Shown piece after piece: positions 1-64,000 of a stretch of 64,000 nt of DNA. The stretch comes from Streptomonospora salina. GTDB taxonomy: Bacteria > Actinomycetota > Actinomycetes > Streptosporangiales > Streptosporangiaceae. How positions within the stretch are numbered: the first letter of the stretch is position 1; every line of letters begins with the position of its first letter. The position numbers and the translations under genes were made by a program. The notes under the pieces are model-generated. The model did no database searches. It had not been told where the DNA came from and was given only the letters and a program-made list of their open reading frames with translations. The stretch covers positions 4,052,501-4,116,500 of the forward strand of contig NZ_JACHLY010000001.1 in NCBI RefSeq assembly GCF_014204715.1, given 5' to 3'.

Positions 1-272
1 GCGTATCCGTCCTCGACGTGGGCCGAGAGCACCAGCACCGGAAAGCCCGGGATGTGGGCGCGGATCCGGGCCGCGGCCTCCAGCCCCTCGCGGCGGAAGT
101 CCGGCGGTAGGCGGACGTCGAGCACCACGGCGTCGGGGCGCTGCTCGTCGAAGAGGGGCCAGAAGCCGTCGAGGTCCCCGGCCGCCCCGACGACCTCGAA
201 CCCTTCCGTCTCCAAGAGGAGCACGAGCCCCTGGCGCAGGAGGGCGTCGTCCTCGGCGATCAGAACGCGCAC
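1..272 (-). CDS. LuxR-type response regulator, N-terminal part (cut by window start)
   Basis: About 90 N-terminal residues are present. They form a receiver domain: the acidic pocket is IAEDDALLRQG near residues 4-15, the phospho-acceptor region is VVLDVRLPPDF (Asp near residue 52) and VLVLSAHVEDGY follows. The GTG start at 272 lies inside the last codons of the kinase gene, giving a 13-nt overlap and implying translational coupling with its cognate sensor. The HTH output domain lies outside the window. The family (NarL/LiaR/DesR) is phosphorylated by HisKA_3 kinases and activates nearby promoters. Its likely targets are the divergent ABC exporter genes, but that is inference from position. 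The receiver is closely similar to the regulator encoded at 34711. Confidence 0.9.
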   Translation of the reverse strand, partial: MRVLIAEDDALLRQGLVLLLETEGFEVVGAAGDLDGFWPLFDEQRPDAVVLDVRLPPDFRREGLEAAARIRAHIPGFPVLVLSAHVEDGY

Positions 273-1486
273 GGCAGTCTCACCTCGATCGTGGTCGGCC
301 CTTCGGGCGGGCTGGTGATCCGGGTCCGTCCTTCGAAGGCCGCCGCCCGCTGCCGAATCCCGGACAGGCCGCCCCCGCCGCGCTCGTCGGCGCCGCCCCG
401 GCCGTCGTCGGTGACCTCGACGGTGACCTCGCCGCCGTGCTCGCGGATGGCGACGCGGGCGGAGGCGGCCCCGGAGTGCTTGGCGACGTTGGTCAACGCC
501 TCGGTGACCACGAAGTAGGCGGCGGTCTCCACCGCTGCCGGCAGTCGGGGCAGCTCCCGTACGTCCACTGTGCAGGGGATTGCCGAGCGGGAGGCCAGGG
601 AGGCCACCGCGGTGGCCAGCCCTTGGTCGGCGAGGATGGGCGGGTAGATGCTGCGTACGACATTGCGCAGCTCCTTGAGGGCGTCCTCGGCGGCGCTCTT
701 GGTCGCCGCGATCAGCTCCCGGCTGCGGTCGGGGTCCTCGGCGAGCAGGCGCTCCACCAGGCCCAGCTGCATCCGGACCGCGACCAACCGGTTCTGGGTC
801 CCGTCGTGCAGATCACGCTCGATCCGGCGCAGTTCCAGGCCGTGCGCCTCCAGAGCGGTTTGGCGCAATGCGGTGACTTCGGCGATGCGAGTGCGAAGCC
901 GGGCCTTGCCGGGGGTGGTCAGCATCCGAAGGGCCAGCAGGGCGTGCCCGGTGGCCAGACGTGGGACGCAGAACACGAACAGGCCCAGGTAGGCGATGCC
1001 GACGAGCGGGGTGAGCAGGGCCGCCGGCCAGGAGTCCACGGGGTAACCGCCGGGGCTGACCGCAATCGACGGCGGCAGCATCCACCACCACAGGGGGCAG
1101 GTCAGGGAGACGATCACCCCCACGGCCAGGACGAACGCCGGGAGCGTGCAGGCCAGGCCGGCCAGAGAATTGACGGCCGACCACCGGACCGCGGTCCAGA
1201 ATTCCGCTCTAGCGTGCGCGGCGCCGTCCGCTTCGGAATCGCGGGCGAGGTGCGCGCGGGCCAATCGGACATCCCTTTCGGAGCTTCGTTCCAGTAGCTC
1301 GGCCAGGCGCCTGAGCACCGGGGCTCCGACGAGCAGGATGACCAGCGCTTGGGTGAACAGAAAACCACTCAGCAGCAACCAGGCGTGCAACGATGAGACC
1401 CCGGTCGACACGGTGTAGCGGGCGCTGCGGGCCGCCCGGGACACCGCCGCTCCGCGGTCGGGCAGGAGTGCGCCCACGCGCTCCAA
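260..1486 (-). CDS. Membrane histidine kinase, HisKA_3 / NarX-LiaS type
   Basis: The 408-residue protein has an N-terminal sensor region with about four hydrophobic segments (near residues 30-55, 105-135, 155-180). It includes the stretch CPLWWWMLPP that is also found, slightly changed, in the second kinase of this window. The dimerisation/phosphotransfer motif is ERDLHDGTQNRL (His near residue 226), followed by an HATPase_c domain with N-box VVTEALTNVAKHS and G-box DDGRGG. It autophosphorylates on His and passes phosphate to the regulator it overlaps. The start is a TTG at 1486 behind a G-rich stretch; an in-frame GTG at 1477 is an alternative. It is divergent from the ABC exporter at 1574, a common layout for envelope-stress or peptide-sensing systems. 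Confidence 0.93.
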   Translation of the reverse strand: MERVGALLPDRGAAVSRAARSARYTVSTGVSSLHAWLLLSGFLFTQALVILLVGAPVLRRLAELLERSSERDVRLARAHLARDSEADGAAHARAEFWTAVRWSAVNSLAGLACTLPAFVLAVGVIVSLTCPLWWWMLPPSIAVSPGGYPVDSWPAALLTPLVGIAYLGLFVFCVPRLATGHALLALRMLTTPGKARLRTRIAEVTALRQTALEAHGLELRRIERDLHDGTQNRLVAVRMQLGLVERLLAEDPDRSRELIAATKSAAEDALKELRNVVRSIYPPILADQGLATAVASLASRSAIPCTVDVRELPRLPAAVETAAYFVVTEALTNVAKHSGAASARVAIREHGGEVTVEVTDDGRGGADERGGGGLSGIRQRAAAFEGRTRITSPPEGPTTIEVRLPCAF

Positions 1487-1573
1487 AGAAGCCCCCTGTG
1501 GATCGAAAAAATGAAATAGGTTGCTTTCGGGGGCGATGGTAGCATTCTCCGGAGAAGCGACAAGGGAGGCCCG
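1487..1573. promoter_or_regulatory. Divergent intergenic promoter region with perfect palindrome
   Basis: The 87-bp gap separates the kinase (minus) from the ABC ATPase (plus). It is locally A/T-richer than its surroundings and contains the perfect 12-bp palindrome TTCTCCGGAGAA at 1545-1556, about 18 nt before the GTG start of the ATPase gene. A strong Shine-Dalgarno AAGGGAGG sits just after it. The palindrome could be an operator for the response regulator. No convincing -35/-10 pair with normal spacing was found by eye. Confidence 0.4.
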
Positions 1574-2359
1574 GTGTTCGGGAGAAGAACCGCGAAGCGG
1601 AGGGGGGGTTCCGGGGTGCCCGGAACCCCGGAAAGTGTGCCCGCGCTAAGAATGAGCGAAGTTTATCGGAAATACGGGTCGGGAGAGGGAGAGATCATCG
1701 CCCTTCAGGGTATTTCCGTAGAGCTTGCCAAGGGCGACTTCACTGCGGTAATGGGCCCCTCCGGTTCGGGTAAGAGTACGCTCCTGCACTGCGCCGCCGG
1801 ACTCGACCGGCCTACCAGCGGCCAGGTGCTGCTGAGCGGGACCAGCCTGCCCGGGATGTCGGAAAACCGGCTCACCCGGCTGCGCCGCGAACGCGTGGGC
1901 TTCGTGTTCCAGGCCTACAACCTGCTGTCCGCTCTCACCGTCCAGGACAACATCGCCATGCCGCTGCGGCTGAGCGGAACCGCCCTGGACCCTGCCTGGG
2001 CCGAGGAGGTGGTGCGCCGGGTCGGCATGGCCGACCGACTGCACCACCGCCCCGCCGAGTTGTCCGGCGGTCAGCAGCAGCGGGTGGCCATCGCCCGCGC
2101 GCTCATCACCCGCCCCGACCTGGTGATGGCCGACGAACCCACCGGCGCCCTGGACACCCGCAGCGGCGAGCAGGTGCTGTCACTGCTGCGGGACACCGTC
2201 GCCGCCCTCGGCCAGGCGGTCCTCATGGTCACCCACGACCCCGTCGCCGCCACCTACGCCCAGCGCGTGCTCTTCCTCGCAGACGGGCGGCTCGTCGACG
2301 CCCTCGAAAAGCCGTCCCCGGCCGCCGTGGCCGAGCGGATGAGCCGACTCGGGGAGTGA
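1574..2359 (+). CDS. ABC exporter ATP-binding protein, MacB/LolD type
   Basis: The 261-residue nucleotide-binding subunit carries Walker A GPSGSGKST, a Q-loop (VFQAYNLL), signature LSGGQQQRVAIARAL, Walker B LVMADEPTGALD and the switch His in VTHDP. The insert EGEIIALQGIS at the start is typical of the MacB/LolD/FtsE class that pairs with FtsX-type permeases. The GTG start at 1574 follows the Shine-Dalgarno GGGAGG at 1564-1569. The stop overlaps the start region of the permease gene, so the two form one transcription unit. Family members move peptides, lipoproteins or drugs out of the membrane. A role in resistance to, or export of, the NRPS product is inferred from position next to the sensor kinase. 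Confidence 0.93.
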   Translation: MFGRRTAKRRGGSGVPGTPESVPALRMSEVYRKYGSGEGEIIALQGISVELAKGDFTAVMGPSGSGKSTLLHCAAGLDRPTSGQVLLSGTSLPGMSENRLTRLRRERVGFVFQAYNLLSALTVQDNIAMPLRLSGTALDPAWAEEVVRRVGMADRLHHRPAELSGGQQQRVAIARALITRPDLVMADEPTGALDTRSGEQVLSLLRDTVAALGQAVLMVTHDPVAATYAQRVLFLADGRLVDALEKPSPAAVAERMSRLGE

Positions 2360-2361
2360 TG

Positions 2362-4914
2362 ATGCTGGACATCGCCTGGAAGACCCTGCGAGCCCGCAAG
2401 GGCTCCTTCGCCGGGGCGTTCATCGCCCTGCTGTGCGCTACCGCCCTGATCGCCGCCTCCGGGATTCTCGCCGAGTCCGGTCTGCGCTCCTCGGCGGAGC
2501 CCCACCGCTACGCGGCCGCGGACGCGGTGGTCGGCGGCGAGCAGATCCTGCGGCTGCCCGGCGGCGACTTCACCGTCGCCGAACGCCTCCCCGAGACCGT
2601 CGGCCTGCCCGCCGACCTGGTCGGCGCGGTGGGCGCCCTGGAGGAGGTGGAACTGGCCGTCGGCGACACACGCCTGCCCCTCGCGGTCGGGACTTCGGGT
2701 GGTGCCGAACCGCGGCCCGTGACCGGCCACTCCTGGGACACCGCCCCGCTGGGCCCCTTCGCGCCGATCGAGGGGGCGGCCCCGGCGCGGGCCGGGCAGG
2801 TCGCTCTCACCGCCGGCCTGGCCGCCTCTCTCGGCGTCGGCCCCGGGGACACGGTGCGTCTCACCAGAGCCGCCGAGCCCGGCGACTACCGGGTCAGCGG
2901 CACCGTCGCCCACCAGGATCGGGCCCCGGGGGACGGGCGCGGCGACGCGGTGTTCCTGCACGCCGACGACGCCGCCCGCCTGGCCCCTGCCACAGAGGCC
3001 GTCGACGCGATCGGGGTCGTCGCCGCTCCGGGCGTGGGCGGCGACGAGCTCACCGCCGCACTGGAGGGCGCCGCCGGCGACACCCCCGTCACCGTCTACA
3101 CCGGCGTGGACGCCGACCGGATCGAGTACGCCGACGTGGGAGCCGCGCGCGGGCTCCTGCTGACGATCTCAGGCTCGTTCGGCGGGCTGGCGGTGCTCAT
3201 CGCCCTGTTCGTGGTGACGGGGACGCTGGCCCTGTCGATCAACACCCGCCGCCGCGAACTGGCCGCGCTGCGCGCCATCGGCTCCACCCCCGGCCAGGTG
3301 CTGCGCATGATCGGTGCCGAGGCCCTGCTGCTGTCCCTGCTGGCCGGGGTCCTGGGCTGCCTGCCGGGGATCTTCCTCGCCCGGGCCATGCGTGCGGTCT
3401 TCGCCCACCTCGGGGTGATCCCCGCCGACCTGCCGCTGGTCGTGGGGCCGCTCCCGCTGGTCGGCGCGGTACTGCTGACCGTGGTGACCGCGATCTGCGG
3501 AGGGCTGGCCGCGGCGCTGCGCCCGGCCTGGGCCAACCCGGTGAACGCGCTGCGCGGCTCGGCCGCGGCCCCCCGCGCACCGGCGCGCTGGCGGTCCATC
3601 GCCGGGATGGTGTGCCTTGTGCTCGGCGTCAGCGCGGCCATGACCCCGGTCGCACTGCGCAACGACGCCGGGGCGGCCGGGACCTCCAGCGCCGCGCTGC
3701 TGCTGGTGATCGCGGTTGCCCTGTTCGGTCCGGCACTGTTGCGCCCCCTGGTCGCGATCGTCGTGCGCCCGCTGCGCCGGATCCGGGTCAGCGGATTCCT
3801 CGCCGCCGAGACCGTCGGGGCCGATCTGCGCCGCCTGGGGTCGGTTCTGAGCCCGCTGGTGCTCGCCGTCGGATTCACCCTGTCCATGGTTTACACCCAG
3901 TCGGTGCTGTCCGAGGCGGTCTCCACTCAGGTGGAGGAGGGGGTCACCGCGGATGCGGTAGTGACCGACGTCGTCTCCGGGGGCGTCGGCGCCGAGGCCG
4001 TCGGCGCACTGGCGGAGCTGCCCGAAACGGGGGCGGTCACCCCGCTCCAGCAGAGCCGGATGTTCGTCCCCTACTCCGTATTCGGGGATCCCGACTTGGC
4101 CTCCTTCGCGACGCGCGGGGTCGCTCCCGAAGGGTTCGGCGACAACCTGGACCCCGGGAGCGTCGACGGCGACCTGGGGGCGCTGTCCGGGAAGACCGTC
4201 GCCATGGAGAGTTCCGGGGCGAACCTGCTCGGTGCGGACGTCGGGGACGAGCTCGAGGTGCGGTTGGGTGACGGCACCCCGGCCACGCTGCGGTTGGTCG
4301 CCACCTATGAGCGCGGGTTGGGGCTGGGCGGGGCGCTGGTGCCGCGGGAGGTCCTGGACGGGCACGCCGCGCCGCCGTCCCGGGTACTGGTGGGGGCGGC
4401 CGAGGGCACGTCGCCCGCGGAGCTGAGCGCCGCACTGGAGGCGTTCACCGGAGGGTCTTCGACGCTGGAGCTCGCCGACCGGGAGGGGTTCGCCGACAGC
4501 GCCCGAGCCGAGGCGGAACTGGCCGCCTGGGTCAACCTGACCGGCCTGGGAGTGATCCTGGGCTACATCGCGATCTCGGTGGTGAACAGCCTGGTGATGT
4601 CCACGGCCGCCCGCTCGCGTGAGTTCGCCCTGCTGCGGCTGGTCGGCGCCACCCGCGGTCAGGTGCTGCGGGCCCTGCGCTGGGAGGCCTGGGCGGTGGT
4701 GGTACTGGCTGTCGTGCTGGGCACGGCGGTGGCCCTGCTGCCGTTGACGGTGCTCAGCCTGGCCTTCCTCGGCACTCCGGTCCCGGCGGGCCCGCCGCTG
4801 GTGTACGTCGGTGTGGTCGCCGGAACAGCGGTCCTGGGAGTCTGCTCGGTCATGCTCCCGGTGCGCCTGGCACTGCGCACTCCGCCCGTGGAGGCCATCG
4901 GCCTCGGCGAATGA
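2362..4914 (+). CDS. FtsX-like ABC permease (MacB class, double FtsX domain)
   Basis: A permease of about 850 residues. It has an N-terminal membrane helix (IALLCATALIAASGIL), a large extracytoplasmic domain and a first FtsX block of three helices near residues 265-400. A middle helix pair, a second extracytoplasmic domain and a last FtsX block near 735-850 follow. The paired motifs RRRELAALRAIGSTPGQVLRMI and SREFALLRLVGATRGQVLRAL are the diagnostic post-helix sequences of FtsX domains. Possible starts are GTG 2356, ATG 2359 and ATG 2362; GGGGAG at 2351-2356 favours 2362. It overlaps or abuts the ATPase stop, so the pair is co-translated. It forms the membrane half of the exporter with the protein encoded at 1574. 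Confidence 0.9.
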   Translation: MLDIAWKTLRARKGSFAGAFIALLCATALIAASGILAESGLRSSAEPHRYAAADAVVGGEQILRLPGGDFTVAERLPETVGLPADLVGAVGALEEVELAVGDTRLPLAVGTSGGAEPRPVTGHSWDTAPLGPFAPIEGAAPARAGQVALTAGLAASLGVGPGDTVRLTRAAEPGDYRVSGTVAHQDRAPGDGRGDAVFLHADDAARLAPATEAVDAIGVVAAPGVGGDELTAALEGAAGDTPVTVYTGVDADRIEYADVGAARGLLLTISGSFGGLAVLIALFVVTGTLALSINTRRRELAALRAIGSTPGQVLRMIGAEALLLSLLAGVLGCLPGIFLARAMRAVFAHLGVIPADLPLVVGPLPLVGAVLLTVVTAICGGLAAALRPAWANPVNALRGSAAAPRAPARWRSIAGMVCLVLGVSAAMTPVALRNDAGAAGTSSAALLLVIAVALFGPALLRPLVAIVVRPLRRIRVSGFLAAETVGADLRRLGSVLSPLVLAVGFTLSMVYTQSVLSEAVSTQVEEGVTADAVVTDVVSGGVGAEAVGALAELPETGAVTPLQQSRMFVPYSVFGDPDLASFATRGVAPEGFGDNLDPGSVDGDLGALSGKTVAMESSGANLLGADVGDELEVRLGDGTPATLRLVATYERGLGLGGALVPREVLDGHAAPPSRVLVGAAEGTSPAELSAALEAFTGGSSTLELADREGFADSARAEAELAAWVNLTGLGVILGYIAISVVNSLVMSTAARSREFALLRLVGATRGQVLRALRWEAWAVVVLAVVLGTAVALLPLTVLSLAFLGTPVPAGPPLVYVGVVAGTAVLGVCSVMLPVRLALRTPPVEAIGLGE

Positions 4915-4977
4915 CGGTGCGGCTCCTCCTGCCTTCCCGCGGGCAGCCGTCCGCCCTTGTCTGCCCCTGTCCGCCCG

Positions 4978-5034
4978 GTGTCCTCCTCATGTCCGCCCCG
5001 TCTCGGAGAGTGGCGGCGGACATGAGGAGGACAC
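4978..5034 (+). promoter_or_regulatory. 20-bp perfect inverted repeat enclosing the drrA Shine-Dalgarno
   Basis: The left arm GTGTCCTCCTCATGTCCGCC (4978-4997) is the exact reverse complement of the right arm at 5015-5034, with a 17-nt loop. The right arm contains the ribosome-binding sequence GAGGAGG (5024-5030) and ends 3 nt before the ATG at 5038. In RNA the stem would bury the ribosome-binding site; in DNA it could be an operator for a dimeric repressor. It lies in the 120-bp gap between the two exporter operons. Confidence 0.75.
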
Positions 5035-5037
5035 GTG

Positions 5038-6054
5038 ATGCACACCTGCATCCAGGCCGAAGGCCTGGTCAAACGATTCGGTGAGACGACCGCTCTGGAC
5101 GGGGTGGACCTGGAGGCCCCCGCCGGGGCGATCCTGGGGGTACTGGGACCCAACGGGGCGGGCAAAACCACGACGGTGCGGATCCTTGCGACGCTGGCCC
5201 GGCCCGACACGGGCAGCGTGCGCGTGGCCGGCTACGACGCGCTCCGCGACCCGGCCGCGGTGCGCAGCCTGATCGGTCTCACGGGGCAGTATGCGTCGGT
5301 GGACGAGGAACTCACCGGCAGGGAGAACCTCGAACTGGTCGGGCAGCTGCTGCGGATGCCGAGACGGGAATGGAAGGCGCGCGCCCGGGAGTTGGTGCGC
5401 CGCTTCGACCTGGAGGAAGCCGGGGAGCGCCGGGTCAAGACCTACTCGGGCGGGATGCGGCGCCGCATCGACCTTGCCTCCAGCTTGGTCGGCCGGCCCC
5501 GCGTGCTCTTCCTGGACGAGCCGACCACCGGGGTGGACCCCCGCAGCCGCGGCGACCTGTGGCGGATCGTGCGCGAGCTCGCCGACGAGGGCACCACCGT
5601 CCTACTCACCACGCAGTACCTGGCAGAGGCCGACGAGCTCGCCGACCGGATCACCGTGATCGACCACGGCCGGGTGGTGGCGGGCGGCTCGCCCCAGGAG
5701 CTCAAGCGCACGACCGGCTCCCAGACCCTTAACGTGCGCACGGTCGACCCCGCCGATACCGACCGCGTGGTCGGTATCGTCACCGAACTGGTCGGAACCG
5801 GGGCCGTGCTGGGGCCGGACGGCACCACGATCTCCGCCCCCACCGACGACCCGGTTCTGTTGTCGGCACTGGTCCGGCGCCTCGACCAGGAGGCGATCGC
5901 TACCGACGAGCTTGCGCTGCGGCTGCCCAGCCTCGACGACGTGTTCCTCTCCCTGACCGGTCGGCCCCGGCCCCACGAGGTCGCGCCCGTCCCTTCCTCG
6001 GCCGAACGGTCCCGCCACGACAGCCCCGGCGCGGCCGAGGGGACTCCCGCATGA
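5038..6054 (+). CDS. drrA: DrrA-type ABC exporter ATPase
   Basis: The protein of about 338 residues has Walker A GPNGAGKTTT, signature YSGGMRRRIDLA, Walker B VLFLDEPTTGVD and the H-loop region TTQYLAEADELAD. A C-terminal domain (about residues 225-310, LNVRTVDPADTDRVVGIV...) is typical of daunorubicin-resistance-type ATPases. It drives efflux with the membrane protein DrrB encoded downstream. The ATG at 5038 is preferred over GTG 5035 because GAGGAGG lies 7 nt before it. The last 25 residues are a low-complexity Ser/Pro/Ala tail beyond the usual DrrA end. Translation may be controlled by the long inverted repeat over its ribosome-binding site. Export of the cluster's peptide is the likely role, by inference. 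Confidence 0.93.
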   Translation: MHTCIQAEGLVKRFGETTALDGVDLEAPAGAILGVLGPNGAGKTTTVRILATLARPDTGSVRVAGYDALRDPAAVRSLIGLTGQYASVDEELTGRENLELVGQLLRMPRREWKARARELVRRFDLEEAGERRVKTYSGGMRRRIDLASSLVGRPRVLFLDEPTTGVDPRSRGDLWRIVRELADEGTTVLLTTQYLAEADELADRITVIDHGRVVAGGSPQELKRTTGSQTLNVRTVDPADTDRVVGIVTELVGTGAVLGPDGTTISAPTDDPVLLSALVRRLDQEAIATDELALRLPSLDDVFLSLTGRPRPHEVAPVPSSAERSRHDSPGAAEGTPA

Positions 6055-6209
6055 GTCTCCGCGGGTCGCCCCTCGACCGCCGGGGAGACGTGCACGGCCG
6101 CGTCGATCCTGCTGCGGACCCGGGATCCAGCCCCCGGGCACGCCCTCACCAGGACAGTGAAGTCACAGCCCCGCCCGAAAGGGCCGCACCAAGGATGGTC
6201 CTCGAATGA
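6051..6209 (+). CDS. Possible small coupling ORF between drrA and drrB (52 aa)
   Basis: An ATG at 6051 overlaps the drrA stop by ATGA, and the frame ends at 6207-6209, overlapping the drrB ATG by another ATGA. The 52 codons between are open. The predicted peptide is Arg/Pro/Asp-rich, without a membrane helix or known motif. Third-position GC is only about 70 per cent, lower than the neighbours, so it may be a translational bridge and not a functional protein, or chance. No family is recognised. Confidence 0.25.
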   Translation: MSLRGSPLDRRGDVHGRVDPAADPGSSPRARPHQDSEVTAPPERAAPRMVLE

Positions 6210-7033
6210 GCGCCCCACCCCTTTCCGCACCGGTGTCCACCCCGACTGCGGAGGCCAAACTCCGCATCGGCGCCGTCGAAGGGGTCGCGCACAGCCTGAC
6301 CCTGGCTAAGCGCAACCTTCGCTACGTACTGCGCACCCCGACGACCCTGATCGACACGGTAATCCAGCCGGTCCTCTTCCTCCTGGTGTTCGTGTTCCTC
6401 TTCGGCGGCGCCATCTCCGGCGGCTGGCAGGACTACCTGCAGACCCTCGTCCCCGGACTGATGGTGCAGATCACCATGTACGCCAGCATGGGCACCGGGA
6501 TGGCGCTCAACACCGACATCTCCAAGGGCGTGTTCGACCGCTTCCGGAGCCTGCCGATCGCTCGCGCGGCGCCGCTGGTCGGCGCCGTGCTGGGTGACGT
6601 CATCCGCTACGTCGTGGCGGTCGTCGTCCTCCTGCTGCTGGCCGTCGCGCTGGGCTTCCGGATTCAAACAGACCCATTGTCGGCGCTGCTGGCCTGTGTC
6701 CTGGTCGTGGTGTTCGGACTGACCCTGTGCTGGATGTCGGTGCTGGTCGGCATGTTGGTCGCGAGCCCGCAGGCGGTGCCGGGACTGGCGACGGCGATCA
6801 TCCTGCCGCTGACCTTCGGCAGCAACATCTTCGTCGCCCCGGAGACCATGCCCCGCTGGCTGGAGGTCTGGGCCGCGATCAACCCGGTGAGCTACTTCGT
6901 GGACACCGTGCGCGGGTTGATGATCGGCGGGCCCGTGGCCGAGCCGCTGGCGGTGAGTGCGTTCGCCGTGGTCGCCTGCCACGCCGTCCTGCTGCCGCTC
7001 GCGATCAGCGCCTACCTGCGCAAGGTCCGGTGA
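6206..7033 (+). CDS. drrB: DrrB-type ABC-2 exporter permease
   Basis: The 275-residue ABC-2 membrane protein has about six predicted helices: near 55-75 (VIQPVLFLLVFVFLF), 90-110, 135-160, 170-195, 200-215 and 245-268. It contains the conserved DrrB segments FGGAISGGWQDYLQTLVPGLMVQ and FRSLPIARAAPLVGAVLGDVIRY, plus INPVSYFVDTVRG before the last helix. It is the membrane partner of the DrrA ATPase and expels hydrophobic drugs across the cytoplasmic membrane. The ATG at 6206 lies 152 nt after drrA, within a coupled ATGA junction if the small intervening frame is translated. A resistance or export role for the peptide product is inferred from location. Confidence 0.92.
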   Translation: MSAPPLSAPVSTPTAEAKLRIGAVEGVAHSLTLAKRNLRYVLRTPTTLIDTVIQPVLFLLVFVFLFGGAISGGWQDYLQTLVPGLMVQITMYASMGTGMALNTDISKGVFDRFRSLPIARAAPLVGAVLGDVIRYVVAVVVLLLLAVALGFRIQTDPLSALLACVLVVVFGLTLCWMSVLVGMLVASPQAVPGLATAIILPLTFGSNIFVAPETMPRWLEVWAAINPVSYFVDTVRGLMIGGPVAEPLAVSAFAVVACHAVLLPLAISAYLRKVR

Positions 7034-7128
7034 CCCGGGGACGGCGCCGGGCCGTTGCGCGGCGACCCTGTCCCGCCGCCCGCGAACGGTCCGCACAACG
7101 ATCCGGAGAGGACCGGAAAGGAGATCCC

Positions 7129-8082
7129 ATGACCAGAGTCCGCCTGACGTTGACGGACACGGCGCGGATCCGTATTCGTCCCCGGCTGTCCCCGCTGATC
7201 GAAGCCGGCCACGCCCTGAGGATCGTGCTGAGCGGACCGGTCCGTCCCGGGGCCGCCGGGTGGGTCCGGGACGCCCGTCCTCGGCTGGCCGCCTCGCCGT
7301 TCGTCCGGGCGGAGCTGCGAGAGGCCAGTGAACTGGTGCCCGACGTGCTGCCCCTGGTGCAGGCGGACGAAGGCCGCGTCACCGGCGTCCACTGGGCCTG
7401 CATGCCCGACCGTCTGCGGCGCGCGGTGCGAATCCTGGACCAGGTGGCCCGGGCCGCCGTCGCCCCGGATCAGGCGCGGGTGCGGCAACTCCAGGCGCTG
7501 GCCGCCGACCGGCTCGCTGCCCGGATCGCCGAGGAGGGGGCGGCGGCGGCCGTGGAGGCCTTGGGCGAAGCCTGCCGGTGGACGGACGCGGGATTGGAGA
7601 TCGCCGACGGCCGTGACCGGCATCTGGATCCCGACGGGGAAGGGCTGGAGCTGCTGCCGTCGGTGTTCCTGGAGGCCGGTCCCCGGGTGGAGCAGTGGAG
7701 CGACCCCGAGTCGGGGCGCCGCCGGACCGCGCTGCTGTTCCCGGCACTGGCCCCCGGCGAAGCGCTCGACCTCCTGCTCCGGCGGCCGGGCCGCTCTCCG
7801 GAGGCACTGGGCCGCCTCCTCGGCCGCACCCGCTCAGCCGTCCTGGGTGCGGTGGTCGTCCCGGCCTCCACCGGTGAGCTGGCCGAAGCCCTGCACGTGT
7901 CCCCGACGTCGGTCAGCGAGCACACCGCGGTGCTGCGGGAGACCGGGATGATCACCACGACGCGCGAGGGCAACCGGGTCCGGCACCGGGCCACCGGCCT
8001 CGGCCTCGCCCTCCTCGCCGACTGCGGAGCCGGCCCCGCGGGCCGCCCCGGAGGCGGCCCCGGCCTGGCCGCGACCGCCTGA
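7129..8082 (+). CDS. ArsR-like winged-helix transcriptional regulator (about 317 aa)
   Basis: The ATG at 7129 has a good ribosome-binding site, AAAGGAG at 7117-7123. The first 200 residues resemble the DUF5937-type ligand-binding region seen in many actinomycete regulators (LTDTARIRIRPRLSPLIEAGHALRI..., HWACMPDRLRRAV). A winged helix follows near residues 235-300 with ASTGELAEALHVSPTSVSEHTAVLRETGMI and the wing TTREGNRVRHRAT. The last 20 residues are Gly/Pro-rich. It is the last gene of the plus-strand block and converges on the biosynthetic operon. It probably represses or tunes the exporter genes upstream; the ligand is unknown. Confidence 0.85.
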   Translation: MTRVRLTLTDTARIRIRPRLSPLIEAGHALRIVLSGPVRPGAAGWVRDARPRLAASPFVRAELREASELVPDVLPLVQADEGRVTGVHWACMPDRLRRAVRILDQVARAAVAPDQARVRQLQALAADRLAARIAEEGAAAAVEALGEACRWTDAGLEIADGRDRHLDPDGEGLELLPSVFLEAGPRVEQWSDPESGRRRTALLFPALAPGEALDLLLRRPGRSPEALGRLLGRTRSAVLGAVVVPASTGELAEALHVSPTSVSEHTAVLRETGMITTTREGNRVRHRATGLGLALLADCGAGPAGRPGGGPGLAATA

Positions 8083-8213
8083 GGATCCAGCGGTGCCCCG
8101 GCGACTCGGCGCGCGGCGGTCGGCCGGGTACGCCAGCGGGGCGCTCGGCCGGCGGAGCGGCCGGTTCCGGTTCGGGCGCGGTCCGGGGCGCCCGCCCGCG
8201 CCGGAGGCGCACG

Positions 8214-8241
8214 CGGCGGGGGCGGACGGCCGCCCCCGCCG
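8214..8241. terminator. Bidirectional hairpin between convergent operons
   Basis: Perfect 12-bp G/C stem: CGGCGGGGGCGG at 8214-8225 pairs with 8230-8241 around a 4-nt loop. It sits between the regulator gene stop (8082) and the mbtH stop (8274) of two converging transcription units. There is no T-tract, as is common for actinomycete hairpin terminators. Confidence 0.6.
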
Positions 8242-8273
8242 GCGTCGCACCGGTGGCTTCCCCGGCCCCGGGC

Positions 8274-8486
8274 CTACTCGCCCAGGGCGTTCACCAGGCT
8301 TGTCGGGCGCATGTCCGTCCAGTTCTCCTCCACATACGCCAGCGCTTTCGCCCGGGACGTCTCCTCCAGGACGGTTTCCCAGCCTTCGGGGATCTCGGCG
8401 AAGGACGGCCACAGGGAATGCTGCCCCTCGGCGTTGACCAGGACCAGGTATGTGGCGTCGTCGTTCTCGAAGGGGTTGTCGCTCAT
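8274..8486 (-). CDS. MbtH-like NRPS chaperone
   Basis: The 70-residue protein is of exactly family length. It carries all signature positions: N-x-E-x-Q-x-S-x-W-P (NAEGQHSLWP), P-x-G-W (PEGW) and W-T-D-x-R-P (WTDMRP). MbtH proteins bind the adenylation domain core and are needed for solubility and activity of many NRPS A domains. It is the last gene of the minus-strand biosynthetic operon, 103 nt after the second NRPS, and presumably serves both NRPS proteins. ATG at 8486 is preceded by a purine-rich AGGAA stretch. Confidence 0.97.
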   Translation of the reverse strand: MSDNPFENDDATYLVLVNAEGQHSLWPSFAEIPEGWETVLEETSRAKALAYVEENWTDMRPTSLVNALGE

Positions 8487-8589
8487 GGTTTCCTCGTTCC
8501 TCTCGTGATTTCGCGGTGAGGGTTCGTGCGGTCGAGGCCGGGGGCAGGGGCCCGGACCGCAGCGGCAGCACGAATGCGGCCCGACGGCC

Positions 8590-11500
8590 TCAGTCCCGGC
8601 GGGCGCGCCGGGACGGGGCCGCTGCGACCAGCTCGCGCAGCGCGTCGGTGAAAGACCGGGCGAGCCGCTCCACGGTCGTATCCCGGTGCCGGTTGGTCGA
8701 GTAGGTCCACGAAAACGCCAGTTGCTCGCCGGTGACCGAGCCGGTGACGTCGAGCAGGTTGGTGCGTTCCTCCTCCGGGGCATGGTCCGGGCCGGGAACG
8801 GGGACGAAGCGGCGGATCGGCCCGTCCTCCGCCTCCCCGGACTCCCCGCCGAACCGTCCCAGGTAGTTGAAGGAGACCGGGATGTCCGGCAGGGCCCGCA
8901 GCGGCTCGGTGTCGGGACCCTCCGCCAGGTACCGAAGCGCTCCGAAGCCGATGCCGCGCGGAGCCCGCCGGGACTGGCGCTTGACGGCGGCCACCGTCGC
9001 CGGCCAGCCGGCCCCTTCGGGCAGCTCCAGCAGGACCGGATGGATCGTGGTGAACCAACCGACCGTGCGGGACAGGTCCACGTCCCCGAAAAGGTCGTCC
9101 CGACCGTGCCCCTCCTTCTCGACCAGTACGCGGTCCGAACCGGTCCAGTCGGTCAGGACCCGGCCCAGCGCGGCCAGCAGCACGTCGTCGATCCGGCACC
9201 GGTAGGCCCCCGGCACCCGGGAGAGCAGGGCGCCGGTCTCCTCCCGGGACAGTTCCGAGACGGCCACGCGCTCGGAAGCCACGTCGTTGCGGCCCTGGTC
9301 CAGGTCCACCGGCACCCCGGCGGCGGTGCTGGAGGCGGTCCGGGTCCAGAACTCCAGGTCCGGGGCGAACCCGCCGTCGCGGGTGAAGGCGGCCAGGCGC
9401 TCCGCCCACACCGGGAACGGAGTGGTTTTCGCGCCCAGGTCCACCGGGCCCCCGTTGCGCAGCTGCCCGTAGGCGGCGGCCAGATCTTCGAGGAGTACCC
9501 GCCAGGACACCCCGTCCACCACCAGGTGGTGCGCCGAGAGCAGCAGCCGGTGCCGGTCGGCCGCCCCGGTGTCCACCACCACCGCCTCGAACAGCGGCCC
9601 CTCGGCCAGGCGCGCGGCGGGGCGCTCCCGGCCCGCCTCACGGGCGAGGAGGTCCTCGACACCGTCCTCCGGCAACTCGGAGGCGTCCACCACCCGTACC
9701 GCGCCAGGGGAGGCTCGGCCGTCCAGGTGCTGGCGCGAGCCCGCCCCGGTGTGCTCGACCCGCAGCCGGAGCATGTCGTGGTGGGCCAGGAGGTGTTCGG
9801 CCGCGCGGGCCAGCAGCTGCGGGTCGGTCCCGGGCGCGGCCTCAGCCAAGAGGGACATGTCGAAGTGCTCGGGGGCGCGCGGGTGCGTGTCCAGGAACCA
9901 GCGCTGCACCGGGGTGAGGGGGACCTCGCCGGTGACCGGGCCGACCGCGGCCTCCTCCGCGCCGGATGCCGACTCCTCCCGCTCGTCCACGGCCGCGGCC
10001 AGGCCCTCGACGGTCTGGTGCAGGAACACGTCCTTGGAGGTGAGCTCCCGTCCGGCCGCGCGGACCCGGGACACCAGCCGGATGCTCAGGATCGAGTCGC
10101 CGCCCAGGTCGAAGAAGTTGTCCTGGGCGCCGACCTTCTCGATGCCCAGCAGCTCCCCCCAGATCCGGGCCAGCAGGGCCTGGGTCGGCCCGTTCGGCGG
10201 TACGTACCCGGCGGTGCCGAAGGCGTCGTCGCCGGGCGCCGGCAGGGCCGCACGGTCGGTCTTGCCGTTGGCGCCGATCGGGATGTCCTCCAGTACCACC
10301 ACGGCGGACGGCACCATGTAGTCGGGCAGTAGCTGTCCCGCGCCCTTCCGCACGGCCGCAGCGTCCACGCCGGAGCCGCCCGGTGCGCTCTGGTCCGCAG
10401 CGACATATCCGACCAGCCGCCGCACGCCGGGGCGGTCCTCCCTGACGCTGGCGGCCGCGTGGCGGACCCCGGGCAGTGCCGCCAGCACCGACTCGACCTC
10501 GCCCAGCTCGATCCGGAAGCCGCGGATCTTGACCTGGTGGTCGTCGCGCCCGAGGAACTCCAGCTCGTGCCCGACGGTCCAGCGGACCACGTCCCCGGTC
10601 CGGTACAGCCGCTCCCCGGATCCCGAGGGGTCGGCGACGAAGCGCTCCGCGGTCGTGGCAGGGGCGCCGTTGTAGCCCTGGGCCAGAGACGGGCCCGCCA
10701 GGTAGAGCTCGCCGCGCACGCCGGTGGGGACCGGCCGCAGCCACCGGTCGAGGACCGCGGCGCGGGTCCCGGCGACGGGGCGGCCGATCAGCGGACGCAC
10801 CCCAGGCCGAACCGCCCAGACGGTGCTGTTCACGGTGTTCTCGGTGGGCCCGTAGAAGTTGTACACGGCGCGTACCCCCGCCGAGGCGAGCCGTTCGGCC
10901 AGAACTCCGTCCAGCGCCTCGGCGCCCACGGTCAGGACCGCGAGCAGGTGCCGTCCCTCCTCCAGCAGCCCGGCGGCCACCAGCTGGGCCAGGTAGGAGG
11001 GGGTGGTGTCGAGGTAGTCCGCCCGGTGCCGGTCCAGGAAGGCGCAGAGCGCCTCGGCGTCGGTGCGGGTGCGCTCGCCGACCACGAGTAGTCGGTGGCC
11101 GCTCAGCAGCCACACGAACGGGTCCCACGAGGCGTCGAAGGTCCACGCGGCCAGATGCGCGGCGGTGAGCACACGCCCGGCGGTCTCCGGCCGGTCCAGC
11201 ACCGCGGCCCGGTAGGCGGCGACCATGGCCACCAGATTGGCGTGTGTGACCACCACCCCCTTGGGGGTCCCGGTCGAGCCCGACGTGAACATCACGTAGG
11301 CGGGGTGCTGCCCGTGCAGGGGGCGGGTCCGCTCGGCGTCGGCGAACGGGGCGTCCGACTCCTCCCCGGCCTCGTCCACCAGCGTGACCGGCGGGCCTCC
11401 CGGCGATCCGGCTGAGACGCCGCGGGCGGCCTCCGCCGTGTCTCCGGTGGCCAGAATCCGCGTGGCGCCCGAGCTCGCCAGAACGGTGCGCGCCCGCTCG

Positions 11501-14500
11501 GCGGGAGCCGCAGGGTCGATCGGCACGTAGGCCGCCCCGGACCGCAGCACCCCGAACAGGCCGACCACCGCCTCGGCGGTGCGGGGCAGCACGGTGGCCA
11601 CCCGGTCGCCGGGGCCGACGCCCGCCCTGGCCAAATGCCGGGCAAGGCGGTTGACACGCTCGTCCAGTTCCGCAAAGGACAGTTCGGTCACGGGTGCGTC
11701 GGACGGGGTAGGCCCCTCCGGGGACGGGCCGACGGCGGACTCGGAGCGCTCTCCGGCGATCAGCGCGCAGCGCTCGGGAGCACTCGCGGCTAGCTCAGCC
11801 AGGTCGTCGAGCACGTGTGCCGCGTCGGCCCCGGTCGACGCCGCGGCCAGTGCCGCGGGAGCTTCCGCGGCCGCCCGGAGGGCGGCGCGCTCGGCTTCGG
11901 ACAGGAGGTCCACCGTGTGCACCGGCGAATCGAGGCCCGCCGCGAGCCCTGCCAGCAGAGTGCAGACGTGGGTGGCGAACCGGTCGGCGGTCTCGGGGGC
12001 GAACAAGTCGGTGTCGTATTCCACCGAGCCGTGCAGGCGCCCGCCGTCCTCGTAGAAATCGACGCTGAGGTCGAACAGCGAACTGTGCCGGGCCAGCGGC
12101 TGCTCCGCTACGGTCAGCCCGTCGATCTCCCAGGTCTGCCCGGGCGCGTTCTGCAACGCGACGACGGCCTGTACCAGGGTGGGCCGGGAGGGGTCGCGGC
12201 GCGGCGCGACGGCGTCCACCACGGTGTCGAAGGGGACGTCGCCGTTCTGGAAGGCGGTGAGCAGCGTCTCGCGGACCTCCGTCAGCAGTTCGCGTCCGGT
12301 GCGTGTCTCGTCCACGTACTTCCGCAGCGCGAGCGTGTTGACGAAGAACCCGACCGCGTCCTCCAGCTCCGCGTGGTCCCGGCCGGAGGTCACCGTCCCC
12401 AGGACGATGTCACGCTGCCCGGTGTAGCGGGACAGGACGACCTGCACCGCGGCGGTCAGCACCATGAACAGGGTGACGCCGCAGGAGGCCTCGACCTCCC
12501 GGACCGCGGCCAGGGTCGCGTCCGGGACTGCGAAGGTACGGGTCGCGCCGCGTCCCCGGCGCACCGGGGGCCGCGGGTGGTCGGTCGGCAAGGCCAAGGG
12601 CTCGGCGCCGTCCAGCAGTTCCCGCCAGTGGTCGAGTCGCCGCTGGAAGGGGGCGGACTCCAGGTAGGCGTCCTGCCAGGCTGCGAAGTCGCCATACTGC
12701 AAGCGGGGGCGGCGCAGCCCGGCCCGCTCGGCTAGCGCCTCCGGCCCGTCCCCGCTGCCCGCCGGCGCGGCGGCCCGGTATAGGGCGCCGAGCTCGCGGG
12801 TCAGCACCGACAGCGACCAGGCGTCCACGACGATGTGGTGGATGCCCAGAGCGAGCACGTGTTCCTCGGGGCCCATGGTGACCAGCAGGGACCGGAAGAG
12901 AGGGCCCGTCGCCAGGTCGAAGGGGCGGTGGATGAATGCGGCGAGCGCCTCCTCGAGCTCGGCTTCGCGCTCCGGAGCGGGCACGGCGCTCAGGTCGGCC
13001 GACTCCGGGGCCGGCGCACCCTCGGGGGCGCCGATGACCTGTACCGGCCGCCCGTCCCGCTCGGCGAATACGGTGCGGAGCGACTCGTGCCGATGGACCA
13101 AGGCGTCCAGAGCGGCGTCCAGAGCGGCCGTGTCCAAGGGCCCGTTCAGCCGCAGCGCGCCGCCGGAGTTGTATTCGGCGCCGCCGGGCTCGTACCGGTC
13201 GAGGAACCACAGGCGGCGCTGGGCCGCCGACAGCGGAAGGCCGCCGTCGCGGGGAACGGGCACCGGGGCGCCGACGAGATCCCCGTCCGTGTCACCGTCG
13301 CGGTCTGCGCTGTCGGCGTCCCGAGCCGCCCCGGTGCCTCCGGTGGCCCCGGCGGTCAGCGGCCCAGCCAGTTCGGCGATGGTCGGGCGGTCGAAGACCG
13401 TGCGCACCGACAGCCGGACCCCGAACGCGTCGGCGGCGCGCGCGACCATCCGAAGCGCCGCGACGGAGTCGCCGCCCACGCGGAAGAAGTCGTCGTGCAC
13501 CCCGACGCGCTCCAGGCCGAGCAGGTCGCACCAGAGCCCGGCCAGGTCGCGCTCGGCGGGGGTGCGCGGCTCCGTGTAGGCGCTCCGGGATTGGGCCGCC
13601 CAGTCGATCGCGGGCAGCGCCGCGCGGTCGGTTTTGCCGTTGGGGGTCAACGGGATGCGGTCGACTGTAGCGAACGCGGCGGGGACCATATACCCGGGCA
13701 GCACCTCGGCCGCCCGCTCAGCCAGCTCATCCGGGGAAGGAGTTCGTCCGTCGCCGGGGACCACGTAGGCGGCGAGCCGGCGCCCGGCCCCGGAGCCGGT
13801 CCGGTCGGCGACGGCGACCGCCTGCTCGACCTCGGGCAGGTCGGCCAGCGCGGCCGCCACCTCGCCGGGCTCGATGCGGTGCCCACGCACCTTGACCTGG
13901 TCGTCCGCCCGTCCCCGGAACTCCAGTTCCCCGTCGGGGCGGCGGCGCACGACATCGCCGGAGCGGTAGAGGCGGGCCCCGGGCGGCCCGAACGGGTCGG
14001 CGACGAACCGCTCGGAGGTCAGGCCGGCCCGGTTCCAGTAGCCGAGCGCGAGCCCGTCCCCGCCGATGTACAGTTCGCCGGGGACCCCGTCGCGCACCGG
14101 GCGCAGCCAGCGGTCGAGCACCGCCGTCCGGGTTCCGGCGACCGGTGCGCCCATGGGCGGTGCGCCTGGCCCCGACAGCGGAGTGCTCATGGTGGTGCAC
14201 ACCGTGGCCTCGGTGGGGCCGTATGCGTTGTACATCCGTCGGCCGGGGGAGAACCGCTCGACCAGTTCCCCGGGCCAGGCCTCGCCGGCGACGAGCAGGT
14301 GCTCGACAGGGCCCAGGTCGTCGGGGGCCAGGCTCGCCAGCAGCGCCGGGGGCAGGGTGACGTGGGTGATCCGGTACGCGCGGAGTGCTGCGGGCAGCCC
14401 GTCGCCGGCCAGGTCGGCGCGCGGGAGCAGCACGGCCGCCGCTCCGTTGAGCAGCGCGACCAGCAGTTCGGCGACGGAGGCGTCGAAGCTCGGTGAGGCG

Positions 14501-16539
14501 AACTGCAGCATCCGGGAGCCGGGGCCGACCTCCATCGTCCGTCCTTGGGTCTGGGCCAGGGCCGCGATGCCGCTGTGCGATACCGCCACACCCTTGGGAC
14601 GCCCGGTGGATCCGGAGGTGTAGATCATGTACGCCGGGTCGTGCACCGAGGCGGCCTCGCGCAGCGGCACGCCGTCCCGGCCCTCCCCGGGGTGCAGCAC
14701 GCGTACCCGGTCGGGCAGCCGGCCGGCCAGGCGATCGGACGGATCCGCGGTGGTCAGCACCGCCGACATCCCCGAGTCCTCGGCCATGTACGCCAACCGC
14801 CCGTCCGGGTATTCCGGGTCCAGCGGCAGGTACACCGCTCCTGCGTACACGGCCGCCAGGAACAGCACGGCGGTCTCCGGTCCGCGCTCCAGGCACACCC
14901 CCACCCGGTCTCCGCGCCGAACCCCCTGCGCGCGCAGGTAGCCGGCGATCCGGGCGGCCCGGTCGTCGAGTTCGGCGAAGGACAACGTCTCCTCGGAGCC
15001 GATCAGGGCTGCGGCGTCCGGGTGGGCGGTCACACGTCCCGCGACCAGGTCCGGCAGCGGGCGAGGGGCGGGGCCGGCGGGTCCGGCCGACGCGTCGGCG
15101 CCCCGGCCGCCCGGTCGCTGAGCCCGCAGAGGGCGGACGTCGTCGGCGCACTCGAGCGCTTCCACCAGGTCGGAGACGAAGCGGGCGACGGTGGCCTCGT
15201 CGAACAGGTCGGTGTTGAACTCGGCAGACCCGGCGACCCCCTCCGCGTCCTGGCGGAACTCCAGGGTCAGGTCGAACACCGCGTGTTCACGCCGTACCGG
15301 GAACGGCTGTACTTCGAGGCTGTCCAGGGACGGCTCGCCACCTCCGGCGTTCTGCAGCACGACCGCGGCCTGCACCAGCGGCGGCACCGCCGGGTCCCGT
15401 TCGGTCAGCACCGCGTCGACGACCGCGTCGAACGGCACCTCGGCGTGGTCGAAGTCGGCCAGGACGTCGTTCCGCGTCCGGGCGAGGTTCCCGGCGAACG
15501 ACAGCGTCTCGTCCACGCGGCCGCGCAAGGCGAGGGTGTTGACGAAGAACCCGGTCAAGCTGTGCAGCCGGGGGTCCTCCCGGCCCGCCGTGACGGTGCC
15601 CAGGACCACGTCGTCGCTGCAGGTCCAGCGTGCCATGGCGACCCGGGCGGCGGTCATCAGCACCATGAACAGGTTGGCGCCGCCCTCGTGCCCGACCTGC
15701 TCCAGGCGGGCCACCAGCTCAGCGGGCAGACGGAAGGCGTGGTTGGCACCCTGCATGCTCCGCACCGGCGGCCGGGGCCGGTCGGCGGGCATCTCCAGTG
15801 GCTGCGCCCCCGCCAGCCGCTCCCGCCAGTGGGCGAGCGAGCGCTCGTATGATGCTCCGCTGAGTCGCCCGCGCTGCCAGGAGGCGTAGTCGGCGTACTG
15901 GAACGGGAGCGGCTCCAGGTCTGCGGCGAGGTCGCTGCCGCAACGGTCGGGGGCCCGGAGGGCGGCTGTGTACAGCCGGTCCAGCTCGTCCTGGAGGGTG
16001 CCCAGCGACCATCCGTCGGTGATGATGTGGTGCAGTACGGCAAGGAGCACGTGGCGGTGCGGCCCGGTCCGGAACAGGTGCACACGCAGCGGCGGCCCGG
16101 CTTCCAGATCGAAGGGGGCGGCGTAGTGGCGGGCGACCAGGTCGTCCAGGTCGTCCTCGTCGGCGTCGGTGATCGGGAGCGAAAGCGGCGAAGGAGGCCC
16201 GACGACCTGCCGGCCCTCCCCGTCGACCTCGCGGAAGGTGGTGCGCAGCGGCTCATGCCGGTGGACCAGGGCGGTCAGAGCCCGCCCGAGCGCGTCGGTG
16301 CTCAGGTCGCCGCGCAGATCCAGGGCGAACCCCGAGTTGTAGTCGGCTCGGCCCGGTTCGATCCGGTCCAGGACCCACAGCCGCTGCTGGGCGAAGGACA
16401 GCGCGGCCGGCGCGTCCCGGTCGAGTATCGGTACCTCGTCGGTGCGTCTCCCCCGGTCGCGCAGGCGACGCTGCACCTCCTCCCGCAACCGGGTGCGGTC
16501 CGGGGACGTGCCGTCGGCGCCTCCGTGGGCGTCGTTCAT
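8590..16539 (-). CDS. Terminal NRPS: C-A-T / C-A-T-E (modules 5 and 6)
   Basis: The 2649-residue protein has, in order: C (about 30-470, HHIITDG), A (500-970; code by position D-A-A-T-L-A-A-V-C-K), T (Ser near 1026, GGDSVAAL), C (1100-1540, HHIVVDA), A (1560-2095; code D-A-D-D-L-V-F-V-N-K), T (Ser near 2148, GGDSILSI) and E (2195-2640; [15 protein letters not shown]). It extends a tetrapeptide by two residues and epimerises the sixth. There is no thioesterase, reductase or terminal C domain after E, so release must occur in trans, most likely by the PBP-like enzyme at 30718. The ATG at 16539 was chosen because AGGAG lies just upstream and earlier in-frame codons are non-homologous. The last C domain has DA in place of DG in its active-site motif. 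Acidic residues at code positions 239 and 278 of the last A domain suggest a basic substrate, as inference only. Confidence 0.95.
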
Positions 16540-16678
16540 GTGATTCTCCTGCTGTGGTGGTGGCTGTGTCGGCGGCTGCACCGGCCGCCGTGCTCTAGGA
16601 GGGAGCGGGTGGGAAGAAGAGGTCGGGAGGCGGGGTGTCGGAGTTGCCGGGCGCGAGCCGCACCACCCCTCCGGGCCG

Positions 16679-19600
16679 TCAGTCCGCCGGCTCGCCCATG
16701 AGCGCGTCCTCGACTTCCTTGGCGTAAGCCCGGACGGTCTGGTGGTCGAACAGGGCCCGGGTGGGCACGGTGACGTCCAGGGCATCCCGGATCCCGGCGG
16801 CGACCTGGAGGCTCATCACCGAGTCGCCGCCGGCGTCGAAGAAGTTGTCGTCGCGCCCGACCCGGTCGAGCTTGAGCACCTCCGCCCACACCTCGGCCAC
16901 CAGCTCCTCGGTGGGCGTTTCCGGCGGCGCGTACCGGTCCTCGGTGATCCGCGTCCAGTCCGGAGTGGGCAGCGCTCGGCGGTCCACCTTGCCGTTGTCG
17001 TTGAGCGGCAGAGACTCCACGACGGTCAGGACCGACGGGATCATGTAGGCGGGCAGGGACCGGGCGAGTTCGTCCGCGGCGGCTGCGGTGTCGACGGCGC
17101 CGGGCGCGGACTCGGTCAGGTACCCCGCCAGCACCTGCGCCCCCGAGGGCGAGGAGGTCACCGCCGCCGCGCCCCGGGCTGCTCCCCGGACACCCGCCAG
17201 CGCGGTCTCGATCTCGCCGAGCTCGATCCGGAAGCCGCGGAGTTTGATCTGACCGTCGGCGCGGCCGACGAAAGCGATCTGTCCGTCGCCCTCCCAGCGG
17301 ACCAGGTCGCCGGTGCGGTACATGCGGGCGCCGGGAGGGCCGTAGGGGTCGGCGACGAACCGCTCGGCGGTCAGTCCCGGCTTGCGGCCGTAGCCGCGCG
17401 CCACGCCGTCCCCGCCGAGGTAGAGTTCGCCGACCGCGCCGACCGGGAGCGGGCGCAGGGCCGTGTCCAGCACGCGGGCGCGGGTTCCGTCCATCGGCCG
17501 ACCGATCGGACAGCTCCCCGCGTGCACCCGATCCCGCCCGATCGGGGTGCAGGTCGCGAACGTCGTGGTTTCGGTCGGCCCGTAGACGTGCACCACCTCG
17601 GTGTCCCCGCACTCCTCCAGCACGCGGGCGAAGGACGACGGGTCGGCGGCCTCGCCGCCGGTCCACACCTGGTGCAGCCCGGCGAAGCAGCCCGGGTCCT
17701 GCCGGGCGAAGAGGTTGAACAGGGCGGTGGTCAGGAAGACCGCGCTCACTCCGTGGTCGCGGACGGCGCCGCGGACCGTGTCGGCGGTGATACCGCCCTC
17801 GGGGGCCACCACGACGGTGCCGCCGTTGAGCAGCGGTACCCAGACCTCGTAGGTGGCCGCGTCGAAGGCGTGCGGGGAGTGGAACAGGACCCGCCCGTGG
17901 GCCGCCCCCGTCCACCGGCCGTCCCGGGTGAGGGCCACGATGTTGCGATGGTCGACCACCACGCCCTTGGGTGTACCTGTGGACCCGGAGGTGAACATGG
18001 TGTAGGCGGCCGAGGTCGGAAGCGTCCGCGGGGCGGCGTCGCCCACCGGGCGGGCCGCGTTCCGGCCGGCGGTGACCGCGGTGATCCCGTCGGGGCCGTA
18101 ACGGTGCACGGCGATCGGAGCCGCCCCGGTGAACAGGTCCAGCGCACCGGGTGCGGCGATCGCGGTGTCCACCCCGCTGTCGGCGGCCAGGGCGGCCACC
18201 CGCTCGGCGGGCACGGCGTCATGCAGCGGGACGTAGGCGGCCCCCGCTTTGAGGACTCCCAGCATGGCGGCGACGACGTGCGGCGAGCGCGGCAGTGCCA
18301 GGAACACCCGGGAGTCGGGGGTCGTTCCGTGGGCCCGCAGGTGCGCGGCGACCTCTTCGGCGCGCCGGTCCAGTTCGGCGTAGGTCCACTCTGTGTCGGG
18401 GCCGATGAGCGCAGTGGCGCCGGGGCGTAGCCGCACCTGTTCGGCGAACAGTTCGTCCACCGTGCGCTCGGGCGGGTCCAGCGCGGCGCCGTCGGTGAAG
18501 TCGGCCGTAGCGGAGGCGTCAGCGCCGCGTACCGCGCCAAGGGGGCGCTCGCCGTCGGCCGCTAGGCCGACGAGGAGCGCCGCCAGGTCGTCGAGCAGGG
18601 ATTCGGCGGTGGCCTCGTTGAAGTGGTCGGGCTCGTAGCCGATGAGCAGGCGGATGCGTTCGGTGGCGTATGCGCTGAGTGCGAGCGGGTAGTTGGTGGC
18701 TTCTTCGGCGGCGACGCTGAGGACGTCGATGCCGTGGTCGCGGGCGGTTTGTGTGTCGACGGGGTAGTTCTCGAACACCACGATGCTGTCGAACAGTTGG
18801 GTGTCGCCGGAGAGGCCGGCTTCGCGTTGGATGCGGGAGAGGGGGACGTAGTCGTGTTGCCGGGCGGCGGCCTGGTGTTCTTGGAGGTGGTGGAGCCAGG
18901 TGGTGACGGGGGTGTGGGGGGTGATGGGGATGCGGACGGGGAGGGTGTTGATGAAGATGCCGATGGTGTTTTCGATGTCGGGTTGGTCGGCGGGGCGTCC
19001 GGAGGTGGTGGCGCCGAAGACGATGTCGGTGTCGCCGGAGTGGGCGGAGAGCAGTAGGGCCCAGGCGCCTTGGACGAGGGCGTTGACGGTGAGGCCGTGT
19101 TCGCGGGCGAAGCGGTGCACGGTGTCGGAGTGGTGGCGGGGCAGGTGTGTTTCCACGCGGGTTCGGGAGCGGGCGGTGCGGGTGTCCTGGGGTGGGCGGT
19201 CGTAGGGGAGTGGGGTGGGGGAGGTGATGTCGGTGAGGGTGTGGCGCCAGTGGTCGAGTCCGGTTCGGTCGTCTTGGTTGTTGATCCAGGCGAGGTGGTC
19301 GCGGAACGGGGGGCGGGTGGGGAGGGGTTTGCCGTTGTAGGCGGTGAAGACGTCGGAGAGGACCAGGGGCAGGCTCCAGCCGTCCAGGAGGAGGTGGTGG
19401 AAGGTCCAGATCAGGGTGGTGCGGGTGGGGGAGAGGCGGGCGAGTGCGATGCGCATGAGGGGGGCGCGGGTGAGGTCTATGCCGGTCTGCTGGTCGTGGG
19501 TGCCCAGGTCGGTCAGGGCCTGGTTCTGGTCGTGGGGGGGAAGGTGGCGCCAGTCGTGGTGGGTGGTGGGGAGGTGGGCGTGGTCGGGGACGGTTTGGAC

Positions 19601-22600
19601 GGGGGTGTCGAGGCCGTCCCAGGCGGGGGTGGCGCGGAGGGCGGGGGTGGTGTCGATGACGTGTTGCCAGGCGCGGGCCAGGCGGTGGGGGTCTTCGACG
19701 TTGTCCAGGTGGAGGGTGAGTTGTTCGAGGTAGGCGGGGTCTTCGTCCAGTACGGAGTGGAAGAGCATGCCTTGTTGCATGGGGGTGAGGGGGAGGATGT
19801 CGCGGGTGTCGGGGGTGGTGAGGCGGTCGATGGTGTGCTGGTCGAGGTCGACGAGGGGGAAGTCGGAGGGGGTGGCGCCGCCGGCGTCGTCGCTGAGGCA
19901 GTGCTGGATGAGGGTGTGCAGGGCGGTGGTGTAGTCCTCGGCGAGGGCGGTCACGGTCGCCCGGTCGTGGGTGCGGTCGGAGAAGATCCAGTCGAAGGCG
20001 AGGGTGTCGTCTTCGATGCGGCCGACGATGTCGAGGAGGTGGGTGCGTTCTTCTCGGGGGTCGTGTTCGTGGCCGGTGTTGAGTTGGAGTCCGGTGTGGA
20101 GGGTGTCGGTTTCGGTGTCGAAGCGGCCGAGGTAGTTGAAGGAGATGTCGGGGTGGGGGATGTGGTCGAGGTCGGTGGTGGTGGCGAGGTGGCGTAGAGC
20201 GCCGTAGCCGAGTCCGCGTGTGGGGACGGAGCGCAGCATCTCCTTGGTGGTTTTGATGCGGGTGTCCCAGTCGCCGGTGGAGGTGAGGGCGATGGGGAAC
20301 ATGGTGGTGAACCAGCCGACGGTGCGGGAGAGGTCGAGGTCGTCGAAGAGGTCTTCGCGGCCGTGTCCTTCCAGGTCGATGAGGAGTTGTTCGGTGTCGG
20401 CCCATTCGGTGAGCACGGGGGCGAGGGCGGTCAGGAGGAGGTCGTTGATCTGGGTGCGGTAGGCGTGGGGCGCTTCGCGGAGCAGGGCTCGGGTGGTGTG
20501 GGGGGTCAGGCGGGTGGTGACGGTGTGTTGTGAGGAGGCGGGGCCGTTGCCGGGGTGGTCGTGGTCGCGGGGGATGCGGGCCGGGGTGTGGGCGAGGTCG
20601 GTCCAGTGGCGGGTTTCGTGGTCGAAGTGTCCGTCGTGTGTGGCCTGGGTGAGGCGGTGGGCCCAGGTGGGGAAGGGGGTGGTGCGTTTGCCGAGGTCGA
20701 TGGGGTGGCCGGTGGTGGTTTGGCGGTAGGCGGTGGTGAGGTCTTCGAGGAGGATGCGCCAGGAGATGCCGTCGGTGACGAGGTGGTGGGCGACGATGAG
20801 CAGGCGGGGGGCGTTCTGGTCGGTGAACAGCACCATGCGCATCATCGGGCCTGATTGCGGGTCCAGTGAGGATTGGGTGCGGTGGGTGTGGTGGGAGAGG
20901 GCTTCTTGGGTCTGGTGTGTGTCGAGGCCGGTGAGGTCGACGGTTTCGATGGCGGGGTGGGTGTTTGCGGGGTCGGCGATGTGGAATTCGCCGGTGGCCT
21001 CCATTCGGAGGCGGAGCATGTCGTGGTGGTGCAGCAAGGCGGCGGCTGCGGCGGGCAGGGCGCTGGTGTCGGTGTCGTGTTCCAGGTCGAGCAGGACCGA
21101 CATGTTGAAGTGGTGCGGTGCTATGGGGTGGGTGTGCTGGAACCAGCGCATGATGGGTGTGGGGGTGAGGGGTCCGGTGGTGGGGCCTGTGGGGGTGGGT
21201 TGGTCGGTGTGGTTGGTTTGGGCGACGGTGGCGAGTGCTGCGGGTGTGGGGTGGGCGAAGACGTGTTTGGAGGTGATGGTGATGCCGGCGTTGCGGGCGC
21301 GGGAGACGAGTTGGATGCTCAGGATCGAGTCGCCGCCCAGTGCGAAGAAGTCGTCGTGTATGCCGATGTTCTCTTCTGCGAGGACGGTGGTGAATGCTTC
21401 GGTCAGGATCCGCTCGGTCTCGGAGCGTGGGGCGATGTATCCGTTTCCGGTTTGTGTTGTCCAGTCGGGTGTCGGGAGCGCCCGGTGGTCCACTTTCCCG
21501 TTGGGGGTGAGCGGTACGGCGTCCACGGGCAGGACGGCCGCTGGGACCAGGTGCGCCGGCAGTGTCCGGGCGAGCCGGTCCCGCACCTCGACCGGATCGG
21601 CGCCGCCCGCCACGTAGCCGACCAGCGCGGCTCCGCCGGGCGCGTCGCGGCGGACCGCGACTGCCGCCTGCCGGACCCCGGGCAGTGCGACCAGTGCCGA
21701 TTCGACCTCGCCCGGTTCGATCCGCAAGCCGCGGAGTTTGATCTGCTCGTCGGCGCGGCCGACGTATTCCAGTTGCCCGTCGCGGTTCCAGCGGACCAGG
21801 TCGCCGGTGCGGTACATGCGGGCGCCGGGAGGTCCGTAGGGGTCGGCGACGAAGCGTTCGGCGGTCAGGCCGGGTCGGCCCGTGTAGCCGCGGGCGAGTC
21901 CCGCCCCGCCGATGTGCAGTTCGCCGACCGCGCCGATCGGGGTGCGGCGCAGAAGGCCGTCGAGGACACGAAGCCGCGTCCCCTGGACGGGGCGTCCGAT
22001 CGGCGGTGCCTGGCCTAGAGCGAGCGGATCACTGAGCGAGGCGGCGATGGTGGTCTCGGTCGGCCCGTAGGCGTTGACCATGCGACGGCCCGGTGCCCAC
22101 CGGTTGACCAGTTCGGCCGGGCACGCCTCCGCGCCGACCACCAGTGTGCGCAGGTCCGGATAGCTCCCCGCCGGAACGGTGGCCAGGATGGACGGCGGAA
22201 TGATGGTCAGGCCGACGCGGTAGTGCAGCAGTGTCCAGGCCAGGTCCTCGCCGACCAGCGGCCCCGGCTCGGGCACGACCAGGGCGGCGCCTGCGCCGAA
22301 GGCCATCAGGACCTCCATGACCGAGGCGTCGAAGCTGGACGAGGCGAGCTGCAGGACCCGGAAGCGGGGGTCGGTCCCGAAGCGTTCGACCATGGACGCG
22401 GCGAACGCGCCGATCCCGTGGTGAGTCACCACGGTGCCCTTGGGCGTGCCGGTGGACCCGGACGTGTAGATGACGTAGGCGGGGTCGTCCGGGCCGGGTG
22501 GTGCGGGGGCGGATGCACCCCCGGCGTCCGCGTCCGCGGGAGCGGAGCCGGCGGTCAGCTCGGCGAGGGTGGTGCGCGGCGGCCCGGCGGTTCCGTCGGC

Positions 22601-25600
22601 CCCGGTGGCCTCGGCCTCCTCGGTGATGAGGAGACGCACCCCGGAGTCGCGCACGATGAACTCCCGGCGCTCGACCGGGTAGTCGGGGTCGACGGGCAGG
22701 TAGGCGGCGCCGGCTTTGACGACCGCGAGCAGTGCCGTGACGAGGCCGGGGCCGCGCCGGAGCGAGACCCCGACGGTCGTGCCGCGCCCGGCACCGAGGC
22801 TGTGCAGGCGGGCGGCGACCTCTTCGGCGCGCCGGTCCAGTTCGGCGTAGGTCCACTCTGTGTCGGGGCCGATGAGCGCAGTGGCGCCGGGGCGTAGCCG
22901 CACCTGTTCGGCGAACAGTTCGACGAAGGTGAGTCTCTCCAGCGCCGGGCCGCCGTCACCCCAGGCGGCGACGCGGTCGCGCTCGTCCGCAGTCTGCGCC
23001 GGCAGGGCGCACATCGGCCTCGCGGCATCGGCGACCAGGGACTCGAGGTGGAAGACGAAGTGGGTCAGCAGCCGTTCGGCGGTCTGCTCGTCGAACAGGT
23101 CCGGATCGTACCGGAGCTGGGTGGTGAGCCGGTCGCCGTCATAGGCGACGAGGGTCAGCGGGTAGTTGGTGGCTTCTTCGGCGGCGACGCTGAGGACGTC
23201 GATGCCGTGGTCGCGGGCGGTTTGTGTGTCGACGGGGTAGTTCTCGAACACCACGATGCTGTCGAACAGTTGGGTGTCGCCGGAGAGGCCGGCTTCGCGT
23301 TGGATGCGGGAGAGGGGGACGTAGTCGTGTTGCCGGGCGGCGGCCTGGTGTTCTTGGAGGTGGTGGAGCCAGGTGGTGACGGGGGTGTGGGGGGTGATGG
23401 GGATGCGGACGGGGAGGGTGTTGATGAAGATGCCGATGGTGTTTTCGATGTCGGGTTGGTCGGCGGGGCGTCCGGAGGTGGTGGCGCCGAAGACGATGTC
23501 GGTGTCGCCGGAGTGGGCGGAGAGCAGTAGGGCCCAGGCGCCTTGGACGAGGGCGTTGACGGTGAGGCCGTGTTCGCGGGCGAAGCGGTGCACGGTGTCG
23601 GAGTGGTGGCGGGGCAGGTGTGTTTCCACGCGGGTTCGGGAGCGGGCGGTGCGGGTGTCCTGGGGTGGGCGGTCGTAGGGGAGTGGGGTGGGGGAGGTGA
23701 TGTCGGTGAGGGTGTGGCGCCAGTGGTCGAGTCCGGTTCGGTCGTCTTGGTTGTTGATCCAGGCGAGGTGGTCGCGGAACGGGGGGCGGGTGGGGAGGGG
23801 TTTGCCGTTGTAGGCGGTGAAGACGTCGGAGAGGACCAGGGGCAGGCTCCAGCCGTCCAGGAGGAGGTGGTGGAAGGTCCAGATCAGGGTGGTGCGGGTG
23901 GGGGAGAGGCGGGCGAGTGCGATGCGCATGAGGGGGGCGCGGGTGAGGTCTATGCCGGTCTGCTGGTCGTGGGTGCCCAGGTCGGTCAGGGCCTGGTTCT
24001 GGTCGTGGGGGGGAAGGTGGCGCCAGTCGTGGTGGGTGGTGGGGAGGTGGGCGTGGTCGGGGACGGTTTGGACGGGGGTGTCGAGGCCGTCCCAGGCGGG
24101 GGTGGCGCGGAGGGCGGGGGTGGTGTCGATGACGTGTTGCCAGGCGCGGGCCAGGCGGTGGGGGTCTTCGACGTTGTCCAGGTGGAGGGTGAGTTGTTCG
24201 AGGTAGGCGGGGTCTTCGTCCAGTACGGAGTGGAAGAGCATGCCTTGTTGCATGGGGGTGAGGGGGAGGATGTCGCGGGTGTCGGGGGTGGTGAGGCGGT
24301 CGATGGTGTGCTGGTCGAGGTCGACGAGGGGGAAGTCGGAGGGGGTGGCGCCGCCGGCGTCGTCGCTGAGGCAGTGCTGGATGAGGGTGTGCAGGGCGGT
24401 GGTGTAGTCCTCGGCGAGGGCGGTCACGGTCGCCCGGTCGTGGGTGCGGTCGGAGAAGATCCAGTCGAAGGCGAGGGTGTCGTCTTCGATGCGGCCGACG
24501 ATGTCGAGGAGGTGGGTGCGTTCTTCTCGGGGGTCGTGTTCGTGGCCGGTGTTGAGTTGGAGTCCGGTGTGGAGGGTGTCGGTTTCGGTGTCGAAGCGGC
24601 CGAGGTAGTTGAAGGAGATGTCGGGGTGGGGGATGTGGTCGAGGTCGGTGGTGGTGGCGAGGTGGCGTAGAGCGCCGTAGCCGAGTCCGCGTGTGGGGAC
24701 GGAGCGCAGCATCTCCTTGGTGGTTTTGATGCGGGTGTCCCAGTCGCCGGTGGAGGTGAGGGCGATGGGGAACATGGTGGTGAACCAGCCGACGGTGCGG
24801 GAGAGGTCGAGGTCGTCGAAGAGGTCTTCGCGGCCGTGTCCTTCCAGGTCGATGAGGAGTTGTTCGGTGTCGGCCCATTCGGTGAGCACGGGGGCGAGGG
24901 CGGTCAGGAGGAGGTCGTTGATCTGGGTGCGGTAGGCGTGGGGCGCTTCGCGGAGCAGGGCTCGGGTGGTGTGGGGGGTCAGGCGGGTGGTGACGGTGTG
25001 TTGTGAGGAGGCGGGGCCGTTGCCGGGGTGGTCGTGGTCGCGGGGGATGCGGGCCGGGGTGTGGGCGAGGTCGGTCCAGTGGCGGGTTTCGTGGTCGAAG
25101 TGTCCGTCGTGTGTGGCCTGGGTGAGGCGGTGGGCCCAGGTGGGGAAGGGGGTGGTGCGTTTGCCGAGGTCGATGGGGTGGCCGGTGGTGGTTTGGCGGT
25201 AGGCGGTGGTGAGGTCTTCGAGGAGGATGCGCCAGGAGATGCCGTCGGTGACGAGGTGGTGGGCGACGATGAGCAGGCGGGGGGCGTTCTGGTCGGTGAA
25301 CAGCACCATGCGCATCATCGGGCCTGATTGCGGGTCCAGTGAGGATTGGGTGCGGTGGGTGTGGTGGGAGAGGGCTTCTTGGGTCTGGTGTGTGTCGAGG
25401 CCGGTGAGGTCGACGGTTTCGATGGCGGGGTGGGTGTTTGCGGGGTCGGCGATGTGGAATTCGCCGGTGGCCTCCATTCGGAGGCGGAGCATGTCGTGGT
25501 GGTGCAGCAAGGCGGCGGCTGCGGCGGGCAGGGCGCTGGTGTCGGTGTCGTGTTCCAGGTCGAGCAGGACCGACATGTTGAAGTGGTGCGGTGCTATGGG

Positions 25601-28600
25601 GTGGGTGTGCTGGAACCAGCGCATGATGGGTGTGGGGGTGAGGGGTCCGGTGGTGGGGCCTGTGGGGGTGGGTTGGTCGGTGTGGTTGGTTTGGGCGACG
25701 GTGGCGAGTGCTGCGGGTGTGGGGTGGGCGAAGACGTGTTTGGAGGTGATGGTGATGCCGGCGTTGCGGGCGCGGGAGACGAGTTGGATGCTCAGGATCG
25801 AGTCGCCGCCCAGTGCGAAGAAGTCGTCGTGTATGCCGATGTTCTCTTCTGCGAGGACGGTGGTGAATGCTTCGGTCAGGATCCGCTCGGTCTCGGAGCG
25901 TGGGGCGATGTATCCGTTTCCGGTTTGTGTTGTCCAGTCGGGTGTCGGGAGCGCCCGGTGGTCCACTTTCCCGTTGGCGTTCAGCGGCATCGCATCCAAC
26001 GGCACCAGAACCTGCGGCACCATGTACGCCGGGAGTTCCGCAGCCAGTGCGGCCTGTGCGCCCTCCACCTCCGCATCGGGGATCCGGCCGTCGGGGCCGA
26101 CGGCGTAGCCCACCAGCCGTCGGCCGCCGGAGTCGGAGCGGTGGACGAGCACAGCGGCCTCGGCCACCTCAGGGCGGCGCAGCAGTGCCGATTCGACCTC
26201 GCCCGGTTCGATCCGGAAGCCGCGGAGTTTGATCTGCTCGTCGGCGCGGCCGACGTATTCCAGTTGCCCGTCGCGGTTCCAGCGGACCAGGTCGCCGGTG
26301 CGGTACATGCGGGCGCCGGGAGGTCCGTAGGGGTCGGCGACGAAGCGTTCGGCGGTCAGGCCGGGTCGGCCCGTGTAGCCGCGGGCGAGTCCCGCCCCGC
26401 CGATGTGCAGTTCGCCGACCGCGCCGATCGGGGTGCGGCGCAGGAGGCCGTCGAGGACACGAAGCCGCGTGCCGTCGAGCGGCCCGCCGATCGGCACCGG
26501 CTCGGGGACGGGGGCCGCCCCCTCCACCGGGAATAGGGTGGCGTACGTGGTCGTCTCGGTCGGCCCGTACACGTTGGCGACCAGGGTGTCCGGGCACGCG
26601 CGCCGGACCCGGTCGAGGGCTCCGGGGTTGGCGGCCTCGCCGCCGGTGAGCACCTCCCGGAGACCGGTGAAGCAGGCGGGATCCTGTGAGGCGTACAGGG
26701 CGAACAGCGAGGCGGTCACGAACGTCGCCGTGGCGCCGTGCCGCTCGACCGCGGCGGCGAACTCCTCGGCGTCCAGGCGCCCGGGAGGCGCGACCGCGAC
26801 CGCTCCCCCGTTGAGCAGCGGCACCCAGATCTCGTAGGTGGCCGCGTCGAAGGCGTGCGAGGAGTGGAAGAGCACCCGGTCGTGCCGGCCGCCGCTCCAC
26901 CTCCGGTCGCGCGCCAAGTCGACGATGTCGCCGTGCGTGACGGCCACGCCCTTGGGCATTCCCGTGGACCCGGACGTGAACATCACGTAGGCCAGGCTCT
27001 GCGGGGTGATCCGCGCCGGGTGGGCGCCGCCGGTTCCGGTCTCCGCCGCCCGGGTCTCTCCGGCCGGCACGGCTCGGTCCGGTGCCTGCTCGTCCGGGCG
27101 CAGGACCGGCAGGCCACAGTGCTTTGGGACGCGCCCGGCCGAGACGGCGTCGGCGATCGCGCACACCGCGCCGGTCTCCTCGGCCAGCCGGCCCACCCGC
27201 TCGGCCGGGTCGTCGGCATGGACCGGGACATAGGCGGCGCCCGCGCGCAGCACCGCGAGCATCGCCGTGACCAGATGCGCGCCCCGCTCCAGGACCAGCA
27301 GCACCGGCGACTCGGCGCCCGCCCCGTGTGCGCTCAGCCGGTCGGCAAGGGCGGCCGAGGCGGCATCGAGGTCGGCGTAGGTCAGATCCCCGCCCGGCCC
27401 GGAGACCGCCACCGCCTCCGGGGTCCGGGCGACCTGCCCGGCGAAAGCCTCCGGGACCGTGGCCGCAGGCGCCCGGCGGTCGCTCTCCTCCCAGGCGGTC
27501 AGAGCGCGCCGCTCGGCCTCCGGGCGGATGTCGAGCTGCGCCATCGGCAGTCCGGGGTCCGCCACCAGCAGGTCGGCGATGCGGCGGAGCCCTTCGGCGA
27601 GCCCGGCGATCCGCTCGGCGTCGTACAGGTCGGTGCTGTACTCGACGGTGAGCTGGAGCCCTCCGGCCCGCTCGGTGAACTCGAAGACCAGGTCGAACAG
27701 GGCCGACGTGCGCGGCAGGTCCACCGGGCGCGCGTCCAGACCGGGCAGGGCCAACTCCCCGGTGTGGGCGTTCTGCAGCACCATCATCGCCTGGAAGAGC
27801 GGGGTGCGGCCCGGGTCGCGGTCGACTCCGACCGCGTCCACGACCCGGTCGAAAGGCACTTCGCGGTCGAGGGAGTCCAGGACGGTGCGGCGCACGCCGT
27901 CCAGGAACTCCCCGAGGGTGGTGCCGGGGGCGGCCCGCGACCGGATCGGGACGGGGTTGACGAAGAACCCGACCACGTCGTCGACCTGGTGATGATCGCG
28001 CCCGGCCGAGGCGACGCCGAGCGTGGTGTCCCTGCTACCCGAGGAGGTGGACAGCAGCAACTGGGTGAGAGCGGTGAGGGCGGTGAACAGAGTGGTCCCG
28101 TGCCGCCGCCCGAGGTCCTTGAGAGCCCCGGTCAGTTCCGGGCCCAGGTCCAGCCGGTGCACCGCGCCGGCCGTGGTCCGTGCGGCGGGCCGAGGCCGGT
28201 CGGTGGGCACCTCCAGTGGGCGTGCCCCCTCCAGCTCCCGCCGCCAGTACTGCAGGCGGTCGCCTACTTCGGGCCCGATCCAGCGGTCCTGCTCCCACAC
28301 CGCGAAGTCGGCGTAGTCCACCCGGTCTGCGCCGTATTCCGGCTCCGCCCCGGCGCGCTCGTCCCGGCCGGCCCGGTACAGTTCCGCCAGGTCCCGGGCG
28401 ATGACGTCGACCGACCAGCCGTCGCAGGCGATATGGTGCGCGCTCAACACCAGAACGTAGTCGTCGTCGCCGAGCCGGATCAGCAGCGCCCGGAACACAG
28501 GACCGTTCTGGAGGTCGAAGGGCCGCTCCACCTCGGCGGTGAGCGCCGCCTCCAGCCGCTCCGTGAGCGGCCGTTCCTCGTGTTCCTCACCGCTCAGGTC

Positions 28601-30622
28601 GCACTCGGTCAGCAGAGCGGGGTGCTCCCACGGGCCGTGGACCAGCTGCACCGGGCCGTCGTCGGTGGCGGCGTAGGTGGTGCGCAGCGATTCGTGCCGG
28701 AGTTGCAGGCCGGTGAGGGCCTCGCGCAGCGCCGGGACGGAGAGCCGTCCGGTCAACCGGTAAGCGCTGCCGGTGTAGTACTCGGCGCTTTCGGGATCGT
28801 GCTGGTAGAGGAACCACAGCCGACGCTGGGCCGCTGACAGGGGCAGTGGCCGGTTCCGGTCGGCGCGGGGGAGCGGCTGCAGGTCCCCAGCAGTGCCGGT
28901 GCCCTCGGCGGCCAGCCGGGCCGGGGTAGGCAGGGTGAACAGAGCCCGCCGGTCCATGTGCGTGCCGAGCCGCGCCCCGATGCGGGACAGAGCGCGGACG
29001 GCGAGGATGGAGTCGCCGCCCAAGGCGAAGAAGTCGTCGTGCGCGCCCACACGGTCCAGGCCCAGGGCGGCGGCGAACTCCTCGGCGACCGCCTGCTCGG
29101 CGGCGTCCCGCGGAGCGACGTACTCCGGCGCGGGGACGGCTTCGTCTGGCGCGGGGAGCCGGTCGCGGTCGACCTTGCCGTTCGGGGTGGTGGGCACGGC
29201 CGCCAGCACCACCACCGCGGAGGGCACCATGTGTGCGGGCAGCTCCTCGGCCAGCGCCGCGCGCACCCGATCGCCGTCCAGGGCGGGCCGCCGCGGGTCT
29301 CCGGCCGCGTAGGCCACCAGCCGCCGGATTCCCGGGCGGTCCTCACGCACCATCACCGCGGCGCCGGCGACGCCGGGCAGCCGGGCGATGGCGCTCTCCA
29401 CCTCCCCGGGCTCGATCCGGAACCCGCGCAGCTTCACCTGGTCGTCGCTGCGGCCGCGGAACTCCAGGGCGTGGTCGGGACGAACGCGCACCAGGTCGCC
29501 GGAGCGGTACATCCGGGCCCCGGGCGGGCCGTAGGGGTCGGCGACGAAGCGTTCGGAGGTCAGGCCCAGGCGGCCCCGGTAGCCGCGGGCCAGTCCGGAA
29601 CCGGAGATGTACAGCTCCCCGACTCCCCCCGGCTGGACCGGTCGGAGCCGCTCGTCCAGTACGCGGACGGCGGTGCCGTCGACGGCTCGGCCGAGCGGCG
29701 GCACCGTGTCGCCGGACAGGGGATCGCTCATCGTCGCGCACACGGTCGTCTCGGTCGGGCCGTAGCCGTTGTACATCCGGCGCCCGCGCGACCACAGGTC
29801 CACGATCTCGCCGGGGCACGATTCGCCCGCCACCATCACCGCCCGCAGGTCTCCCAGCCCTTCCGGGGACAGCCCCGGCAGCACAGCCGGGGGCAGGGTC
29901 ACGTGGCTGATCCGGTAGTCGCGCAGGGTGTTCACCAGGGCCTCGCCCAGCAGCCGGTGCCGCGGCAGGACCACCAGGGCGGCGCCGTTGAGCAAGGCCA
30001 TGCAGACCTCGAATACCGAGGCGTCGAAGCTGGGCGAGGCGAACTGCAGTACCCGCGAGCCGGAGTCGGCCTGCATGCGGGCTCGCTGGGTGGCCGCCAG
30101 GTCGGCGATGCCCCGGTGGGTGACCAGGACCCCCTTGGGGCGGCCGGTGGAACCGGAGGTGTAGATGGTGTAAGCGACGTCGTCGAGCCGCGGGCGGGCG
30201 CCGGGGAGCGCGGCGGCCCCCGTGACTTCGGTGGCGGGGCGGATGTGGATGTCGTCCGGGAGCATTCCGAGGTGCCGGCCCTCGGTGAGTACCAGGTCGG
30301 CCCCGGAGTCGGCGGCTACGAAGGCCAGGCGTTCGGCCGGGTAGGCGGGGTCCAGGGGAAGGTAGGCGGCGCCGACCCGCATCACCGCGAGCATGCACAC
30401 CACCAGTTCGCGGCCACGTTCGAGGCATACTCCCACCGTGTCCCCGGGGAGTACGCCCCACCCGGACAGGCCGCGCGCCCGCTCTTCGACGAGGCCGGCG
30501 AGCTCGGCGTAGGTGAGAGCCTCTCCCTCCGTCACCAGTGCGACGGCATCGGGGCGCTCTGCGGCCTGCTCGGCGAAGAGCTTCGGGAAGGTGTGGTCGG
30601 ACAGGTCCTGTGGGGAGAGCAC
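16679..30622 (-). CDS. Initiating NRPS: A-T / C-A-T-E / C-A-T-E / C-A-T (modules 1-4)
   Basis: The 4647-residue protein starts directly with an A domain, so the chain begins with a free amino acid. Carrier serines lie near residues 537, 1608, 3099 and 4600. C domains: about 600-1030 (HHIACDG), 2105-2540 and 3595-4030 (both HHLLLDG, following E domains). E domains: 1660-2090 and 3150-3580 ([15 protein letters not shown]). A-domain codes read by eye: A1 D-A-F-T-M-A-G-V-C-K; A2 D-A-Y-F-L-G-V-T-Y-K; A3 D-A-M-I-V-G-A-I-A-K; A4 D-A-Y-F-W-G-V-T-F-K. A2 and A4 resemble Ile/Val codes; A1 and A3 are hydrophobic but unassigned. Expected product: L-aa1, D-aa2, D-aa3, L-aa4. GTG at 30622 follows AGGAG. 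Residues 1549-2489 and 3040-3980 are duplicate copies. Confidence 0.95.
18684..21504 (-). repeat. Internal NRPS duplication, copy 2 (T-E-C block)
   Basis: This 2821-bp block repeats at 23157-25977 with a constant offset of 4473 bp, and no mismatch was seen by eye. It encodes the last A-domain residues from [14 protein letters not shown], then carrier, epimerisation and condensation domains up to NYPL. Its base use differs from the flanks: on the plus strand it is a G/T-rich stretch, so the protein is unusually rich in His, Thr and Asp. Confidence 0.9.
23157..25977 (-). repeat. Internal NRPS duplication, copy 1 (T-E-C block)
   Basis: Partner of 18684-21504. Shorter homologous tracts lie outside the block at other offsets: 111 bp at 22812-22922 versus 18345-18455 (offset 4467, encoding the A-domain start [20 protein letters not shown]), and 288 bp at 26183-26470 versus 21692-21979 (offset 4491, two differences, encoding A-domain motifs A6-A8). 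The substrate-choosing parts of the two A domains between these tracts are clearly different. Confidence 0.9.
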
Positions 30623-30717
30623 GATCTACTCCTGGGATCCGTAAGGGGACGCGAACCGGTGGGGCGGGACGCGGAGAAGGTGGGCGTGTTCGGGCAGGGC
30701 GGCGCGGGTGCAGGGGG

Positions 30718-32085
30718 TCAGGCGCCGGAGCGCGCCGGGAGCGGGGTGCGGCGCAGCGCCCGGCCGTTGTACTGCATCGACGCGATCGATCCGGGCTCTT
30801 GCGGGTCGCGCAGGAAGCGGCCGCTGAACGACATTCCGCCCAGGTCGTCCATAGTGACGGAGAACTGCAGGTCAGAGGTGATAATCATCGGACCGGAGAA
30901 GCCGTTGGACAGACGGAACTGGAACCCGCCGGAGTCGTCCGGGGCGACGTCGGCCATCAGGTCGCCGTTGACGTAGCGGCCGACGATCCCGTCGGTACCG
31001 GCTTCCCGGGCGGGAGCCTGCGCGCGGCCGCGGGGCGTGGGCTGTTGGTAGTGGCCCACGTCCAGGCCCAGCTCGCGCAGACCGGCCACCAAGTCCTCCC
31101 AGAATCGCAGGCCGGAGGTGCCGTTGGTGGTCAGGGCCAGGGCGGTGCCCCCCTCGGGGTCGACCCGCAGGTTACAGGTGCCGCCGTCGAGCGTGCCGTC
31201 GTGGCCGTACCAGAGGCGGTCGCTGGCCAAATGCAGGGCCCACCCTGCGCCCCAACCGTCGGCCAGGCCGTAGGGGGCGGCGGCGGAAACGGTGCGGCCC
31301 ATCTCGTGCAGCACCCGCGGGTCGGCGATATCGGTGTCCAGGGCCGCGTCTTCGGGACCCATGAAGGCGCGGCCGAAGCCGACCAGGTCGGTGGCGCTTC
31401 CGGCCAGGCCGCCGGCGGGTGCCAGGGCGGGTTCGACGGTGAATTCGACCGGTTCGATCGTCCCGGATGCGGTGTCGACGGCGTGACCGCTTCCGGTCGC
31501 GGGGACGGAGCCGGGGTCGCGGGCGTCGTACACGAACGCCAGGTCCAGCCCGGCGGGCAGGGCCAGATGCGACTCCAGGGTCTCCCACCAGTCCTGCCCG
31601 GTGACGACCTCCACCAGGTAAGCGGCCAGGGAGTAGGCGCCGTTGGAGTAGGAGAACGCGGTGCCGGGAGCGGCGACCGGCGCCCGCTCCAGCAGGGAGG
31701 CGGCCTGGCGGCGCAGCGAGGTGGCGCGGACCGGTCCGTCGTCGTGGTCGGAGACCAGACCGGCGGTGTGGCTGAGAAGCTGGCGGGCGGTCGGCGCGGG
31801 GGCCGGGCGGTCGGCGGGGAGTTCCGGGAGATAGGTGTCCACGGGGATGTCCAAGTCGACGTCGCCGTCCTCGACCAGCTGCATGACCAGGGCTGCGGTG
31901 AAGATCTTGGAGACTGAGCCGTAGGCGAAGCGGGAGCGGGGGGTGACGGGGCGGCCCGTGCCGGCCCGTTCCACCCCGGCGACGAATTCGTGCAGCTCGC
32001 CGCCGTGGTACAGGGAGAACTGGGCTCCGGGAACCAGGGAATTCCGGGCGAGGTCGTCGAACAGTCGTCGAAGCTTTTTGATCAT
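30718..32085 (-). CDS. PBP-type (SurE-like) stand-alone NRPS thioesterase / macrocyclase
   Basis: The 455-residue serine hydrolase has the beta-lactamase / penicillin-binding-protein fold motifs: SVSK (nucleophile Ser57, Lys60), YSN (Tyr146, Asn148) and GHDG (His295), with GWGAGW just before. A C-terminal lipocalin-like domain spans about 360-450. Length, motif spacing and C-terminal domain match the PBP-type thioesterases of surugamide, desotamide, ulleungmycin and mannopeptimycin pathways. These release peptidyl chains from carrier proteins by head-to-tail cyclisation, favouring a D-residue at the C terminus. No signal peptide is seen, which argues against a periplasmic beta-lactamase or carboxypeptidase. 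It is the first gene of the operon, 95 nt before an NRPS system that lacks its own thioesterase and ends in an E domain. Start ATG follows GGGAG. Confidence 0.92.
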   Translation of the reverse strand: MIKKLRRLFDDLARNSLVPGAQFSLYHGGELHEFVAGVERAGTGRPVTPRSRFAYGSVSKIFTAALVMQLVEDGDVDLDIPVDTYLPELPADRPAPAPTARQLLSHTAGLVSDHDDGPVRATSLRRQAASLLERAPVAAPGTAFSYSNGAYSLAAYLVEVVTGQDWWETLESHLALPAGLDLAFVYDARDPGSVPATGSGHAVDTASGTIEPVEFTVEPALAPAGGLAGSATDLVGFGRAFMGPEDAALDTDIADPRVLHEMGRTVSAAAPYGLADGWGAGWALHLASDRLWYGHDGTLDGGTCNLRVDPEGGTALALTTNGTSGLRFWEDLVAGLRELGLDVGHYQQPTPRGRAQAPAREAGTDGIVGRYVNGDLMADVAPDDSGGFQFRLSNGFSGPMIITSDLQFSVTMDDLGGMSFSGRFLRDPQEPGSIASMQYNGRALRRTPLPARSGA

Positions 32086-32655
32086 GCCGTCTCCCGTTTG
32101 GGTTTCGATGATAACCAGTTCACCTGGGGTGATTGCAGCGGGGTGTAGGCAGCCATACCCGACGACAGATGGTTCACCATACTCGCGGTTCGAGTCAACA
32201 GATTCGGGTGGCGCCCGAACATGCGGTTCGGCGGCCTATAGTCCTCTGCGCGCGTTGCCGGGCGCGTGTTCGCTCCCATATTTGCGGCGCTGTTCTTGCA
32301 AAGGATTTCGAGGTCGCTTGAACAGAGGGTTCCGACTCTTTTGCGGCGGCCACGGGTGTTGTTCTAGCTAGCTCCGATGCGAAGCAATGAGTAGTGCCAT
32401 CAATGCGCTTCGCCTCGATCGAATCCGCTATGAGCTGGAACGATGTGTCGTCGATGGGTGGTGATCACCGGGTGCCGGGGGATGCGGATCATGTCGTCCC
32501 AAGCCAGCGTTCCGGTGTATTAGTGAAAAACAGATGCATCGAACGCGATCGGGTCAGGGTGTTTTCGTGCGTCTTGTGCGATCGCGTCGCATGAAATTCC
32601 CCGCCCCTTTTATCTGATTCCGAAAGAGTCGCCCCGGAAGTCCGTGGAAAGGTTT
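32086..32655. promoter_or_regulatory. Upstream region of the biosynthetic operon, no gene seen
   Basis: 570 bp, A/T-richer than the genes around it, without a convincing coding frame. It should hold the promoter of the thioesterase-NRPS-mbtH operon. On the minus strand a TTGACT lies at about 32193-32198, beside a short inverted repeat TTCGGG-N5-CCCGAA at about 32204-32220. No -10 at normal spacing was found, so the promoter is not placed. Confidence 0.4.
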
Positions 32656-32711
32656 TCATGAAACTGTGGCCACATCAGGCCAGGTGGCGGTGAAGGCGGT
32701 GATCGGAAAAC

Positions 32712-32744
32712 AAAAACTCCGCCCGGGAAGATCACCGGGCGGAG
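32712..32744 (-). terminator. Rho-independent terminator of the small membrane protein gene
   Basis: Perfect 10-bp stem: 32717-32726 (CTCCGCCCGG) pairs with 32735-32744 around an 8-nt loop. On the minus strand the stem is followed by a T-rich run (TTTTTGTTTT). It lies about 65 nt after the stop of the gene at 32811-33056. Confidence 0.85.
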
Positions 32745-32810
32745 GGGCGTGCGGCACACCCGAGGAATGGGCGTGCCTCGTTCCGTTCCGTTCTGGCCGC
32801 GGGCCGGCGG

Positions 32811-33056
32811 CTACCTGCGGTTGCGCAGGTGGTGAACGACCAGCAGGACGATGCCCAGAACCGTCAGCAGACCGAATGCCACACTGATGAGGGGATGGAA
32901 GCCGCCGAGGGAGGTCGTCGCGTTGGCTGCCGCGCCGACGATGATCAGCAGCCACAACAGGGCCCGTACCGCATACCGGCCTTGCGTCGAGGGGGTGTCG
33001 TCGCGGCGCGGTTCGGAGCCGCTCTGGGGCTGTGCGAACCGATAGGGGTCGCTCAT
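32811..33056 (-). CDS. Small two-helix membrane protein (81 aa), function unknown
   Basis: A charged, Gln/Arg/Asp-rich N-terminus (about 25 residues, including a PYRFAQPQSGSEP segment) precedes two hydrophobic helices, near residues 30-47 (AVRALLWLLIIVGAAANA) and 53-75 (PLISVAFGLLTVLGIVLLVV), ending HHLRNRR. The ATG at 33056 has a GGGAGA ribosome-binding site. It has its own terminator and is monocistronic between the NRPS operon promoter and the second two-component system. No specific family function is recognised; similar small proteins are widespread in actinomycetes. Confidence 0.75.
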   Translation of the reverse strand: MSDPYRFAQPQSGSEPRRDDTPSTQGRYAVRALLWLLIIVGAAANATTSLGGFHPLISVAFGLLTVLGIVLLVVHHLRNRR

Positions 33057-33448
33057 CTGGTGTCTCCCGGAGATCCGGAGGCAGCGGTCGGAGGGTCCTG
33101 CACGGGCGAGAGGTTCCTGCCGCGGACTCGACCGAGACTAGGCTCCGGTGCCGCCGCCGAACGATCCCGCACACTGAACAGATCGGGTAGAGCCAGCTGT
33201 ACTTCTGCGTCCCGCGCCTGCTGGTGCCGTGGTCGGAACGCCGTCCGTGTGGGAGACGCCACCCGCTTCCGGGCGCGGCGGAGCGAGAATGAGCGGTGCT
33301 TCGCTCCGATCCGGGCGCCCGGGTCGACGACGGCATCCGCTGGAGCGGACGCCCGGCGGCACCGGCGGCCCGCTCCCACCCGGCGAGCGTCTCCGGCCCG
33401 TGCCTAGTAATCTGGCGCCGATTCGGCTCCGGCCGGGAGTTGGTGAGC

Positions 33449-34723
33449 ATGCCCCCCAAGGAAGACGACGCCAAGGCCTCGAGCGAACTGGTGGTAACCG
33501 GGTTCAACAGGGTGTTCCTGAGCCTTGAGCGCCTTGCCGGCGGACTGATCACCGCCTTGATGGCGCTGCTCGCCCTCGCTGTCGTCGGCGTGGTCCTGGT
33601 CGCCTGCTTCCTCGCCGTCGGCCTGCCGTTCCTGTCCGCGGCGCTGCGCCTGGTGCGCTTGGTCGCCGACCGGGAGCGGCACCGCCTCAGCCGGTGGGGA
33701 CCGACCATGCCGGCGCCCGCAGCGGCCGCCGTCCCCACCGGGATCGAGGGGGCGCTCAAGGCCGCCGTCCGCGACGTCCAGGTGTGGCGCGACCTGGTCT
33801 GGCTCGCTTGCCACGCCACCCTGGGGCTGCTGACCGGGCTGCTGGGGGTGCTGCTTCCGGTGATCGCTGTCCGGGACATCACGTTCCCGCTGTGGTGGTG
33901 GCTGCTGCCGCCGGACGCGGCCGGGGCCTCGATCGGCGTACCCATCGAGGACTGGTACACCGCCCTGGCCGTGGGTCTGCTGGGGGCCGCTTGGGGAGCG
34001 CTCACCTTCGGGCTCGAACCGGTCCTGGCGTGGCTCCAGTCGTGGCCGGGCCGCCAGCTGCTCGGGCCGCACTCGCGGACCGTCCTACACGAGCGCATCA
34101 ACGAGCTCACGGCCACCCGGGCCGCCGCTCTCCAAGCGCACACCGCCGAGCTCCGCCGGATCGAGCGGTCCCTGCACGACGGGGCGCAGAGCCGACTGGT
34201 CGCCGTCATCATCCAGATGGGGTCCGCGCGGAGGGTGCTCCAGACCGACCCGGCGCGGGCGGACGCGATGCTGGACTGCACCCAGGCGGCCGCCGAGGAC
34301 GCGCTAGCCGAACTGCGCGGCCTGGTGCGCGGCATCCTCCCTCCGGCGCTGGAGAACCACGACTTGGAGGGGGCCCTCAGCGCGCTCGCCTCAGGCTGCT
34401 CGGTCCCCTGCACAGCGGAGGCGGGCGACCTGGGCGTTCTCGCGTCCTCCATCGAGGCGACCGCCTACCACGCCGTCGCTGAGGCGGTCACCAACGTGAC
34501 CCGGCACAGCGAGGCCGGGCGCGCCGGCATCCGGGTCACGAGAGAGGGGGACATCTTGCACATCCGCATCCACGACGACGGGCGGGGCGGCGCGGCTGAA
34601 GACACCGGAACCGGTTTGGCGGGCATCCGGCGCCGGGTGGAGGCGCACGACGGTAACCTCATCGTGGACAGCCCTGAGGGCGGGCCGACCGACATCCGGG
34701 TGGAGTTGCCGTGCAGATCGTGA
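33449..34723 (+). CDS. Membrane histidine kinase, HisKA_3 type (second pair)
   Basis: About 424 residues. The sensor region has helices near 25-65, 110-140 and 165-190 and the motif FPLWWWLLPP. The phosphotransfer motif is ERSLHDGAQSRL, followed by an HATPase_c domain with N-box AVAEAVTNVTRHS and G-box DDGRGG. It is paralogous to the kinase at 260-1486: same domain order, same WWW-LPP sensor motif and the same -ELPC- ending. The ATG at 33449 is chosen because GGGAG lies 9 nt upstream. The gene overlaps the regulator that follows by 13 nt. It probably senses the cell envelope or a peptide and may control the adjacent biosynthetic operon. Confidence 0.93.
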   Translation: MPPKEDDAKASSELVVTGFNRVFLSLERLAGGLITALMALLALAVVGVVLVACFLAVGLPFLSAALRLVRLVADRERHRLSRWGPTMPAPAAAAVPTGIEGALKAAVRDVQVWRDLVWLACHATLGLLTGLLGVLLPVIAVRDITFPLWWWLLPPDAAGASIGVPIEDWYTALAVGLLGAAWGALTFGLEPVLAWLQSWPGRQLLGPHSRTVLHERINELTATRAAALQAHTAELRRIERSLHDGAQSRLVAVIIQMGSARRVLQTDPARADAMLDCTQAAAEDALAELRGLVRGILPPALENHDLEGALSALASGCSVPCTAEAGDLGVLASSIEATAYHAVAEAVTNVTRHSEAGRAGIRVTREGDILHIRIHDDGRGGAAEDTGTGLAGIRRRVEAHDGNLIVDSPEGGPTDIRVELPCRS

Positions 34724-35364
34724 TCGCTGAGGACGACGCCCTGCTCCGGGAAGGGATGGCCGCGCTGCTGCGGGGCGAAGGGTTCGAGATCGTCGCTGCC
34801 GTCGGCGAGGTTGGGGAACTGCTCGACGCGGTATCCGAGCACGCCCCTGACATCGCCATCATCGATGTGCGGATGCCGCCCACCTACACCGACGAAGGCA
34901 TTCAGGCGGCGGTGCGCGCCCGGTGCCTCCGACCGGGGATGCCCGTGCTCGTTCTGTCGGCCTATGTCGAGCAGACGTTCGCCACGGAACTGATGGACAA
35001 CGGAGCGTCGGGTATCGGGTACATGCTCAAGGAGCGGGTCGGCCGGGTCGATCGGTTCCTGGACACCCTGCGCAGGGTCGCGCAGGGGCAGGCCGCGATT
35101 GATCCGGAGGTGGTGGCCCAGCTGTTCGCCCGCAAGCCCGCCGACGACGCCCTCTCCCTGCTCAGCCCACGCGAACGGGACGTGCTCGCCCTCATGGCCG
35201 AAGGGCTGGGCAACGGGGCTATCGCCGAGCGGATGACCGTCACGGAAGGGGCGGTGCACAAGCACATCCGCAGCGTCTTCGGCAAATTCGGCCTGGCCTC
35301 CGACGACCGCTCGGACCGGCGGGTCGCCGCGGTGCTGCACTACTTGAACGCCACGGGCCGCTGA
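34711..35364 (+). CDS. LuxR/NarL-type response regulator
   Basis: The 217-residue protein has a receiver domain (IAEDDALLREG; phospho-Asp in IIDVRMPPTYTDEG near residue 53; Lys in LKERVG) and a LuxR HTH domain (LSPRERDVLALMAEGLGNGAIAERMTVTEGAVHKHIRSVFGKF, about 147-190). The GTG start at 34711 lies within the end of the kinase gene (13-nt overlap), exactly as in the pair at the left end of the window. It is activated by that kinase and binds DNA as a dimer. Target promoters are unknown; the NRPS operon promoter 2.6 kb away is a candidate. Confidence 0.95.
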   Translation: MQIVIAEDDALLREGMAALLRGEGFEIVAAVGEVGELLDAVSEHAPDIAIIDVRMPPTYTDEGIQAAVRARCLRPGMPVLVLSAYVEQTFATELMDNGASGIGYMLKERVGRVDRFLDTLRRVAQGQAAIDPEVVAQLFARKPADDALSLLSPRERDVLALMAEGLGNGAIAERMTVTEGAVHKHIRSVFGKFGLASDDRSDRRVAAVLHYLNATGR

Positions 35365-35599
35365 CCCCGACGCGGGCGGTGCGGGCCCGGTGCTTCGGCC
35401 TCCCTTCTCGTCCGTCGGCCTTTTGGTTGCGAGTGAACCGGGGACGCGGTGTGAGCGCCCGGCGTGCGACGGTGGCCGAACCGGCCTACGAACGGGCGCA
35501 CCGATGCGTTTGTCCACCCGCCGCGGCCACGTGCGGGGCCTCGATGCGGCTGCTCCGCTGTCGATGGAGCACGCGCCCGCACCGCACTACCCGCTCTGA

Positions 35600-35695
35600 C
35601 CGGTACTGGGTGAGAAGGCATGCTCCTCGGCGGCCATCCGGTCCCACCTGCGCCGACGCAACATCGTCGCGACGATCGCCCAGCCCGGCGACGAC
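35600..35695 (+). pseudogene. IS5-type transposase fragment fused in frame to the integrase
   Basis: The frame that becomes the integrase is open upstream to 35600. There it reads GEKACSSAAIRSHLRRRNIV then ATIAQPGDD, which matches the internal (E/D)KAYSSRAIRxxLRRRxIxATI segment of IS5/IS427-group transposases. The match ends near 35690, after which integrase-like sequence (TTGKPLGTKCPKLK) begins. It is a scar of an IS or recombination event that replaced the integrase N-terminus. Confidence 0.6.
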
Positions 35696-35710
35696 ACCAC
35701 AGGCAAACCG

Positions 35711-37120
35711 TTGGGGACAAAGTGCCCCAAGCTGAAACGACCCAACGGGGGCTGGAACTCCGCCCACGGAACCTGGGCCGTCCAGACCGAGTTGCCCCGA
35801 CGCCCCTCCGGTACGCGGCGCCAGGCGCGGCGGATCGGGTTCGACACCCAGGAAGCCGCGCGCGACCACCTCGACCACATCAAAACGGTGCTGGGGGTGG
35901 CCGAGGGCGACGGGCAGGCCGCCATCAAGGCGGGCGACCTCATCGAACAGGCCATCAGAAAGCGCACCCACCTCCCGGGCACGGACGAAGTACGCCGCCG
36001 CATCGGCGGGGGCGCCGACACCCGCGAGACCGTGCCCACGGTGGGCGAGTGGCTCAACGAGTGGTTGGCGGGCAAGAAGAAGCTCGCCGCCTCCACCCGG
36101 TTGTCGTATCAGGGCCACATCACCAACTACCTCGCCCCGCACCTGGGCTGGGTGCGCCTCGACAAGCTCGGGACGGGCCATCTGCAGACGATGTTCGAGG
36201 CGATCGAGGAGACCAACGACCACATCCGCACCAGCCGCGCGTCAGACGATGCGCAGGTGCGGGCCTCGGTGCACGGGATGCGCACCGTGAGCGTCTCCAC
36301 CGAGCACCGCATCCGGGCGACCCTGCGCAGCGCCCTCTCGGCGGCCGTGTCCCGCCCGGACCTTCCGCTGCAGGTGAATGTGGCCTCCCACATCGAGCTG
36401 GAGTCGGCCCCGGGCCCCAAGCCGGTGGTGTGGAGCGCCGAGCGGGTCGCCCGTTTCCGCAAAACCGGCGAGGTGCCGGCCCCGGTCATGGTCTGGACCC
36501 CCGAGCAGACCGGCCGCTTCCTGGAACGCGCCCGCCGCGACCGGCTCTACGCCCTCTTCCACCTCATCGCCCTGAAAGGCCCCCGCCGGGGTGAAGCCGT
36601 GGGCTTGGAGTGGGACTCGGTGCGCCTCGACGACGGCGCGATCGGCATCACGACCCAGGTGGTGCAGTTGGGGTGGGACACGGCGGTGTCCACACCCAAG
36701 AGCGCAGCCGGGCGGCGCACCATCACCCTCGACGAGGACACCGTGGACGTGCTGAAGCCGTGGCGCAAGCGCCAGCGGCAGGAGCGCCTCAAAGCAGGGG
36801 AGGCGTGGGTGGAGTCGGGGCGGGTGTTCACCCATCCCGACGGCACCGGATTGCACCCGGGGTGGGTGAGCGGGTTGTTCTGCCGTATCGCCGCCGAGGC
36901 GGGCTTGCCGCCGATCAGCCTGCACGGACTGCGCCACGGCGCCGCCTCGCTGAGCCTGGCGGCGGGGGTGGACGTGAAGGTGGTCTCCTCCGAACTCGGC
37001 CACTCCACGACCTCGTTCACTCAGGACACCTATCAGAGCGTGTTCCCCGACGTCGCCAAAGCCGCCGCCGAGGCGACGGCGAAGCTGCTGCCGTTGACGA
37101 AGGCTCGATCCGCGGACTGA
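35711..37120 (+). CDS. Phage/ICE-type tyrosine recombinase (integrase), 5' end altered
   Basis: About 469 residues from a TTG at 35711. It has an AP2-like N-terminal arm-binding region (HGTWAVQTELPRRPSGTRRQARRIGF...), a core-binding domain (TVGEWLNEWLAGKKKLAASTRLSY..., about 108-190), and a catalytic domain with Arg (LKGPRRGEA), HGLRHGAA (His-x-x-Arg), LGHSTTSFTQDTY (His and nucleophile Tyr near 446). All catalytic residues are present. Actinomycete relatives usually carry 15-25 more N-terminal residues before the GKxLGxKCPKL motif; here they are replaced by a transposase remnant, so the native start is lost and activity is doubtful. No excisionase or replication gene is adjacent. Confidence 0.88.
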   Translation: MGTKCPKLKRPNGGWNSAHGTWAVQTELPRRPSGTRRQARRIGFDTQEAARDHLDHIKTVLGVAEGDGQAAIKAGDLIEQAIRKRTHLPGTDEVRRRIGGGADTRETVPTVGEWLNEWLAGKKKLAASTRLSYQGHITNYLAPHLGWVRLDKLGTGHLQTMFEAIEETNDHIRTSRASDDAQVRASVHGMRTVSVSTEHRIRATLRSALSAAVSRPDLPLQVNVASHIELESAPGPKPVVWSAERVARFRKTGEVPAPVMVWTPEQTGRFLERARRDRLYALFHLIALKGPRRGEAVGLEWDSVRLDDGAIGITTQVVQLGWDTAVSTPKSAAGRRTITLDEDTVDVLKPWRKRQRQERLKAGEAWVESGRVFTHPDGTGLHPGWVSGLFCRIAAEAGLPPISLHGLRHGAASLSLAAGVDVKVVSSELGHSTTSFTQDTYQSVFPDVAKAAAEATAKLLPLTKARSAD

Positions 37121-37146
37121 TCTGGGAAGGACGGTAGACCGGCCGT

Positions 37147-37172
37147 TGGGCGGCCCGGAATCGGGCCGCCCA
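37147..37172 (+). terminator. Hairpin terminator after the integrase
   Basis: Near-perfect stem of 11 bp: 37147-37157 (TGGGCGGCCCG) pairs with 37162-37172 around a 4-nt loop, 27 nt after the integrase stop. No T-tract. Confidence 0.75.
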
Positions 37173-37305
37173 TCTCCTCTGGCAGTGCGCACAGCGCGAT
37201 GGACAGGACGGTGCTGCACGGGTCACGTGCATCACGGGGCCGTCGCGGGAGGGGCCTGCCGGGCAAGGTCGGTGATGGAGGTTCGGGCGTGGCATCTTGA
37301 TGAGG

Positions 37306-37365
37306 CAACGGAGCTCCTGTGGAGCTGGGGAATTGTGTCCCGGTGCTTCCACAGGAGCTCCGTTG
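37306..37365. repeat. 18-bp perfect inverted repeat, 24-nt loop
   Basis: CAACGGAGCTCCTGTGGA at 37306-37323 is the exact reverse complement of 37348-37365. It lies in the gene-poor stretch 37121-37511, between the integrase terminator and the RHS-associated membrane genes. It could be a strong bidirectional terminator or a minimal mobile-element relic. Nothing else is recognisable in this 390-bp gap. Confidence 0.8.
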
Positions 37366-37511
37366 TTATATGTCGGGGCTGTCGGGTGCATCTCCGCGAT
37401 CGTCCTACTCACGTGGCCTGCATGGCCACGTCACGCCAGCAACTTTCATCACCCCCTGGCGCGATCCGGGATCTACTCGAACTGGCCCTGTCCTTCCTCG
37501 GGGAAACTATC

Positions 37512-37703
37512 CTATTTGGAGGTCCAAGTTCTTTTTGTCCAATAAAGTAAGCCTGAAACGACAACGATGCTGCCGACGGCGGCCATTTCAAGGATTCGTG
37601 GCCCTCTGTCGAGGAATTTTCGCACAAAGAAAGAGGTGCATGGGTAGACGAATATCATGGCGAGAATGAATGCCCATACCATGCTGTTTTTGCAGGTTTC
37701 CAT
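37512..37703 (-). CDS. Tiny two-helix membrane protein, probable orphan RHS immunity protein (63 aa)
   Basis: The ATG at 37703 has the ribosome-binding site AGAGGG. The product has two hydrophobic helices, about 8-27 (MVWAFILAMIFVYPCTSFFV) and 40-56 (MAAVGSIVVVSGLLYW), with a short basic loop RKFLDRGPR and tail TKRTWTSK. It is the most distal of four similar-sized genes that follow RHS tips in the same orientation, but has no tip of its own directly upstream. No sequence family is recognised; the immunity role is inferred from size, topology and location. Base composition is much lower in GC than the rest of the window. Confidence 0.6.
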   Translation of the reverse strand: METCKNSMVWAFILAMIFVYPCTSFFVRKFLDRGPRILEMAAVGSIVVVSGLLYWTKRTWTSK

Positions 37704-37819
37704 GGTGCCCTCTTTGTTGGCATTTACGGTTGCCCGGCGGATCTCACGACCATGGCAATCATCCGGCACTCACACGCTCCCGGCGCACTCGCAGCCAAGA
37801 AATTTCGCGCCGCCATGAA

Positions 37820-37856
37820 CGGGCGGGTGCGGCCCGAACCGGACCGCACCCGCCCG
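37820..37856 (-). terminator. 13-bp perfect stem-loop after the third immunity-like gene
   Basis: 37820-37832 (CGGGCGGGTGCGG) pairs with 37844-37856 around an 11-nt loop, 77 nt beyond the stop of the gene at 37933. No T-tract. It probably ends transcription of that gene. Confidence 0.65.
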
Positions 37857-37932
37857 CGATACACGGCCAGGGCACTCGAGACCCAATCAGCCGCCCGACC
37901 AAGGTTGTCGATGGTTCAACGAACAACCGATG

Positions 37933-38139
37933 TCAACCAAGAAAGCTTGGCAAATACATCATCAGAGCAGCCACGACAGACAAACCCAACGCAGCGAAAA
38001 GCATGGCAGCACAGACAGCGACAGAGGTTTTAGATCTCTTGTTTTTGTCAAAGGCATTAAAAGTGAGGCCGTAGACAAACCCCGCCAAGAGAAGCGCAAG
38101 GCCAATCAATAGAATGATAGTCGCCATTGCATCGCCCAT
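37933..38139 (-). CDS. Tiny two-helix membrane protein, probable immunity protein for RHS tip C (68 aa)
   Basis: The product begins MGDAMATIILLIGLALLLAG and has a second helix near residues 40-63 (VAVCAAMLFAALGLSVVAALMMY), separated by a polar loop NAFDKNKRSKTS. The ATG at 38139 lies 27 nt after the stop of orphan RHS tip C; an internal ATG at 38127 is an alternative start. Position, orientation, size and topology repeat those of the genes following the other two tips. Function is inferred only: protection from the hydrophobic tip encoded just upstream. Confidence 0.6.
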   Translation of the reverse strand: MGDAMATIILLIGLALLLAGFVYGLTFNAFDKNKRSKTSVAVCAAMLFAALGLSVVAALMMYLPSFLG

Positions 38140-38166
38140 TATTGTTCGGTTTTCTGGAGTTTACTA

Positions 38167-38661
38167 TTATCTTGTTGCATACTGCCAGATTGAATAACCC
38201 ATGCACATCAGAGCCAGGGCCGCACTCAAACTTGCAGCAATCCAGCCGAGTGGATTCCAACCGTTTTCCAGGGCCAAGAATCCCAAACCAGCCAATACAG
38301 GGCTGCCAACCACACAAACTACGTTGAGTCCGCTGGGGTCGGTGTTGTTGATGGTCGCATGCGGCGTAGGAGTACAGGTTGTCTTCTTGCCGGGAGGGGT
38401 CTTGTTGGGTGAAGCGGTGGGTGCGTTGGGAGAGGTAGCGGTGGCCGAGGGCTTTGTCGCCGTTGTCGAGTTCGTAGGCGCCGGTGTAGGTGAAGGGGTT
38501 GTCTCCGGCCGCTTGGTCGCCGCTGCCGGCCGTGGCCGCCTCGGTTTGGCCGTAGGAGGTGTAGTCGTAGGCCACCTCCGGATCGCTTGACTCGGTTCCG
38601 TCCTCGGCGAGGGCGAGGGTCGAGTTCTGGGCGTCGGTGGCGGCGTTGCAGCGCCGCCTGA
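38167..38661 (-). pseudogene. Orphan RHS 3' end with tip C, frameshifted
   Basis: From about 38661 downward the minus strand encodes the last RHS repeats and core (YDYTSYGQ..., NPFTYTGAYELDNGDKALGH, RFTQQDPSRQEDNLYSYAACD), close to the complete RHS protein at 40028. About two bases are missing near 38350 relative to that gene, throwing the frame. The downstream frame then reads INNTDPSGL and a 52-residue tip: NVVCVVGSPVLAGLGFLALE..., with cysteines at tip positions 4 and 41 and a long hydrophobic stretch. There is no start codon, signal peptide or ribosome site, so it is a silent displaced cassette. Confidence 0.8.
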
Positions 38662-38777
38662 GGCCGGGAGTGGGTGCCCGGGGGGTTTGTGCTTCCGCCC
38701 CGGGCGCCCGCCCTTCGTTCTTGCCCGGAGGTCATGGAGGTCTTCGTTTTCTATCGTGGACCGAAAACCCTCGCTCC

Positions 38778-38957
38778 TTATGTTTCCATAAGGAAAAATG
38801 CAAAAGCAGAAACAATAAGAAGAGTAGTCCCCAAGGCTATCCAAGCGATCGTCTCTGCTTTATCGGGCTTATGGTTTTGGCGAGCCAGGCTACGGATTCT
38901 CCAAGCTCCGACCATAGCAAAACCCCCCAATGCAATTGCCACCATACCGGCCGTCAT
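38778..38957 (-). CDS. Tiny two-helix membrane protein, probable immunity protein for RHS tip B (59 aa)
   Basis: The ATG at 38957 has a GAGGA ribosome-binding site 5 nt upstream. The product starts MTAGMVAIALGGFAMVGAWR, has a polar loop RSLARQNHKPDKAE and a second helix TIAWIALGTTLLIVSAFAFF, ending LMET. It begins 51 nt after the stop of orphan tip B, in the same orientation. It is shorter than 60 residues and easily overlooked. No family is recognised; the immunity role is inferred from the repeated tip-then-membrane-gene layout. Confidence 0.6.
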   Translation of the reverse strand: MTAGMVAIALGGFAMVGAWRIRSLARQNHKPDKAETIAWIALGTTLLIVSAFAFFLMET

Positions 38958-39008
38958 GGTTTCCTCTTTTTTGGAAAACTTTTCATGCAGATTGTTTCAG
39001 AATATGCC

Positions 39009-39607
39009 CTAACAAGCAGTTGCTACCCCATAAACCCCTACTCCCGCCCCGATGACAGCGGCGCCGAATAGAAATGCTGGCATGGCGACTGCGCCTCCCA
39101 CTCCGATGGCAATTGCCAAAGGCCATGCAGCGCCCGCGTATCCGATATCCGATACGAAAAATCCAGTGACATTTACCGCACATCCAACCCACAGTCCGCT
39201 GGGGTCGGTGTTGTTGATGGGGTCGCACTCTGCGTAGGAGTAGAGGTTGTCTTCCTGCCAGGAGGGGTCCTGCTGGGTGAAGCGTTCGGTGAGGTGGGAC
39301 ATGTAGCGGTGGCCCATGGCCTTGTCGCCGTTGTCGAAGGTATAGGAGCCGGTGTAGGTGAAGGGGTTGGCCTGGGCCGCTTGGTCGCCGCCGCTGTTGG
39401 TGGTGGTGTCGGTGTTGCCGTAGGGGGTGTAGTCGTAGGCCACCGCGGGATCGCCGGCGTCGGTGCCGTTTTCGGCGAGGGCGAGGGTGGAGTTCTGGTG
39501 GTCGGTGGCGGCGTTGTAGCGCTGCCCCTGGTCGTCGATCATGTCGAGCATGCGGCTGTCGGGGTCACACACGTAGTGGGTGCGGCCCCCGTCGTCCTGT
39601 TCGATGC
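39009..39607 (-). pseudogene. Orphan RHS 3' end with tip B (open frame, no start region)
   Basis: Similarity to the complete RHS gene begins sharply at about 39607 (SIEQDDGGRTHYVCDPDSRM...) and runs without frameshift through NPFTYTGSYTFDNGDKAMGH, RFTQQDPSWQEDNLYSYAECDPINNTDPSGL. A different 60-residue tip follows: WVGCAVNVTGFFVSDIGYAG..., very hydrophobic, with cysteines at tip positions 4 and 60 (the last residue). The upstream part lacks a signal peptide and YD repeats, so it is a displaced cassette and unlikely to be secreted. A hairpin (39634-39644 with 39662-39672) lies just before the homology starts. Confidence 0.82.
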
Positions 39608-39796
39608 TTGTCCAGGCTGGTACCGCAGCGCATCGAGGGCCTTCCGGCCGAACCACGTGTCGAAGGCCCTCGGTGCACCCGGGGATAGTTAACTGCTTTC
39701 GCGGCCTGTTTCTCTAATCAGAACCCTATGTATATATTCTATCCGATTCGATGATCCTTCCAGTGCCCGATACCCCGGATTGGATATTCATTACAA

Positions 39797-39988
39797 CTAA
39801 GGTTGCTCCTCCGCAATGAGAGCCACAAGCGAGACCACAAAAACGGAGACAAAAAGACATGCTGCAAGCAGTTTTTCAGCTCGTGAAACGTTGCGTCCTT
39901 TTCGGGCCAATATAAGGAACCTTATTTGCAGAAGAGCAGCAAGGGCGAGTAGCGTGGACGCCATTACTACGTACATAGCGATCGCCAA
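39797..39988 (-). CDS. Tiny two-helix membrane protein, probable immunity protein for RHS tip A (63 aa)
   Basis: Begins MAIAMYVVMASTLLALAALL, then a basic loop (LARKGRNVSRAEK) and a second helix LLAACLFVSVFVVSLVALIA, ending EEQP. ATG at 39988 lies 39 nt after the stop of the full RHS gene, so the two are probably co-transcribed. It is unlike the other three small proteins in sequence but matches them in topology (helix, basic loop, helix) and in placement directly behind a tip. The immunity function is inferred from this layout. Confidence 0.62.
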   Translation of the reverse strand: MAIAMYVVMASTLLALAALLQIRFLILARKGRNVSRAEKLLAACLFVSVFVVSLVALIAEEQP

Positions 39989-40027
39989 AAACCTTGGTTG
40001 GTTGGCATGGAAGTTATCCTTGTTTCT

Positions 40028-43000
40028 CTAGAACAGCGGGTACAGGGCACACCCGATGCTGCTGACTGCTGCGCCCGCTGCAATTGTCCAGCCAAGAGGT
40101 CCGGTCACTGCAAGCGCGTAAGCAACAAATCCCACCTTGGCCCAGTAAATGCTAAGCCCTGAGCAGATAGCCGTAGCAACACTTACAAGTCCTGATGGGT
40201 CGGTGTTGTTGACGGGGTCGCAGGCGGCGTAGGAGTAGAGGTTGTTTTCTTGCCGGGAGGGGTCTTGTTGGGTGAAGCGGTGGGTGAGTTGGGAGAGGTA
40301 GCGGTGGCCGAGGGCTTTGTCGCCGTTGTCGAGTTCGTAGGCGCCGGTGTAGGTGAAGGGGTTGGCCTCGTCGACCGCACCGCCGCCGTTAGCGGTGTCG
40401 GTCTCGGTGTCGCCGTAGGGGGTGTAGTCGTAGGCCACCGCAGGGTCCTGCGACTCCGCGCCGTCCTCGGCGAGGGCGAGGGTGGAGTTCTGGTGGTCGG
40501 TGGCGGCGTTGTAGCGCTGCCCCTGGTCGTCGAGCATGCCCAGCATCCGCCCATCGGGATCGCGCACGTAGTGGGTGCGGCCCCCGTCGTCCTGTTCGAT
40601 GCTGGAGATGCCCAGGGCTGTGTTGGTCAGGGTCCGGGTGGCGGCCTCCTCGCCGGTGCCTTGGGTGATGGTGCGGCGCTGGGTGGAGTCGGCGGTGTCG
40701 TAGCCGACCTGCAGGTCCGCCTCGGCGTCGCCGGCGTCCTTCTCGGTCATCTGCCCGGTGGGGCTGTAATCGATGTCGGTGTCGCCGGAGGAGGTGAGGT
40801 TGCCCGCCTGGTCGTAGCCCAGGTCGGTGTCGCCGGCTTCGGTGACCTGGTCGGCCCGGTTCACCGCGTAGTCGGTGTCGCCGGCGGAGGTGAGGTTGTC
40901 GGCCTCGTCGTAGGTGTAGTCGGTCTGCCCGTCGCTGGTCAGCCGCCCGCGCTGGTCGTAGGTGAAGTCGCGGGTGTCGCCGTTGACGGTGCGCGACTGG
41001 AGCTTGGTGGTGGCTTCCCCGTCGTCATCGGTGTAGGAGTAGACCGCCTCGGCCAGGGTGTCGCCGCCGGCGTTGGCCATCACCGACTCGGTCAGCAGCC
41101 CGGCCTCGTTGTGCTCCAGCTGCTGGGAGCCTCCGTCGGGGAAGGTGACCGTGTCGCGGTTGCCGGCCTCGTCGTAGCCGATGGTGGTCTCACCGCCCTG
41201 GTCGTCGGTGACCGTGGTCACCCGGTGGGCGGCGTCGTAGGCGTAGTCGGTCGTGGCGCCGTGTTCACTCAGCGAGGTGAGGTTGCCGGCTTTGTCGTAG
41301 CTGTAGGCGTAGAGATCATGGTCGTCGCCGTCGTCGCGGCCGGTGGAGGCCACGTCGCCGCGCTTGTCGTAGGCGTGGGCCAGCGTGGCCCGGGGCGTGT
41401 GGGTGGCGGTGACGTCGCCGTTGGCGTTGTACTCGGTGGACTGCAAAATGGTGCCCTCGTGGGTGATCTGGGTGACCCGGTCGAGGGCGTCGTAGGTGTA
41501 GTCCAGCGTGGTGCCCGCACCGTCGGTGACGCTGGTGACCCGGGACAGGGCGTCGTAGTCGAGGGTGGTGGTGCCCAGCGGGTCGGGCTGGTCGATCTCG
41601 GTGAGGTTGCCGTCGCCGTCGTAGGAGTACTCGGTCGTGGCGCCGTTGCCGTTGGTTTGTGCGGCGAGGGTGCCGTTGTTGTTGTACTCGAAGCTGGCTT
41701 CGGGGTTCTCGGCGCCGGGGCGGGTGATTTCGGTGAGGTTGCCGCGGGCGTCGTAGTCCAGCTCCATCTCCTGCTCGGGGGCGGTGATGGAGGTGGGTTT
41801 GTGCGGGTTGGCGGAATCGGCGTAGCCCACCTGGTACTGGGCGCCGCTGGGCAACTCGGTGCCGACCATGTTGTTGAGGTCGTCGTAGTCGTAGGTGGTG
41901 GAGGCCCCGGCCGGGTCGGTGGCGGCGGCGACGTCGGCGGCGGCGGTCCAGTCGGTGGAGCGGGTGTTGCCTTCGGCGTCGGTGGCCTCTTCTTGGCGGC
42001 CCTGGGAGTCGAAGGTGTGGGTGGAGTCGTTGCCGCGCGGGTCGGTGACCGTGGTTTCTTGGTCGCCGTGGTCGTAGGTGGTGATGGCGCGCTCGTCGCC
42101 GGTGACCGGCTGGTCCAGCTCGGTCAAGCGCCCGTCGGTGTTGTGGTCGAGGTTCCAGACGTGGCCGCGGGCGTTGGTGATCTCGGCCAGGTGGTGGTTG
42201 TCGTCGTAGGCGAAGGAGACGGTCTCGCCGGCCCGGTCGGTGATGGCGGTGAGCAGCCCGTCGGCGTTGTAGGCGTATTCGGCCGCGGTGGCCCCGGTGG
42301 GGTCGGTGATCTCGGTGAGGCCGATGCGCAGGTCGTGCCAGTCGAGTTCGGTGACCCGGTCCTGGTCGTCGACCACGGAGGTGATGAGGCCGTCGGAGTC
42401 GTAGCCCAGGGTCTGGGTGTTGCCGTTGTGGTCGCTTTGGGAGTACAGCCATCCGTCGGCGGTGAAGGTCCACATCTGGTCGGTGTAGGGGCCTTCGTGG
42501 AAGGTGAGGCTGTAGCGGCCGTTGTCGAGTTCCTCCAGGTCGGCGTCCATGTCCTCGGGCGAGGAGAAGTCGCCGCCGCCCTGGTCGGTGAAGGTTTCGC
42601 AGAAGCCGGAGGGGCCGCGGAAGACGACGTCGTCGGAGTCGGTGATGAAGTCCAGGCCCACGTCGGTGCCGGTGTTGAGTTTCCACCCGTTGGTGCCGAG
42701 GTCTTGGCTGTTGTAGACGCTGGACAGGGACAGGTCGATGCCGGTGCCGGGGATGGTCAGATCGCGGTGGCGCAGGACGGTGTTGCCGTTTTCGAGGTTG
42801 ACGTCCAGTTCCAGGCGGTCGCTGATCTGGTGGCGCTGCATCGGGTAGTGGTTCTGCACGCCGCGGTTGGTGCCGTCGTCGCAGTTGTCGCCCGGGTCGA
42901 CGTCGGTGTCCAGGGTCGAGGCCCCGCCCTGTTGTTGGGCTTCGCGTTCGTGCGGGGGTTTCCATTCCTCTTGCGGCGGGGCTCCGCCGGAGGGGTCGCG

Positions 43001-43171
43001 GTCGACCGTCTCGTCGGGGGTCCAGGAGTCTCCGGCGGGCACTTCGCGGGCGCCGGTGTCGCCGGGGTCGGCGTGGGCGGGAACGGCCACCAGCAGGGGG
43101 GTGATCAGCAGGGCGGCCGCGGTGGGCACCAACGGCCGGAACAAGCCGTGGTGGGGGTTCAGCAGGGGCAC
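40028..43171 (-). CDS. Secreted RHS/YD-repeat protein with short hydrophobic tip (WapA-like polymorphic toxin)
   Basis: About 1047 residues. GTG at 43171, 6 nt after AGGAG, gives a Sec signal peptide (PLVPTAAALLITPLLVAVPAHA). A linker, a DUF6531-like entry region (DLTIPGTGIDLSLSSVYNSQD) and some 20 YD repeats (for example YDYDDLNNMV, YSYDGDGNLTEI) follow from about 260 to 850. Then comes the RHS core with RFTQQDPSRQENNLYSYAACD and the boundary motif PVNNTDPSGL, matching the Px4DPxGL signature after which RHS tips are released. The tip is only 52 residues (VSVATAICSGLSIYWAKVGF...), hydrophobic, with cysteines at tip positions 8 and 46. The repeats form a hollow shell around the tip. It is exported and probably acts in contact-dependent competition. 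The tip is not a recognisable nuclease. Confidence 0.9.
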   Translation of the reverse strand: MPLLNPHHGLFRPLVPTAAALLITPLLVAVPAHADPGDTGAREVPAGDSWTPDETVDRDPSGGAPPQEEWKPPHEREAQQQGGASTLDTDVDPGDNCDDGTNRGVQNHYPMQRHQISDRLELDVNLENGNTVLRHRDLTIPGTGIDLSLSSVYNSQDLGTNGWKLNTGTDVGLDFITDSDDVVFRGPSGFCETFTDQGGGDFSSPEDMDADLEELDNGRYSLTFHEGPYTDQMWTFTADGWLYSQSDHNGNTQTLGYDSDGLITSVVDDQDRVTELDWHDLRIGLTEITDPTGATAAEYAYNADGLLTAITDRAGETVSFAYDDNHHLAEITNARGHVWNLDHNTDGRLTELDQPVTGDERAITTYDHGDQETTVTDPRGNDSTHTFDSQGRQEEATDAEGNTRSTDWTAAADVAAATDPAGASTTYDYDDLNNMVGTELPSGAQYQVGYADSANPHKPTSITAPEQEMELDYDARGNLTEITRPGAENPEASFEYNNNGTLAAQTNGNGATTEYSYDGDGNLTEIDQPDPLGTTTLDYDALSRVTSVTDGAGTTLDYTYDALDRVTQITHEGTILQSTEYNANGDVTATHTPRATLAHAYDKRGDVASTGRDDGDDHDLYAYSYDKAGNLTSLSEHGATTDYAYDAAHRVTTVTDDQGGETTIGYDEAGNRDTVTFPDGGSQQLEHNEAGLLTESVMANAGGDTLAEAVYSYTDDDGEATTKLQSRTVNGDTRDFTYDQRGRLTSDGQTDYTYDEADNLTSAGDTDYAVNRADQVTEAGDTDLGYDQAGNLTSSGDTDIDYSPTGQMTEKDAGDAEADLQVGYDTADSTQRRTITQGTGEEAATRTLTNTALGISSIEQDDGGRTHYVRDPDGRMLGMLDDQGQRYNAATDHQNSTLALAEDGAESQDPAVAYDYTPYGDTETDTANGGGAVDEANPFTYTGAYELDNGDKALGHRYLSQLTHRFTQQDPSRQENNLYSYAACDPVNNTDPSGLVSVATAICSGLSIYWAKVGFVAYALAVTGPLGWTIAAGAAVSSIGCALYPLF

Positions 43172-44335
43172 GATGCTCCTGTCATCGGGGGTGGGAGGTG
43201 CACACGGCCCCGGACTCCCAGGATTCACCCAGGAACACTCAGGGTTTTCCCAGGAATGCGGGGCGGGCGGCACATTAGGTACGGGTGGACACGTTCGGCA
43301 ACCACCCCGGCGCGCCCCCGAGCGGCCCGCGGGTTGACACATCCGGTCTCGGGCCCTACCGGCGGTGCGAGTGGGTGAGGGCGGGCGCGTGCCCGGCGCC
43401 GGGGTCCGGGTGATGGGATCGTGAGGTTTTCCGGCGCCCTCCGGCGGCAACACCGCGGCTTTCTCGCGCCCGCCCGCCCTGTGGGTTCCGGGATGCGGAA
43501 GGCACGGGGGCGGGTTGACCGCCCGCACTGGCCGCATCCGGCCAATCCCACGGTTCTCAGCGGGGCGTGTCCGTCTCGCCCGTGTCTCTGCTTGCGAGGT
43601 CCGTCGCGGCGGCGGACACAGGGAGGGGTCCGGTCGGCACCTGCCTCGAGCGGGGCCGTGGCCGGGGCTCGATGCCGGGTGCGGTGGCGCCGACAGCACT
43701 CATGAGCGTGCGGGGAGGTGGGTGCCGGGCTTGAAGGCCGGCAGCGGCCCCGGCACGATACCACCGGCGACAAGGCGTGGACTTCCCGATCGACCCGTCC
43801 CGTGCTTCGGCGGTCACCGCCGGCTGGAAGCGGCCACAGGCCGCATGCCCCGGGGTGTGGCCCGCTCCTCCTGGCACCGGTGGGCTCGTCCTGCCAGCTG
43901 CGGGGCTTGGTCGCACGGCTGCGATGTGCGCTGGGGCGGCCGTTTCCGCTCGAGCGGGCCTGGTGGCACCCGTTGCCGCGTGGGCCAGGCGGAGGCGCGT
44001 CGGCGCGGTGCGCGGGGCGTCCCGGTTGTGATCGCGGCCGCGCCGGGGTGTGGGGGCTGCGTGGGTCCGTGGCGGGCTGGTGCCGGGGCCGTTGGGGTTG
44101 TTCTGGGCGCCGCCTGGCGGGCGGGGGCGGTGTGTGGGGCGTGTGGCGGGTTGCCGTCGCGCCCCGGTCGGACTGGCGGTCGAGGCCAGGGTGCGGTAGG
44201 GCCTGGTCCGCTAATCCGATGGGGCGCTTCGAGCGGGGTCCCAGCTGGGGAGCCAGCACGGAGCGAGCGCGGAAGACAAACCGGACGAATCGACGGCCAT
44301 CCGAGAGTCATGCAGGCCGTTGACCTGGTAAAATA
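43172..44335. other. 1.16-kb region with no recognisable gene
   Basis: Very GC-rich. Long frames exist on both strands, but their products are Arg/Pro/Gly-rich low-complexity strings without motifs, as expected from chance in such DNA. The part next to 43172 should hold the RHS promoter; the other end abuts the tRNA fragment. Confidence 0.5.
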
Positions 44336-44380
44336 TGGTGCACCTGGCAGGATTCGAACCTGCGGCCGTCGGATTAGAAG
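44336..44380 (-). tRNA. tRNA-Arg (TCT) 3' half: probable attachment-site scar
   Basis: On the minus strand the sequence runs from the anticodon loop CTTCTAA (44374-44380) through a perfect T-arm (GCAGG-TTCGAAT-CCTGC) and acceptor 3' strand CAGGTGC to ACCA (ending at 44336). The 5' half (acceptor 5' strand, D-arm, anticodon 5' stem) is absent upstream, where unrelated sequence begins at the anticodon loop. This is the classic footprint of a tyrosine-recombinase attachment site, not a functional tRNA gene. Confidence 0.75.
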
Positions 44381-44550
44381 TTGCCTGGTTCGATCCCGAC
44401 CGCCGCCGAATAATGCCGCTACCTGCCGTTTTATCCACCGGGTCTCCGCCGCCAATGCCGCGATGTGACGCCGTATGCCGCCCGCGTTCGTGGCAGCCGA
44501 GCGACGATGGAGCACACGCGCTCGCTCCAAAGTGACAGCCGACGTGGCAT

Positions 44551-45550
44551 TGAGGTGATCTCAGCGATTTCAGTTGAGGCGGCCATGCTCGAAACGGGTG
44601 AGTACGAGCGCTGCTTGCGCGATGCCGCCGATCTTGGTCGGGCTTGCGGTGATGTGCTTCAACAGTCGCCAGCGCTGCGTGAGCAGCGCGAACCCGCGTT
44701 CGCCCAGGCAACGTAGGCCACGTTCAGGCGGTCGACGGTTGCGTCGTCCACCGCCCGGTCTCGGCCGTCGCTGGGGGTGGTGAACGGAATGAGGACGCCG
44801 ATGCCGGCTCCCCGATAGCCCGGATCGGCCGGCGTCGGCAGCCCCCCGCGCCGCCGCGGGATAAAGCGCGGGCAGCACGTGGATGCGGGCGGCGGTCACA
44901 TCGTGTACGCAGCTGGGCTCGACGTCGCTGACGAAGGCGGGGAACCCGTCGGGTTCGCACAGGGCCTGAAGGTTGCCGCCGTGGTGGCCGGCTTTTCCCG
45001 AGTACCAGAGGTCGATCCGTTCGCCTTTGACGCTGAGGGTTTTTGCGGTGCAGCGGTCGGTGGCGACGACGGTGCCGTCCGGGATCAGGTGCGTGGCTCC
45101 GTCCTCGCGGGCCTGTTGCAGGGCCCGGTCGAGGTCGGGCGCCTGCTCGGCGAGCACGTCGGTGCCCTCGTCGGTGTAGCGGTAGGCGGTGGCGCGGCCG
45201 ATGGCGAAGTCGGGGGCCGGGTCGCAGGGGAGGGTGCCGTCGCGGAAGTGGCGCAGAACGAGCACGGCCTGGTGGAAGCAGGTCAGGGCGCGGCTGCCGG
45301 CGCGGGTGCCGCGCCGGCGGCGCTCGCCTGCCGGCAGCTTCGACAGGAAGTGGACGGCTTCCCTGCCGACATCGAGGATGGCACGATAGGTGACCACGTG
45401 GAGCCTTTCACGGTAGTCCGGCAAGATTCGACACCTCGCCTTCTACCTGGGGCTCCACGTCTATGTCCGGGGAACGGACATTCCTACCCGACTGTCGCTT
45501 CTGCGTACTTGGTCGCTCTTCCGGAACCAAAATTCGCTGAGATCACCTCA
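44551..45550 (-). mobile_element. IS5-family insertion sequence, 1000 bp, inverted repeats intact
   Basis: The 17-bp terminal inverted repeats are perfect: TGAGGTGATCTCAGCGA at 44551-44567 and its complement at 45534-45550. A single transposase gene lies between them in minus orientation. No target-site duplication is evident, so one flank may have been rearranged since insertion. It sits about 170 bp from the tRNA-Arg scar. Confidence 0.85.
44570..45424 (-). pseudogene. IS5-family DDE transposase with two frameshifts
   Basis: The N-terminal part (YRAILDVGREAVHFLSKLPAG..., ATAYRYTDEGTDVLAEQAPD, LIPDGTVVATDRC, DLWYSGKAGHHGGNLQALCE) is a DDE_Tnp_4-type transposase. In a G-rich run near 44852 the frame shifts: the true continuation (GYRGAGIGVLIPFTTPSDGR, DRAVDDATVDRLNVAYVAWA) is in another frame. 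It returns near 44710 for LGERGFALLTQRWRLLKHI and TKIGGIAQAALVLTRFEHG. The protein is therefore broken and the copy is likely immobile unless helped in trans. Confidence 0.85.
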
Positions 45551-46183
45551 TTGTCTCGCAAGCGCGTCAGGACACTAATGGTTCACACACGCGTGTCAAA
45601 TATCTTCTCCTTCAAATATGTCAAACATGACCAGCTGTTTGACACGAAGCTCTCGAATGATTGCTTCCTCGTCCCTCCGTGCTGCGTTACGATCGAGGAA
45701 ACTTCGACCTTCGACGTGAGAGGTTGGAGCTTCGCTAGTCTATTTGACGGCAGTTCATCGGGACTTGATGCTTCGCGAGCAAAAATTGTGGCTGCTTGCC
45801 AAAACAGATGGCCATGAAGACAGGAGGTGCGTCCGATCCCCGAATCGGCACTCGGTCTTGGATGTTACCGGGGCCATTTGATCTTCCCGGTTTCTGACTC
45901 ACCGCTGATCCGGTCGGCATCAGCGTCCACGCCCGACCGCTTCGAGTGATGGCGACCCGAGAACACCGAGCACGACCGTTCTTTGGCAGGGCCTTGACGG
46001 CGGGGAGAGGCATCCGCACAGCATGCCTCCGGCGGCCACTACCACAGGGACCGCAATCCGCCCTTTCTTGAGGCGCCAACCACGCCTGGTATGGAAAAGG
46101 CGTCACGCTCTCCATTCCAACAGTCCAGCAGACGCAACCAGTCCCGCCGGAACCGCTCCAAGAGAATTAGGTATGAAACCTCC
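45551..46183. promoter_or_regulatory. 633-bp non-coding leader with TGTCAAA half-sites, upstream of the TPL operon
   Basis: No gene is seen. The stretch 45580-45660 is unusually A/T-rich and contains TGTCAAA at 45594 and 45619 and the inverted copy TTTGACA at 45638. TGTCAAAC (45619-45626) and GTTTGACA (45637-45644) form a perfect 8-bp inverted repeat with a 10-nt spacer. TTTGACA also supplies a sigma-70 -35 hexamer (TTGACA), though no -10 at proper spacing is clear. A regulator operator upstream of the five-gene operon is plausible. Confidence 0.4.
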
Positions 46184-47614
46184 ATGACTAAGGCAGATTC
46201 CACGGATCCCACAGGCGATGCTCGGCATCCCGCGGAGCCCTGGCGGGTGAAGAGCATCGAGTCCATTCGTCTCACAAGTGCCCAGGAGCGCGGAGTGGCC
46301 CTATCGGCTGCTGGCTACAACGTGGGCATGCTGCCAGCGGATCTTGTGTACATCGACCTCTACACCGACTCGGGGACCAGCGCAATGTCGGACCGGCAGT
46401 GGGCTGCCATGATGCTCGGTGACGAGTCGTATGCGGGCTCGCGGAGCTTTTACCGCTTCGAGGCGGCGGTGCGTGACTACTACGGCTACGAGCACGTGAT
46501 ACCCGCTCATCAGGGGCGGGCAGCGGAGAACATGCTCTCGCGCTGCCTCATCCGACCAGGCCATCACGTCCCGGGAAACATGTACTTCACCACCACGCGC
46601 CAGCACCAGGAGCTCAACGGCGGGATCTTCCACGACATCATCATCGACGAGGCCCACGACCCGGACGCGGACTTGCCGTTCAAAGGGAATGTTGACCTCG
46701 CCAAGCTGGAGCGGCTCATCGGCAAGGTGGGAGCCGAGCAGATCCCGTACGTTTCGCTGGCCGCGACGGTGAACATGGCCGGGGGTCAGCCCATCAGTAT
46801 GGCCAACCTCGCGGAGGTCCGGGAGCTCACCCGCCGCCGCGGGATCCCGGTCATGCTTGACGCGGCGAGAGCGGTGGAGAACGCCTGGTTCATCAAGCAG
46901 CGTGAGCCGGGATGGAATGGGCGCTCGGTTGCCGACATTCTACAAGCGATGTGCGCGCTGACCGACGGTGCCACGATGTCGGCGAAGAAGGACAGCTTCG
47001 CCAATATCGGCGGCTGGCTTGCTGTGCGCGATCCAGCGCTAGCGGAGCAGGCGCGCAACCTGGTCGTTGTCTATGAGGGGCTGCACACCTATGGCGGGAT
47101 GGCCGGCCGTGACCTGGAGGCGACGGCGCAAGGCATTGAAGAGTCCGTACAGGAGGACAGTATACGCACCCGCGTCCAGCAGGTGGCCTACCTAGCAGGG
47201 CGGATCGCTGCGGCGGGTGTGCCGATCGTACGCCCGGTGGGCGGGCATGCCGTGTTCCTCAACGCGACGGCGTTCCTGCCGGGCATACCCCACGAGCAGT
47301 TTCCCGCGCAGACGCTGACCTGTGCGCTCTACCTCGATGCCGGGATCAGATCCACTGAGCGCGGAGCGGTGTCGGCCGGGCGTGACCCGGTGACGGGCGA
47401 GAACCGGTATCCGCCCCTCGAACTGGTCCGACTCACCATCCCGCGTCGCACTTATACGCAGAGCCATATGGATGTGGTGGCCGAGAGCATCATCCGGCTG
47501 TACGGGCAGCGAGAGAAGCTGCGTTCGGGCGTGGCATTCGCCTATGAGCCCGAGACTCTGCGCTTCTTCCAATCCCGGTTTCGGCCGCTGTCGGGCGAAC
47601 CGCTGTTCGGCTAG
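46184..47614 (+). CDS. tpl: Tyrosine phenol-lyase homologue (PLP beta-eliminating lyase)
   Basis: About 476 residues, close to known tyrosine phenol-lyases (456). It has PAEPWRVKSIE near the N-terminus, MLGDESYAGSRSFY (Tyr that contacts PLP), HQGRAAENMLS, the PLP-lysine motif TMSAKKDSFANIGGWL, and RSTERGAVSAGRDP. The Arg in TERG corresponds to the phenol-side Arg that separates tyrosine phenol-lyase from tryptophanase, which has Ile there. The reaction is L-Tyr plus water to phenol, pyruvate and ammonia, reversible to make Tyr analogues from phenols. Start ATG 46184 matches the family start; an upstream in-frame ATG at 46091 would add an Arg-rich extension without homology. First gene of a five-gene operon. 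Its role there could be supply of a substituted tyrosine (inference). Confidence 0.88.
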   Translation: MTKADSTDPTGDARHPAEPWRVKSIESIRLTSAQERGVALSAAGYNVGMLPADLVYIDLYTDSGTSAMSDRQWAAMMLGDESYAGSRSFYRFEAAVRDYYGYEHVIPAHQGRAAENMLSRCLIRPGHHVPGNMYFTTTRQHQELNGGIFHDIIIDEAHDPDADLPFKGNVDLAKLERLIGKVGAEQIPYVSLAATVNMAGGQPISMANLAEVRELTRRRGIPVMLDAARAVENAWFIKQREPGWNGRSVADILQAMCALTDGATMSAKKDSFANIGGWLAVRDPALAEQARNLVVVYEGLHTYGGMAGRDLEATAQGIEESVQEDSIRTRVQQVAYLAGRIAAAGVPIVRPVGGHAVFLNATAFLPGIPHEQFPAQTLTCALYLDAGIRSTERGAVSAGRDPVTGENRYPPLELVRLTIPRRTYTQSHMDVVAESIIRLYGQREKLRSGVAFAYEPETLRFFQSRFRPLSGEPLFG

Positions 47615-47691
47615 GTCACGACGTAACCCCGCAGAACCACCCAGGTGCGTGTTAGAGGACTCGCCCCCTCCCCTCCCGTCAGGAGCTTGCC

Positions 47692-48732
47692 ATGACGCAA
47701 CCGAAGGACACCACACCGCTGCTGCCCACTCCTCTCATGCAGCTCGCCACGGGATTCTGGAGCTTCAAGACCTTTGCGGGTGCCATCGACATCGGCTTGT
47801 TCAATCTGCTGGGCGGAGGACGTGAGCTGACCATGGAAGAGGTGTCGGCCGAACTGGGGATCGCCGACCGGCCCGCCGACCTGCTTCTGGCCGGCTGCGC
47901 ATCGCTGGGCCTCCTGGACAAGTCCGGCTCCCGGTACCGAAATTCGGAACTCTCGGAGGAGTTCCTGGTCGAGGGGAGGCCCTACTACTTCGGCGGGTTC
48001 GTCCGCTACCTGGACCGCCGCGAGTACCCCGCCTGGCAGTCCATTGTCCAGACCCTCCGGACAAACAGTCCCCTCACCTGGACCCCTGGCAAGCAGGAGT
48101 CGCTCTTTGACACCGAGGCTCCGGAGACTCTGCAGCTGTTCTGGGACTGCATGTACTCCATCTCCACCTTCACGGCGCGCGCGCTCGCCGCGGTCTATGA
48201 CTTCACCCGGAACACGCGGCTGCTGGACGTGGGCGGCGGCGCTGGCGCCTTCCCCATCGAATTGTGCCGTCACTTCGACCACTTGAGCGCGTCGGTCTTC
48301 GAACTGTCGCACGTGTGTGACCTGGCGCGCCAGCGGATCACCGACGCCAAGATGAGCGACACTGTCGATGCGGTCGTCGGGGACTTCATCCGCGATCCCG
48401 AACTGCCCCGCGGCTACGACGCCGTCATCCTGAGCATGATTCTTCATGACTGGGACGAAAACACCGGTCGGACGCTACTGCGCAAATGCCGAGCCGCTCT
48501 TCCCTCCGGCGGTGTCGTGTTGATCTGCGAACTCTTACTCAACGACGAGCGTACCGGACCACCGGCTGCAGCCTTGATGGGGATGAACATGCTGGTGGAG
48601 ACCGAGGGAGGCAAGAACTACTCGGCCGCGGAGTACCGGAACTGGTTGCTGGAAGCCGGCTTCGCCCGCGTGGAAGTCCTGCCCCTCGAGGCGGCCGGCG
48701 CCAATGGTGTGGTTGTCGGCCACGTCAGCTGA
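47692..48732 (+). CDS. SAM-dependent O-methyltransferase (Methyltransf_2 family)
   Basis: The 346-residue protein has an N-terminal winged-helix dimerisation domain (about 20-95, ELTMEEVSAELGIADRPADLLL) and a Rossmann domain with SAM motif LLDVGGGAGAF near residue 180. The catalytic His lies in SMILHDWDENTGRTLL near residue 250. Family members methylate phenolic or other hydroxyls of natural products. ATG 47692 follows AGGAG by 6 nt and lies 77 nt after the tyrosine phenol-lyase gene. A phenol or hydroxy-tyrosine unit made by the neighbouring enzymes is the plausible substrate. Confidence 0.9.
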   Translation: MTQPKDTTPLLPTPLMQLATGFWSFKTFAGAIDIGLFNLLGGGRELTMEEVSAELGIADRPADLLLAGCASLGLLDKSGSRYRNSELSEEFLVEGRPYYFGGFVRYLDRREYPAWQSIVQTLRTNSPLTWTPGKQESLFDTEAPETLQLFWDCMYSISTFTARALAAVYDFTRNTRLLDVGGGAGAFPIELCRHFDHLSASVFELSHVCDLARQRITDAKMSDTVDAVVGDFIRDPELPRGYDAVILSMILHDWDENTGRTLLRKCRAALPSGGVVLICELLLNDERTGPPAAALMGMNMLVETEGGKNYSAAEYRNWLLEAGFARVEVLPLEAAGANGVVVGHVS

Positions 48733-48807
48733 CACGCGTGCATCCAAGCTGTTCCCGGATCGGGGCAGCAACCCCAAGCCGCGAACCAACCCACTTGAGA
48801 GGGCCCC

Positions 48808-51800
48808 ATGCGCCTGCGTGAGCGCATCGCTGGATACGACCGTGCCAGGCACGGAGTCCACCTGCTCAGAACTCCCGAAGTCATCGCCGATCCCTCCGTC
48901 TACATCGACGCCATCGCCGAGCTTGGCCCCCTGTTCTTCGACGAGGTCGGGGCAATGTGGGTGTGCTCCGGCTATGCCGAGGCAGTTGAGATCCTGCGCG
49001 GCCACCGGACATTCTCTTCCGTGCGCGAGCACGACCAGGGCGCGTTTGAGGAGCTGGGCCTGCACGCCTCCGCGAGCCTGAGCACCATGGTGCACGAGCA
49101 GATGCTCTTCATGGATCCGCCACAGCACAATGCCGTCCGGTCAGCCCTGGCCGAGCAGTTCACCGGCACCCGTGTAAGGAGCCGCGAGAACGACCTGCGG
49201 CAGATGGCCACCCGCGCCCTTGAGGATTTGCCTCGCAATGGCGTCCTCGACCTGGTGGTGGACTTCGCAGCGAAGCTGCCCTGCGCGCTGGTGGCGCAGT
49301 TACTGGGCATGCCGGGAAGGGAAGCAGAACTCACCCGGTGGGCTGAAGCCTACGAGCGGCTGCTGGGCAGCCTGTCCGCGCTGCCGGCGGCCCCGGACTC
49401 GGAGGTGGACGCGGTCCTGGCCGATGCCCTTGCCGTGTTGCAGAACGAAGCGAGAAGTCGACTGCGCACGCCTGGCGACGACGTGATCAGCTCGCTGACC
49501 GCCCCCCTGGTCGGCCGGTCACCAACCGACGATGAGCTGTTTGCTGTTGCGGCGAACTGCATCGTTCTGGTGGGCGGCGGCTACCAAACCCTGACCCACC
49601 TAGTCACTTCGGCTCTGCTGGCCGTGCATGACGACCCGGTCCTGGAGAAGCGTCTGCGTGAGGCCCCCGAGCACATCCCATCAGTTGTCGCAGAGGTCAT
49701 GCGGGTCAACGGGTCGAGCCAGTACGTCGCGCGCAAAGCCACCACCGATGTGACTGTCCAGGGAACTCTGATCACAGCAGGCGAGAGAGTCCTGGTCCAC
49801 CTGGCCGCTGCCAACCTGGACCCCCGGACCTTCACCGCACCCCGCACTCTGGACCTGGGCCGTCACGGCCCCAAGCACCTGGGCTTCGGCAGCGGACGCC
49901 ACGCCTGCCCTGGCGCAGGTTACGCCGAACGCCTCGCCGGATTCGCAATTGAAGGCTTTCTGGCCCAGTACCCGTCCTATGCACCGGAACCGGAAGCACT
50001 CTCCTGGGGCATGCACGGGAACACCCGCTGCCTTGAACACGCGCGCGTCCGTGTCGATGCCGGAGTGACACCGGAAACTCCCCTCGACATACAAACGGCC
50101 GAACCCCACGCCACCGCCGGCGACAGCGTCCCCGCCCTGCCTGAGACCACCATCCCGGCAGGCTGCTGGCATGAGGTGTTCGAGCGGCAAGCCCTGCTGA
50201 CGCCTGAGGCACTGGCGGTACAGGGGCCGGACGGCGACATCAGCTACCGCGAGCTCGATCAGCGGGCCAACGCTCTGGCCCATCGACTGCGGCGCCAGGG
50301 CGCCCAACCTGGCGCCGCAGTCGGCATCGTCATGGAACGTTCCGTGGAATTCGTCCTCTCTGTGCTGGCAGTAGCGAAGACCGGAGCCGCGTTCCTGCTC
50401 GCGGACGTATCCTGCCCCCGTGAACGCCTGCGGGCCATGCTCGTCGAGGCCGAGGCACGCATCGTCGTGTCCGACGACAGCCTTCCTTCCTCAGCCTCCC
50501 CCGTCCAGGTTGTCCGTTTAGGTGCGAAAGACTTCCGCCCGGATGCCCCGCTCACTGGAGCCTCCTCCGGCGACACGGCCTACGTCGTCTTCACCAGCGG
50601 CAGCACCGGTGCCCCGAAGGCCATCGCGATCAGCCACAAGGCCACGGTCAATCTCCACCTGGCGCAGCACCAGATCTTCGCCCTCAAACCCGCCGACCGG
50701 GTCCTGCAGTTCCTGTCACCCAACTTCGACGGCTGCATCGCCGACATCACTCTCGCGCTCCTGTCGGGCGCCACTTTGATCGTCGCGCCATCCGACCAGC
50801 TCACCGTCGGCCCCCCGCTGGCCCGACTGCTCGCATCACAGCGGATCACGACCGCAATCCTCACCCCGTCGGTCTGGATGACTCTCCCGGACCAGGTCCT
50901 GCCCGAACTGCGCATCGCCGCAGCCGCGGGCGAGCGACTGCCAGCTGCATGGGCGCGCAGGTGGACCGCACCAGGGCGGCGCCTGCTCAACCTTTACGGG
51001 CCGGCCGAGACGGCCGTCCTGGCAACCTGGCACGAATGCTCCCCGAACGACGACCCCCCGCCCATTGGCCGACCAGTCGCCAACAAACAGGCCTATCTCC
51101 TGGACCACCGCCTACGCAGCGTCCCGCCCGGGCAGGAGGGGGAACTCTGCCTCGGAGGCATCGGTGTCGGAAGATACCTGAACCAGCCAGATCTCATGGA
51201 AGAACGCTTCATCCGAACCCCCCACACCACCACCGACCCGGGAAGCCTGCTCTACCGCACCGGTGACATCTGTCGGCAGCACTCGGACGGCACACTCGAA
51301 TACATCGGCCGCCGCGATCGTCAGATCAAGATCCGCGGCCAACGCGTCGAACTCGACGAGGTCGAGCGCGTCCTGGAGGCCGCCCCCGGGGTCACCGCCT
51401 GCGCCGTATATGAACAAGACGGCCGTATTGAAGCCCTGACCGTTCCCGCCGGCTCCCAGCTCGACGAGGAACCGATCCGCACCTTCCTGGCCTCCCGCCT
51501 GCACAGCGCCATGCTGCCTTCTGTGTTCACTACCGTCACCGAACTCCCGCGCACCGTGAACGGCAAAGCCGACCACCCCCCAACGCCCTCCAACGCGCTC
51601 GCTGCTCGCACCTACCCCGCCGGGCCCGCGCTCCCACTCGACGAACGCGCGAGGCGTCACTCCCGCATGACCTGGGAGATCGCCCAGCACTTCTCGCAGG
51701 TCCTCAACGTCCCGCTGCGTCGGGTCCAGGCGGATTTCGACTTCTTCTCCGCAGGCGGCGACTCCATCACCATCGCCGCCTTCCAGGTACGCCTGGAATC

Positions 51801-51897
51801 ACTGACAGGCACACCCGTGGACACCGCAACCCTGATCACGGCGCCTACTCCGGAGCAGATTGCCACCCTTCTCCTCGATACCGGGACACCGACATGA
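48808..51897 (+). CDS. Fused cytochrome P450 - adenylation - carrier protein (1029 aa)
   Basis: Residues 1-415 form a cytochrome P450 with ExxR (EVMR near 294) and the haem-Cys motif FGSGRHACPG near 350-360. Its I-helix reads VGGGYQTLTH, with Gln where the usual AGxD/ET acid lies. Residues 445-950 are an adenylation domain with VVFTSGSTGAPKA, LYGPAET, YRTGD, GRRDRQIKIRG and NGKAD; the code by eye is D-G-A-I-A-A-L-V-L-K, unassigned. A carrier protein follows (about 960-1020, FSAGGDSITIAA). The parts match separate enzymes such as NovI (P450) and NovH (A-T), which beta-hydroxylate carrier-bound Tyr, but here are one chain. No C domain is present, so it activates and oxidises one amino acid. ATG 48808 follows GAGAGG; the stop overlaps the hydrolase start. 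Confidence 0.93.
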   Translation: MRLRERIAGYDRARHGVHLLRTPEVIADPSVYIDAIAELGPLFFDEVGAMWVCSGYAEAVEILRGHRTFSSVREHDQGAFEELGLHASASLSTMVHEQMLFMDPPQHNAVRSALAEQFTGTRVRSRENDLRQMATRALEDLPRNGVLDLVVDFAAKLPCALVAQLLGMPGREAELTRWAEAYERLLGSLSALPAAPDSEVDAVLADALAVLQNEARSRLRTPGDDVISSLTAPLVGRSPTDDELFAVAANCIVLVGGGYQTLTHLVTSALLAVHDDPVLEKRLREAPEHIPSVVAEVMRVNGSSQYVARKATTDVTVQGTLITAGERVLVHLAAANLDPRTFTAPRTLDLGRHGPKHLGFGSGRHACPGAGYAERLAGFAIEGFLAQYPSYAPEPEALSWGMHGNTRCLEHARVRVDAGVTPETPLDIQTAEPHATAGDSVPALPETTIPAGCWHEVFERQALLTPEALAVQGPDGDISYRELDQRANALAHRLRRQGAQPGAAVGIVMERSVEFVLSVLAVAKTGAAFLLADVSCPRERLRAMLVEAEARIVVSDDSLPSSASPVQVVRLGAKDFRPDAPLTGASSGDTAYVVFTSGSTGAPKAIAISHKATVNLHLAQHQIFALKPADRVLQFLSPNFDGCIADITLALLSGATLIVAPSDQLTVGPPLARLLASQRITTAILTPSVWMTLPDQVLPELRIAAAAGERLPAAWARRWTAPGRRLLNLYGPAETAVLATWHECSPNDDPPPIGRPVANKQAYLLDHRLRSVPPGQEGELCLGGIGVGRYLNQPDLMEERFIRTPHTTTDPGSLLYRTGDICRQHSDGTLEYIGRRDRQIKIRGQRVELDEVERVLEAAPGVTACAVYEQDGRIEALTVPAGSQLDEEPIRTFLASRLHSAMLPSVFTTVTELPRTVNGKADHPPTPSNALAARTYPAGPALPLDERARRHSRMTWEIAQHFSQVLNVPLRRVQADFDFFSAGGDSITIAAFQVRLESLTGTPVDTATLITAPTPEQIATLLLDTGTPT

Positions 51898-52646
51898 CCC
51901 GCCCAGTACTGCACACGAGGAGGGGCACACGGCCCGAGGCAGTCCTGTTCGTCCACGGAACGATGGACCACAGCGCGACCTTCCAGCGAGTCGCAGCACA
52001 TATGCCCGGATGGACCGTCGCCGGGTATGACCGGCGCGGATGGGTCACCTCTCGCGCCCTCGCGGACCCGCAGACCCAAATGGCCGACCATGTAACCGAT
52101 CTCATCTCCGCTACCTCCAGATTTCCAAGGCCCGTCGTGGCAGGGCACAGCTACGGCGCACTCGTGGCACTCACCGCAGCAGCCCAGCATCCTCGATTCA
52201 TCAGGGCGGTCGTCCTCTTCGAGCCGCCCGTTCGCTGGCTGCCTTGGTGGCCCGACACCGCCCCCTGGGAGCAATTGGTCGAAGACGCATCAGCTCAGGG
52301 ACCAGCCGCCGCGGCCAGAGCCCTCCAAGAAGCCGTCGTCGGCCACCCCACCACGCGACAGTCAGAGCAGGAACTAGAAGCGGCCGGTACCGCCCTGATC
52401 CGGGAGATGTCCGACCCCGCACTCAACCTGCCCACATTCGACCCCACGACGATAACCACACCTGTTATCACCGTTTCGGGAAGCCAGTCGCTGACACATC
52501 ACCGACAGACCGCGCTCCACCTTGCAAACCTGATCCCTGCCGGCCACCACGCATCCATCGACGGCGCCGACCACATCGCGCACGTCACCCATCCACAGGA
52601 CCTCGCCGCGCTCATAGAACAGGCAGCTGCCATGGATGAGGGCTGA
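51894..52646 (+). CDS. Alpha/beta hydrolase, probable type II thioesterase
   Basis: 250 residues: oxyanion region VHGTMD, nucleophile elbow GHSYG (Ser near 83), catalytic Asp/His region ending DGADHIAHVTHP. The ATG at 51894 overlaps the stop of the P450-A-T gene (ATGA), indicating tight translational coupling. The likely task is hydrolysis of the oxidised aminoacyl thioester from the upstream carrier protein, as the separate thioesterase NikP2 does with NikP1 and NikQ in nikkomycin biosynthesis. That comparison rests on gene arrangement, and the substrate is not known. Confidence 0.85.
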   Translation: MTRPVLHTRRGTRPEAVLFVHGTMDHSATFQRVAAHMPGWTVAGYDRRGWVTSRALADPQTQMADHVTDLISATSRFPRPVVAGHSYGALVALTAAAQHPRFIRAVVLFEPPVRWLPWWPDTAPWEQLVEDASAQGPAAAARALQEAVVGHPTTRQSEQELEAAGTALIREMSDPALNLPTFDPTTITTPVITVSGSQSLTHHRQTALHLANLIPAGHHASIDGADHIAHVTHPQDLAALIEQAAAMDEG

Positions 52647-52716
52647 ACCATGCTCAGGCCGTTGCAGACGGGAACTGCGCTAGGCCTGCTACATCACAAC
52701 GACAGGAAGGGCCGCC

Positions 52717-53739
52717 ATGCTGCCGGTCAACTTGGAGAAGGCTATGTTCGGCGTAATCTCAACGCCGGTCCTACACCTGGCTGACCGCTACGAGGTGTTC
52801 ACCCACCTGGCCGCGAACGGGCCTACGGCCGCGGCTGACATCGCCGAAGAGCTCCACATAGACCTGGAAACCACGGAGCGGATGCTGCTGGTCCTGACCG
52901 CATTCGAGATCGTCCAACGCGCGCCCGGGGGCCGATATAGCCTCCCAGACGCTGTCCACCCCTTCCTTGACCCGCACAGCGACCGCTACATTGGGGGGTT
53001 CATCACCCATCTCGTCCAGGAGACGGCGGGCAGGACACCCCTCCTGGATTCCTACCTCCAACACGGCAAGCGCTCGGTGGACGGATCCGACCCCCAGTCG
53101 TTCGCCTCTCTGTACCGGGACGATCAGGCCACTGGCCGTTTCCTGAAGGCCATGTGGGACCTCAGTTTCGCCCCGTCCAAAGAACTTGCCGCCCTCGCTG
53201 GGCTGGCCGCCACCACTCACTTGATCGACGTGGGTGGTGCCAGCGGGCCGTTCGCAGTCGCCGCGCTCCAGCACGCGCCTGGGCTCCGGGCAACCGTATT
53301 CGATCTTCCCGAGGTCGAATCGCAATTCAAGGAGACCCGCTCCGTCCATGAGCTCGGTGACCGACTTACCTTCATCCCAGGCGACTTCTTCACCGATGAA
53401 TTACCCGAAGGCGATTGCATCGCCTTCGGGTACATCCTCTCTGACTGGCCCGACGATGCGTGTGTACAGCTCCTGAGTAAGGCATACCGGGCGTGCCGCG
53501 ACCACGGGCGTGTGCTCGTGATGGACAGGCTCTTCGATGAGTCCAGGCAAGGGCCCCTCGCAACCGCGGCGATGAATCTGACCATGCACCTGGAGACCCA
53601 GGGTCGCCACCGCACGGCAGACGAATACATCACACTCCTCAAAGAGGCAGGGTTCAGCCAATGCGAAACACGTAGGTCTGACAGTGACAAGCATCTGGTT
53701 GCCGGCTACAAGGCTGAGCCAAGGCAGCGTCATCTCTGA
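52717..53739 (+). CDS. Methyltransferase of the O-methyltransferase fold lacking the catalytic His
   Basis: The 340-residue protein has a winged-helix dimerisation domain (AAADIAEELHIDLETTERMLLVL) and SAM motif LIDVGGASGPF near residue 170. Where family members have L-H-D-W with the general-base His, this protein has YILSDWPDDACVQLL, so Ser replaces His. Such changes occur in family members that methylate carbon or nitrogen or that have other activities. ATG 52717 follows AGGAAGG, 70 nt after the hydrolase gene. It is the last gene of the operon; IS debris begins 70 bp downstream. C- or N-methylation of the amino acid unit is a possibility, not shown. Confidence 0.85.
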   Translation: MLPVNLEKAMFGVISTPVLHLADRYEVFTHLAANGPTAAADIAEELHIDLETTERMLLVLTAFEIVQRAPGGRYSLPDAVHPFLDPHSDRYIGGFITHLVQETAGRTPLLDSYLQHGKRSVDGSDPQSFASLYRDDQATGRFLKAMWDLSFAPSKELAALAGLAATTHLIDVGGASGPFAVAALQHAPGLRATVFDLPEVESQFKETRSVHELGDRLTFIPGDFFTDELPEGDCIAFGYILSDWPDDACVQLLSKAYRACRDHGRVLVMDRLFDESRQGPLATAAMNLTMHLETQGRHRTADEYITLLKEAGFSQCETRRSDSDKHLVAGYKAEPRQRHL

Positions 53740-53812
53740 TGCCGGGGCGGGGCACCGACAGCCAACTTGATTGCGCCTTACCTGCTGCGCCCCGGTTCTG
53801 ATGTAGGCTTCG

Positions 53813-54469
53813 TTACTTGTCTCCGACCCGGGCGGGGTCGGCGTTGTGATCATAGCCTGCCGCCTGATGGACCGTCTCGATCTCGGCCGGAGCGCGGTGA
53901 GCGAGCTCGCCGTGGAGGCGTCGGTGCTTGTACCAATCGACATACTCCGCCACAGCGAACTCGACGTCGGTGATCGAGGCCCACCCACGGCCGCGCTCGA
54001 GAGGATTGTGAATCGATTCGCCCTTGAATAGCGAATTGAACGCCTCGGCCATCGCGTTATCGTAGGAATCACCACGGGAACCGACCGAAGCGACCGCATC
54101 GGCCTCCGCCAAACGCCGCAGGCGCGCGCGTCTTCGACGCGTAATAGGTCCTCGGAGCGATCCGCACGCCCGCGTCGTTCAGACCTGCCAGATCGGCTCG
54201 ACTCCGAGCTTCTTACACTCGACGACGCGATCGCGGTAGGTGTCGATATAGTCGATGACCACCGCGACCGGAACCTCCCGCCGCCGATCGGAGGAGGCTA
54301 CTTCGTTTTGCGGTCGAGCTCCGCTTGCGCGAAAAGCGCGGCGGATGTCCAGCTGCTGGGCGCTCCGGCGGATCGGCCCCGTCCTCTGGCCCTCGGCCGC
54401 AATCGCGTCCAACGCCATGCGCGTCGCCCGCTCACGAAGCTCGTCGCTGTACTTCCTCGGTGCTGCCAT
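53813..54469 (-). pseudogene. IS3-family transposase remnant (orfA and orfB, internally deleted)
   Basis: 54469 downward encodes an orfA start (MAAPRKYSDELRERATRMAL) that soon loses frame. A piece of the orfB N-terminus follows (VAVVIDYIDTYRDRVVE, LGVEPI, then DAGVRIAPRTYYASKTRAR in another frame). After a large deletion the orfB C-terminus is present (VGSRGDSYDNAMAEAFNSLF, VDWYKHRRLHGELAHRAPAE), including the DDE Glu helix. The catalytic core is missing, so it is inactive. It lies directly after the second methyltransferase gene. Confidence 0.88.
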
Positions 54470-54576
54470 GATCTGCATCCTTCCTGGAATCAGAGCCTGC
54501 ACAGAACCCGGGGCGCAAAGAGGTCCGTGCCCCGACCCGAGTACTCAAGGGCTCTTGAACGCGCCAGGGCGCTTAG

Positions 54577-56030
54577 TACTCCAGCTGTAGATCGTGATGG
54601 TCATGGTTGGGCTACTTGTCGACGTCGATAATGCGCTCTTCGCGCTCGTGCCTGGTGGCGGCGTCGCCACTCTGACCAGCGAAGCCGGTGATCGGCGTGG
54701 TGGACACGATCGGCGACCAGGGCCATGAACAACCGCTGGATCTCGTTGCAGGACAGCGGTACCGTCTCCGCAGCGTCGCTGCGGGCGGCGGTGTCCCCAT
54801 CCGCCCGCAGGACGGCGAGGAAGGCGTGGGCCAGCATCGCCAGGGTCACCCAGCGGATCCAGGAGGTATACCGGCGCACCTGGTGCTCATCCAGACCGGC
54901 CAGCCCCTTGGTCTGCTGGAACGTCTCCTCGATGCGCCACCGCGTCCCGGCCACCGCCACCAGCGCGGCAAGCGGGGAGGGCTCGGCCGAATAGCACCGG
55001 TAGTAGGCCAGCTCGCCGGTGGCCCGGTTGCGGCGGATCAGCAGGGCGCGATGGCCCGGCGCGGTCTCGGTCGTGGCGACCAGCGCCCAGTCGTAGAAGC
55101 GCTGCCCCTCGGCCCCCGCACCGGCCGAGAGCCGCTGCCAAGCCCGCCGGGGCAGGCGATTGGCAAGCTCCCGTACGCGGAACCGGCCCGCCGCGGTGGG
55201 CACCGCGGTCGAGCAGGACACGGCCAGGACGTAGCCCATCCGCTGCTCTTCCAGTGCCGCGCGCAGGTGGGGGTTGGCGCCGTAGACCTCGTCACCGGTG
55301 GCCCAGCGGGCACGGTGCCCCGAGGCGAGGAACCGCTCGATCATCGTTTCGGCGAGCCGGGGCTTGGTCGCGAAGCTGTGGTCTTCGCCCAGGCCCGCGG
55401 CCCGGCAGCGGTCGGGGCCCTCGGTCCAGGAGCGCGGCACATACAGCTCCCGGTCGACTGCGGCGTGTCCCCGCTTGCCGGCGTAGACGAGGTAGACGGC
55501 GACCCGGGCGTTCTCGATCCGGCCCGCGGTGCCGGTGGGGGTACCGCCCGCGCCGAAGGCGTAGGGGAGACTGGCGCTGGACGCCCACGGTGGTCGTGCC
55601 CTTTTTGAGGTCGCCGGTCTCGTCGACCACCAGCACCGCTTCCTCGTTATCCAGGTGCTCTGCGACGTAGTCGCGCAGGTCGTCGCGGATGCCGTCGGCG
55701 TCCCAGCAGGCCCGGCTGAGCAGGTGCTGCATCGCGTCCGGTGTGGGGTCGCCGGCCCATTCCGCGATGGTCCAGCAGTTCTTGCGGGGCAGGTCGGCCG
55801 GGAGGCCGCGGACGAGCCGCCCGGCTCGCCGCCGGGGCTCCACGCGGGCGAAGCGGTCTGCGATCCGTGCCATCAGGGCATCGAAGCTCTCTCGCCAGTG
55901 GGCGGGGTCTATGCTGTGGCCTGCGGCCACCGTTTCTTCGTTTGTCCACACAACTTGCGGGGATCAACGGTGGCCGTCTGTGTGTTCGCTCCGGATCGTT
56001 CCAGCCTGATCACGATCTACAGCTGGAGTA
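54577..56030 (-). mobile_element. IS701-family insertion sequence with TTAG target duplication
   Basis: Perfect 22-bp terminal inverted repeats lie at 54577-54598 and 56009-56030 (ends TACTCCAGCTG). The flanking TTAG at 54573-54576 and 56031-56034 is a 4-bp direct repeat, which fits the YTAR target preference of IS701 elements. The ends are intact although the transposase frame is broken. The insertion separates the IS3 remnant from the IS481 remnant. Confidence 0.92.
54601..55951 (-). pseudogene. IS701-family transposase with frameshift
   Basis: The first frame carries MARIADRFARVEPRRRAGRL, NCWTIAEWAGDPTPDAMQHL, VLVVDETGDLKKGTTTVGVQ (first catalytic Asp). Near 55575 the frame shifts. The continuation TGTAGRIENARVAVYLVYAG, VDRELYVPRSWTEGPDR, FATKPRLAETMIERFL, WATGDEVYGANPHLRAALEE and WRIEETFQQTKGLAGLDEHQ lies in another frame. 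All conserved blocks are present, so a single shift separates it from an intact gene. Programmed shifting is not known for this family. Confidence 0.88.
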
Positions 56031-56154
56031 TTAGGTGTTGCGGGGTGGGAGGTTGTTGACACTGGCACGGGGGTGACATGAGGAGAGCAGGCCCCCGGCG
56101 GCGATGATGAGAAGCGCCAACGACGCATCGAGCCGCCGGGAAGGACCTGCTCTC

Positions 56155-57156
56155 GTGTCCCACCGTAATGCGCCCCTGTCCGTCGAGGGACGACGCCGCC
56201 TCGTCGAGCGCTGCGCGAGCCGCCCGATCGCCCATGTGGCTGCCGAGATGGGCATATCGCGGGCGTGCGCCTCCAAACGGGTCAACCGCTACCGCCGCTA
56301 CGGTGCCACCGGCCTGCACGAGCGCTCCTCGGTTCCGCATCACTCCCCGCAGGCCGCCTCCGGCGAGGCCGTCGCCGCGATCGAGGCCCGGCGGCGCGAG
56401 CACAAACGGTCCGCGGGGCCCGTATCACCGCCGAGCTCGCCGAGTGCGGCATCGTGCTCGACCGGCGCACCGTCACCCGCCACCTGGCCGCCCTCGGACT
56501 CGGCAGGCGCCGCTTCATCGACCCCGACGGCGCCTCGAACCGCGCTCCGGGCCGGATCGTCGCGCACTGGCCGGGCCACATGGTCCATCTGGATGTGAAG
56601 AAGGTCGGCCGCATCCCCGACGGCGGGGGATGGCGCGTGCACGGCCGCGACTCGGAGGCGGCCCGCACCGCCCAGCGCGCCAAGAACACCGGGGCGGCGG
56701 GCGGCTACCTCTACCTTCACTCCGCCGTGGACGGGTTCTCCCGCCTGGCCTGCACCGAGGCGCTGGGTGACGAGAAGGGCACCACCGCGGCCGCCTTCCT
56801 CGCCCGGGCGAAGGTCCGCCGCCCACGGCATCACCCACATCCACCGTGTGGTCACCGACAACGGGGCCTGCTACCGCTCGCAGGTGTTCTCCCGCCTCGT
56901 CGGCCGGCGCACCAAGCATCGCCGGACCAGGCCGTTCACGCCCCGGCACAACGGCAAGGCCGAGCGTTACCAGCGGATCATGGCCGAGGAGGTCCTCTAC
57001 GCTCGGCCCTACGGAAGCGAAAGCGAGCGTGCAGCGGCTCTGGCGACCTGGAACATCCACGACAACTACCATCGGCCGCACAGCGCCGCCGGCGGCCGAC
57101 CTCGGGCCTCACGCCTCCATGCCGCTGTCACCAACGTCCAGGCCTCATACAATTAG
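56155..57156 (+). pseudogene. IS481-family transposase with two frameshifts
   Basis: GTG 56155 starts SHRNAPLSVEGRRRLVERC and a helix-turn-helix (HVAAEMGISRACASKRVNRY). The frame shifts near 56415 into ITAELAECGIVLDRRTVTRH, HMVHLDVKKVGRIPDGGGW (first Asp), and again near 56810 into VVTDNGACYRSQVF, RRTRPFTPRHNGKAERYQRI (DDE Glu region), ending NYHRPHSAAGGRPRASRLH. The blocks are in order, so it is one gene with two small indels. The left end is only about 120 bp from the IS701 copy; the right end is followed by an IS256 element. Confidence 0.88.
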
Positions 57157-57213
57157 GAGGCGAGTGGCTCTTTCCGGGACGTCCCTCAGGAGTGTCGCAA
57201 GGTCTTCGCAGCC

Positions 57214-58567
57214 GGGTCTGTCAAGGTAACGGTGTAACTATTGTTCCTGGTCAGCGGCGTGTCGCGGTCAGTCGGCCCTCGAAGGTCAGATCGAAGGCGT
57301 TCAGGGCCTTCTTCCACCGGCCGGTCCATTTGGCCCGCCCGGTGCCCTTGGGATCCAGGCTCATCAGCGCGAGGTAGATGCACTTCAGCGCCGCCGTCTC
57401 GCTGGGGAAGTGCCCGCGGGCCTTGACCGCGCGGCGGATGCGGGCGTTGATCGACTCGATCGCGTTGGTCGTGCACACGACCTTGCGGATCTCCACGTCG
57501 AAGGCCGGAAACGGTACCACCTCGGCCCAGGCGCTCTCCCACAGCTTGACGACGGCCGGATACTTCTCTCCCCACGTCGCGGCGAACTCGGTGAAGCGCT
57601 CCAGAGCCGCCTCCTCGGTCGGGGCCGTATAGACGGGCCGCAAAGTCGCGGCGATCTTCTCCCAGTCGGCGCGGGCGGCATACCGGAAGCTGTTGCGCAG
57701 CAGGTGCACGATGCAGGTCTGCAGCACGGTCCGGGGCCAGACGCTCTCCACCGCCTCGCTCATGCCTGTGACGCCGTCGGCCACGAGCATGAGGACATCG
57801 GCCGCGCCGCGGTTCTTGAGCTCGGTGAAGACGTGGGCCCGGTACTTGGCGCGCGCCCTCGCCCCCGTCGCCAGCCCACAGCCCGAGGATATCGCGCTCG
57901 CCCTCGGCGGTCACACCCAAGACCAGGTAGATGGGTTGGCCACGGACCCGTCGCGGATCTTGACGTTGATCGCGTCGACGAACAGGACCGCATAGACCGG
58001 ATCCAGGGGCCGGTTCTGCCATTCGGCCATGCGTTCCATGGCCGCGTCGGTGATGGCCGAGACGGTCTGTTTGGAGACCTCGGCGCCGTAGACCTCGCCC
58101 AGGTGGGCGCAGATCTCGCCGTGGGCCAGCCCCTTGGCCGACAGGGACAGCACGACGGCTGCTGACGCCGTTCAGACGCCGCTGGCGCTTCTTGACGATC
58201 TGCGGGTCGAAGGAGGCCTCGCGGTCGCGCGGCACGTCCGGTTCGACGGGGCCGGCCTCGGTGGTGACGGTTTTGGTGCGGGCGCCGTTGCGGGCGTTGC
58301 CGCCTGCGCCGTCCCGGGCCCGTTCGTGCTTGGCATAGCCCAGGTGCTCGTCCATCTCGGCTTCGAGCACGTTTTCCAGGGTGGTCTTGGTCAGCCGCGA
58401 CAGCAGCCCGTTCTCTCCGACCATGTCCACGCCCTCGGCTTTGGCCTTGGCCATCAGCTCGGCGACCAGTTCCTCGTCCGACCTGTCAGTGTCCCTCGCG
58501 ACCTGCTTCTTGTCACTCATGGAGTACTCCTACTCCCGTGGAGTTACACCGTTCTGTTTACAGTCCC
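57214..58567 (-). mobile_element. IS256-family insertion sequence with 8-bp target duplication
   Basis: The element is flanked by TCGCAGCC at 57206-57213 and 58568-58575 (8-bp direct repeat, normal for IS256). Imperfect terminal inverted repeats of about 25 bp share GGG-CTGT-AA-AACGGTGTAAC. When the element is removed in mind, the flanks join into a short frame (CRKVFAAGHERLYHLRKDAE) whose parent gene is not recognised. Confidence 0.88.
57251..58520 (-). pseudogene. IS256-family (Mutator-type) transposase with several frameshifts
   Basis: Starts MSDKKQVARDTDRSDEELVA with TTLENVLEAEMDEHLGYAKH. The frame then breaks near 58165. LSAKGLAHGEICAHLGEVYG, VSKQTVSAITDAAMERMAEW and YAVLFVDAINVKIRDG (first Asp) lie in a second frame; YLVLGVTAEGERDILGLWAG is back in the first. 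LVADGVTGMSEAVESVWPRT, QTCIVHLLRNSFRYAARADW and VCTTNAIESINARIRRAVKA are in a third. The order of blocks is that of an intact transposase, with at least three indels. Confidence 0.88.
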
Positions 58568-58653
58568 TCGCAGCCGGCCACGAACGTCTCTACCACCTCC
58601 GTAAGGACGCGGAGGCGCACTGCGGCGTCGGAAGCTCGGGGCACTGGCCCCTT

Positions 58654-59640
58654 CTATGTCGATTGCTGGTAGCGAGGAGTGTGCGCACACCACCGGTGCC
58701 ATCCGCCGAGCAGCAGCGCGAGGTCGTTGAGGTAGCGGCGTAGCGGTGGTCGGGCTACGTCGTAGAGTTCATCTCGCTGCTCGGTCTCGGTGAAGGCGTG
58801 AAGCAACGTCCGATAGAGACGGCGGGTGGAGTCTAGGCCGCCATCGAGAGTGGTGTGGTCGTGGTGCGCGTAGACGGTCGGATAATTCAGGGCGGCGCTG
58901 GAGGCAGCCGTCTCCTTTGGGCAGGAGGCGATGTCGTTACAGATGCCGATGAGGCGCACAGCGAGCTGGTTGAGTGCTTGGACGCCCGGATCGGACCAGA
59001 TGTCACCGGGCAGGCTGGATCCGCGTGTGATAGTGATCAGGATCAAGGGCCACTCACTGATGGTGAGCTGGCGCAGGACGTCGTATTCCTGCGGTGTGGG
59101 GTAGGTGCCGGCGGCGAGGAGGGACGCTTCGCAGGCGGCACCCATGCTGTATGTGCGCCAGGCATTCCGAAGCCGGGATTGCTCTTCGGTGTCAGTGATG
59201 TCGACGAGACGCAGCCAGAGCTGCTGCAGTGCCCGGCACGATTCGTCATTGTGCACCGAGTTGCCCTCCAAGACCGCCTCCCAGCGCAGCAGCTGCCGTA
59301 CAGCCGACTCGGCATCACCGCTGAGGGCCGGAGCCTCGATGCGGCTTCCGTCGAACTCGAACAGGTACAGCAAGACGCAGCCGGCCAGAGCCACCTTCGC
59401 GGCGTCGCCGTCGGGGTAGAGACCGGCGGCCAGGCGTCCGAAGCCGGCGTCTTGAGCGGACGCGAACTCGGGGAGCGCGGTCTGTCCGGTGGCCCAAGCG
59501 CGGACCTGCTGTTCGATCGCCGCTGCCTGTGCGTGCTCCGCGACGGGCAGGTCGGCCGGGCCGGACGCGATGAGTGGGCACGGTAGGCGGACGTTGCGGG
59601 TAACGACGGGGGATGGGTCCGGCCGGTTCTCGGCGTTCAA
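58654..59640 (-). CDS. Class I terpene cyclase with degenerate first Asp motif
   Basis: 328 residues. The NSE metal-binding triad is intact (ICNDIASCPKE, near 240) and the C-terminal RY pair that senses diphosphate is present (HTPRY). The usual DDxxD/E motif near residue 95 reads YLFEFDGSRIE, with only one of the paired Asp residues clear. Some active bacterial cyclases have reduced Asp motifs, so function is uncertain and not excluded. The hydrocarbon product cannot be predicted. It lies 121 nt after a broken P450 gene in the same orientation, recalling cyclase/P450 pairs such as the albaflavenone system. Confidence 0.82.
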   Translation of the reverse strand: MNAENRPDPSPVVTRNVRLPCPLIASGPADLPVAEHAQAAAIEQQVRAWATGQTALPEFASAQDAGFGRLAAGLYPDGDAAKVALAGCVLLYLFEFDGSRIEAPALSGDAESAVRQLLRWEAVLEGNSVHNDESCRALQQLWLRLVDITDTEEQSRLRNAWRTYSMGAACEASLLAAGTYPTPQEYDVLRQLTISEWPLILITITRGSSLPGDIWSDPGVQALNQLAVRLIGICNDIASCPKETAASSAALNYPTVYAHHDHTTLDGGLDSTRRLYRTLLHAFTETEQRDELYDVARPPLRRYLNDLALLLGGWHRWCAHTPRYQQST

Positions 59641-59761
59641 GGAATTCCTCCAGCGCTAACGGGCGAGCGGCACTGTGACCGGTCTGGAACGGCCCTGCCG
59701 CTGCTGGGCGTCGACGGGTTCGGTATCTACCGCCCCTCAGACCTGGTTCTGGCAGGCACGG

Positions 59762-60367
59762 TCATGGGCAGTTGGTTCGGGCGGAGGACGGCTGCGGGAA
59801 CGCGGGGGTGATGGTGCGTACAGCGACCTCTGTGAAGAGTCCGGTAACGCAGCGGTCGATCTCGGAGATGAGGGCGGTGTCCAGGTCCGCACCGAACAGC
59901 GCCTTGAACGCCATGGCTGCGGAAAGGACAGGCAGTTCCTTGTCCATGGCGATGAGCCGACCATCGTGCCATGCGCCCGTCATGGCCTGTCCTGCTCGCC
60001 CAGGACGGTGCTGTATCCGTGCAGGCGGTCGTGGCGGAAAGCAGGGGAGATCAGGGCGCCGCTGCCGGCGGTGGACCGCCCCTTCTGAGGTGGCAAGTCC
60101 TTCCCCCACTACAGGACGGGCCTCGTCGTACATTCGGCCCTTGGAGTGCGAGGCGGCGTCGGTAGTGAGGACGCGGTGGAGCAGCGCCGGTGAGTTGACC
60201 AGGTATACCGGCTTCCGCCCGATGTAGAGGACGACGATGTCACCATGAGTCCGCAGCGAGTGCAGGGTGCTGGCAGGGTCAGGCAGCAGGTGCGGCACGT
60301 GGCCGAGTAGGGGGACCCGACCGGGAAGGACTCGTGGTGGCGAGGGGGAATCGGATGTCGCGGTCAT
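59762..60367 (-). pseudogene. Cytochrome P450 N-terminal fragment with frame disturbance
   Basis: ATG 60367 starts MTATSDSPSPPRVLPGRVPL, then LGHVPHLLPDPASTLHSLRT and IGRKPVYLVNSPALLHRVLT, a typical P450 N-terminus. After GEGLATSEGAVHRRQRR a one-base gain shifts the frame (the expected LISPAFRHDRLHGYSTVLGE is in another frame), and a second change restores it for AMTGAWHDGRLIAMDKELPV. The frame ends after about 190-200 residues, before the I-helix, ExxR and haem-Cys motifs. It cannot bind haem and is a pseudogene, probably of the oxidase that once worked with the adjacent terpene cyclase. Confidence 0.85.
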
Positions 60368-60575
60368 GGGAGAGTCCCCATAATGAAGTCCGACGGCACG
60401 GTCGCGGTCATGAGGGCAGGAGCCACACGCGCCGCTGCCGGAGTAGGTCCGCCTCCGGCGCCGACGGCCCGAACTCCGCGTCGACCTCCAGCACCGCACG
60501 CAGTTCAACAGGGGGAACCTGTCGACTCGCCCCTCTCTGCGGTTCCCTGAAATCGATCCGTAATTACAGGCGGCC

Positions 60576-60746
60576 ATGATCAAGCTCCAGGTCAAGACCT
60601 CGGGCGGGTGGCGAAGTCTGGACGGCGCCCGCCACTTGCGCCGGATCCGCTCCTTCATCTCCACCGCCGGGAAACAGGGGTACGCCGCGATGGCCAAGCT
60701 CACCGACTTGTTCGCCGGGAATGTCTGGCTCCGCTCAACCACCTGA
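60576..60746 (+). pseudogene. IS66-family transposase C-terminal remnant (56 codons)
   Basis: The plus-strand frame MIKLQVKTSGGWRSLDGARH, LRRIRSFISTAGKQGYAAMA, KLTDLFAGNVWLRSTT matches the end of IS66 TnpC proteins (KISGxWRTLxGAxxFxxxRSYISTARKxGxxxLxxLRxLFxGxxW). Nothing else of the element is present. The surrounding gap 60368-60811 holds no other recognisable gene, only this scar and presumably the promoter of the P450/cyclase genes. Confidence 0.75.
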
Positions 60747-60811
60747 ACAGTTGTGCGGCTTCTGCCTGCGATTCCGAGAGGGAAGTGTTGTGGCGGCCGA
60801 GAAGCCTGAGA

Positions 60812-63800
60812 TCACGCGAGGAGGGCGGCTATGCGGCTGATGTAGCCGTCGCGTCCGATGAACCCGCCGGCGCGGCCGGGTGGTACGGCGAGTCCGTCGA
60901 TGAGCACGCCGAGGTTCCCGGCGACGTCTTCTGCCGCGTTCGTGCGGGCAGTGCGGAGGACGTCGGCGTCGCCGGGACGTAGCGATCCCTGGTTGAGGTG
61001 CCAGGCGGCGGAGTCGAGGACGAGGTCGAGCCCGTGAAGGCGTCGAGCCGATTCGAGCGCGCTTCGCCACGGACCGTTCATGGCGGCGATGAGGTGGTCG
61101 AACTCCTCGAGAGTGCGTCGTGCGAGGTGGACGCGGGCAACCTCCTCGATCTCGGCGAGGTAGGGGGTGGGATCGCCGGGGTCGACGCGGTGGCTGAGCT
61201 GGTCGGCGAGGACGCGCTCATGCAGGGAAACGAGGCGCAGTGTCGAGCGCGCGTCGCCCGTTCCAGGACCGTCGGGTGCGGGGACGGGCGAGGTGCCGGT
61301 TCCGTCGAGGAGCTGTTTCCCGGCCTCAAGCAGCAGGAGCCGGGTGTCGCCTCCGGCCGCGTGAAAGGATTTGGCCATGTCCTCGTAGGCGGTGATGCGA
61401 TTGGTGTGCAGTACGCCTTGGAAGCCGCACAGCCGCCGGCACGTGGCGGTGACGGACTCCACGGTGGTGGCCGCGGCGGCTTTGGCGAGGGTGCGGTCGC
61501 GGTTGGCGGCGAGCCAGGGCGCGTAGGCGGTGCCGCTCTCCGTCCGGCGCGGCTCGGCGGCGCTGGTGCCGATGCGTTCGTCGGTGAAGTCGCGACGCAC
61601 CTTCTCGACGTAGGAACCTGTGGCGTAGACGCGCGCGACCGCCGAGGCGAGATCGCTGCTGTGGGTGGTGAACCTGAGCGCAGGGGTTCCCGGATCGCCG
61701 ATGATCCGCTGCGCGTTGTAGCGGAAGGCGATGGCGACCGCGGCGCGGGCGGCCGAGGCGAGGGCGACGGTGGCGAAGACGACGGCGGCATTGACTCCTC
61801 CCAGGGACCGGGCGAGCCGCTGCGTCGGCGTCAGGGGGTCGGTGACGCCGCTGCCGGTGATGACGGCGGTGTCGCGAAGCCAGTAGCCGAACGGGATCTC
61901 GGCGTCCCGGAAGCGGATCACCGAGTAGTCGAGTGGCACCGGCGCTGCGCCGGGCAGGATCGTCACATCGGCTCGGGGGTGCGGGAAGCGGAACGCGAAC
62001 GCGTGGATTCCGTGGTCGGAGTCGTCGACGACGAGGCGGGCGTTGACGACCGCGGTGCGTCCGAGGCCGGTCCAGCCGACGTTGGGCATGATCTTCAGCG
62101 CAGCATCCTCGGGCGTGTGGAGCGTGAAGGTACCGCGCTCGCGGTCGTAGCGGGCCTCGGTACGGATGGTGGTCTGGGAGCCGCCGCGTCCGAGTTCGGT
62201 GGCGACGATCGCGCCGGGGGCCTCCATGGTGTCGAGGTCGGCGGTAAGGGCGTCCAGGTCGTCGTCGGTGTGCCCGCACTCGACCAGAGCGGTCGTGGCG
62301 ACGCCGTAGTGCACCATGGCGGCGTGCATCATGGCGGGATCGACGATTCCGGCCCATTCCATGCCGGCCAGTAGGCGCGTAGGGGAGACGTGCAAGTCCC
62401 GTGCCGGGCCCAGGGCCCGGCCGAAGGCGTGGAGGCGGCGGTAGACGGCGCTGACGCCGGTGAGGTTCCAGGCGAACTCCGGGAGGTCGAGGAGTTCGTC
62501 GAGTTCGGCCCACACGGGCATGCGGTCGTGGAAGAGCGGATGCGAGGGCATTTCACCACCTTGCTGGACCGGTTGCGGCGAAGGTCGGGTAGGTGTTGCG
62601 GAGGGCGCCGGCGCTTCCCGGGCGGGTGGCGGGGAGTGCTCGTCCACCAGTTCGGTGTACCAGTAGCTCTGCAGATTCCACGTGCGCTTGGGGAGGCGCG
62701 GTGGCGTCGCGGCCTGGTCAGGCGGAGCGGCGAGGACGGCGTGGGCGTTGGTTCCGGAGAGCCCGAAGGAGGAGACGGCCGCCCGGCGACGACCGTCCAC
62801 GGGCCAGGGTTCGCAGGCGGTCGGTATGCGAAGCGCCGAAGCGTCCCAGTCGATGGCGGGCGCGAGGGCCGTGAGGTGCAAGGAAGCGGGCACCTGCCCG
62901 TGTTGGAGGGCGAGGACGGCCTTGAGGAACCCCGCGAGCCCGGCGACGGGCTCGAGGTGGCCGATGTTGGTCTTGACGGATCCGACGAGACACGGGCGCG
63001 GGTCGGCGCCGTACACCTCGTGGAGGGCGGCGAGTTCGATGTCGTCGCCGGTTCTGGTACCGGGACCGTGGGCTTCGACGTAGGCGATCTCGCCGGGGCG
63101 GCGTCCTGCATCGGCGAGGGCTTTGCGCATCATGCGCACCTGGCCGGGGCCGCTGGTGGCGACGATATTGCGGCCGGAGCGGCCGTTGGCGTTGACCGCG
63201 CTGCCTTCGACGACGGCGTGAATCGGATCGCCGTTGTCCAGGGCGTCGGAGAGGCGCCGCAGGAGGACGGCGGCGACGCCTTCGCCGCGGGGGTAACCGT
63301 CGGCATCGACGCTGGCGAATGCGGAACGCCCGTGTGGCGAAAGGGCTTTCGCGAGGCCGTGGGAAGGGCCGCCGTGGGGATTGAGGATCAGGTGCGTTCC
63401 AGCGGCGACCGCGGTGTCGACTTCGCCGCTTCGGAGCGCCCGGCAGGCGGTGTGGACGGCGGTCAACGACGCCGAGCACGAGGTGTCGAGCGTGAGGCTC
63501 GGTCCTTGAAGATCGAAGAAGTGCGACACCCGTCCGGACAGGAAGCTCTTGAGTCCTCCGCCGGACAGCGTGTACAAGTTCGGCGTCACGTCGACGGTCG
63601 AAAGGTCCCAGTAGTCGGAATGGGATTCGCCGACCCAGATCCCGCTGCGCGGCCCCGCGAGGTCGGCGGCCGAGAGTCCGGCATCGTCGATGGACTCCTG
63701 GACGGTCATGAGGAGTAAGCGCAGGCGCGGATCCGAGCGGTGGGCCTCACGAGGGCCGAACCCGAAGTACCGGGCGTCGAACCGATCCACGCCGTCGACG

Positions 63801-64000
63801 AATCCGCCCGCGTTCATGATCTGCTGCTCTTCGTCGTCGCGGATGCGGTCGGCCGGGACGGGACCGACGGCGCTGCGGCCGGTACGGAGCAGTTCCCAGA
63901 AGGAGGCGGGGTCGGCGGCTCCGGGGAATCGACAGGCCATACCGATCACGGCGACAGGATCGGTGCGGTGCGTGTCGGCGGTGTCGCGTTCGACGATGCG
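60812..64000 (-). CDS. Ketosynthase - acyl-CoA oxidase/dehydrogenase fusion (N-terminus outside window)
   Basis: At least 1063 residues; the frame is open to the window edge. A PKS ketosynthase occupies the first 440 visible residues: VAVIGMACRFPG, active-site Cys in DTSCSASLTA, His in EAHGPGTRTGD and NIGHLEPVAG. After a Pro-rich linker an FAD-type acyl-CoA oxidase/dehydrogenase domain spans about 480-1063, with TELGRGGSQTTIRTEARYD in the flavin/substrate region. There is no acyltransferase or carrier domain in the visible part. Near GFQGVLHTNRI and FHAAGGDTRLLLLEAGKQLL the usual catalytic Glu (as in xFEGDN or xYEGT) appears to be Ala. The enzyme presumably condenses an acyl chain and alters its oxidation state, or works as an unusual loading protein. 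Fusion of these two domains in this order is uncommon. Confidence 0.85.
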   Translation of the reverse strand, partial: RIVERDTADTHRTDPVAVIGMACRFPGAADPASFWELLRTGRSAVGPVPADRIRDDEEQQIMNAGGFVDGVDRFDARYFGFGPREAHRSDPRLRLLLMTVQESIDDAGLSAADLAGPRSGIWVGESHSDYWDLSTVDVTPNLYTLSGGGLKSFLSGRVSHFFDLQGPSLTLDTSCSASLTAVHTACRALRSGEVDTAVAAGTHLILNPHGGPSHGLAKALSPHGRSAFASVDADGYPRGEGVAAVLLRRLSDALDNGDPIHAVVEGSAVNANGRSGRNIVATSGPGQVRMMRKALADAGRRPGEIAYVEAHGPGTRTGDDIELAALHEVYGADPRPCLVGSVKTNIGHLEPVAGLAGFLKAVLALQHGQVPASLHLTALAPAIDWDASALRIPTACEPWPVDGRRRAAVSSFGLSGTNAHAVLAAPPDQAATPPRLPKRTWNLQSYWYTELVDEHSPPPAREAPAPSATPTRPSPQPVQQGGEMPSHPLFHDRMPVWAELDELLDLPEFAWNLTGVSAVYRRLHAFGRALGPARDLHVSPTRLLAGMEWAGIVDPAMMHAAMVHYGVATTALVECGHTDDDLDALTADLDTMEAPGAIVATELGRGGSQTTIRTEARYDRERGTFTLHTPEDAALKIMPNVGWTGLGRTAVVNARLVVDDSDHGIHAFAFRFPHPRADVTILPGAAPVPLDYSVIRFRDAEIPFGYWLRDTAVITGSGVTDPLTPTQRLARSLGGVNAAVVFATVALASAARAAVAIAFRYNAQRIIGDPGTPALRFTTHSSDLASAVARVYATGSYVEKVRRDFTDERIGTSAAEPRRTESGTAYAPWLAANRDRTLAKAAAATTVESVTATCRRLCGFQGVLHTNRITAYEDMAKSFHAAGGDTRLLLLEAGKQLLDGTGTSPVPAPDGPGTGDARSTLRLVSLHERVLADQLSHRVDPGDPTPYLAEIEEVARVHLARRTLEEFDHLIAAMNGPWRSALESARRLHGLDLVLDSAAWHLNQGSLRPGDADVLRTARTNAAEDVAGNLGVLIDGLAVPPGRAGGFIGRDGYISRIAALLA

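Follow-up and report, generated by a model that had tools for sequence, protein, structure and literature searches.

The window analysed here, a stretch of 64,000 nucleotides from Streptomonospora salina (contig NZ_JACHLY010000001.1), carries an RHS locus on its minus strand in which a full-length gene and its partner are followed by two cassettes, each made of a core copy, a short tip and a small downstream ORF, and by a lone partner gene that was scored minus its first residue (Table 1). The core copies of cassettes 2 and 3 share 85% (over 406 nt) and 86.6% (over 328 nt) nucleotide identity with the core of the main gene. Neither cassette has the front of the shell and cassette 3 is frameshifted before its tip, so that only tip 1 stands on a full shell. 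The G+C content of tips and partners is 47–58%, versus 69% for the shell.

Table 1 Features of the RHS locus, in positions of the window
Feature	Position	Strand	Basis or remark
Full-length RHS gene, shell plus tip 1, 1047 aa	40028..43171	-	GTG start picked by eye via signal peptide
N-terminal signal peptide, ~34 aa, ends AHA	43070..43171	-	Read by eye
RHS-associated core, ends NNTDPSGL, presumed self-cleavage boundary	40187..40426	-	TIGR03696, residues 916-995
Tip 1, 52 aa, Cys 8/46	40031..40186	-	Sequence and AF2 model
Partner 1, 59 aa, two predicted TM helices, presumed immunity	39797..39976	-	ATG start; alternative TTG at 39988
Cassette 2, headless RHS core copy, in frame with tip 2	39192..39656	-	Nucleotide identity
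Tip 2, 60 aa, Cys 4/60	39012..39191	-	
Partner 2, 59 aa, two predicted TM helices	38778..38957	-	
Cassette 3, headless core copy, frame differs from tip 3	38336..38658	-	Nucleotide identity
Tip 3, 52 aa, Cys 4/41	38170..38325	-	Probably distantly homologous to tip 1
Partner 3, 68 aa, two predicted TM helices	37933..38139	-	
Lone partner 4, 63 aa, two hydrophobic stretches and basic loop	37512..37703	-	No tip upstream

The shell matches PF05593 (E 2.8e-58), DUF6531 and TIGR03696 (51.9 bits, cut-off 32.5), and phmmer placed it with solved Rhs shells at a best E of 2.7e-26 (Tse5, 4.1e-17). The YD/RHS repeats and RHS-associated core that mark RHS polymorphic toxins are present, as are a C-terminal tip that varies beyond a conserved DPxGL-type boundary and a linked downstream gene. 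A Pfam scan of the protein returned no PAAR domain, and its N-terminus reads as a signal peptide. A model of the full RHS protein reached a pLDDT of 45 from 2 sequences and was set aside.

After NNTDPSGL, tips 1, 2 and 3 have GRAVY values of 1.37, 1.49 and 0.95 and cysteines spaced 38, 56 and 37 residues apart, and partners 1, 2 and 3 begin 51, 51 and 27 nt beyond the stop codon of the tip before them. These values bear out the earlier note, which had described three hydrophobic tips of 52, 60 and 52 residues with two cysteines 37–56 residues apart, each followed within 27–51 nt by a two-helix protein of 59–68 residues. Complete divergence of the three ends, as stated there, is probably an overstatement: stricter pairwise clustering keeps tips 1 and 3 apart, but an alignment of the two, at 30%, brings C, P and C into register, and they are probably distant homologues. 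An AF2 model of tip 1, built on a shallow set of 3 sequences (pLDDT 72, pTM 0.37), predicts a two-helix hairpin with helices at 3–26 and 31–51. In scans with Pfam and NCBIfam, none of the tips scanned reached the cut-off of any family. Tip 2 and partner 2 are 89% identical in nucleotides over 414 nt to two loci of another genus (L037 and L036), and the match is a single 414-nt unit that belongs to a main gene in L037 and to an orphan cassette in L036 and in the window.

We defined main genes as core copies preceded by 540 or more open codons and obtained 20 of this shell type; the rows analysed leave out L038-7825 (the second match of one cassette). Tips of 52–102 aa with exactly two cysteines were found in 19 of the 20, and a two-helix ORF lay downstream in 17. 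Among other RHS genes of the same taxonomic family, neither such a tip (0/54) nor such a partner (0/54) was found in the 54 sampled, and these comparison loci (L063-L142) were chosen from listed matches, mostly the best-scoring, and not at random. The contrast between these counts places the pattern beyond chance. The comparison set leaves out 4 of 40 g35 loci and 2 of 20 class loci, which lack a DPxG motif, as well as two more g35 loci with no stop within the contig; L143-L162 were chosen for short frames or a second look. In the class-level sample (L103-L122), four of 18 parsed rows were flagged as short, hydrophobic and two-cysteine (L103, L106, L112 and L115); L115 was set aside as acidic and unlike the others, L110 was added after reading as L152, and L122 has four cysteines together with a two-helix ORF. 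Judged by sequence, the tip-partner arrangement is a class and not a single case.

The boundary Asp is conserved in 19/20 main genes, and by eye the N-terminus is signal-like in 13/20. A signal peptide was not clear in the remaining seven, namely L045 and L046 (cut by the contig end), L043 (short frame), and L036-L038 and L054 (none clear). Exactly two cysteines occur in 35 of 39 non-redundant hydrophobic tips, where 10.3 were expected and the maximum of 20000 simulations was 22. The partners follow no tip-like rule, with 0, 1, 2 and 3 cysteines in 15, 17, 3 and 1 of the 36 non-redundant sequences, and a partner was undetected in 3/20 main genes and 12/40 orphan rows. The order of helix, basic loop and helix that had been described for the small proteins is that of the window partners; across the class only 18 of the 36 carry their highest positive charge in the loop, the charge pattern is mixed, and a uniform basic-loop topology was rejected. 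A search of genome contigs for related loci returned one locus, L008, and a profile search with the tip family was mostly circular because 9 of its 11 strong matches were the model's own rows.

A second family, f20, whose host is probably Streptomyces, has an even number of cysteines in all 20 non-redundant tips (expected mean 10.1, maximum 19 in 20000) and exactly two in 14 of them (binomial mean 5.3, maximum 13). Two hydrophobic f20 tips are without cysteine and six polar tips have four; no partner was detected for 8 of 23 hydrophobic tips, and one partner matches DUF308 at 26.0 bits (cut-off 25). It is very improbable that the tips are remains, hydrophobic linkers left by the loss of an enzymatic domain, and that the small ORFs are chance or remains as well. 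Several orphan cassettes do appear broken, and cassette 3 with its frameshift fits such decay, but all main genes except one keep a two-cysteine tip of 52–102 aa, and the parity of cysteines is held in f20.

Taken over both families, 83 tips fall into 33 sequence clusters, and two is the commonest cysteine number in 27 of these. Similarity between tips is correlated with similarity between their partners (r 0.20, 0/5000 permutations, 32 intact pairs), weakly so when tips of at least 90 aa are removed (r 0.13, 45/5000). A tip that served as a membrane anchor, holding the RHS shell on the producer surface as an adhesin with the two-helix protein as anchoring partner, would also be hydrophobic and could be helical as modelled here, and cleavage at the boundary is a step that we infer. 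We consider an anchor quite unlikely, as it would have no need of 33 clusters that mostly keep two cysteines, nor of headless cassettes stored without a shell; the boundary Asp is conserved, and tips and partners vary together.

Shell homology, the boundary, the form of the tips, the cysteine rule, partner linkage, the unit shared by two genera and the signal-like N-termini point to a locus that probably encodes a polymorphic toxin, with exported RHS shells, disulfide-closed membrane-acting tips and membrane immunity partners. The suggestion of the earlier note that the tips are membrane-active and paired with membrane immunity proteins is partly supported by sequence evidence, namely the interchangeable and hydrophobic tips, their two cysteines, the linked partners, the lack of a family match for the tips scanned and the same pattern in relatives. 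The RHS shell, if exported in all cases, would fold around its own C-terminal hydrophobic peptide of 45–110 residues and would probably cut it free after DPxGL; by enclosing and then freeing the peptide, the shell would keep it soluble outside the cell. Once outside, the cysteine pair would probably be joined by a disulfide, closing a helical hairpin, and upon contact with a target the peptide would enter the membrane and depolarise or permeabilise it. The two-helix protein would remain in the producer membrane and block the matching tip, and the headless tip-partner cassettes downstream may serve as a reserve, recombination in the shared core exchanging the expressed tip for one of theirs.

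Some bacteriocins act as membrane-inserting antagonists of one target, and the tips could likewise block one membrane protein or lipid instead of forming pores, immunity then arising from competition within the membrane. Glycine zippers, tried as a common motif, occur in 29/39 tips versus 24.2 +/- 2.5 in shuffles, barely above, and neither this signal nor the small size of the tips demands a pore. Such blocking is nonetheless unlikely, since we infer that a diversity of 33 clusters is easier to reach with a bilayer as target than with one protein.

RHS tips of Gram-positive bacteria are mostly discussed as enzymes. The earlier note knew of no described family of this kind, a statement that is not supported, as the Tse5/Tsi5 pair (PMC9637101) and the BiTLP tip (PMC13018210) are published. 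In the sections cited here, the RHS shell of Pseudomonas aeruginosa Tse5 encapsulates a C-terminal membrane toxin that depolarises cells (PMC9637101, PMC10684867) and the Tsi5 immunity protein has two predicted TM regions (PMC9637101), so that membrane-acting RHS tips already exist as a kind. The likeness to Tse5 lies in the RHS shell, by the phmmer match, and in tips likened by description and not by sequence comparison; a hydrophobic tip and a two-TM partner are, in our locus, traits of sequence only. Tse5 is delivered by type VI secretion in a Gram-negative bacterium, whereas here an actinomycete gene carries a signal peptide, and the word 'Cysteine' is absent from the main text of both Tse5 papers. 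BiTLP, a Bacillus teneurin-like RHS protein, likewise joins an RHS/YD shell to a hydrophobic C-terminal domain, which permeabilised cells and needed a signal peptide to be toxic, but it has ~2200 aa and a teneurin superfold, and sections 8 and 9 of its account hold no cysteine rule and no two-helix partner (PMC13018210).

Other systems, as portrayed in the portions cited, share single traits. CDI ionophore toxins and CdiI are polymorphic membrane toxins with hydrophobic immunity, Imm-CdiI and Imm17 being given as two TM helices (PMC11630599, PMC3482391), but the carrier is CdiA and not RHS, and the ionophore domain forms a bundle of five helices and comes with an entry domain; by reading, the WxW hallmark of Imm17 is absent from window partners 1-4, and no Imm family appeared in the Pfam rows. 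TspA and EsxX of Staphylococcus are Gram-positive exported membrane-depolarising toxins, TspA being active only from outside and having one membrane immunity protein, but they use type VII secretion and an RHS shell is unmentioned in that account (PMC12744356). UmbC2 and '4TM tox' of Streptomyces umbrella particles are likewise secreted polymorphic toxins of actinomycetes, with predicted pore-forming activity, but on an ALF-repeat carrier, and 'Rhs' is absent from the main text of that paper (PMC11062931). Tox-WTIP is a small hydrophobic toxin domain with two predicted membrane helices for which RHS carriers are listed, described in proteobacteria only and defined by RxxR and Wx[ST]IP (PMC3482391), both absent from tips 1-3 by reading. 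The short Gram-positive shell, the cysteine rule and the breadth of the class were not found in the literature searched.

Soil actinomycetes seem to export a large shell protein loaded with one of many interchangeable small hydrophobic peptides, most of which have paired cysteines. A small membrane protein that may protect the producer is often encoded beside the peptide, and the whole resembles a branch, as yet undescribed, of a type of bacterial weapon already known. More tentatively, actinomycetes may possess a broad class of 'encapsulated bacteriocins', in which an exported RHS capsule of ~1000-1200 residues would carry a disulfide-closed hydrophobic helical peptide from one of many unrelated families, the disulfide being a strict requirement for, or the switch of, membrane insertion, with two-helix immunity acting in the membrane and tandem cassette stores swapping tip and immunity between genera as a single unit. 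If the class is true, the dozens of distinct tips of Nocardiopsis-like and probably Streptomyces bacteria, acting on membranes and nearly always bearing a pair of cysteines, would richly supply antibacterial peptides borne on a protein carrier, together with their cognate immunity proteins. The cysteine rule is a simple one that also applied to a second family, and it yields a testable claim on how a greasy peptide may be kept and armed outside the cell.

In the main RHS gene, the RHS-associated core ends exactly at the DPSGL boundary, and the C-terminal 52 residues of the protein form tip 1. Two headless core copies downstream (85% and 87% nucleotide identity to the main core) end in tips 2 and 3, with the second copy carrying its core in a different frame from its tip. 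An earlier note proposed three short hydrophobic tips, each paired with a two-helix protein, and this was borne out, as each tip is followed by a protein of 59–68 aa with two hydrophobic helices, the presumed immunity partner. The G+C content of tips and partners (47–58% versus 69% for the shell) fits foreign cassettes. Integrase and transposase-like genes flanking the locus would be compatible with a mobile or hot-spot site, and the biosynthetic genes beyond them look like part of a small-molecule cluster.

Features of the RHS locus and its surroundings in the window
Feature	Position	Strand	Details
RHS gene (main gene)	40028-43171	-	1047 aa; signal peptide read by eye, RHS repeats, DUF6531, RHS-associated core
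Tip 2	39012-39191	-	end of first headless core copy
Tip 3	38170-38325	-	end of second headless core copy
Fourth two-hydrophobic-helix protein	37512-37703	-	standing alone
Phage-type integrase	35711-37120	+	PF00589, E 4.9e-14
DDE transposase-like ORF	44570-45424	-	PF13359, E 1.1e-10
Biosynthetic genes	46091-52646	+	beta-eliminating lyase, O-methyltransferase, P450-AMP-binding-carrier fusion, hydrolase
Two giant ORFs	8590-30622	-	2731 and 4647 aa; GC3 high

Of the 341 genomes in the taxonomic family, 29 matched the core at E 1e-10; 27 stretches were fetched from 16 of these, twelve more were taken as short loci (L024–L035), and one was the window's own. Counting every core copy reaching the boundary gave 60 rows (one duplicate hit removed and window tip 3 put in, leaving the total unchanged), with main genes defined by at least 540 open codons upstream of the boundary and partners by a two-helix ORF from 40 nt before to 200 nt after the tip stop. 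Exactly two Cys were present in 19 of 20 main genes (the window's among them) and 29 of 40 orphan copies, and a two-helix ORF in 17 and 28, respectively. The sole main gene without two Cys (L050) has lost the boundary Asp; its shell is short and it lacks a partner. The exceptional orphans, whose tails are short, basic or interrupted, look broken on reading them. A signal-like N-terminus was readable by eye in 13 main genes; among the remaining seven, two were cut by contig ends, one had a short frame and four had no clear signal. For the short loci, L030, L033 and L035 have a hydrophobic two-Cys tip with partner, L031 has two Cys and no partner, and L024–L029, L032 and L034 belong to other kinds.

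Among 39 hydrophobic tips below 50% identity, 35 had exactly two Cys versus 10.3 expected (maximum of 22 in 20000 runs of a binomial simulation). Since tips are partly related by descent, clusters matter for this count: 83 tips from this family and a second family, f20, fell into 33 clusters, and two was the commonest Cys number in 27. As controls, 40 other RHS loci of g35, a genus within the window's family, and 20 of other genera in the family were picked from the listed matches, and 54 were readable to a stop (34 and 20). Neither a short hydrophobic two-Cys tail nor a two-helix ORF was found at any of the 54, whose tails are 105–563 aa long with negative mean hydropathy; the tip class is thus tied to the shell type and not to RHS proteins generally.

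The search was extended to other actinomycetes, where the earlier note had suggested looking for hydrophobic tips with adjacent two-helix genes, and these were present in relatives, f20 and other families. Four of 20 picked loci from other actinomycete families carried the same kind of tip (L103, L106, L110, L112). Twenty loci, seven of which came from the family of the window, were then read more closely, and six of the 20 were of this kind: L147, L152–L155 and L162. Of these, L152–L155 repeat the four genes just named and L162 repeats L030. Each of the six has two Cys, and a two-helix partner is present in five; the two Cys of L147 sit near each other at the end, and a signal peptide could not be recognised in it.

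With the core of L154 as query, 69 of 297 f20 genomes matched; plasmid records with the same core suggest that f20/g87 is probably Streptomyces. Thirty loci among the matches listed gave 33 tips (seed gene included as L173). Of 23 hydrophobic tips, 21 had two Cys and two had none, with a partner beside 15; eight polar tips had four (6/8) or two Cys (2/8), and one of the eight had a partner. Two short tips (38 and 11 aa, one with a single Cys) look broken. Leaving these out, the Cys number was even in 20 of 20 non-redundant tips, whereas 10.1 would be expected (no more than 19 in any of 20000 simulated runs); even numbers are what disulfides predict. The tips of six loci (L177, L180, L188, L190, L195, L198) make up another family, polar and sharing one pattern of exactly four Cys; five of the six lack the two-helix partner.

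The same core occurs in 42 plasmid records (27 Streptomyces); of 15 rows listed, 13 bore an RHS core protein annotation and two had no feature. Each of the three plasmid tips read (S. cyaneofuscatus, S. rimosus and Streptomyces sp. NA13) contains two Cys. A two-helix ORF that fits the partner definition lies beside the NA13 tip alone; the annotated neighbour of the S. cyaneofuscatus tip is 69 aa long and has a single hydrophobic stretch. Plasmid matches to this short-shell core also include 10 records from Clavibacter and a few that are Arthrobacter-like.

Shells of the genus that has large arrays (G042) share 86% nucleotide identity with the window shell over 2.5 kb. Past the boundary, only tip 2 and its partner match at the DNA level (89% over 414 nt; L036–L062 and L143–L162 compared). 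In L037 this unit belongs to a main gene; in L036, and likewise in the window, it is an orphan. L037 also contains, as an orphan, a relative of tip 3 recognised at the protein level. Tip similarity correlates with partner similarity, weakly once the long-tip group is removed. At the G042 loci (L036, L037, L038), headless tip-partner cassettes are lined up in long arrays in which some recur and others are apparently broken; in L036, about 12 kb contain 14 core copies, including that of the main gene.

No Pfam or NCBIfam model exceeded its cut-off for any tip scanned, so a known toxin or anchor family, which would have spoken against the proposal, was not found there. The view that the tips diverge completely is probably overstated: tips 1 and 3 are alignable with each other and seven further tips, C and P being invariant and the second Cys keeping its register in 8 of 9 rows. 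Stricter pairwise clustering places the two in separate clusters. Searching the 341 family genomes with a profile built from the nine rows gave 11 matches below E 1e-7 (its own nine rows, one identical second copy and one new tip in genome G106, also placed after an RHS repeat) and ten weaker ones (E 0.002 to 0.009). In L059 of G106, near 9774, a relative of the L047 tip lies directly 3' of an RHS repeat, as if the remainder of the shell had been deleted.

Structure prediction suggests, at low to medium confidence, a helical hairpin for tip 1 with one Cys per helix, and the number of Cys together with export suggests a disulfide. Most of the other proposed steps have published precedent: an RHS shell holding a membrane toxin with a two-TM immunity protein (Tse5/Tsi5; PMC9637101, PMC10684867), an RHS-type shell whose hydrophobic tip acts once it is exported (PMC13018210), and toxins of Gram-positive bacteria that depolarise membranes and are countered by membrane immunity proteins (PMC12744356). 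Among the open-access titles and abstract openings listed, none dealt with RHS proteins of actinomycetes carrying tips of this type. The earlier assertion that no family of this kind had been described is not supported, as Tse5/Tsi5 already represents the kind, and the class is therefore filed as a variant. Judged from sequence, what would be new is its occurrence in Gram-positive bacteria, probable export of the proteins whose N-terminus can be read clearly, the great diversity of tips and the Cys rule.
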